Source: Salinivirgaceae bacterium
GTDB lineage: Bacteria; Bacteroidota; Bacteroidia; Bacteroidales; SZUA-534
Length of the DNA: 35,020 nucleotides
NCBI GenBank assembly: GCA_016342715.1
Contig: JAEINW010000025.1
Coordinates: forward strand, 1 to 35,020
Direction of reading: 5' to 3'
The translations under genes were made by a program, and so were the position numbers. Numbering within the stretch: position 1 is the stretch's first letter; each line of letters starts with the position of its first letter. Of this stretch, positions 1 through 35,020 are shown one piece after another. The notes beneath the pieces were generated by a model. The model ran no database searches. It had not been told where the DNA came from and worked only from the letters and a program-made list of their open reading frames with translations.

Positions 1-30
1 AGACTTCTGCTTGCACCCTTTTCTTTGTAG

Positions 31-90
31 GTTCTATTTCTTGGGGCGATGCCCCAAGCTAAACTATGCAAGGCTTTCATCCTTAGTTTT
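31..90. repeat. REP-like palindromic element
   Basis: A perfect 8-bp stem (40-47 with 51-58, CTTGGGGC/GCCCCAAG, 3-nt loop) is followed by a short AAGG/CCTT hairpin (70-73 with 81-84). The GC-rich stem stands out in this AT-rich DNA. The arrangement of a strong short palindrome followed by a stretch with a second small palindrome resembles dispersed intergenic REP-type repeats of Bacteroidota. It lies about 50 bp past the stop codon of the ABC transporter gene and could also help end its transcription, although no T-run follows on the minus strand. Repeat status in the genome cannot be seen from one copy. Confidence 0.45.
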
Positions 91-140
91 TGTTAAAACC
101 TATTTAGACATTTATAAGGATAACCATAAAAAACAAATAA

Positions 141-3100
141 TCAATTAATTTCTAAGGATTTTTTAAACTTTCGTGTTTCAATAAATTCAACGAGTCGCTG
201 TAAATAATTTTGCCACAAGGCAATGTACAAAACCAAACTCATAAACCATATTGCTAAAATATTAAACCAAAAAGTATCAATTTCAAAATTCCCAATATTC
301 TTTTTAGGAGCATAAAAATGAGCTCGCCCAACCTTTGATTTTGGGAATAAAAATATGGGCTCATAAAGTTGAATTAATTCATTACGAATGACTTTTACCC
401 GTTCAATCTCACGATTATTTAACACAAATTCATTCACTCGTTGATTAGAGTATTTTTGTTTCAATTTAAAAATATAATCCTTACCATTAGCTTCTTCAAG
501 TCCAATAACCTTACTGTCTTTTACATCCATTAATTTGGCAACATGTTTTGACACACTCGTTTTTAATAAATACAAATCGGCTCTAAGTTTTACTAGTCGG
601 TTCTCATCACATGTAATAAAATCTTTCTTTTTATTTTCCTCTCCAATTAAATCAATTCCAAACCTATCTTTTATCCGAATTAATTCATTATAAATCAATT
701 CCAAGTTTGTTGTTTTTTTTGCACTAAATTGAGAATCATCTATTTTTTTTATGGTTGTTCCTATAATTTGAATGAGACGTGGAATTTTATAATTCATGGT
801 AAACGAAGCTTCACTTATTTGTTGCTCCAAGTCAAAAAATACTTTTTGATATTCATTATCTTTAAACTGCTTAACCATCATAGCTTCGTAAGCCCAACGC
901 GAGGTCATAACATCACCAATTAGAGGAACATTTTCTTGCGAAGACAATGAGTTGTGCAACTTGTCGAATTTAACAATTACACCACTTAATAATATTTGAG
1001 GAACCAATACTAACGGAATAATAATATAAATAGTTACTGCTGATTTAAAAGCTGAGGATATATTAAGTCCAACCATATTTGCAAAGCAAGAGGCTGAAAA
1101 TAAGACAATCCAGAAACTTAGGTTCATTCCATTAATTTCCAAAACTGCATTGCCTATTAAAACAAAAAGCAAGGTTTGAATAGCCGACAAAACAAAAAGA
1201 AAAAAGATCTTTGAATTATAATAACTTATTTGACTTAAATTAAGAAATGCTTCACGTTTTAGAATTTTTTTATCTCGAAATATTTCTTCAGCACTAACAA
1301 TTAAGCCCACAAATAAAGCAACAATTATTGCCATAAAAATAAATGCAGGAATATTTTCATTATCAAAAAATATGTATTTATTTGGATTGCCTTCGACGCC
1401 AACCATATACTTTGTTAATATGGATAAAACAAATGCCAGTAAAGGCGTAACAAACAAACTAATTACCATATATTGGCTGTCGGCAATTTTTGCCAGCAAG
1501 TTTCTAATGCTAAAAATTCGAAATTGATTAAAAAGATTTGGCACCTTAAAACTATTTATTGGCAAATCAAGTTTTTCATTTTTTACCTCAGTTTTTTGAA
1601 GCTTCTTATTAAAATGATCATACCATTCTTCTGGAGTGATTTTTCGCTTTGTTAAAAATTCTCCATATTCGTCAATCTCTTTCAATTCAATGGTTTGCAG
1701 AATTTCTTCAGGGTTCAAATTTCCACAGGTTTTACAAATGCTATCTTCAGCATCTATCATTCCTGCAATTTCTTTAAAGTATGAAATGGCATCAATCGGA
1801 TTCCCAAAATAAATTGGATATCCTCGCTTATCGAGTAACAAAATATCATCGAATTGCTTAAATATATCGGCTGACGGCTGGTGAATATTAATTACAATAT
1901 ATTTACCACATAATGCCTGTTTTTTTAACAAATCAATTACACGTTCTGAGTCAGATGAAGAAAGACCTGAAGTTGGCTCATCGACAAACAAAATTGAAGG
2001 TTCACGTATTAACTCTAGGGCAATATTTAATCTTTTTCGCTGACCTCCACTAATAAACTTATTTAATGGATTACCTACCTTTAAATTCCGAATTTCAAAT
2101 AAATCTAATTCATTCAGCGTTTTATCAACCCTTTGAATTATTTCTGTTTCCGACAAATTTCCAAAACAAAGTTTAGCACTATAAAAAAGATTCTGATAAA
2201 CACTTAGTTCATCAATTAGCAAATCATCTTGAGGAATATAGCCTATTAAACCTTTTAATAAATTTTTGTTTTCATGAATTTCATAGCCATTAATTGAAAT
2301 GGAGCCTGAATTTGGCATCAAACTACCATTTAAAATATTAAGCAATGTCGATTTTCCAGTTCCACTTCCTCCCATTATTCCAAGCATTTTGCCAGACTCA
2401 CCCAGAAAGCTAAATTTATGAATACCATTTTTACTGTTAGGAAAATTAAATTTTATTGATTTTACTTGAAGTTGCACTTTTTGACTGTTTTGCAACTTTA
2501 ATAAACTACCTGTAATATTCGAATAATAAATAGGTTTAATTTCTTCACCACGAATAGATGCACCTTTATCTAAAATATAAATATGGTTTGAAAATATTGT
2601 TTTTCCTTGCAATTGCAGCTTATCGGTTCCGGTATATTTAAATAAAAAAGTATTCGTTATTGAAATATTATAAAATAATAAATCACCCTCTAATCCATTA
2701 TGCTGCAAGGTATTTATTTCCTTTATGCTAATGTATGGATTGTCATGAACCAACAACACCTTATGTTTATTTACTACCTTATATATACTGTTAAAAATAT
2801 AGTTATACAAGTCACTAAACTCCTTGTTATCAATTAAAAAAACATCACTAATTTTATGAATTGCCTCAATAGATGGATCGGAAGACAAGGTTGTACTTGA
2901 ACCAGAAAGCCAGTGTTTAATAAATTGCAGTAAATTTATTATTACAAAGTACTTTTGTTTTTGATGCAGTTGTTTGTTTATTTTTTTTCCAATATCAAGT
3001 AAATCAGCATTAAAATCAGGTTGTTTTTCATCTTGTATTAAATCATTATAATAGTTTTCAAAAACCTGGAGTTGCTCTGTAACAATTTTCGAACTAAAAT

Positions 3101-3215
3101 TCTTTTTTAAATACGATTCAACAAAACTTCGAGCAATTAACTTATCTGCTGTCTTATTACCATAAGCTAAGAGTGCATATAAATGAATCAATGCTTCAAC
3201 AACTATCTTATTCAT
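141..3215 (-). CDS. ABCG-like ABC transporter, fused ATPase and permease, with TerB-like N-terminus
   Basis: A single-chain half-transporter of 1024 residues. Residues 1-80 are helical and resemble TerB-like domains. Residues about 190-260 form a beta-rich FHA-like segment. The nucleotide-binding domain has Walker A GGSGTGKST (about 282-290), the signature SGGQRKR (about 387), Walker B ILFVDEPTSGL (about 406) and the switch His in INIHQPS (about 445). A CxxC pair (CKTC) follows. The membrane part shows five hydrophobic segments between about 580 and 750 and a sixth near 980-1002, leaving an unusually long loop of about 230 residues before the last helix. I chose the ATG at 3215. An in-frame ATG at 3284 adds 23 Phe/Leu-rich residues encoded by AT-rich upstream DNA and looks spurious. 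The gene is 354 bp after the signalling operon and probably has its own promoter. The substrate is unknown. Confidence 0.9.
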   Translation of the reverse strand: MNKIVVEALIHLYALLAYGNKTADKLIARSFVESYLKKNFSSKIVTEQLQVFENYYNDLIQDEKQPDFNADLLDIGKKINKQLHQKQKYFVIINLLQFIKHWLSGSSTTLSSDPSIEAIHKISDVFLIDNKEFSDLYNYIFNSIYKVVNKHKVLLVHDNPYISIKEINTLQHNGLEGDLLFYNISITNTFLFKYTGTDKLQLQGKTIFSNHIYILDKGASIRGEEIKPIYYSNITGSLLKLQNSQKVQLQVKSIKFNFPNSKNGIHKFSFLGESGKMLGIMGGSGTGKSTLLNILNGSLMPNSGSISINGYEIHENKNLLKGLIGYIPQDDLLIDELSVYQNLFYSAKLCFGNLSETEIIQRVDKTLNELDLFEIRNLKVGNPLNKFISGGQRKRLNIALELIREPSILFVDEPTSGLSSSDSERVIDLLKKQALCGKYIVINIHQPSADIFKQFDDILLLDKRGYPIYFGNPIDAISYFKEIAGMIDAEDSICKTCGNLNPEEILQTIELKEIDEYGEFLTKRKITPEEWYDHFNKKLQKTEVKNEKLDLPINSFKVPNLFNQFRIFSIRNLLAKIADSQYMVISLFVTPLLAFVLSILTKYMVGVEGNPNKYIFFDNENIPAFIFMAIIVALFVGLIVSAEEIFRDKKILKREAFLNLSQISYYNSKIFFLFVLSAIQTLLFVLIGNAVLEINGMNLSFWIVLFSASCFANMVGLNISSAFKSAVTIYIIIPLVLVPQILLSGVIVKFDKLHNSLSSQENVPLIGDVMTSRWAYEAMMVKQFKDNEYQKVFFDLEQQISEASFTMNYKIPRLIQIIGTTIKKIDDSQFSAKKTTNLELIYNELIRIKDRFGIDLIGEENKKKDFITCDENRLVKLRADLYLLKTSVSKHVAKLMDVKDSKVIGLEEANGKDYIFKLKQKYSNQRVNEFVLNNREIERVKVIRNELIQLYEPIFLFPKSKVGRAHFYAPKKNIGNFEIDTFWFNILAIWFMSLVLYIALWQNYLQRLVEFIETRKFKKSLEIN

Positions 3216-3569
3216 ATTAGTAATTTTTTTTTTGAATAGTAATAAACTAAACCATAAATTAAAAAACCATAAGTTTGATAACAAAAGAATGAAATTCGTT
3301 TTAAAACAAAAACTAATAATTTTATTTAAGAATATCGATTAACGAATAACGATTTTTGAAGTAAAAAAAACAAAAAACGTTATTTCAGAACAATGTAGAT
3401 TTCTTTTGATCTTCTCTATTCTTAAATAGTTAACTCCTCTCATGACCAAAGGGAGTAAACCTTGTTCTATATTCAAAAAACATTTACCGAAACTAAAGTA
3501 GCTGTAATTAAACCTGACTGCCATCAGGCAAGCTTACAGGGGTTCAAGCAAAACATAGAATAACGAAGG
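3216..3569. other. gene-free stretch between ABC transporter and signalling operon
   Basis: About 350 bp without a credible gene. A 61-codon frame on the minus strand (3339-3524) has no recognisable composition or context. The stretch should hold the promoter of the transporter, but no clear Bacteroidota -7 box (TAnnTTTG) was found. It contains a two-part imperfect hairpin at 3502-3539 and a motif TAACGAATAACGA near 3340, partly echoed by GAATAACGAAGG near 3558. Confidence 0.5.
3502..3539. repeat. two-part inverted repeat downstream of signalling operon
   Basis: The outer arms CTGTAA/TTACAG (3502-3507 and 3534-3539) and inner arms CCTGA/TCAGG (3513-3517 and 3524-3528) are nested with symmetrical 5-nt internal loops and a 6-nt apical loop. 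It lies about 30 bp after the last stop codon of the minus-strand signalling operon, so it could be a weak terminator or RNA-stabilising hairpin, or a degenerate intergenic repeat. No T-run follows on the minus strand. Confidence 0.4.
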
Positions 3570-4754
3570 CTAATATCTAATTCCCCAAACAGTAATGTCA
3601 TCTATTTGATCTTTTTCTCCTTGCCAATTTTCCAACTCATTTATTAGTATTTTATATTGTTCACTCATTGGCAATTCTTTAATAGAATCTACTTTTTCTC
3701 GAAACCTTTTTAACGAATATTTTTTATTTTTTTCAGCTCCAAACTGATCAAAAAAACCATCTGAAAACAAATAAACACAATCATTTTTATTAAAATCAAT
3801 TGTTTTTTGCGTGTAGCCACCAAAAGCAAACTGATATTCTCCTATTGACCAATGGTCACCAGCATACTGTTGAAGGTCATTGTTTGTGTACGCAAACATT
3901 TTTTGATTTGTTGAAGCAAACTGTAGCTTATTGGTTTCGGTATTTAAAACACACATAGTAATTTCCATTCCATCTTCAATTCCACCCGAACTTTCTTTAT
4001 GCAATGTTTTTACAAAAAAACTATGAATATGATTGAGAATGCTAGCTGGCTCCAATATATTATTATCATTAATTGCATCGTTAATTGCTGTAAAACCAAT
4101 CATACTCATAATAGCTCCTGGCACACCATGACCCGTACAATCTATTACTGAGAATATTTTATAATTTCCTATGGATTTGAACCAAAAAAAATCACCACTT
4201 ATTATTTGTTTTGGACGATAAATAATGAAAGATTCCGCAAAATTTTTTTTGATAAGCTCTTTCTCAGGAAGAATGTGATTTTGAATATGTTGAGCATAGT
4301 TCATGCTCTCCATAATTATATTATTTTTACGTTCCAACTCCACACTATATTTTTTAAGAATATCGCTTGCTCTCTTTAATTCAATTTGCGTTGAAATTCG
4401 TGCCCGCAATTCATTCAAATTAAATGGTTTCGAGATAAAATCAACAGCACCAACTTCAAAACCTTTTACGGTACTTTCAATATCGTCGCGAACGGTAACA
4501 AAAATTACTGGAATTTCCTTAGTTTCAGGATTCTTTTTCAATTCTAAACATACTTCGTAGCCATTTAAATTGGGCATTTCAACATCCAATAATATCATAT
4601 CGAAAATTTCCTTTTTAACCCAATTTAGAGCCTCTAAGCCATCAAGGGCAAATTCAACTTGAAAGTTTAATTTTTTCAAAAGCGTACCCAGCACCTGTAA
4701 ATTTGAAGGATTGTCATCAACCAATAATATTTTTGCTTTAGAATTAGAATCCAT
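3570..4754 (-). CDS. REC-PP2C (SpoIIE/RsbU-type) serine/threonine phosphatase
   Basis: A response regulator of 394 residues with an enzymatic output. The receiver domain covers residues 7-125, with the acidic pair in LLVDDNP, phosphoacceptor Asp57 (LLDVEMP) and a KP motif (ISKPF). A coiled linker (about 128-170) leads into a PP2C/SpoIIE phosphatase domain (about 185-394). Metal-binding acidic motifs are visible: SGDFFW, VIDCTGHGVPGA, LFSDGFFDQ and DDITVWG at the C-terminus. Enzymes of this class dephosphorylate anti-sigma-factor antagonists in partner-switching systems. No such antagonist or anti-sigma kinase is in the window, so the substrate is unknown. It is the last gene of the operon, 5 bp after its neighbour, with which it shares a clearly related receiver domain. 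Phosphorylation by one of the upstream kinases is a natural inference. Confidence 0.93.
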   Translation of the reverse strand: MDSNSKAKILLVDDNPSNLQVLGTLLKKLNFQVEFALDGLEALNWVKKEIFDMILLDVEMPNLNGYEVCLELKKNPETKEIPVIFVTVRDDIESTVKGFEVGAVDFISKPFNLNELRARISTQIELKRASDILKKYSVELERKNNIIMESMNYAQHIQNHILPEKELIKKNFAESFIIYRPKQIISGDFFWFKSIGNYKIFSVIDCTGHGVPGAIMSMIGFTAINDAINDNNILEPASILNHIHSFFVKTLHKESSGGIEDGMEITMCVLNTETNKLQFASTNQKMFAYTNNDLQQYAGDHWSIGEYQFAFGGYTQKTIDFNKNDCVYLFSDGFFDQFGAEKNKKYSLKRFREKVDSIKELPMSEQYKILINELENWQGEKDQIDDITVWGIRY

Positions 4755-4759
4755 AAAAA

Positions 4760-5917
4760 CTATTTGTTTAAATGAATTGTAAAAGAATTTCCTTCTACTA
4801 AATTTTTCAATTCTATCTTTCCATCATGAGCTTCAATAATTAATTTAACCAAATTATAATCTAATGCCACTGTATCGTATGATTGAGTTTCTTCATTTTT
4901 GACTTCAAAATTTTGGTTGATTATTTCGTCAGAAAAAGCTTCACCTTTATCGCTAATTGTAATTAATTGTTTTTCACCCAAATTATCACAGTCTATTTCA
5001 ATGGTAGATTCAGGTTCCGATCGTATCAATGAATTTTCAATAATATTTGAAAAAGCTTTTACTAACATTTCATGATCGCCAACTATTTGTGTGCTATCAT
5101 CAATTTGACTATTAATTCTCACTTTATGTTTTTTGATACTCCCAGTCAACTGAATAATGCACGATTCAATGATTGATGACAGTTTGAGACTTTCCTTTTT
5201 TAAATTTACTTTTTTTGTTTTGAGACTTGTTACCTGAAGTGCATAAGAGGAGAATTTTTCCAATTTATTAACTGAATCATCAAGCACACTCACTAAATTT
5301 ACCAAATCTTTAGAATCTACCTGATCTTTCAAAATATGCAAGGTCCCCAAAATACCATTTAAGGGTGTTCGCATCTCATTACTAATGATTGATAAAAAAT
5401 CGGTTTTTGCTTGATCTAAAACAGTTAACTCTTTATTTGCTGATTCAAGTTTGGTATTTGCTTCCTCTATTTCATGTGTTCTTTTTTTCACTTCATCTTC
5501 TAACCATTTATTTACCGATTCAAGTTTTTCGCGACTACTTTTTAATTCCAATTGAGTTTCAACTCGAACTAAAAGTTCGGCAGTGTTAAAAGGTTTGGTA
5601 ATATAATCTTGAGCTCCAATTTTAAAGCCATTTACAATACTTTCCGAATCGGTTTTTGCAGTTAGAAATATTATGGGCAAATTGATGTGCTTATTGTTTT
5701 CACGAATTTTCTGACAAACTTCATAACCATCCATCTCAGGCATCATAACATCTAACAAAACCAGATCAAAATCCTGCTTTTCAATCCATTCTAAAGCTTT
5801 AAAGCCATTTATTGCAAATTCGACTTTGTAGTTTTTAAGCTTCAATGTATTTCCTAAAACCTGCAAGTTTTTAGGAGTGTCATCAACTATTAGTATTGAC
5901 GATTTATTATTTTCCAT
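4760..5917 (-). CDS. REC fused to a degenerate histidine-kinase core
   Basis: 385 residues. The receiver domain (7-122) is intact, with phosphoacceptor Asp56 in LLDVMMP and ITKPF. A coiled coil (about 128-165) precedes a HisKA-like region whose H-box reads ISNEMRTPLNG: the phosphoacceptor His is Asn180 (codon AAT at 5378-5380 on the minus strand). The following HATPase-like region (about 270-385) keeps an N-box Asn (IIENSLIR) and an Asp in ISDKGEAF. In place of the glycine-rich G2 box (usually GTGLGL) it has YDTVALDYNL. By sequence it should neither autophosphorylate nor bind ATP normally, so it is best called a pseudokinase response regulator. It starts directly after the stop codon of the 1504-residue kinase and is followed 5 bp later by the REC-phosphatase, which suggests it works between the two. 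Confidence 0.9.
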   Translation of the reverse strand: MENNKSSILIVDDTPKNLQVLGNTLKLKNYKVEFAINGFKALEWIEKQDFDLVLLDVMMPEMDGYEVCQKIRENNKHINLPIIFLTAKTDSESIVNGFKIGAQDYITKPFNTAELLVRVETQLELKSSREKLESVNKWLEDEVKKRTHEIEEANTKLESANKELTVLDQAKTDFLSIISNEMRTPLNGILGTLHILKDQVDSKDLVNLVSVLDDSVNKLEKFSSYALQVTSLKTKKVNLKKESLKLSSIIESCIIQLTGSIKKHKVRINSQIDDSTQIVGDHEMLVKAFSNIIENSLIRSEPESTIEIDCDNLGEKQLITISDKGEAFSDEIINQNFEVKNEETQSYDTVALDYNLVKLIIEAHDGKIELKNLVEGNSFTIHLNK

Positions 5918-8900
5918 TTATAAGCCTCCTAATTTTGTTTTTATACTTTCTACTACTTGTTTGTATTGCTTAATATATTTTAAAAGGTTATAAATATCGA
6001 AACCCTCCACTGCTTCTTTTAATTTGTTGCCATAGTTAATCAAATCAATAGAACTGTATTTTTCGCCAAAGTCCTTTACTTTGATTGCAAAGGCTTCCAC
6101 TTCATCCATAGGCTGTTGTTCTTCAAAGTTTTTCCATTCATTAAATAGCACTTCATCTAAAATATTTATTAATTCGGCCGTTTGACTTTCGCTTAAATTT
6201 AAGTTAAACAGCTCAACATCATCTATTACCTCTTCTGGCTCACCTAGCATCTGATATTTTAAAAATTTAATCAGCTCTTTATATAAATCATTTATTTCAA
6301 ATGGTTTAACAACAAAACTATCAAATCCTTTTTCTTTTACAGCCTCCTGCTCTTTCTTCATAACTGCAGCTGTACTGGCTATTACAGGTATATCTTTTAA
6401 TTTTTCTGTTTGTCTTAAATTCTTAAGCAATTCAATACCATCCATAACTGGCATTTTTATATCAGAAATTATTAAATCAACGTGGTTTTCATTTGCCATT
6501 TTTAGTGCTATTTCACCATTTTCAGCTTCTAAAATATGTATTTGAGTTTCGCGTAAGATACCTTTTACATAATCTCTATTATAACCAACATCATCAGCTA
6601 CTAAAAGTGTCGCCTTTTCAAAATAAATTTTTTCAATGTCAATTTCTGGTTTACTAGTTTTATGCTCAAATTCACGAGACACAACAACATTAGGGATAAA
6701 TACGGTTACAGTAGTTCCTTTTTTGCTTTCCGATTCTACTGATATACTTCCTTTCATTAATTCAACCAGTTTTTTGGTTATAGAAAGCCCTAATCCAGTT
6801 CCACCATACTTCTTAACACTCTGTCCCTCTTGCTGACTAAACGATTCAAATAGTTTCTTCTGAAAACTTTCTGACATTCCAATTCCAGTATCCTCCACAT
6901 GAATGGATAAATCAATCATTTTTTCACTAGAATCACGACGCAAGTGATATTCGTATTCAACCTTTAGTTTTATATGACCTTCGTGTGTGAATTTTACTGC
7001 ATTACCCAATAAATTCACCAAAATTTGACGCAATCGAATTTCGTCAATAAACAATCCTTTAGGCAAATCTTGTTGAAGTTCTATTTTAAAATCGAGACTT
7101 GACTCGTTAATTTTATTTTCAAACAATACCCTAATTTCATCAAAAAACCCATCGGCATCTACAAATTCATATTGCATTTCGAACCTTCCTGCTTCAATTT
7201 TCGAAAGGTCAAGAATATCATTTATGAGTGATAACAAACTTTTTGAACTCGATCTGATAGACTCCAGATAACTTTTGCTTAAATTATCATTAACCATTTT
7301 TGAAAGCAAATCGGAAAAACCAATAATAGCGTTCATGGGAGTTCTAATTTCGTGGCTCATATTGGCTAAAAATTCACTTTTTGCTACATTGGCTGCTTCA
7401 GCTTCTTTCATAGCTTCCTCAATATTTTGATTTGCTACAACCAGTTCATCAGTTCGTTCCCTAACTCGTTCTTCTAAATCTTCGTTTAATTTTTTTATCT
7501 CAAGTTCAACACGTTTTAAATGTGTTATGTTTTTTGCAAAACACGAAACACCCATTATGGTTCCGTCTTCAAATAGTATGGGATTCAAAGAAAATTCAAT
7601 AAATTTCTGCTTTTTACCTTCGCCTACCTGCTCTTCAAAATTTACGGTTTTTCCTTGTAGTGATTCAGTATATCTCTGCTTCCAAAGTTTTCTTTCATCA
7701 GCATTTTTAATGGTTTCAATTGTATTTGACCCCTGTTCAAGAACTACTTTATTCTTTTTATAAAAATCTTTTATTTTATTTCTATTAATCTCAATAATTT
7801 GATAATTTTTATCAACCGACCAAATTATGTCTTGTGTATTTTCAATTAATGCCGATAGGTTTGCCCGGTTTTTAAGTAAGACTTTTTGAGTTTCTTTTTT
7901 CTGCGTAACATCTTCTTTTAAGCCAATATAATGAGTAATGTTAGCATTAGCATCTTTTAAAGGTGTTATATATACATCTTCCCAAAACAATTCCCCACTT
8001 TTCTTTTTATTATGTAATTCGCCATTCCAAATCTCCCCCTTACTTATGGTTGCCCACATATTTATATAAACCTCAGGTTTTTCCTCGCCCGATTTTAATA
8101 TTCTCGGATTTTTACCAATAACTTCCGAATAACTATAACCAGTTGCTTTTAGAAAAAAATCATTAACATACTCTATATCACCTTGCTTGTCGGTAATAAC
8201 AATGGATACGGGACTCTGCTCAACTACCTGCGATAACTTGCGAACCTTTTCATCTACTTTTATACGCTGAAGCGTTAAAGCAATTTGATTAACAATAAAC
8301 TCTAAGGACTCTAAATCTTCTTTTTTATAAACCCCTTCTTTCTTATAATCCTGCAAACAAATTAATCCTATTACTTTATTATTGCTTATTAGAGGTAATC
8401 CCAGCCATGATTTTGCAACTTTTCCAACTAAACCAATAACCCCTTCTTCATGTAAATTCCTGATGTCTTTTCCTGATAATATTAGAGAGGTATTATTTTT
8501 TATAACCAAATTGCTTATGGTATTTTTAATTGGAACTTTTGTAAAATTATCATGTTGGTCTTTCATATAAGGAACCTCCAGCGTTTCTTCATTTTCATCG
8601 TACAATGCAATGAAAAAATTCTCACTGGGCACAATTCTATTAATCTCAACCTGAATGCCTGCACATGCTTCTTCAAAACCAATTCCCTCATGAATTAGGT
8701 TACTAATGTTTATTATAATGCTACGAATAAGCTCTTCGCGTTTACGCTGGGTAATATTTTCAATAATGCAATTTATAACAGGTTTTCTGGTTCGTAAATC
8801 CTCAAACTCTGATGCGTTTATTGAAACATCAACCAAAGTTCCGTCTTTAGTTTTTATAACAAATTCTTTTTTTAATAATTTCCCTTTTATTAAAACAACT

Positions 8901-10432
8901 CGCAAATTATTTTTAAGCGATTCTATTTGGTCATCTATTATAAATTGTTGGAATCGTTTGCCAACCATTTCCTTAATGGGGTATCCAAACAATTTGGCGG
9001 CAATTTTATTACATTGTATAATAGTTCCGTATTCATCAATGGTTACAATTGCACTGGCAGCTAAATCGTAGGTGCTTTGATACATTTTAGCTGTTTTATT
9101 CAAGTTTTCCTCGGCAATACGCTTTTGAATAGCTACTGACGCTTGATGAGCAAAGGTTTCAAGCACTTCTTTATTATGTATTTTATCGTGATTTGGAACT
9201 AGTATAAATGCGCTTCCGTAAACCTCGTCTTTATAGGTAAATCCCATTCCATAAATGGTATCGGAGCTAAAAATTTCTTTAGCCTTATCCATTTTTTCTT
9301 CTGAAACGCCTTTCAGTAAAAGGTTTTCTAATCCGTATGGGAATTCATTCAAACTGGTTTTGTTGAAAATTTCAAATTTATTCCAATCAATACGGTACAT
9401 CACCTGAAATTTCTTCACTTCAAGCAAATTTATAAAATCATTATAATGATGGGTATTACCTAGTATGGTTTCTATTTTTGCTTTATCGGTTTTCTTTTCG
9501 ATGGAATAAACTATAATAATGCACTCTTTTAAGAATGCTTTCAAGCTTATGCCTATATACTCAAAAATATTATCATCGTCGCCTAGTTCCGAAAATTGAA
9601 TAGCGGCTTTTGACAAAAACTCTATATCTTTAAAATGGCTCACTTCCCTTTCACGAGCATTTACGGCTTCGGTAATATCTTCAATCCAACCTTCATAATA
9701 AATTACTTCTCCGTTATTATCCCTTATAGCTTTTGCCGATTCTCTGGTAAAAAATTCCGTACCATCTAACTTATAACTTGACGATTCATAACCATAAACT
9801 TCACCTTTCTCTTCAATACTTTTTTTGAATTGGAAGCGTTCGTTTTCTCCAATAAGATTCCCTTCAATATTTTCTATACTTTTAAGTTCGCTAATTGATG
9901 TTGCACCAAACATTTTAACTAATGCTGGATTCCCTAAGAGTATTTTACCACTGTGTGAAGAACGATAAATTCCTATAGTTGCGTTCTCATATAATTGTCT
10001 GAATTGTTTCTCGCTTTCGGTTAAGGCCGATTGAATTTCAATGAGTTTACTTTCAAGTTCAAGCTGTCTTAATATGTTATCAATGGTGGCAATTAATTTG
10101 TCGGTAAAATTTGTATCCTTTATCAAGTAGTCTCTGGCTCCCATTTTCATAACCTCAACGGCCACTTTTTCATCGCCATAGCCAGTCATAAAAATAAATG
10201 GAGTTTTCTTTTTTTCGTCGCTGAGCTTTTCAATTACATTCACACCATTCATATCGGTAAGTTTATAATCAAGAAGCATTAAATCAATGGTCGTGTTTTG
10301 ATTTATTTTTTCTAAAGCTTCCTTTCCACTAGATGCTGTTATCACATTAAACTTATCTTTAGATAGGCTTCGTTTAATTAAAAACTGCAAACTAATATCA
10401 TCTTCAATAAGTAGAATAGTTTTCTTATCCAT
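5918..10432 (-). CDS. hybrid histidine kinase REC-PAS-GAF-PAS-GAF-PAS-PAS-HisKA-HATPase-REC
   Basis: 1504 residues with no membrane segment, so a cytoplasmic sensor. Order: receiver (5-122, Asp55 in LLDYKLTD, TGYGD, IKD); PAS (about 140-260); GAF-like (about 270-460); PAS (about 460-575); GAF (about 580-735); PAS (about 745-865); PAS (about 875-990); coiled coil; HisKA with phosphoacceptor His1027 in MSHEIRTPMN; HATPase with N-box NLLGNAVKF, EDTGIGM and GGTGLGLS; second receiver with Asp1324 in ISDIKMP and VVKPF. The last 110 residues or so are helical, without a recognisable HPt histidine motif. ATP hydrolysis would phosphorylate His1027, then the C-terminal Asp. Gap to the upstream gene is 29 bp, and the downstream ATG abuts its stop codon, which suggests translational coupling. 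Confidence 0.93.
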   Translation of the reverse strand: MDKKTILLIEDDISLQFLIKRSLSKDKFNVITASSGKEALEKINQNTTIDLMLLDYKLTDMNGVNVIEKLSDEKKKTPFIFMTGYGDEKVAVEVMKMGARDYLIKDTNFTDKLIATIDNILRQLELESKLIEIQSALTESEKQFRQLYENATIGIYRSSHSGKILLGNPALVKMFGATSISELKSIENIEGNLIGENERFQFKKSIEEKGEVYGYESSSYKLDGTEFFTRESAKAIRDNNGEVIYYEGWIEDITEAVNAREREVSHFKDIEFLSKAAIQFSELGDDDNIFEYIGISLKAFLKECIIIVYSIEKKTDKAKIETILGNTHHYNDFINLLEVKKFQVMYRIDWNKFEIFNKTSLNEFPYGLENLLLKGVSEEKMDKAKEIFSSDTIYGMGFTYKDEVYGSAFILVPNHDKIHNKEVLETFAHQASVAIQKRIAEENLNKTAKMYQSTYDLAASAIVTIDEYGTIIQCNKIAAKLFGYPIKEMVGKRFQQFIIDDQIESLKNNLRVVLIKGKLLKKEFVIKTKDGTLVDVSINASEFEDLRTRKPVINCIIENITQRKREELIRSIIINISNLIHEGIGFEEACAGIQVEINRIVPSENFFIALYDENEETLEVPYMKDQHDNFTKVPIKNTISNLVIKNNTSLILSGKDIRNLHEEGVIGLVGKVAKSWLGLPLISNNKVIGLICLQDYKKEGVYKKEDLESLEFIVNQIALTLQRIKVDEKVRKLSQVVEQSPVSIVITDKQGDIEYVNDFFLKATGYSYSEVIGKNPRILKSGEEKPEVYINMWATISKGEIWNGELHNKKKSGELFWEDVYITPLKDANANITHYIGLKEDVTQKKETQKVLLKNRANLSALIENTQDIIWSVDKNYQIIEINRNKIKDFYKKNKVVLEQGSNTIETIKNADERKLWKQRYTESLQGKTVNFEEQVGEGKKQKFIEFSLNPILFEDGTIMGVSCFAKNITHLKRVELEIKKLNEDLEERVRERTDELVVANQNIEEAMKEAEAANVAKSEFLANMSHEIRTPMNAIIGFSDLLSKMVNDNLSKSYLESIRSSSKSLLSLINDILDLSKIEAGRFEMQYEFVDADGFFDEIRVLFENKINESSLDFKIELQQDLPKGLFIDEIRLRQILVNLLGNAVKFTHEGHIKLKVEYEYHLRRDSSEKMIDLSIHVEDTGIGMSESFQKKLFESFSQQEGQSVKKYGGTGLGLSITKKLVELMKGSISVESESKKGTTVTVFIPNVVVSREFEHKTSKPEIDIEKIYFEKATLLVADDVGYNRDYVKGILRETQIHILEAENGEIALKMANENHVDLIISDIKMPVMDGIELLKNLRQTEKLKDIPVIASTAAVMKKEQEAVKEKGFDSFVVKPFEINDLYKELIKFLKYQMLGEPEEVIDDVELFNLNLSESQTAELINILDEVLFNEWKNFEEQQPMDEVEAFAIKVKDFGEKYSSIDLINYGNKLKEAVEGFDIYNLLKYIKQYKQVVESIKTKLGGL

Positions 10433-10461
10433 ATACGAATATTTGTTGCTTCAATTCAGTT

Positions 10462-13290
10462 TTATTGTTTTAAAGGAAAGGTAATAATAAATTTACAACC
10501 TACACCTTCTTTTGACTCAAGGTTAATGGTGCCTCCCAAACGCTCTACTCCTTTTTTAATTATAGTAAGGCCCAAACCCTCTCCCTCAGCCATATCGGGT
10601 TTTAATCTGTTAAATATTTCAAAAACCGTATCTTTATTATCTTCGGGTATTCCTACACCATTATCTTCAATTATTATTAAGTAATCATGAGTTGTTAACT
10701 GGTGCTTAATTTTTATATAGCTTTTCTTTGCTTCATCAAAATATTTTACTGCATTATCAATTAAATTAGATAATACTTGAGAAATTAGATTTCTATCGGT
10801 TTTTAATATTGGGAATTTATCGATTTTTATCTCTATTTTATTACTTTGAATTTGAAATTCAAAGCTTTCAAGAATCTCAGAAAAAAGGTTATTCAAATTA
10901 ACATCTGAAGATTCAATTACAGTTCTTCCTAATCGAGAAAGTTTTAACAAACCATACAATAAACGATCCATTTTTACTCCTCCTGCATTAATAAACTTAA
11001 GAATTTCGGGTATATCTTCATTTATTAAATAATTAATATTTTCCTTATCTTCGGGTGTAATTTCTTCTTTAACAATAAGTTCATTCAATTCATCAATGGC
11101 TTTACTCAGCTCTCTTGTAAACCCAACAATATTTACTAATGGCGACCGAATATCATGAGAGGTTACATATAATACTTGCTCCAATTCCTTATTTTTTAAA
11201 AGCAATTTATCATTTAAATTACCTATTCTATCTTCGGCTAATTTTCTTTGAATAGCATTACTAAGCACCTCGCCCGCATTGCGCAAAAGCAAAAATTCAT
11301 TATTGCTATAATCTCTAATTTTTTGCGGATTTGAAACCCCAATAATTCCAGCTAAATCATGTCCAACAAATATTGGAAACCCAATAAAGCTTGAAACTTC
11401 ATTTTTTATAAAATATTCCTTAAGGGCATATGCTGCTTCTGATAAAGTATTAATGTCTTTAATATATATTTGCTCTCGCTTAGCCAACATATTCAAACCC
11501 CACTCCACAACGTTAATGGGATGGTTCTGATAATTAGGAGTTATTTTTATCACTCCAGTATTGCACCATTCATTAGAAACTGAAAACGTTTTGTACTTAT
11601 TATCGATAAGTAAAATATAAACCCTATCGGCATTTGTTAATAATCCCAAATCGGCTAATGATGCATTTACCTTATGATCGAAGTCTTCGGAACTTAAAAA
11701 ACGCGATGAAATATCGAATATTTTTTTCTCAAACTCATAGCGTTTGCTTAAGTCTGTATTAAATTTCACTTGCTGTGTTACATCAATAAAAAGTGCAATT
11801 GTTCCAGAAACAATATTATTCTCGTTATAATATGGACTTGCTGAAACACTTATGATTCTATCAGCCCCATCTTTACGTTTAATATTTACATTATAAGTTG
11901 AACTATTACCATCCTTTCTGCTTTTCGTTTCTTTATGAATTTTGACAAGCTCATTGTTAGGAATAAGTTTTTTTAAGTTAAACCCTAATAATTCTCCATC
12001 TTTATATCCAAACATTTTATGAAAGGCGGGATTTGCAAATACAATATTTTCATCTAAATCGGTAATTCCCATTCCTTCGTGCATATCGTTTATAAGCTTC
12101 TGATATTTTTTTTGCGATTGGCTAATTTCTTTTTCAAATTCAATTTGCTTTGTCACATCACGAACGACCACTACCCTATTGTTCGTTTCCTCTATTTTTA
12201 AATCGCGAGCTTCAACTTCAACTGTTTTAATTTTATTTTGCTTTGTTTTAATACGAATTTGATAAGGCTTATTCTTATTAAGAGCTACGTTTTTTAATAT
12301 TAATTCATGATCATCTTTAAAAGGAATAAAGTCAAATAAACTCCTATTCAATATTTCCTCTCTTGAATATTCCAACATTTTCTCAAAAGATTTATTCATA
12401 TCAAGAGCAATCATTCCCTCATGAATAACAATTCCTTCAGTAGTAATATCTGAAAAAAACCGATAACGCTTTTCACTTTCTTCTAATTTTTTCTCGGCAT
12501 TTTTAATATCGGTAATATTTAACATGTGGCCTACCAAACCAATTATTTTACCATTGCCATTTATAATAGGGTTTTTAAAAAATACTACGTCCATAAGTTG
12601 ACCATCGGCATGTTGAACCTTATGTTCGTATCGTTGTGTAATCGGGTTTTCAAAAAATGCATCATCTTGTTGACGATATTTATCGGCTAATTCTTTAGGC
12701 GAAATATCATATACTGTTTTTCCAATAATATCTTCCTTTTTTCGTCCTATAAAATTGGCAAATGCCTGATTACAACCTAAGTAAATACCTTTTTTGTTTT
12801 TATAGAAAATTGGATTCGAAGTTGCTTCAATTAATTGATTAATTAATTGATTTTGTTCATCGAGTACCTGTTGATGTGATTCAAACTCTAGCTTTAGCTT
12901 TGTTAATTCCTGACGATGCTTTTGTTGTTCAATTTCTCTTTCAATAGAGTAAACCAAACGGTTTAGTTTATTTTTATTAATAAAATCGTTGGCTCCCAAT
13001 TGAAATATCTCTGGCGACACATCGCTAATCTGGGCATTTGATACTACAATTATTGGGGTTTGATTATTTTGCTTTTTGAGAATTTTTAGCACATTAAGAG
13101 CTGAAAAAGAATGCAAGGTATAATCTAAAATAATTATATCGTAACTATTAATTTGCAAACGTTTTATTTCTTCGTCTGTTTTTGCAATATCACCAACAAT
13201 AGTATAGCCTTCTTTTTGAATTTCTAATTTCAGAATTTCAACATCATCAATACTATCATCAATAAACAATATATTAATTTCTTTATCCAT
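10462..13290 (-). CDS. sensor histidine kinase REC-PAS-PAS-PAS-GAF-HisKA-HATPase
   Basis: 942 residues, no membrane segment. The N-terminal receiver (5-122) has DDS and Asp56 in ILDYTLH, lacks the usual Pro after the Asp loop, and keeps the Lys in FINKNKL. Three PAS domains follow (about 145-265, 275-390, 395-512), then a GAF domain (about 520-695). The kinase core has His712 in SHDIRSPLVN, an N-box NLIDNAVKYF, G1 EDNGVGIP and G2 GEGLGLTI near the C-terminus. The DIRSPL form of the H-box is typical of phytochrome-like and bacteriophytochrome-like kinases. There is no C-terminal receiver, so the phosphoryl group must go to another protein, for example a REC partner encoded in the same operon. 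It lies 16 bp after the upstream hybrid kinase gene. Confidence 0.93.
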   Translation of the reverse strand: MDKEINILFIDDSIDDVEILKLEIQKEGYTIVGDIAKTDEEIKRLQINSYDIIILDYTLHSFSALNVLKILKKQNNQTPIIVVSNAQISDVSPEIFQLGANDFINKNKLNRLVYSIEREIEQQKHRQELTKLKLEFESHQQVLDEQNQLINQLIEATSNPIFYKNKKGIYLGCNQAFANFIGRKKEDIIGKTVYDISPKELADKYRQQDDAFFENPITQRYEHKVQHADGQLMDVVFFKNPIINGNGKIIGLVGHMLNITDIKNAEKKLEESEKRYRFFSDITTEGIVIHEGMIALDMNKSFEKMLEYSREEILNRSLFDFIPFKDDHELILKNVALNKNKPYQIRIKTKQNKIKTVEVEARDLKIEETNNRVVVVRDVTKQIEFEKEISQSQKKYQKLINDMHEGMGITDLDENIVFANPAFHKMFGYKDGELLGFNLKKLIPNNELVKIHKETKSRKDGNSSTYNVNIKRKDGADRIISVSASPYYNENNIVSGTIALFIDVTQQVKFNTDLSKRYEFEKKIFDISSRFLSSEDFDHKVNASLADLGLLTNADRVYILLIDNKYKTFSVSNEWCNTGVIKITPNYQNHPINVVEWGLNMLAKREQIYIKDINTLSEAAYALKEYFIKNEVSSFIGFPIFVGHDLAGIIGVSNPQKIRDYSNNEFLLLRNAGEVLSNAIQRKLAEDRIGNLNDKLLLKNKELEQVLYVTSHDIRSPLVNIVGFTRELSKAIDELNELIVKEEITPEDKENINYLINEDIPEILKFINAGGVKMDRLLYGLLKLSRLGRTVIESSDVNLNNLFSEILESFEFQIQSNKIEIKIDKFPILKTDRNLISQVLSNLIDNAVKYFDEAKKSYIKIKHQLTTHDYLIIIEDNGVGIPEDNKDTVFEIFNRLKPDMAEGEGLGLTIIKKGVERLGGTINLESKEGVGCKFIITFPLKQ

Positions 13291-13306
13291 TATACAAATT
13301 AGGATT

Positions 13307-15598
13307 TTAAAGCTTTTTAAGATACCTATTTACCTTATGTAAAAACTCACTTATTTCTATGGGTTTCACAAAGTAATCGTTACACCCAGCCCTTTCTGCT
13401 TTTTCTTTTTCAGTGCTTACCGCATAAGCAGTTTGAATTATTATTGGAATTTTATTATTACTTTTTCTAATCTCTATTGTTGCTTCAATTCCATCCATTT
13501 GTGGCATTTTTATATCCATCAAAATCAAATGATAACTGTTTGTACTTGCCTGTTCAACAGCCTCAATACCATTTTTTGCCCAATAAGAATCTGCACCTGT
13601 ATCTTTTATAATTCTTTTGGTAAGTACATAGTTTGATTCTTCGTCGTCAACAATTAGAATTTTAAAATTTTTCCAATCATAGTTTTCATTCTTTGAGTTA
13701 GAATAATCGACATCATTTTCTTGAGTTTTTTGTTCCACAAGGGGAAGTTCAAAATAAAACTTTGAGCCAACTTCGTATTCCGTTTCAACCTTTAAATAAC
13801 CACCCAATAAAGCTACCAACTCTTTTGATATTGAAAGCCCCAAACCAGTTCCATATTGCCGCGAAATATACTCTTTTGAGAATTGCACAAAGCGTTTAAA
13901 AATTCTTCTTATGTTTTCTTTTTTAATACCTATTCCAGTATCCTTAACATAAAATTCTATGGTTTTGTTGTAAATAACAAAGCCAAAATCAACGCTTCCT
14001 TTTTCGGTATATTTAATAGCATTTGATATTAAATTATTCATTACCTGTTTTAAACGAATTTCATCGGTAGTAACAAAAAACTCATTATTAATTTTATCAG
14101 ATAGTTTAAAATTAAGAGTAATATTTTTCTCTACTAAATCGTCAATAATTGCCTGATGTATCAACTTAAGCTCCTTCATTAAATCAATCAGATTGAATTG
14201 TCTATTTTTCAAAACAATTTGCTTCGATTGTATTTTAGAAATATCAATAATATCGTCAATAATTTTTACTAAACTTTTACCATTCTTTTTTATGTAATCG
14301 ATATACATTACTTTTTCAGAATTGCTAATATTTTCTTTTGCTAAAAGTTGCGAAAAACCAAGAACAGCATTCATTGGCGTACGAATCTCGTGACTCATAT
14401 TGGTTAAAAAGGCCGTTTTTAAATTATCTGATTCTTCAGCCTTTAATTTTGCAAGTTCTAATTCTCTTTCAGCCTTTTTTCTTTGGCTTAAATCCCAGGC
14501 AACCTCAATAACATTAACTACTTCATTTTGTGAATTAAGAATAGGATATGCACGTATTAAATAATAATTGTCCTTTTCATCGCCATATTCCCTTTCTTCA
14601 ATTTGTTTTGTATCCAGAGCTTTTTGAACAGGACAATCGGTACAACGCTCTTCTCTACCATAAAGCATAAAATGACAAACTTTATCCTTAGTATTGTTCT
14701 TATTATCTGTATATTCTCTATTTGTCCAAACAATATTTAGTTCACTATCAAAATATACTATCGATTCAGTGATTGTATTTAAAATTAAATTCTTCTCTTT
14801 CTCACTTTGTTTTAATTTATCTTCGTATTTCTTTTTATCGGTAATATCAATTACAAAACCTTCAAAACCTACATTTTTACCTCGTTTAAAAATTGGATTA
14901 ATTGAACAGGTTTGATAGCCCCTTGTATTATCTTTACAAATACGAACCAAATCAATGGTTTCTATTAACTCACCCTCAAAAACCTTAGCCAAAATTGAGT
15001 CAATACACCCTTCGTTAGAACAAAAAAAGAAAGAACTAAAATGTTTTCCAAAAACATCTGATATAGAATTGTATTTATAAAGCGATAAAAATGCTTGATT
15101 TGCTTTATATAAATTTCCAAAATTATCGAACTGAAAGTAACCAGCATTACTATTTTGAATAATGCTGCGGAATCGCTCTTCACTATCAATAATCATTTGC
15201 TGAGCAAAATGATTTTCTTTTTCGAATTTTTTACTTTTTATGGCATTCTCAACTGCAGGAAGTAGTTTCAACAACTTATCTTTCATTATATAATCACTGG
15301 CGCCATTTTTTAAAGTTGCAACCGCTTGCTCTTCTCCCATGGTTCCCGAAACTATAATAACTGGTAAAAACCCATTCTGTTTTTTAATTATTTTTAATGC
15401 ATCAATTCCTGAAAAACCTGGCATTTTATAATCGCAGATAACAATATCCCAATCTTTTGATAATGCTGCTAACAATGCAGGTTCCGTTTGAACTCTTTCC
15501 CAATCGACACTTAAACTATTTTGAGAAAACATCAACAGCATTATTTCAAGATCGTCTGGAGAATCTTCTACAAAAAGTATTTTTAAGGCTTGATTCAT
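13307..15598 (-). CDS. hybrid histidine kinase REC-PAS-PAS-HisKA-HATPase-REC
   Basis: 763 residues, soluble. The first receiver (5-122) has Asp56 in ICDYKMP, VSGT and the MKDKL form of the switch-lysine loop. PAS 1 spans about 135-258. PAS 2 spans about 268-385 and carries a cysteine cluster Cys308-X10-Cys319-X2-Cys322 followed by PV, a motif seen in a subset of PAS domains that could bind a metal or sense redox state. The kinase core has His403 in MSHEIRTPMN, an N-box NLISNAIKY, G1 KDTGIGI and G2 YGTGLGLS. The second receiver (about 648-763) has LIVDDEE, the phosphoacceptor in LMDIKMP and FVKPIE. The ATG follows directly after the stop codon of the small response regulator, so these two are probably made together. 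Confidence 0.93.
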   Translation of the reverse strand: MNQALKILFVEDSPDDLEIMLLMFSQNSLSVDWERVQTEPALLAALSKDWDIVICDYKMPGFSGIDALKIIKKQNGFLPVIIVSGTMGEEQAVATLKNGASDYIMKDKLLKLLPAVENAIKSKKFEKENHFAQQMIIDSEERFRSIIQNSNAGYFQFDNFGNLYKANQAFLSLYKYNSISDVFGKHFSSFFFCSNEGCIDSILAKVFEGELIETIDLVRICKDNTRGYQTCSINPIFKRGKNVGFEGFVIDITDKKKYEDKLKQSEKEKNLILNTITESIVYFDSELNIVWTNREYTDNKNNTKDKVCHFMLYGREERCTDCPVQKALDTKQIEEREYGDEKDNYYLIRAYPILNSQNEVVNVIEVAWDLSQRKKAERELELAKLKAEESDNLKTAFLTNMSHEIRTPMNAVLGFSQLLAKENISNSEKVMYIDYIKKNGKSLVKIIDDIIDISKIQSKQIVLKNRQFNLIDLMKELKLIHQAIIDDLVEKNITLNFKLSDKINNEFFVTTDEIRLKQVMNNLISNAIKYTEKGSVDFGFVIYNKTIEFYVKDTGIGIKKENIRRIFKRFVQFSKEYISRQYGTGLGLSISKELVALLGGYLKVETEYEVGSKFYFELPLVEQKTQENDVDYSNSKNENYDWKNFKILIVDDEESNYVLTKRIIKDTGADSYWAKNGIEAVEQASTNSYHLILMDIKMPQMDGIEATIEIRKSNNKIPIIIQTAYAVSTEKEKAERAGCNDYFVKPIEISEFLHKVNRYLKKL

Positions 15599-16042
15599 TT
15601 ATTCAAGATTATATTTTTCATTTAACACCAACCAATAATTGCTAAGCTTTTCAATAGCTGTTTGAAAATAATTAAAATCAACAGGTTTCCTAACAAAACT
15701 ATTGGCTCCATTTATATAGCATTGTTTAATATCTTGTTCCATATTTGACGATGTAAATATGACCACAGGAAGATATTTTGTTGTTTCGTTCTTTCGAATT
15801 TCTTTCAGCACTTCAACTCCCGACTTTTTAGGCAGTTTCAAATCGAGCAATACCAAATCTGGCAAATCGTTTATGTCTCTATTTATATATTGTCCCTTAC
15901 ACATTAAAAAATCGAGAGCCTGTTCGCCATTATTAATAATATTAATATCACTTTCTATTTTTTTACTTTCCATCGAAAGTAAAACCAACTCTGCATCGTC
16001 GGGATTATCTTCAACTAAAAGAATTTTTTTCTTTTTTTTCAT
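15599..16042 (-). CDS. single-domain response regulator, Rcp1 type
   Basis: 147 residues, just one receiver domain. Visible are the acidic pair in LLVEDNPDDAEL, phosphoacceptor Asp67 in LLDLKLP, the Thr in VVIFTSSN and FVRKPVDF. The EDNPDDAEL start and an insert before the Asp strand are typical of Rcp1-like regulators that pair with phytochrome-type kinases. I chose the ATG at 16042. An in-frame ATG at 16120 would add 26 residues but would overlap the 3' end of the upstream kinase gene, and the receiver starts properly at 16042. It sits 13 bp after a kinase of the DLRAPL (phytochrome-like) class, its likely cognate partner, and its stop codon abuts the next hybrid kinase gene. With no output domain it probably acts as a diffusible phosphoryl shuttle. 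Confidence 0.92.
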   Translation of the reverse strand: MKKKKKILLVEDNPDDAELVLLSMESKKIESDINIINNGEQALDFLMCKGQYINRDINDLPDLVLLDLKLPKKSGVEVLKEIRKNETTKYLPVVIFTSSNMEQDIKQCYINGANSFVRKPVDFNYFQTAIEKLSNYWLVLNEKYNLE

Positions 16043-16055
16043 TATTTTATGCTTA

Positions 16056-18032
16056 TTAAATTGTAAAAAAGAAAGTGGCTCCTTTTCCAAGATCCGATTC
16101 GGCCCAAATTTTTCCTCCATGCCTATTAATTACCCGTTGAACTGTAGCCAAACCAATTCCGGTTCCATCAAATTCTTCATCAGTATGGAGTCTGCTAAAA
16201 GGAGCAAAAAGCTGATTTTTATAATTCATGTCAAATCCTACCCCATTATCTTTCACATAAATGCTTTCAGCATTATTAATTATTACAGCGCCAATTTCAA
16301 TAAATGGTTTGCTTACTTTTGACGAGAATTTAAATGCATTTGATATTAAATTTAGCAATAAAACTTTAATTAACTGCTTATCGCAAAAACACGTTAAATT
16401 ATTGTTCACTAAATATTTATGATTAATGTATTTTTTATCCTCAACCAAGTCGGTAATTATTTCAGAGGCAATTTTTGAAATATCAACTTTTTCAATTTCA
16501 ATATTAACTTTCGATATTCTTGATAATTTTAATAAATCATCAATTAAGCTGGCCATTTGTTGACTCGATACCTGAATACGATTTAAATAATGCTTAATTT
16601 TAGTATCTAAGGGTTCATCAACAGCATTAATAATTGCATTACTAAAGCCGTTTATTCTTGTTAAAGGAGCACGTAAATCGTGCGAAACAGAATATGCAAA
16701 TGCCTCCAACTCGTTATTTACAGCCTTCAGATTATTGTATGCTTTTGTTAATTGTAATCTAGTATCATTAACATCTTCAATCAGAAATGTCATAGCACCA
16801 TGCGACTTTTTTAATTTTAAATTCTGTTGCTCAAATTGTTTGGTGCGTTCCTCAACCAAATTTTCCAATTCTTTCTTATATTTTTCTAATTCTGTTGTAA
16901 GTTTTAATCTATCCGAAATGTTTCTAATGGCAGCTATATGTACCATTTTCCCGTTCAATTCAAAAAACCTACCTGTTATTTCAACTGGGAATACGCTTCC
17001 ATTTTTTCGTTTATGATACCTTAACGGAATATTAATAATGTTGTCTTTTATAATGGGTGTTTCTATAGTAATTTTTGCAGTTTGATCAGGTTCGGCAGAC
17101 AAATCAACATTCTTCATATTAAGAAGTTCTTGCTCTGAATAACCATATAATTCAGCTGCAGCAATATTTGTTTCTAAAATTTGTTTTGATTGGTTATCGA
17201 TTAAAAATAAAGCATCAGACTCTGCATAAAACAACTCTTTATATTTTTCCACATTAAGTTTCAGGTCTTCTTCGAGTTTATGTTTTTCTGTAATATCTGT
17301 TATCGATCCTACTATTTGTACTACCTTACCATTTTCTATTACTGGAGTTTCTCTAACTTCTACCCAAATTTTTCTTCCTGTTTTATGTTTTAATTCCATT
17401 TCATAGTTTCCCTGATGCTCACCGGTATCAAAAGCAATTTTTGATTTTTCAATCCCTATGATATTGATAGGATTATCTGTAACTAGTTTTGTTCTATCAA
17501 TCATTACTTCTTCAGCTGTAAACCCTGATAACTTTTCAACCTGAGGACTGATATATTTTAGTATTTGTTTTTCTCCAATTATATAAAAAACATTCGTGCT
17601 GTATTCAATAATACTATTTAATAGTTTTTGATTTTCTTTTAATTCATTTATAGTGTTTTTATGCCTCATAAAGGCTTCAATTCTTGCTATAAACTCCTCA
17701 CTCTTAACCACCTTATCAAGAAACCCATCGGCACCCAAATTAAAACCTTTTATTTTATCAAAAGATGCTGCTTGTTTTCTGGAATTTAAAATGACAAATG
17801 AATTAATTTCAGCTTTTTTCAACTCTGCAAGAACCGAAAACCCATCCCTATCGGGCATACGAGTATCTAATATTATTAATTGCGGTTGGTGCTTTTTTGC
17901 TAACTCAATACCATCGTTGCCATTCGTTGCTTTTATAACGGAGTAAGCATTAAGTGTAAGTGTGCTTTCATAAAATACCAAAACATCATAATCATCATCA
18001 ATTAATAATATATCATATTTCTGATCAGTCAT
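16056..18032 (-). CDS. sensor histidine kinase REC-PAS-PAS-HisKA-HATPase (first gene of operon)
   Basis: 658 residues, no membrane segment. The receiver (5-122) has IDDDYD and Asp56 in ILDTRMP. The conserved switch Thr/Ser is Asn83 (ILNSRKQ), and the usual KP loop reads LDKVV. PAS domains lie at about 128-248 and 252-370. A long coiled coil (about 372-440) with the VEERTKQFEQQN pattern leads to the HisKA domain with His451 in SHDLRAPLTRINGF, a phytochrome-like H-box. The HATPase has NLISNAFKF, KDNGVGFD and GTGIGLATV, and ends with GATFFFTI. It has no C-terminal receiver and is followed 13 bp later by the single-domain regulator. The 221-bp gap upstream presumably holds the operon promoter, although I could not identify a convincing -7/-33 pair. 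Confidence 0.92.
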   Translation of the reverse strand: MTDQKYDILLIDDDYDVLVFYESTLTLNAYSVIKATNGNDGIELAKKHQPQLIILDTRMPDRDGFSVLAELKKAEINSFVILNSRKQAASFDKIKGFNLGADGFLDKVVKSEEFIARIEAFMRHKNTINELKENQKLLNSIIEYSTNVFYIIGEKQILKYISPQVEKLSGFTAEEVMIDRTKLVTDNPINIIGIEKSKIAFDTGEHQGNYEMELKHKTGRKIWVEVRETPVIENGKVVQIVGSITDITEKHKLEEDLKLNVEKYKELFYAESDALFLIDNQSKQILETNIAAAELYGYSEQELLNMKNVDLSAEPDQTAKITIETPIIKDNIINIPLRYHKRKNGSVFPVEITGRFFELNGKMVHIAAIRNISDRLKLTTELEKYKKELENLVEERTKQFEQQNLKLKKSHGAMTFLIEDVNDTRLQLTKAYNNLKAVNNELEAFAYSVSHDLRAPLTRINGFSNAIINAVDEPLDTKIKHYLNRIQVSSQQMASLIDDLLKLSRISKVNIEIEKVDISKIASEIITDLVEDKKYINHKYLVNNNLTCFCDKQLIKVLLLNLISNAFKFSSKVSKPFIEIGAVIINNAESIYVKDNGVGFDMNYKNQLFAPFSRLHTDEEFDGTGIGLATVQRVINRHGGKIWAESDLGKGATFFFTI

Positions 18033-18253
18033 AATTATGGGTTAATTTTCGCAAATTATTTTACTTAAAGTAGAATCGTAATGGAATATACCTTATTAAT
18101 AGTTTTTTAATCTTTCATTCCATTTAGTCTCCCATACTTTTCATTTGCATTTGCACTAAAAAAACTATCAATCATTTATTTCTCTTTCCGAGATGCTTAT
18201 TTACGTGTAATTTACATAAATTATATGATTATCAAAAATACAAATTACAGATA

Positions 18254-20392
18254 TTATTCTGATATATTATTCTTTAATAACTGCTCTAAATAAGCTACTT
18301 TATTGCGCAATTCTTTTATGCGAAATTCGCGCCCAACAAACAATTCATTGTATTTTTCTAATTCTGAATTTTGCTGCTTTAATTGTTTGTTTTTATCTTG
18401 TAAATCAGCCGTTCGTTTATCAATAGTTTCTTCTAGCTTTATTTTGTGATTTTCTAATTCAAGCTGAGCAATTGTTTGCTCTGTTATATCGTTAATATAT
18501 CCTTCTATATACTCAGCCACACCGTTTTTATTTCTAATTCCAATACCTTGTTCAAACACAAATCGTATTTCGCCAGTACTTTTTATTATACGATATTTTA
18601 TTGAGAATCTTTCATTCTTAACTAGTGCAATATTAATTTGTTCATTAACTCCAAGTCTATCTTCTGGGTGTATAATTTCAGCGTATGAAATTTTATTGTT
18701 TTGAATAATGTCGGAGGGATTATAACCTAAGATTGAGAATACCGAACCATTAATATATTCCATGTCCCATTTATTATTATTTTTGCATCTATATACAATA
18801 CCCGGCAAATTGTTTAACAAATTAGAGAGCTTTTGCTCATTTTGTTTTAATTTTATTTGTGTTTCAACCTGCATAGAAATGTCTTCAAAAATGGTAGCAA
18901 ACTGACCTTTTTTTGGTGAAAAACAATTAATAGAATACCAACGCTTTAAGCTTTCTGAATATTGATCGAATTTTATTTGTTCACCTGTTAATGCTACTTT
19001 ACCATATATTTCCATCCAATTGGCAGGATCCTCTTTAATATTAGGTAATACATCTGACACTTTTTTTCCAATAACATCTTTTTTAGAAAGCCCAGTATGC
19101 TTTTGAAAAGCATTATTTATCTCTAAAAAAATATAATCGACAACAACACTATCTTCATTTAATACTATTTCGTGTAAGGCAAATGCATTCAACATATTTT
19201 CGAAAAGAAAACGGTATTTTTTTTCACTAAATAATAGTGCATTTTCAATTACTTTTTTTTCAGTTATATCTATTGCAATTCCCTCAACAATAACCTCATC
19301 GTCTTTAACAACACAATTAATTGATCTGTCTAAAAAGTTATGCCAATTTCCTCTAGTATCTTGAATTCTGTATTCAACTTCGAACCCTTTTACGGGATCG
19401 AAGTTATGCATAATTTGCAAGGTGCTTTCAATGTCATCTTTATGAATTGCGTTGTGCCACATAAATGGGTCGTTTTCATAAAAACCATTTTCAAATCCAA
19501 GTATATCTTTTGTTCGTGTTGAACAAAACAACGCTCCTCTTTTTGAGCTATAAATATATGTAATATCAGGGCTTTGCTCAACGAACCTGCGATATTTTGC
19601 TTCGCTTTTGTGCAAGGCAATTCCCATATGTTTTTCCTCTGAAATGTTTCTGGCCGATCCAATTATTTCAAGTTGTTTCTCATTTTCATAAATAATTCGC
19701 TCATTAATTTCTAAGCTTATTAAACTACCATCCCTATGAATAATTTCAAGTTCACTTTTTATTGCAGCTCTATAATTATTCTTTTTAAACTCGTTTGCAC
19801 GCAAAATTGCATGCTCATTATTTGGATTGCTTGAAATTATCGTTTCCCATGTTTTTCCAATAAGCTCGTAGTCGTAATAACCACAAAGTTCAAAACATTG
19901 ATTGCTTACAAAAGTTAACACATTATTTAAATCACGTTTGAAAACAACCTCCGTTATACTTTCTAAGGTATTCCGATAATTATTTTTACTCCTTTCTAAT
20001 TCTTTTTGCGTAATCTTTAATTCCGTAATATCTCGCCATATGGTATAAAATGCAGTTCCATTAAAATCGGGAATTGAATTTAACGAAACATCCATCCATA
20101 TTTCTTCCCCTTTTGAATTAAGATGAACCCATTCAAACCTGTGGTATCCATCCTTGCCAGCAATACGAATTAAATCTTTAATTTTTTCAGAAGAATAATT
20201 TCCGTCAGGTTGCTGTTCAGGTGAAATATCACTTGGAGCTTTGCCCAACAACTGATCAATGGTATCAAATTTCAGTAACTTCAATGTAGCTTCATTACAA
20301 TATGTAAATACACCCTTATTTAAAATTAGCATCGGATCTAACGAAAGATCAAATAACTTGTCAGCAAATTTTTTATCGGGAAATTTTTCCAT
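18254..20392 (-). CDS. five-PAS protein with coiled-coil tail, no output domain
   Basis: 712 residues, soluble. Five PAS/PAC units follow one another at about 10-125, 132-252, 260-382, 385-505 and 522-640, several ending in the PAC signature (DITEL, NISEE, DITEK, DISMQ, DITEQ). The last 70 residues form a charged coiled coil with the motif ELFVGREFRIKEL, a type of segment often found between a PAS domain and a HisKA domain in hybrid kinases. Here the protein stops there, with a normal stop codon. No HisKA, HATPase, GGDEF or methyl-accepting region is present. It may be a signal-binding adaptor that dimerises through the tail with kinases of the downstream operon (221 bp away, same strand), or a kinase that lost its catalytic half. 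ATG at 20392 is the first plausible start. Confidence 0.9.
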   Translation of the reverse strand: MEKFPDKKFADKLFDLSLDPMLILNKGVFTYCNEATLKLLKFDTIDQLLGKAPSDISPEQQPDGNYSSEKIKDLIRIAGKDGYHRFEWVHLNSKGEEIWMDVSLNSIPDFNGTAFYTIWRDITELKITQKELERSKNNYRNTLESITEVVFKRDLNNVLTFVSNQCFELCGYYDYELIGKTWETIISSNPNNEHAILRANEFKKNNYRAAIKSELEIIHRDGSLISLEINERIIYENEKQLEIIGSARNISEEKHMGIALHKSEAKYRRFVEQSPDITYIYSSKRGALFCSTRTKDILGFENGFYENDPFMWHNAIHKDDIESTLQIMHNFDPVKGFEVEYRIQDTRGNWHNFLDRSINCVVKDDEVIVEGIAIDITEKKVIENALLFSEKKYRFLFENMLNAFALHEIVLNEDSVVVDYIFLEINNAFQKHTGLSKKDVIGKKVSDVLPNIKEDPANWMEIYGKVALTGEQIKFDQYSESLKRWYSINCFSPKKGQFATIFEDISMQVETQIKLKQNEQKLSNLLNNLPGIVYRCKNNNKWDMEYINGSVFSILGYNPSDIIQNNKISYAEIIHPEDRLGVNEQINIALVKNERFSIKYRIIKSTGEIRFVFEQGIGIRNKNGVAEYIEGYINDITEQTIAQLELENHKIKLEETIDKRTADLQDKNKQLKQQNSELEKYNELFVGREFRIKELRNKVAYLEQLLKNNISE

Positions 20393-20600
20393 GTTTTTAT
20401 TCTTAAGATAGCAAATGCCTTTGTTAACCTTTTTATTAAAAGTACAAAATTTCTTATCAATATAAAAGAGTAGCTAACTCCCAACAGATTATTTCTACCT
20501 TAAATAAAAATAATCCAGAGACACCTATTTACTTAACAAATGATTATGTTTTTATTTTTCAATTTTGTATATTCATCGCTACAAAATAAAATTATAGACC

Positions 20601-21038
20601 ATGAAGTATTTACTTATTACATTTTTTGCACTTTTAAGTTTTGCGGCACATAGTCAATGTGTAAATTTCCACAAAGAAAATTGCAATCTACCCTCTACCT
20701 GGGATTATGAATTTGACTCACAATCATTGAGTGTTCCTCTTTTTTCGGGACAATCATTCAGGTTCAAAGCTGTTTTTTATGAAGGCAAAGATTATTTTAT
20801 TGGTTTTTGTAAGGAAGCTGAACTTGGAGAAATTAAATTTCGCTTTTTAAGTGAAGACATTGTTATTGACAATACTTATTCAGAAAGCATGAATGATAAT
20901 TTGGAATTTATTGAGTTTTCAAATACAGCAACTAGAATTGCAATTATTGAAATAAAAGTTGGTAAGACTAAGGTGATTAATACCAACGAAAGAAAATGTT
21001 TAGGTGTAATTATTGGCACTAAAAACACAGAGAATTAA
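20601..21038 (+). CDS. small secreted four-cysteine protein (paralogue A)
   Basis: 145 residues with a clear signal peptide (hydrophobic residues 3-16, cleavage expected after AAHSQ or just before it). The mature part has four Cys (20, 28, 70, 133) and motifs shared with the protein at 22034-22510: SQS..LSGQ-type segment, FKAVF.EGKDY, a Cys after the following strand, E..LG.I.FR and a C-terminal CLGVII. The predicted fold is beta-rich. I do not know an assigned function for this family; similar short secreted proteins of unknown role are common in Bacteroidota. It is 31 bp upstream of the lipoprotein gene on the same strand and probably co-transcribed with it. Confidence 0.85.
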   Translation: MKYLLITFFALLSFAAHSQCVNFHKENCNLPSTWDYEFDSQSLSVPLFSGQSFRFKAVFYEGKDYFIGFCKEAELGEIKFRFLSEDIVIDNTYSESMNDNLEFIEFSNTATRIAIIEIKVGKTKVINTNERKCLGVIIGTKNTEN

Positions 21039-21069
21039 AACCCGAATATTAAATTTAAATCAAATAATT

Positions 21070-21963
21070 ATGAATGCTTCTTATTCAAAAATCGCAATAG
21101 TTTTAATTACAACATTGTTTTCGTTTTATTCTTGTAATAATGATAAGAAAAAAGAAAGCGTAACTGACAATACTATTATATTGGAATTAGATGAAGCTAA
21201 TTTTACCGATAATTTAACATATTATAGGTTTCCTTCGCCCGAAGAAATTTTTGAGTATATAAAATTAACAGGTATTAATTATAGCGACGAGCTAGTAAAT
21301 CCGGCCTATTACCATGACAAATATACAGACACTTATTCCCAAACAATTAACATGGGTATTTACATTTCTGATTTGGCCTACATCACTATGTTCAATCAAC
21401 AAGAAAAATCTCTGGATTATTTTGAAGCTATCCATTATTTAAGTGAAGCCATCAGAATTTCATCGGCTTTTGAAGATCCTTTATTAAATAGAATAAGTGA
21501 TAATATTGATAATGTAGACTCATTGGTTATTATTGCAAGTGATGCGTATCAAGACATTGTTGATTATCTGGTTGACAATGACATGGAAAATAAATTGTCG
21601 GTACTTTCAATAAGTGCATTTATCGAAAGTCTTTACATTACACTTTCGTACATTGATGTTTATGACGCCAATAGCGAAATGATTAAACGCTTAGTTGATC
21701 AAAAGTACGCATTGAGCAATTTATACGAATACTCAATGCAGTATGAAAAAGATAAAAATGTAAAAAAAGCTATTGTCCCAATTTCTGCCTTAAAAGAAAT
21801 ATTTGATAACCTACAACCAGAAAAACAAACCTCAACAAAAGTTGAAAACAAAGGGAATAAATTGATATTATCGGGGGGAACAAAATATGTTATTTCAGAA
21901 GAAGAGTTTACAAAATTAAAACAAATTATAAACGACGCCAGAGCTGAATTTATTAAGTTTTAA
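21070..21963 (+). CDS. lipoprotein of unknown function
   Basis: 297 residues from the ATG at 21070. An earlier in-frame ATG (21013) overlaps the preceding gene and would bury the signal peptide. Residues 8-21 are hydrophobic and end at Cys22 (FSFYSC), a signal peptidase II site of the looser Bacteroidota type, followed by polar NNDKKK. The rest is mainly helical, with the features TYYRFPSPEEIFEYI, NMGIYISDLAYI and DNVDSLVIIASDAYQ, which I associate with an uncharacterised Bacteroidota lipoprotein family. No enzymatic motif is visible. It lies between two paralogous secreted cysteine proteins and is followed by a strong hairpin, so with paralogue A it probably forms one transcription unit. Likely anchored in the periplasm or at the outer membrane. 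Confidence 0.85.
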   Translation: MNASYSKIAIVLITTLFSFYSCNNDKKKESVTDNTIILELDEANFTDNLTYYRFPSPEEIFEYIKLTGINYSDELVNPAYYHDKYTDTYSQTINMGIYISDLAYITMFNQQEKSLDYFEAIHYLSEAIRISSAFEDPLLNRISDNIDNVDSLVIIASDAYQDIVDYLVDNDMENKLSVLSISAFIESLYITLSYIDVYDANSEMIKRLVDQKYALSNLYEYSMQYEKDKNVKKAIVPISALKEIFDNLQPEKQTSTKVENKGNKLILSGGTKYVISEEEFTKLKQIINDARAEFIKF

Positions 21964-21971
21964 ATAAAAAA

Positions 21972-22008
21972 TATAAAGGGAATTTACTCGAAGAAGATTC
22001 CCTTTATA
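21972..22008. terminator. strong hairpin, terminator-like
   Basis: A perfect 12-bp inverted repeat (21972-21983 TATAAAGGGAAT with 21997-22008) has a 13-nt loop and starts 9 bp after the lipoprotein stop codon. It lacks a long T-run on the plus strand, so it could be a terminator, an RNA 3'-end stabiliser or an attenuation point ahead of the next gene. Confidence 0.6.
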
Positions 22009-22033
22009 AAGTATAAATTGAAAAGCTATTAAT

Positions 22034-22510
22034 ATGAAATACATATATATACTATTAACATTACTAATCACTTTCCCTGTTGCAAGTCATTCGCAAAAAA
22101 AATGCAACAAATATCTTGAAAAAAAATGTGATGGTTATGGCGATCCATTTCGATTCAGTGGGCAATCAAGAAACGCACTTTTTGAATTGGGACAAAAATC
22201 AGAGTTTAAATTAGCTGTATTTGGTGGGTTTGAATACAGAGTTGCTATTTGTGCTGAGAAAAATTTAAAAGGTATTTACTTTCGAATAAGAGAAGACAAT
22301 ACCAATAAAAATATACTTTATGATAGTTCGTCGGAAATAGAAGATTTTTTGGAAAAAATGTTTTTTGTTGAAGAGTCGAAAAATTTAATTATTGAAGTTA
22401 TAGTTCCAGAAGGAGATGAACCCAAAGAAGAACAAGATTATAGTGATAGATATGGGTGCATGGGTGTTTTAATTGAATATTATAGAAAAAATGATAGTGG
22501 ATTTAATTAA
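22034..22510 (+). CDS. small secreted four-cysteine protein (paralogue B)
   Basis: 158 residues with a signal peptide (hydrophobic 3-17, cleavage near ASHSQ). The four Cys (24, 32, 73, 142) have nearly the same spacing as in paralogue A (Cys-7-Cys-40/41-Cys-62/68-Cys). Motifs are also shared: FSGQSRNALFELGQ, FKLAVFGGFEYRV.IC, L.GIYFRI and C.GVLIEY. Two disulfides are likely in the mature protein. Function unknown. It begins 26 bp after the hairpin that follows the lipoprotein gene and ends 3 bp from the stop codon of the convergent PKD gene. Confidence 0.85.
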   Translation: MKYIYILLTLLITFPVASHSQKKCNKYLEKKCDGYGDPFRFSGQSRNALFELGQKSEFKLAVFGGFEYRVAICAEKNLKGIYFRIREDNTNKNILYDSSSEIEDFLEKMFFVEESKNLIIEVIVPEGDEPKEEQDYSDRYGCMGVLIEYYRKNDSGFN

Positions 22511-22513
22511 TTA

Positions 22514-25500
22514 TTAATCTAACAAATAAAAATATCCTTGTTTTACCTTTTCTGTATTATCATAAGAAAGTATTTTAACTTGATAAATATACATTCCTGA
22601 TGGACTTTTGCCATCGAAAGAATATCCATCCCAAATGGGATTTTGTTCATGTGACTCAAAAACCTTTTGCCCTGAGGTATTAAATATTTTCAATTCCAGT
22701 ACTTGTTTTATACCCCACCCTTTCACTTCAATAAAATCATTCACACCATCATTATTTGGAGAGAATGCTGTGGGTACATCAACGGAATATTTCTCATCTA
22801 CTTGAACAAACACACTATCAATAATTTTAAAACAATTATTATTATCGATGCTTGTTAAATAAATATAAACCGATTTCATAGGAAATATGGTTGAATTCTC
22901 ACAAACTGAGCAATCAAAAATATTCTCAGGAGACCAATAAAAATCATCAGCATTTTCAATTGTAGCCTCAAAAGCAAATTGTTCCCCAATTATAAGGCGA
23001 ATAGAATCGGATGCATTTAATTGCTGAGTTGGTTTTGGCTGAACCGAAACGTATACAGAATCATAACTTACACAAAAATTAGTGTCAACAACTTGAACTT
23101 TATAATTTGCGGAAACTAGGGGATAAATGGATATTTCAGAAAGCGAATCAATTAGTTCATTATTTACTTGCCAATAATATTTATTTCCACCTGCAGCATA
23201 AATTGATACCGTATCGTACTGACAAAGCAAAGTATCGTTTGATATTTTAATAACTGGCAATGGATAAATTTGTACATTTTTAATGGCTGAATCTTTACAA
23301 CCAACTGTATTCTCAATTAACAATTTAATTTCATATGTTCCAGAATTAATAAAATTGAAATCAAATTCAGAATCACTTTGCCAATCAACATCATTATTCA
23401 ACCATTTAATACTATTGTAACCTATCGAGTTTTGATTAAAACTAATATTAAATGGTACACAAACTGCCGTATCGGATATGTCAAAATTTGCAATTAACTC
23501 CGGAATAATAATACTATCGGAATAAAACTTTTCACACGATTCAATAGAATCGCTTCGAATAGTAAGAAACAACTGCTTTTTACCCGGAGCTAAATAGGTT
23601 TTATTAAATGATTCAGTATAATAAGATTCGCCATCATCGGTGGTCCATTCAAAATAATCAATACCTGTATTATTTTGCATCGAAATTATTGTTGGTATGT
23701 TTATACAAAATGAATCTGGTGCACTAATTTCAGCATAGGGTCCATTAATTTGAATGTATTCTTCTTTTTGAATTGTATCTGAGCATCCTAAAGAGGTGAT
23801 GGCAATAAGTTTAACATCAAATAATCCTGGAGCTTGATAGGTATGAAAAGGCATTTGAATATTTTGAATGACAGAGCCATCACCAAAATCCCAAATCCAA
23901 TTAACTAAATCATCAGATACTGTGGTATCGTTAAAACCTATAATTTTAGGATAACAAATAGAACTTTGACTATTGGCTGAAAAACCGGCTCTTGGGTTTA
24001 CTTGGACATAAACATAATTTGCTTTTTCAATAATAGAGTCACAGCCCAAAGAATCGACAATATAGAGTGAAATTGAATAAAATCCGGTATCGGTATATAA
24101 ATGATCAGCTGCGAATTCATTTGAAATATTTCCATCGCCAAAATCCCACAAATAGGTTGTTTCACCTTGACTAAATGAAGAGTTTTCAAAAAATATAGAA
24201 TCATTAAAGCAATGGTAAGGTTTTACTGAACTAAAATTGGGAACAGGCTTTGAGGTGTATATCAAGCTTTGTTTTTGAAGCGTTTTAAAACAACCAAAAA
24301 TATCCTTTACCGTTAACGATACATCGTAATAATTATGAGCATCAAATAAATGTATCGGATTTTGTTCAGTAGATGAAAATCCTCCATCCCCAAAATTCCA
24401 AATCCATTCCGATAGAGTGGTATCGGCAGTGGAATTATCAGAAAACTCTACCGTAAATGGCGAACATCCCGAAGAATCAGTAATAGAAAAATCTGGAGAA
24501 ACATCGTAAATGTGGACATTTTTTGTAATTGTATCCATGCATCCATTAATATCTTTTACTTTGAGTTCAACCTCAAAATCACCAGGTTGGGTATAAATAT
24601 GTTTAATTATTCCATTTGAAAAGATTATTGCTGAGGTATCCTTAAAATTCCATAAATATTTACCAACATGCCCTCCAGAAGAAAATACATATTCATCAAA
24701 AGAATTATTCGGATCGAAAGAAATAGAATCGTAAATGCAATTATATAGGGGGCCAAACTCAAAATCAGCTTTTAATTTTCGTGCCAATATTGTTTTTGTT
24801 TTTTCTAATCCACAATTGGTGTTATCATTGATCGCAATTAAACGAACAAAATAATTTCCTGTGGTATCATAAATATGCTCAACAATTTTTGTTGATGTTG
24901 AATCATAGCTATTATCACCAAAATCCCAAATCCATTCTTCAACTCCATCAATATCTGAAGTGAAGGTATATTTGTAGGGATCAGCACAAGTAAAAGTAGA
25001 AACTAAATTCCCAGCAGGACCTTTTACAAAAACAACAGAATCCATTTCAAAAGTAGAACCCATGCAATTGTTATGAAAAACCGTTAAGGAAACATCGATA
25101 TATCCGGTATCGGAGAATTGTACGTTTGGGTTTTGTGCTGTGGAACTTGATCCATCGGAAAACTGCCAAACCCATGCATTTACAAGCTCAGAATCGGTTG
25201 AAAGATCGGTTAATGCGATTTCATTAGATCCACAAATAGAATCGATACCTGTATATTCAAACATGGCATTTTGAGGGTTTCCTGCAATTAATTCAGCGTT
25301 AAATTCATTTCTACAACCCGATTGATTTTCACCTACAAGTTTTATTTCATATTCGCCAATGTCATTATAAGTATGAGATTCTTCATATTCATCGCTTATT
25401 TCGGAATCTCCAAAATCCCAACTCCAACTTACAAAAGGATCACTTGAGTTTGTGGAAATACTATGATTTTCAAAATCGACATTAATAGGAATACACCCAG

Positions 25501-26887
25501 ACATTTGGGAATTATAAATTGCTGTGTCGTTCGGAGTAAAATAAACTTTAGGAATAGACACATAAATACTACTATCTACAACTAGAGTGTCTGAGCAGCC
25601 CATATCACTATAAACAATTAAGGTATCCTTTAAATACAAATTTCGTTTTTTTAGAATTTCCGCATTTTCGTAAATTGTAATACTTGGATTTGCATGATCG
25701 GTTATATAATCAAAGCCAATATGCCATTCCCATGAATTGTTATATTCAGCTTGACTTGTATAATTTATTTGCGTTGGCAATTCACAAATGTAATTGATAT
25801 CAGTTTCAAATTTTGCAGTTACTCTATCGACAAAAACACTTGCTTTGATGGTGTCGAAACATTCGGTTTGCAAGGCTGCAACATAAGTTATTTCAAAATT
25901 TCCCGTATCAGAATAAGTTTTTTGTGGATTCATTTGATTTGATGTAGTTCCATCACCAAACAGCCATTGGTATGAAGAAGCTCCTGTGGTAGTATTTGAA
26001 ATAATAAGCGTTTCATTTTTACATAAATAATCATCTTCAATTAAAATTTCGGCATGCAACTCCTGCAATTTTATAAAATTCGATTTTACTAAGGAATCTT
26101 GACATCCGTATCCATCGCTTACGAATAAGCTTACATTGTAATTAGAAAAGCCATTGTAAAAGTGTGTTGGATTTTCCAGCGAACTTTCTAATCCATCGCC
26201 AAAATCCCATAAATAATTTAAATCAGTTACACCCGATGAGCTATTTGTATAATTGACAGTTAAGGTATCAAAACATGACAATGTCTTACTTGCGCTAAAA
26301 CCTAGGTTTGGCTTGGGTGTTGTGGTTATGTAATTTGAAATGCTATAATTACTCTCGCAAAAATTAGAGTCTTGAATGTATACCGATATGGTATAAGTAT
26401 TTACTCCATAAAAATTATGTGTCGGATTTATTTCTGAGCTTGATGATCCATCGCCAAAATCCCAAATTGCAGTCATAATTCCGGCATCTCCTTGGGTAAT
26501 TTCAGATTGAAAGTCCACTTCCAAAGGTGCGCATCCAATTTTCGGAGATTCAGTAAAAAGCTCAACATTCGGACTTTTATAAACATTAATAAAATTAGCT
26601 TTAATTAATGTGTCAGAAGAAACATTATTACTTACAATTAATTTTACTGTGTATGAACCGGTGTTTAAATAAACTGCTTTTGGATTTTCCAGTTCAGAAA
26701 ATGTCTCATTTCCAAAATCCCAGGAATATTCAAGATTTGAACCTTGAGAACTATTCACAAAATCGGTAATTAAAGTATTGCACCCAACACTATCGAGAGT
26801 TGTAAAACTAGCTACAACCTGAGAATAAGTATTATTTACACTAAATAATGAAAGCAAAATAAAAATGTATGTCAGTTTTTTTATCAT
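22514..26887 (-). CDS. PKD-repeat cell-surface protein with type-B T9SS C-terminal domain
   Basis: 1457 residues. A signal peptide (about 1-22, ending TYSQ) is followed by about 14 PKD-type modules, most showing the WDFGDG core (for example AIWDFGDGS, YLWDFGDGL, WIWNFGDGG, WIWDFGDGS) with a Cys near each module start. Some modules are degenerate (WEWHIGF, FEWTTDDG, IKWLNND). Two Ig-like modules come next, then a gliding-motility-type C-terminal domain (about 1368-1457) with AFSPNNDGVND, LKIFNTSGQKVF and SGMYIYQVKI. This is the type-B signal for export by the type IX secretion system. The architecture matches large SprB-like surface adhesins or matrix proteins. Its gene follows the PorP/SprF gene after 1 bp, the arrangement expected for type-B cargo and its dedicated outer-membrane partner. 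The ligand is unknown. Confidence 0.93.
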   Translation of the reverse strand: MIKKLTYIFILLSLFSVNNTYSQVVASFTTLDSVGCNTLITDFVNSSQGSNLEYSWDFGNETFSELENPKAVYLNTGSYTVKLIVSNNVSSDTLIKANFINVYKSPNVELFTESPKIGCAPLEVDFQSEITQGDAGIMTAIWDFGDGSSSSEINPTHNFYGVNTYTISVYIQDSNFCESNYSISNYITTTPKPNLGFSASKTLSCFDTLTVNYTNSSSGVTDLNYLWDFGDGLESSLENPTHFYNGFSNYNVSLFVSDGYGCQDSLVKSNFIKLQELHAEILIEDDYLCKNETLIISNTTTGASSYQWLFGDGTTSNQMNPQKTYSDTGNFEITYVAALQTECFDTIKASVFVDRVTAKFETDINYICELPTQINYTSQAEYNNSWEWHIGFDYITDHANPSITIYENAEILKKRNLYLKDTLIVYSDMGCSDTLVVDSSIYVSIPKVYFTPNDTAIYNSQMSGCIPINVDFENHSISTNSSDPFVSWSWDFGDSEISDEYEESHTYNDIGEYEIKLVGENQSGCRNEFNAELIAGNPQNAMFEYTGIDSICGSNEIALTDLSTDSELVNAWVWQFSDGSSSTAQNPNVQFSDTGYIDVSLTVFHNNCMGSTFEMDSVVFVKGPAGNLVSTFTCADPYKYTFTSDIDGVEEWIWDFGDNSYDSTSTKIVEHIYDTTGNYFVRLIAINDNTNCGLEKTKTILARKLKADFEFGPLYNCIYDSISFDPNNSFDEYVFSSGGHVGKYLWNFKDTSAIIFSNGIIKHIYTQPGDFEVELKVKDINGCMDTITKNVHIYDVSPDFSITDSSGCSPFTVEFSDNSTADTTLSEWIWNFGDGGFSSTEQNPIHLFDAHNYYDVSLTVKDIFGCFKTLQKQSLIYTSKPVPNFSSVKPYHCFNDSIFFENSSFSQGETTYLWDFGDGNISNEFAADHLYTDTGFYSISLYIVDSLGCDSIIEKANYVYVQVNPRAGFSANSQSSICYPKIIGFNDTTVSDDLVNWIWDFGDGSVIQNIQMPFHTYQAPGLFDVKLIAITSLGCSDTIQKEEYIQINGPYAEISAPDSFCINIPTIISMQNNTGIDYFEWTTDDGESYYTESFNKTYLAPGKKQLFLTIRSDSIESCEKFYSDSIIIPELIANFDISDTAVCVPFNISFNQNSIGYNSIKWLNNDVDWQSDSEFDFNFINSGTYEIKLLIENTVGCKDSAIKNVQIYPLPVIKISNDTLLCQYDTVSIYAAGGNKYYWQVNNELIDSLSEISIYPLVSANYKVQVVDTNFCVSYDSVYVSVQPKPTQQLNASDSIRLIIGEQFAFEATIENADDFYWSPENIFDCSVCENSTIFPMKSVYIYLTSIDNNNCFKIIDSVFVQVDEKYSVDVPTAFSPNNDGVNDFIEVKGWGIKQVLELKIFNTSGQKVFESHEQNPIWDGYSFDGKSPSGMYIYQVKILSYDNTEKVKQGYFYLLD

Positions 26888-26888
26888 C

Positions 26889-27929
26889 TTAATAAATAGT
26901 ACAAGGAATCCGATAATTTTCTATAAGCCTATTTAAACCAAGGTAAGCTATTGTTAGCTCGTATATGTTAAATGTCGAAATTTTATTCTTTTTGCCCATC
27001 AAATTAAATGAATATGCAAAGCCAAATTGAAACTTACTTACCTGAGCACCAACATTAAATACAATATCATTTGGATACTTTTTTGTACGCATCACCAAAT
27101 AAGTTCCAGCCCAAATTGAATTTACTTTAAAGAAATTATATCCCAAACCATGTTTAATGTCCGATCCAATAGCCAATTCATTTAAAATAGCACTTGAATT
27201 ATAAATTACAAAGGGTTTTAAAGTTTGATTCTTATTCAAAAAATAATTTGTCTTTGAGGATAGTATAAATTGAAAATATTGTGGGACTTTTAGTTCACTA
27301 ACACTTGATTTTTGAGCTAATACATTTCGAACATTTACCCCAAATTGAGAATAAAAATTTGCAAAATAACGTGTCCATGCTATCCCTGCATTAACATTTA
27401 TACCAACCTTTTTTTCGTTTGCCAATAGGTTTTCGTTCGTTGCAACTAATGTATTAAAGCTTCCTGTTTCCCTATCGTATTGATCAGGAAACAACAAACT
27501 GCTAAAATCCAATGATCGATAAAATAGCGAAGGTTGAATTGCTATATGAAATTGATTGTTTCGATAGTTTTTATGATATGCTAAGGTGGTAAATATTTCG
27601 TTGTCAACTAATGGACTTGAGATAAGTTTTTTATATGAAATTGCCCCTCCCACCGATAGTTTATCATCGCCTGAAGCAATCTGATAATCCCCCGATAATA
27701 AAAATGATTGTACGGGGTGATCGGGTAAAAGACGTTGACTATTTATATAATTACTTATAACCCAATTATGAGAATGCCCCCCTATATTATATGGTAGCGC
27801 GTAATAATTATCAGAATTTATATGTAAATAATCAAGCGTTTGAGAACTTCCGAAAACTGTACAACAAACAACAATCAGATAAAAAAGAATGCTTTTCTTC
27901 AGAAATAGTTGTTTAATAACGTACATCAT
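26889..27929 (-). CDS. PorP/SprF family outer-membrane protein (T9SS cargo partner)
   Basis: 346 residues. A signal peptide (hydrophobic 13-27, ending FGSSQ) is followed by alternating beta-strand segments typical of an outer-membrane barrel: FLLSGDYQI, KLSVGGAISY, FHIAIQPSLFYR, VGINVNAGIAW, DIVFNVGAQVSKFQFGFAYS. The C-terminal YELTIAYLG.NR and final IPC.IY fit this family. In Bacteroidota these proteins are needed for secretion or surface attachment of the type-B CTD protein encoded next to them, here the PKD protein 1 bp downstream. The gene starts with ATG-ATG, so the start may be 3 bp shorter (27926). It is divergent from the TPR-OmpA gene with a 110-bp shared upstream region. Confidence 0.88.
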   Translation of the reverse strand: MMYVIKQLFLKKSILFYLIVVCCTVFGSSQTLDYLHINSDNYYALPYNIGGHSHNWVISNYINSQRLLPDHPVQSFLLSGDYQIASGDDKLSVGGAISYKKLISSPLVDNEIFTTLAYHKNYRNNQFHIAIQPSLFYRSLDFSSLLFPDQYDRETGSFNTLVATNENLLANEKKVGINVNAGIAWTRYFANFYSQFGVNVRNVLAQKSSVSELKVPQYFQFILSSKTNYFLNKNQTLKPFVIYNSSAILNELAIGSDIKHGLGYNFFKVNSIWAGTYLVMRTKKYPNDIVFNVGAQVSKFQFGFAYSFNLMGKKNKISTFNIYELTIAYLGLNRLIENYRIPCTIY

Positions 27930-28039
27930 TTTGCTACATATTTGACTAAAGTTACATTAATTATTATACAAATTCAACAGGGTGTTTTTATTTTTTGTAA
28001 ATTATGTGAAATTTAAAGTAACCCCTTAAAGCAAGTATT

Positions 28040-30100
28040 TTGAGAACCCTTTTTTTTCTTATTTCATGTACCCTTTTATCCAATATAATAATGAGCCAAC
28101 AAGTGCTTGAAGCAAGTGGAAAAAAGCTAAAAAACTTGGCTCAAAGCGCAGAAATACTGGGAGATAAGTACACAGCTATTGAATATTACCAACAACTTGA
28201 AAAAGAGAAGCCAAACACTAAAATACTATTAAAACTTGCCGACCTCTATTTTGAAACAAGAAATTATGAGTATGCCAAAACGTATTATCAAAAATTAAAT
28301 TTAAGCAACAATTTTCATAATCAATTTCGTCTTGCTTTATCCTATAAAAATATTGGAGCCTACGATTCTTGCATCTATTATTTTGATAAAATTAATAAAG
28401 AGAAATTAAGCTATAATGAAAAAGTACAGCTAAAAAAAGAATACAATGGAGCTCTTATTGGTTATGAAGCCGATGACAATTCTTCATTAATAGAAATACA
28501 TCATTTAGAAGGTCAAATTAATTTTCCGCATATGGAAGGGAGTCCCAATTTTTTAAATGATTCGCTTATAATTTTTAGTTCATTTGAAGCCAATGAGAAC
28601 AATCAATATTCTATTTACGATGTAAATAGCATCCCAAAAAACCAATTATATTTTGCAAAGCAAATAAATGGAGAATGGAAACGTGATAAGAAACTTGAAA
28701 TTACCACAGGTACAGAATCGGTGAGTTCTGCAAACGGATGTTTTTCGTTAGATGGCGCACGTTTTTATTTTACAATATGCAACAGCAACTACCAAAATAA
28801 AAAAATATGCCAGCTATATGTTTGTGATTTTAAAAACGGTATTTTTCAAAATGCCCGGAAAATTGGCAATGAGGTTAATGGAAGCTATTTTACTTCAACC
28901 ATGCCTTCGGTAGGAACGGTTCAAGGAAAAAACAAGGAAGCTATTTATTTTTCATCAGACCGACCCGGTGGACTCGGCGGAATGGATTTATGGTATACGG
29001 TTTACTATATTAATCGCGATAAATTTTCGGAACCTCGTAATTTAGGTAGAAAAATAAACACCCCTGACGACGAAATAACCCCGTTTTACAGCCCAAAAAC
29101 AAAAACCCTATTCTACAGTACCAATGGTATGGTAAGTTATGGTGGTTTTGATATTTACAAAGCAATAGGCGAAATGCGGAGCTGGTTGAATCCGAAAAAT
29201 ATTGGCAATCACATTAACAGCAATGCCGATGAAATTTATTTTGTTCTTAGCGATTCTCGATTACAAGGCTTTTTTGCTTCAAACAGGCCTGAAAGCCTTG
29301 ACTTGCAAAACGAATATTGCTGTTTTGACATTTTTCAATTCAAATTTACAAATCCAGATTACCTACAACTAAAAGGCACTTTACTTACATCGATAAACCC
29401 CATCATAGAAAAACTATTGCAGAATGGGATTGAATTTCGCGATTCAACAAAAAATAACCACCGCTTAAAAAATGCCATAGTATCGCTTTACATAAAAAAC
29501 AATGAATTGGGCGATTCCCTTTATATAACCAGCGACACCACCAATCAACTGGGAGAATTTGATTTTGATGTAGATGATGATTTGAGTTATAGTTTAATTA
29601 TTCACGACGACCAAGAAATTAAAGCCCAGATAGATGTTTCCGCTGAAGATATACGAAATAGTGAAATGAGTGAAATTGTGATTAAAACACCCGTAATTGA
29701 AATTATGCCAAGCGATCCGCTGGTAATAAAAAACATAACTTACGAATTTGGTAAAAGCACTTTAACCGAAAATGCTAAACTAAGATTAGATGCTACCTTA
29801 ATTATGGCCTTGAAAGAACTTCCAGACATAATAATTGAAATTAGCTCGCATACCGACAACATTGGTGATGATGCTTTTAATGAAAAACTTTCATTGGAAA
29901 GGGCTAAAAATGTTGCCTTATATTTAGAATCTCAAGGAATTAGCAAAAACAGAATGATAACCAAGGGATATGGCGAAACGCAACCTATTGCAGCTAACAT
30001 AAATGAAGATGGAAGTGATAATCCAGAAGGAAGAGAAAAAAACCGACGCACCGAATTTAAAATTCTTAATAAAAAGGCTAGTTCAAAAATTAAATTCTAG
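28040..30100 (+). CDS. TPR-PD40-OmpA protein (PorE/SprD-like), TTG start
   Basis: 686 residues. Start: an in-frame stop (28019-28021) lies just upstream, and the first ATG (28091) would remove the signal peptide (residues 2-18, ending IIMSQQ), so TTG at 28040 is the best start. TPR-like helices span about 20-140 (YTAIEYYQQLE, YEYAKTYYQKL). A PD40/WD40-like propeller spans about 165-410, with FSSDRPGGLGGMDLW and YGGFDIYKA repeats. A carboxypeptidase-regulatory-like beta domain lies at about 475-550, and an OmpA C-terminal peptidoglycan-binding domain at about 565-680 (YEFGKSTLTENAK, SSHTDNIGDD, REKNRRTEFKI). The domain order equals that of PorE and SprD, which anchor or assist T9SS components. 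Divergent from the PorP/SprF-PKD operon, probably working with it. Confidence 0.88.
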   Translation: MRTLFFLISCTLLSNIIMSQQVLEASGKKLKNLAQSAEILGDKYTAIEYYQQLEKEKPNTKILLKLADLYFETRNYEYAKTYYQKLNLSNNFHNQFRLALSYKNIGAYDSCIYYFDKINKEKLSYNEKVQLKKEYNGALIGYEADDNSSLIEIHHLEGQINFPHMEGSPNFLNDSLIIFSSFEANENNQYSIYDVNSIPKNQLYFAKQINGEWKRDKKLEITTGTESVSSANGCFSLDGARFYFTICNSNYQNKKICQLYVCDFKNGIFQNARKIGNEVNGSYFTSTMPSVGTVQGKNKEAIYFSSDRPGGLGGMDLWYTVYYINRDKFSEPRNLGRKINTPDDEITPFYSPKTKTLFYSTNGMVSYGGFDIYKAIGEMRSWLNPKNIGNHINSNADEIYFVLSDSRLQGFFASNRPESLDLQNEYCCFDIFQFKFTNPDYLQLKGTLLTSINPIIEKLLQNGIEFRDSTKNNHRLKNAIVSLYIKNNELGDSLYITSDTTNQLGEFDFDVDDDLSYSLIIHDDQEIKAQIDVSAEDIRNSEMSEIVIKTPVIEIMPSDPLVIKNITYEFGKSTLTENAKLRLDATLIMALKELPDIIIEISSHTDNIGDDAFNEKLSLERAKNVALYLESQGISKNRMITKGYGETQPIAANINEDGSDNPEGREKNRRTEFKILNKKASSKIKF

Positions 30101-30101
30101 T

Positions 30102-30716
30102 TTATTTATTTGTTAAATACTGAACATGCAGTAACTGATCATCAAGCATATAACTCTCAAAATCCAACAAAATAGAATGCATTATTGGCAAAACAAAATC
30201 ATTCGATATCAAAATCATATGTCCTAAATCTTTTGATCCAATGCCAATGGGAATGTAAAAAGCCTTTCCCCCATTCAAACGAATTATTGGCTTATTTTCA
30301 GATAATGAATTTAGTTTTTCAAGATCAAAATCAATATTATAGGTCAATATTTCAGCTCCTTTAAATCGAAACACACCCCCATCGATACTAACTCCCGGAT
30401 ACTTAAACATTTTAATTATAAAGGCTGCAATTTCTTTTTGAAATTCATCAACCGATTCATATCCATGCAGAGCAACTTTGTTTTTAATTACATCGAACTT
30501 TTTTGAAAGTTGAAAAGGGATGGAAAGTATTACATATAAGTAAGCTCCTATCAAAACACCCAACAAACCACCGAAAATGGTAATTGGAATATAAATAGAA
30601 ATATTGCTAAATAAGTGAGTTGCCCCAACCCAGAATAAGGCAGTTATAACAACAGCAACAATAAAAGCGATAGTATTAATTGAAAAAGTATAAATTCGAT
30701 CGAAAGTTGAAAACAT
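30102..30716 (-). CDS. small membrane protein of unknown function, two helices
   Basis: 204 residues from ATG at 30716. A TTG at 30758 in the same frame would overlap the upstream antiporter gene and is less likely. Two hydrophobic helices lie near the N-terminus (INTIAFIVAVVITALFW and IPITIFGGLLGVLIGAYLYV). A soluble alpha/beta region of about 130 residues follows, with FRFKGAEILTYNIDF, GGKAFYIPIGIG and HMILISNDF. I do not recognise the family. It is 32 bp downstream of the antiporter gene on the same strand, probably in its operon. Its stop codon lies 1 bp from that of the convergent OmpA gene. Confidence 0.75.
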   Translation of the reverse strand: MFSTFDRIYTFSINTIAFIVAVVITALFWVGATHLFSNISIYIPITIFGGLLGVLIGAYLYVILSIPFQLSKKFDVIKNKVALHGYESVDEFQKEIAAFIIKMFKYPGVSIDGGVFRFKGAEILTYNIDFDLEKLNSLSENKPIIRLNGGKAFYIPIGIGSKDLGHMILISNDFVLPIMHSILLDFESYMLDDQLLHVQYLTNK

Positions 30717-30748
30717 ATGCTTTAGTTTTACTATAAAAATACGAAATA

Positions 30749-31921
30749 TTAGCGCCAACTTTTACTTAAGGCATTCGATAATTTTTGCAAAACATCATTT
30801 ATACCTCCGGGTTGTCGTAACCATTCTATAAACACCCCAACGTTTTGTGCCAACCAACCTTCACCCCCAGCATGAAATTGCGCTGCACCAATTGCGTAAA
30901 AAATAAATATCAAGTATAAAATAAAAAATATAAACACTTGAACCCTGCTAATCTTTTTGCTAAACAGATAAACAAAAATTGTAATTATGGTAATTATTAA
31001 TAACATTATTCGAATATCAATTAGGGTAGGTCCTTCTTGTACAAAATTTATTTTTTCACCCGAAATAAGCAAGAAAATTGCTAATGGCAAACCAATACTA
31101 ATGGTAATATCAAAAATATTTGAGCCCAACACATTCGATAAGGCGTCGTTATGATTCCCCTTCCTTGCATCTTTCATTGAAATTATGGTGTCAGGAATAC
31201 TACTTGCAGCCGCAACTAAAACCAAAGCTACAAACAGCGGATTTATATCCATTGAATCTGCAATCATTTTACAGCCTTCAACCAGCCCTGCACATGCTAC
31301 ACCAATAATAAATATCGCAAAGAATAACAAATTCCAGCTTCTAAAATTCCGATTGCTCGTATTCTTTAATAAATACCTAATGTACCAATTTGATTTACCA
31401 TTTGACATAAATTCAGGATTAGGACTCTCACCTTTACTCATGGTTTTTAGCGCATAAAAAATATAAATCACATAAAAACTGGTTAAAATCCATCCGTGCC
31501 ACTGGGTAATGTAATTGCTCGATAAAATTACCAACAACAACAATTCGGCTACTACCAAAAAAATACCATCGCGTAAAACTACTTTCTTAGAAACATTAAA
31601 TTGTGTTCCACCCTTGGCTAAAACAACAACAATAACAAGCAAAGGAATTACAATGCTATTAAATATAGCCGAACCTGCACTTGCACCAATACTTGCTGCT
31701 AAATCGCGACCCAAATTCTCATGGGTAGCAAAAACAAGGAAAAACACAGTGGTTAACAATTCAGGAAACGATGATCCAATAGCATTCAGCGTTAAGCCTT
31801 TAACACCATCGTTCATGTTTCTTCCCAAATAATCGGTAGCTATTTCAAAAACATTACTTGCTTTAGCAATAACCACGGAACTTACAATCATAATAGCCAA
31901 ACCAAAAATCAGATGCTCCAT
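30749..31921 (-). CDS. CaCA-family Na+/Ca2+ (cation) antiporter
   Basis: 390 residues from ATG at 31921. An upstream in-frame ATG (31972) would add a Cys-rich 17-residue leader and is less likely. The protein has about ten hydrophobic helices and two alpha-repeats. The first is GLTLNAIGSSFPELLTTV, with the ion-binding Glu in SSFPEL, followed by ASIGASAGSAIFNSIV. The second is ALVLVAAASSIPDTIIS, followed by ALSNVLGSNIFDITISIG. This inverted-repeat plan is that of YrbG/NCX-type exchangers in the inner membrane. In the second repeat the position usually held by Glu is Asp (IPDT), so ion preference may differ from classical Na+/Ca2+ exchangers. A cytoplasmic loop and a short C-terminal tail follow typical lengths. 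Divergent from the PQQ-propeller gene. Confidence 0.9.
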   Translation of the reverse strand: MEHLIFGLAIMIVSSVVIAKASNVFEIATDYLGRNMNDGVKGLTLNAIGSSFPELLTTVFFLVFATHENLGRDLAASIGASAGSAIFNSIVIPLLVIVVVLAKGGTQFNVSKKVVLRDGIFLVVAELLLLVILSSNYITQWHGWILTSFYVIYIFYALKTMSKGESPNPEFMSNGKSNWYIRYLLKNTSNRNFRSWNLLFFAIFIIGVACAGLVEGCKMIADSMDINPLFVALVLVAAASSIPDTIISMKDARKGNHNDALSNVLGSNIFDITISIGLPLAIFLLISGEKINFVQEGPTLIDIRIMLLIITIITIFVYLFSKKISRVQVFIFFILYLIFIFYAIGAAQFHAGGEGWLAQNVGVFIEWLRQPGGINDVLQKLSNALSKSWR

Positions 31922-32177
31922 AGTATTATCAAGTGCTAAATTAGTAGTACAAAGTAAACACAATTTAGACATTTTAAGATTTAATTTCCTTTAATAAAAC
32001 AAGCTATTTTAGAATATATCTCTCCAAAAATAATGTCTATTAAGAATTAATTTAAATTACAAACGTGCCCTAGGTTTCATGTAACCATTATTCATTTTAG
32101 GTGTCTAATTTTACATATTTTATCAAAAACCCTTAAGACAAATAAGTTACAAGTTCTAAACCATAAAAAGTATAACT

Positions 32178-33407
32178 ATGAGTAGACAAACCTCCTTCTT
32201 AATTTTAGTTGTTCTATTTCTCATTTTTCAAAGTGCCATTGCCCAAAACAATGCAGGTAAAAGCTGGAATCAATTCAGAGGAAATAACAGAAATGGCGCT
32301 GTAAGCAATGTAGAATTAAACAAATGGCCAGCCTCAGTACCTGAAAAAGTTTGGAAAACTTCTATAGGCGAAAGCTTTACTGAACTATTAGTCTCGGGCG
32401 ATAAAGTTCTCACTATGACCAGTACCTATTCTGCAGACAGCACTTCTGGCACTGAATATATGATTGCATTTAACAACCAAACTGGTGAAGAAATATGGAA
32501 AACTAAAGTTGACTCACTTTTTATTGATGTTGATAATTTTGGCGATGGTTCCAGATCTACACCTGCACTTGACAATGAAGCTGCATATTGTTTAAGTTCA
32601 TTTGGAAAACTTCATGCTCTATCAATTAAAAATGGAAATATATTATGGACCGTTGATTTCATAAAAGAATTTGGAAGCACTCCACCTCGATGGGCTTTTG
32701 CTTCTTCTCCAATATTGATAAATAATAAAGTTATTATTGAAACTGGCGGAACTGAAAATAGAGGTTTTTCTGCCTTTGATAAAAATACAGGAAAAACAAT
32801 TTGGTCCACTGGCTTTGCTAAACCATACTACAACTCACCAGCAATAGCAGAAATTGATGGAAAAACAAATATAATTTTTGCTTCTGACTCAATGCTTATT
32901 TCACTTGATGAAAATGGTGAAGAAATTTGGACTTTTAGAATCCCTTTCCGCTACCCCATGGCGATGCCATTATTTATTGCTCCAAATAAAGTTTTTATTT
33001 CTGCGGTAAGCCAAACAGGATGTGTATTGGTTGAAATAAATAATAATGTTGCTACTGAAATTTACAAAAACAATTCCATGAAAAACAATTGGAGTTCATC
33101 TGTTTATCATGATGGATATATCTATGGGTTTAGCAATGCAACCTTAAAATGCGTAAAAGCTGACGATGGAACCTCAAAATGGTCGAAAAGGGCACTCGGC
33201 AAGGGGAGCTTAATTTTAGTTGGTGATAAATTATTGGTATTATCAGATAAAGGAGTTTTAAAATTAGTAGAAACAAATCCAGAAGCATATACAGAGCTAA
33301 ATTCATTCCAAGCACTTGAAGGGAAATCGTGGACGGCACCATCATATGCAAATGGACGTATTTACTTGAGAAATTTAACCGAAATGGCATCTTATAAAAT
33401 TAATTAA
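32178..33407 (+). CDS. secreted PQQ-type beta-propeller protein (BamB-like)
   Basis: 409 residues. A signal peptide (hydrophobic 6-20, cleavage at AIAQ) is followed by NQFRGNNRNGAV, a start seen in secreted pyrrolo-quinoline-quinone-like propellers. Propeller blades with the PQQ/pyrrolo-repeat pattern are visible: IAFNNQTGEEIWK, HALSIKNGNILWT, SAFDKNTGKTIWS, ISLDENGEEIWTF and LKCVKADDGTSKWS. No catalytic dehydrogenase motif is seen, so a periplasmic scaffold or binding role is more likely than an enzyme. It is 2 bp upstream of the next gene, so the two form an operon. Confidence 0.85.
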   Translation: MSRQTSFLILVVLFLIFQSAIAQNNAGKSWNQFRGNNRNGAVSNVELNKWPASVPEKVWKTSIGESFTELLVSGDKVLTMTSTYSADSTSGTEYMIAFNNQTGEEIWKTKVDSLFIDVDNFGDGSRSTPALDNEAAYCLSSFGKLHALSIKNGNILWTVDFIKEFGSTPPRWAFASSPILINNKVIIETGGTENRGFSAFDKNTGKTIWSTGFAKPYYNSPAIAEIDGKTNIIFASDSMLISLDENGEEIWTFRIPFRYPMAMPLFIAPNKVFISAVSQTGCVLVEINNNVATEIYKNNSMKNNWSSSVYHDGYIYGFSNATLKCVKADDGTSKWSKRALGKGSLILVGDKLLVLSDKGVLKLVETNPEAYTELNSFQALEGKSWTAPSYANGRIYLRNLTEMASYKIN

Positions 33408-33409
33408 CG

Positions 33410-34591
33410 ATGAAAACACTATTTAAAATACAGATAATATTCGCTGCACTTTTATTGGTTACTTCAAACATAAATGCCGGCGAACTGGAAGATATTATTG
33501 CCAAGCATATTAAAGCACATGGCGGAATAGAAAATTGGAAAAATGTTGAGTCTCTTACTATAACCGGTTCTTTTACCGGATTTAGCGTCTCTTCCGAATT
33601 TACCACCATAAAAAAAAGACCAAACTTATTCAAAAGTGAATATCGTTTAGGGGAATTTGATATAACGGAAACTTACAATGGCTCAACATACTGGATTATT
33701 GACCCCTCCCTTGACATTGATTTCCCGAGAATAATGAATTCAGCAGAAGAAAATGTAAACCTTCAGAAAGCTGAATTTTGTACACCATTTTTTGATTATG
33801 AGAAAAATGGAAGTAAAGTAGAATATCAAGGCGAAGAAGTTGTTGAAGGAGTAAAAGTCTACAAATTACAGTTAACAAGAAAAAATGGAAACAATGAGAC
33901 TTGGTATTTAAATGCTAAAACCTATTTAGAATTTAAAATGGAGTCAGTTTGGGCTGATTACGCATCTCCATTAAGGCAAGAAACATTTTTTGATGATTTT
34001 AGAGAAGTTGACAAAATTATATTGCCATTTTACATTGAACGTTCATTTTCTATTCGTAATAGAATCACCGAAATTGAAGAAGTGAAAATCAATAAAACTG
34101 TTGATAATTATATTTTTGAGATGCCTTTGAGCAAAGAAATTAGTAAAATTAAAAACCTTGAAGGTAATTGGAGCGTTATTGTTGAAGCACTTACGCGCCG
34201 TGGAATGATGCGTATTGATTCTACAAGTTCTGTGATAAATTTTTCTGGTAATAATCTTTTACAAGAAAAAATAACCTACGAAAACTATTTTAAAGTAAAT
34301 AAATTAATTAACTGGACATACAGCTCTGATTCAAAAAACTATAGAATGAGCTTGTATAGCGACCTTACATCGAAACTATATGTTCTTGAAGGAAATTTCA
34401 AAAATGACACATTGGTATTTGATAATAAAGGAATTCAATTTGATACCATTGATAAAAACAATAAAAAATACCAACAATATTCAATTACAAATATTACTGA
34501 CGATAGTTTCCTAATGGAAATTGCCTCGTCGCAAGATAAAGGGGAAACATGGAGAGTTCGAGAAAAATTATATTACTCAAGACTAAAGTAA
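33410..34591 (+). CDS. secreted protein, LolA-like N-terminal and DUF1579-like C-terminal domains
   Basis: 393 residues. A signal peptide (hydrophobic 7-18, cleavage at NINAG) is followed by ELEDIIAKHIKAHGGIENW, typical of the outer-membrane lipoprotein-sorting (LolA-like) fold, and a half-barrel region to about residue 245. The C-terminal part (about 250-393) starts LEGNWSV and ends SQDKGETWRVREKLYYSR, which fits the DUF1579 lipocalin-like family. Both halves are predicted to form beta-barrel-like pockets for lipid-like ligands. The start ATG is 2 bp after the propeller gene stop codon, so translational coupling is likely. A terminator follows. The function is not established; an envelope lipid or lipoprotein role is an inference from the folds. 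Confidence 0.82.
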   Translation: MKTLFKIQIIFAALLLVTSNINAGELEDIIAKHIKAHGGIENWKNVESLTITGSFTGFSVSSEFTTIKKRPNLFKSEYRLGEFDITETYNGSTYWIIDPSLDIDFPRIMNSAEENVNLQKAEFCTPFFDYEKNGSKVEYQGEEVVEGVKVYKLQLTRKNGNNETWYLNAKTYLEFKMESVWADYASPLRQETFFDDFREVDKIILPFYIERSFSIRNRITEIEEVKINKTVDNYIFEMPLSKEISKIKNLEGNWSVIVEALTRRGMMRIDSTSSVINFSGNNLLQEKITYENYFKVNKLINWTYSSDSKNYRMSLYSDLTSKLYVLEGNFKNDTLVFDNKGIQFDTIDKNNKKYQQYSITNITDDSFLMEIASSQDKGETWRVREKLYYSRLK

Positions 34592-34620
34592 CCCCGAATT
34601 ATTTTATTAAAATCCTTCCA

Positions 34621-34648
34621 AAGCGTCTATACATGGGCGCTTTTTTTT
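34621..34648 (+). terminator. rho-independent terminator of the propeller/LolA-like operon
   Basis: A 7-bp stem (34621-34627 AAGCGTC with 34636-34642 GGCGCTT, one G-T wobble) has an 8-nt loop and runs directly into eight T residues (34641-34648). It starts 30 bp after the stop codon. Confidence 0.85.
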
Positions 34649-34727
34649 ATAAAAACATTTTTAGATCAGTAGATAAGTTCATATGTACAGACGCAGCAAT
34701 TATACGGGCTTATTATATGTGCAAATG

Positions 34728-34789
34728 CTGTCAGGAGCTACGCACGCTGACAGATTTGACCTGACTACGTCCGAAGGTCTTGTCAGCGT
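34728..34789. repeat. overlapping inverted repeats that can form two alternative hairpins
   Basis: Structure 1 pairs CTGTCAG (34728-34734) with CTGACAG (34747-34753). Structure 2 pairs ACGCTGACA (34744-34752) with TGTCAGCGT (34781-34789), 9 bp, with a nested GACCT/AGGTC stem (34758-34762 with 34775-34779). Both need the same central segment, so they exclude each other. It may be part of a structured RNA, an operator or a repeat element. The transcribed strand is unknown. Confidence 0.55.
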
Positions 34790-34810
34790 CTCTCTCACGA
34801 AATGAAACAA

Positions 34811-34824
34811 AGTAGTTAACTACT
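34811..34824. repeat. perfect 14-bp palindrome AGTAGTTAACTACT
   Basis: Perfect dyad symmetry in gene-free DNA, 26 bp upstream of a second perfect palindrome. It could be an operator for a gene beyond the window. Confidence 0.5.
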
Positions 34825-34849
34825 GACCTTATAAACATTTTTTTAACGA

Positions 34850-34865
34850 AACATTATATAATGTT
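34850..34865. repeat. perfect 16-bp palindrome AACATTATATAATGTT
   Basis: Perfect dyad symmetry, AT-rich, of the size and form of a dimeric regulator operator. It could also arise by chance in AT-rich DNA. Confidence 0.5.
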
Positions 34866-34953
34866 AAGGTGATTCAAACTATAAAAATCAATCAAATACT
34901 GACAATATTACATAAGCTGAAGAGCTGAATAAATAAACAAGCGAGGTATAATA

Positions 34954-35010
34954 GACAAAATTAATGGTTTTTGAGACTGAAGTTGTTCAAGTGGACATTT
35001 TTAATGGTTT
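34954..35010. repeat. 17-bp imperfect direct repeat with 40-bp period
   Basis: GACAAAATTAATGGTTT (34954-34970) and GACATTTTTAATGGTTT (34994-35010) match at 14 of 17 positions, including ten consecutive bases TTAATGGTTT. The pair runs to the window edge and could be the subterminal repeats of an insertion element (IS21-like ends carry such repeats) or iterated protein-binding sites. Confidence 0.4.
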
Positions 35011-35020
35011 ATTTTTCACC

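Follow-up and report, generated by a model that had tools for sequence, protein, structure and literature searches.

Kinase folds that signal without catalysis

Understanding of natural histidine pseudokinases in bacteria is limited to a few, with DivL as the main structural case. Phosphotransferases of the Spo0B and ChpT type are built from a DHp domain and a degenerate ATPase-like domain; they require the phospho-acceptor His and have no receiver (REC) domain. DivL of Caulobacter is a kinase fold that signals without catalysis (PMC4211667), and so does an evolved ChrS pseudokinase (PMC9491836). LvrB of Leptospira is a Rec-controlled histidine kinase, which is switched by phosphorylation of its REC domain at D56 (PMC13269768). 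In the LvrB study, the linkers of such proteins favour multiples of seven, fitting a coiled coil that is formed on REC phosphorylation (PMC13269768). In the papers searched, and with the terms tried, we found nothing on histidine pseudokinases with receivers in Bacteroidetes.

We analyzed a stretch of 35,020 nucleotides from a Salinivirgaceae bacterium (contig JAEINW010000025.1), hereafter called the window. It encodes a 385-aa REC-DHp-CA protein (4760..5917, minus strand) which, as judged from its sequence, combines a pseudokinase with a receiver whose phosphorylation residues are kept. The best full-length structural match of its model is LvrB (PDB 8vc9); a second structural search, with VIA-align, listed receiver domains only and so bears on the REC part. 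The two proteins share the REC-DHp-CA order and a linker in heptad register, and REC phosphorylation, the input of LvrB, is also the predicted input of the window protein, in which D12, D13, D56, T86 and K108 are present. However, LvrB is active and has the acceptor His (H161), whereas the His and the ATP-binding G2 box are lost from the window protein. DivL (PDB 4q20; PMC4211667) resembles the window protein in the lack of the phospho-acceptor His, which is Tyr in DivL, and, on our reading, in a non-kinase function and in the use of DHp as a docking surface. DivL differs in that PAS domains precede its DHp-CA part, it lacks a receiver, and its N, G1, F and G2 boxes are kept, whereas the window protein carries a REC and its CA domain is degenerate. 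The features that define DivL are thus not found here: REC takes the place of PAS, G2 is lost, and the His site holds Asn rather than Tyr (or Ala). We file the protein as a predicted pseudokinase variant of the Rec-HK architecture and not as a DivL family member, because it lacks catalytic features that define a histidine kinase.

RetS (PDB 6dk7/6dk8) and ChrS are similar in another respect, as their kinase-like regions are proposed to work through another kinase. ChrS arose as a truncation in laboratory evolution and still has its His (PMC9491836), and pairing of the window pseudokinase with another kinase is hypothetical. The window protein is like Spo0B and ChpT in having a DHp with a degenerate ATPase-like domain, and differs from them in that the His is absent and REC is present. 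In the family to which it belongs, the catalytic His was lost repeatedly while active relatives were retained, and some genomes have both kinds, so that the role of a kinase fold that has given up catalysis can be asked about. The family also connects a pseudokinase with a set of ABC transporter, lipoprotein and secreted protein for which the present analysis found no function, and gives a concrete genetic entry point.

Domain make-up and catalytic residues of the window protein

Pfam matched the 385-aa protein with Response_reg at residues 8-119 (116 bits), HisKA at 170-221 (37.5 bits) and HATPase_c at 280-384 (37.3 bits). The gene has a strong ribosome-binding site (AGGAGG). An AF2 model, for which the alignment input was the window protein and related loci with order-level relatives left out, reached a pLDDT of 88.8 overall; the low-confidence exception was residues 339-347, the ATP-lid region. 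The REC domain (residues 8-119; 5561..5896, minus strand, like all parts of this gene) keeps D12, D13, D56, T86 and K108, which lie in columns that are invariant or nearly so in the family. The codon of Asp56, the predicted phosphorylation site, is at 5750..5752, and Asp is retained at this position in 83/83 assessable family members. The spacing from Lys108 to position 180 is 72 residues. The seven-residue register of this spacing is common to 62/69 His-bearing and 9/15 His-less family members, and 5 of the other 6 His-less ones have a length of 54, which is that of the clade with a different REC.

The DHp domain covers residues 170-235 (5213..5410), which are helices in the model, and its H-box is IISNEMRTPLNG. 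At the phospho-acceptor position the DNA reads AAT (5378..5380), for Asn180, and the phosphorylatable His of HisKA-type kinases is absent. Four residues after the His site (H+4), where the phosphatase function of HisKA proteins calls for Thr or Asn, T184 is present both here and in the sister-genus orthologue described below. The degenerate CA domain extends over residues 240-385 (4763..5200). Its N-box Asn (N295) is present, its G1 box (DxGxG) has D323 and G325 with the second Gly replaced by A327, and its G2 box is lost, as residues 349-353 (4859..4873) are TVALD in place of the GxGxG of relatives. We aligned the protein with 28 relatives, of which nearly all are from other taxa. Conservation in this alignment is at least 90% for each of His180, Asn295, Gly351 and Gly353, and the window protein has N180, N295, A351 and D353 at these four columns. 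The preliminary description of this DNA had reported the replacement of His by Asn and the loss of the G2 box in a protein that retains the N-box Asn and the signals of the kinase fold, and the reading frame, the alignment, the Pfam matches and the confident model bear out each of these points. The translations also confirm that the four neighbouring kinases have SHE or SHD in their H-boxes. The genome has a very large two-component repertoire with 82 HisKA matches, and in the 70 others of these that were read, His was present in 70/70.

Neighbouring genes and the ABC transporter-lipoprotein module

The pseudokinase gene follows, with no gap, the gene for a 1504-aa hybrid histidine kinase (5918..10432, minus strand), in which Pfam domains are found and the boxes are intact (H-box MSHEIRTPMN, G2 GGTGLGL). 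This kinase is likely to be the phosphate source for the REC domain of the pseudokinase. Five bases downstream of the pseudokinase gene is the gene for a 394-aa REC-SpoIIE (PP2C-type) phosphatase (3570..4754, minus strand; Pfam), whose catalytic motifs GDFFW, DCTGHG, SDGF and DDIT are intact. The placement between an intact hybrid kinase and a REC-phosphatase, as described earlier, is therefore correct, and the genes form a tight operon. Next to the phosphatase gene is that of an ABC transporter of ~1047 aa (141..3284, minus strand), which has ABC_tran and ABC2_membrane domains in Pfam and homologues of 40-58% identity; homologues of it adjoin His-less relatives of the pseudokinase. Directly downstream of His-less members there is a ~1000-aa homologue of this ABC protein, followed by homologues of a 316-aa lipoprotein and of small predicted secreted proteins. 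The window has another layout, in which the lipoprotein and secreted-protein genes are 17 kb off on the opposite strand and the REC-SpoIIE gene is inserted between the pseudokinase and ABC genes. These distant genes encode a small predicted secreted protein of 145 aa (20601..21038, plus strand), found by phmmer matches to module loci; a lipoprotein-like protein of 316 aa as called (21013..21963, plus strand), found by profile A2 and by the loci; and a second small predicted secreted protein of 158 aa (22034..22510, plus strand), again by phmmer matches. The secreted-lipoprotein-secreted order is that of loci L176 and L210. All gene calls in the window and in the loci are mechanical ORFs.

The ABC-lipoprotein-small secreted protein set (141-3284 and 20601-22510 in the window) is conserved in L176, L210, L211, L215, L217, L225 and L239. 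The ABC family occurs in 160/393 genomes of the order, which is probably Bacteroidales as a named relative (Plebeiobacterium) indicates, usually in more than one copy, and many copies are without such a regulator. The lipoprotein is rare outside the order in our sample. The lipoprotein and the secreted proteins matched no Pfam or NCBIfam family, and a search of the lipoprotein profile against PDB sequences gave no convincing match. A single-sequence AF2 model of the lipoprotein was set aside (pLDDT 44). PADLOC gave weak generic REC and ABC matches only, with no sign of a defence system. SpoIIE genes were also observed adjacent or close to other ABC/lipoprotein sets, in L296, L308 and L317 (735-759 aa) and in L306 (REC-SpoIIE). 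This suggests a wider link between SpoIIE proteins and the transporter.

Orthologues and selection

In 99 related genomes the only close orthologue is in a sister genus (L031/L188) and is 58-60% identical. The gene order around it is that of the window, with the hybrid kinase upstream and the REC-SpoIIE and ABC transporter genes downstream. Its H-box is ISNEIRTPLNG; the N-box Asn, the G1 Asp and the G1 Gly are also lost, and Pfam HATPase_c has no match in it. The next relatives, L176 and L210 of a neighbouring family, retain His, and in L407, a close relative that shares its genus with L210, the acceptor site is Ser. A paralogue elsewhere in the genome of the window (L002/L170; 43% identity) keeps the His and has no adjoining ABC transporter. 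The preliminary description would have taken orthologues with His and an intact G2 box as a sign of recent decay and as evidence against its proposal. Such evidence is present in part, in that L176 and L210 have His, yet the sister genus shares the Asn, and the loss in this lineage is therefore younger than the family but common to two genera.

REC is 85% identical between the window protein and the sister-genus orthologue, and CA only 24%, with a dN/dS of ~0.5. Within His-less pairs the identity of DHp is 71-91%. For L233/L259, a His-less pair with measurable dS, dN/dS is 0.16 overall and 0.10 for helix-DHp; dS is near saturation for most His-less pairs in these estimates. The substitution patterns indicate that REC and DHp are under purifying selection and that the CA domain is relaxed. 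The pseudokinase gene is thus conserved and not decaying.

Loss of the acceptor His next to the transporter module

When 393 genomes of the order were searched with a profile, ~80 REC-DHp-CA proteins were obtained. We scored a member as linked when its gene is directly beside the ~1000-aa ABC transporter, its ~300-aa lipoprotein or both. In this first set, the His was lost in 13/18 linked and in 0/54 unlinked members. The families around three of the genomes were searched afterwards. All seven newly sampled loci with an ABC gene directly downstream are His-less (L389, L395, L396, L397, L401, L402 and L405), and so is L392, which is lipoprotein-linked and from a genome already sampled. Five newly sampled loci without an ABC gene in the stretch read have His (L398, L399, L400, L404 and L406, the last of which ends at a contig edge). 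Three genomes (G804, G811 and G812) each have both a linked copy that lacks the His and an unlinked copy that retains it. Among the 98 REC-HK rows of the final set, all from the same order, the His is lost in 22/27 linked members versus 0/58 unlinked members. The replacing residues in linked members are N, Q, R, K, E, D and T. Five linked members keep the His (L176, L210, L197, L228 and L204a), and three His-less rows are too near contig ends to be scored for linkage: L177 (Tyr), L244 (Asn) and L407 (Ser), where a SpoIIE gene adjoins as in the window. Apart from these three contig-end rows, loss of the His is confined to module-adjacent family members. Among the His-less relatives, L235 and L241 have the lipoprotein and secreted-protein genes and no ABC gene directly downstream.

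Fisher's exact test gave P = 6e-16 for His loss against linkage, a value that treats the rows as independent although they are related. On a quick tree of DHp-CA at least five changes between His and other residues are needed, one of them for L177, and the 22 His-less linked rows appear to go back to about four loss events. Most linked rows are in one weakly supported group (SH-aLRT 87), and a minimum of three changes in linkage is needed. In a test on independent pairs, the tree held too few pairs to reach significance. The association rests on few independent events, because one lineage dominates, the minimum number of changes is five and the paired test is short of pairs.

A second feature goes together with linkage. 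A GTLHxLK motif just after the H-box is common to linked members and is in no unlinked member; in the window protein it contains the segment TLHILK (residues 192-197; 5327..5344, minus strand). The equivalent of His194 is present in 19/27 linked versus 0/58 unlinked members and that of Thr192 in 15/27 versus 0/58, in a comparison that used a tree built without the motif columns. GTLHxLK lies in a part of DHp helix 1 that belongs to the receiver-docking surface. The frequent loss of the His beside the transporter gene, against its retention elsewhere, suggests that the dead kinase is retained as a docking part in transporter control.

Probable domain exchange and proteins with dead or degenerate outputs

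The His-less clade L217, L233, L239, L244 and L259 groups with proteins of another REC type when full-length sequences are used, and with the window lineage when DHp-CA alone is used (support 89, not starred). Because the two groupings differ, we infer that REC was probably exchanged once in this clade, which held on to the dead kinase and to its place beside the ABC gene. In L282, which adjoins another copy of the ABC family, Asp occupies the acceptor site.

Some proteins with a different output domain were also observed. The protein of L265 (12963-14111) has a REC with a degenerate SpoIIE-like domain (E 4e-14 to a local SpoIIE profile), whose catalytic motifs are gone, and that of L261 (12146-13258) has a REC with a still more divergent domain, whose assignment and status as a dead output are tentative. 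Both genes are placed divergently beside other copies of the same ABC family. In L180, L220, L221, L228 and L240, the His is kept and N-box or G1 residues are lost, and only L228 is linked to the transporter. These five are possibly REC-bound phosphotransferases, and the Spo0B/ChpT model fits L180, L220, L221 and L240, with His kept and CA degraded, better than it fits the window protein. The latter has no His and hence cannot act as a phosphotransferase.

Proposed mechanism and alternative explanations

The preliminary description regarded the protein as a likely regulatory scaffold that could bind kinase dimers or the phosphatase in a phosphorylation-dependent way. A pseudokinase with an intact receiver is indeed what we found, but its partner need not be a kinase or a phosphatase. 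The partner is unsupported as stated because the REC-SpoIIE gene is missing beside most His-less relatives. Their recurrent neighbours are the ~1000-aa ABC transporter, the lipoprotein and the small predicted secreted protein, which had not been connected with the pseudokinase before. On about even chances, we propose that the REC-controlled pseudokinase is a phosphorylation-switched binding protein for the ABC-lipoprotein module, where both the partner and the direction of control are inferred. Asp56 would be phosphorylated by a kinase that acts upstream, for which the adjacent hybrid kinase or its relay is the most likely candidate. Phosphorylation would alter the REC dimer and, with it, the helix that links REC to DHp and the DHp bundle, as in LvrB. 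The changed DHp surface around Asn180 and TLHxLK would then bind or release a partner instead of freeing CA to phosphorylate a His. This partner could be a component of the ABC-lipoprotein-secreted protein module or its regulator, and in the window lineage possibly the REC-SpoIIE phosphatase. Phosphorylation of Asp56 would thereby set the activity or the assembly of the module. A broader proposal is more speculative, and we hold it only tentatively: a class of Bacteroidota response regulators may exert direct control over the ABC-lipoprotein-secreted protein machine through a dead enzyme domain whose docking is switched by phosphorylation. In most of them this domain would be a pseudo-histidine-kinase and in some a degenerate SpoIIE-like phosphatase, and catalysis would have been lost repeatedly once the link to the transporter existed.

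Several other explanations have to be considered. The pseudokinase might tune the adjacent hybrid kinase in the manner of RetS or ChrS, its dead DHp pairing or docking with that kinase, and the ABC link would then be mere operon membership. The tight operon with the hybrid kinase, the kinase gene directly upstream of many family members, the presence of RetS among the closest folds and the precedent of the ChrS pseudokinase (PMC9491836) all agree with this. However, kinase adjacency fails to explain which members lost the His, because it is equally common in His-bearing unlinked members, and the His-less L217, L233 and L239 have no kinase gene directly upstream; such tuning therefore seems unlikely to us. 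Transporter association could also reflect ancestry, if one linked lineage tolerated loss of the His and inherited the DHp motif while its function is unrelated to the transporter. This would fit a tree in which linked members are mostly one group (SH-aLRT 87) and as few as three changes in linkage suffice. Inside that group, however, the His was lost several times and is still present in others, the DHp-CA part and the linkage persisted through one probable REC exchange, and the same ABC family is adjoined by other receiver proteins whose outputs are dead or degenerate, clearly in L265 and tentatively in L261. We consider ancestry an improbable explanation.

About equally improbable, or slightly more so, is a phosphatase role, in which the protein would act on a phosphorylated receiver (its own, that of the hybrid kinase or that of REC-SpoIIE) via Thr184, with no kinase activity. 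Phosphatase activity of HisKA proteins needs the residue equivalent to T184, and not the acidic residue beside the His (PMC3510030), and T184 is kept in the pseudokinase and its orthologue. On the other hand, the H+4 residue is replaced by E, V, S, G or P in six His-less members (L225, L204b, L233, L235, L241 and L244), and the CA domain, which normally supports the phosphatase function, is degenerate in the pseudokinase. Finally, the gene could be decaying and functionless, as might be read from the relaxed CA domain of the window lineage. We find this hardly credible, since the reading frame is open, the ribosome-binding site strong and the operon tight, two genera share the gene with a well conserved REC, and other His-less pairs are under purifying selection.

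Other features of the window

Beside the kinase cluster there is a 712-aa PAS-domain protein (18254-20392, minus strand), in which we found no kinase domain. The region 22514-30100, which follows the second secreted-protein gene, encodes a PKD-repeat protein with a type IX secretion C-terminal signal (CHU_C), a 346-aa protein that matched no family and a PorE/CHU_0125-like protein of the TPR-PD40-OmpA type, and is a probable surface or gliding-type gene set. A single-domain receiver ORF (15599-16120) overlaps the upstream kinase ORF (16056-18032, minus strand) by ~65 bases, and the true start of the receiver ORF is probably an internal Met.
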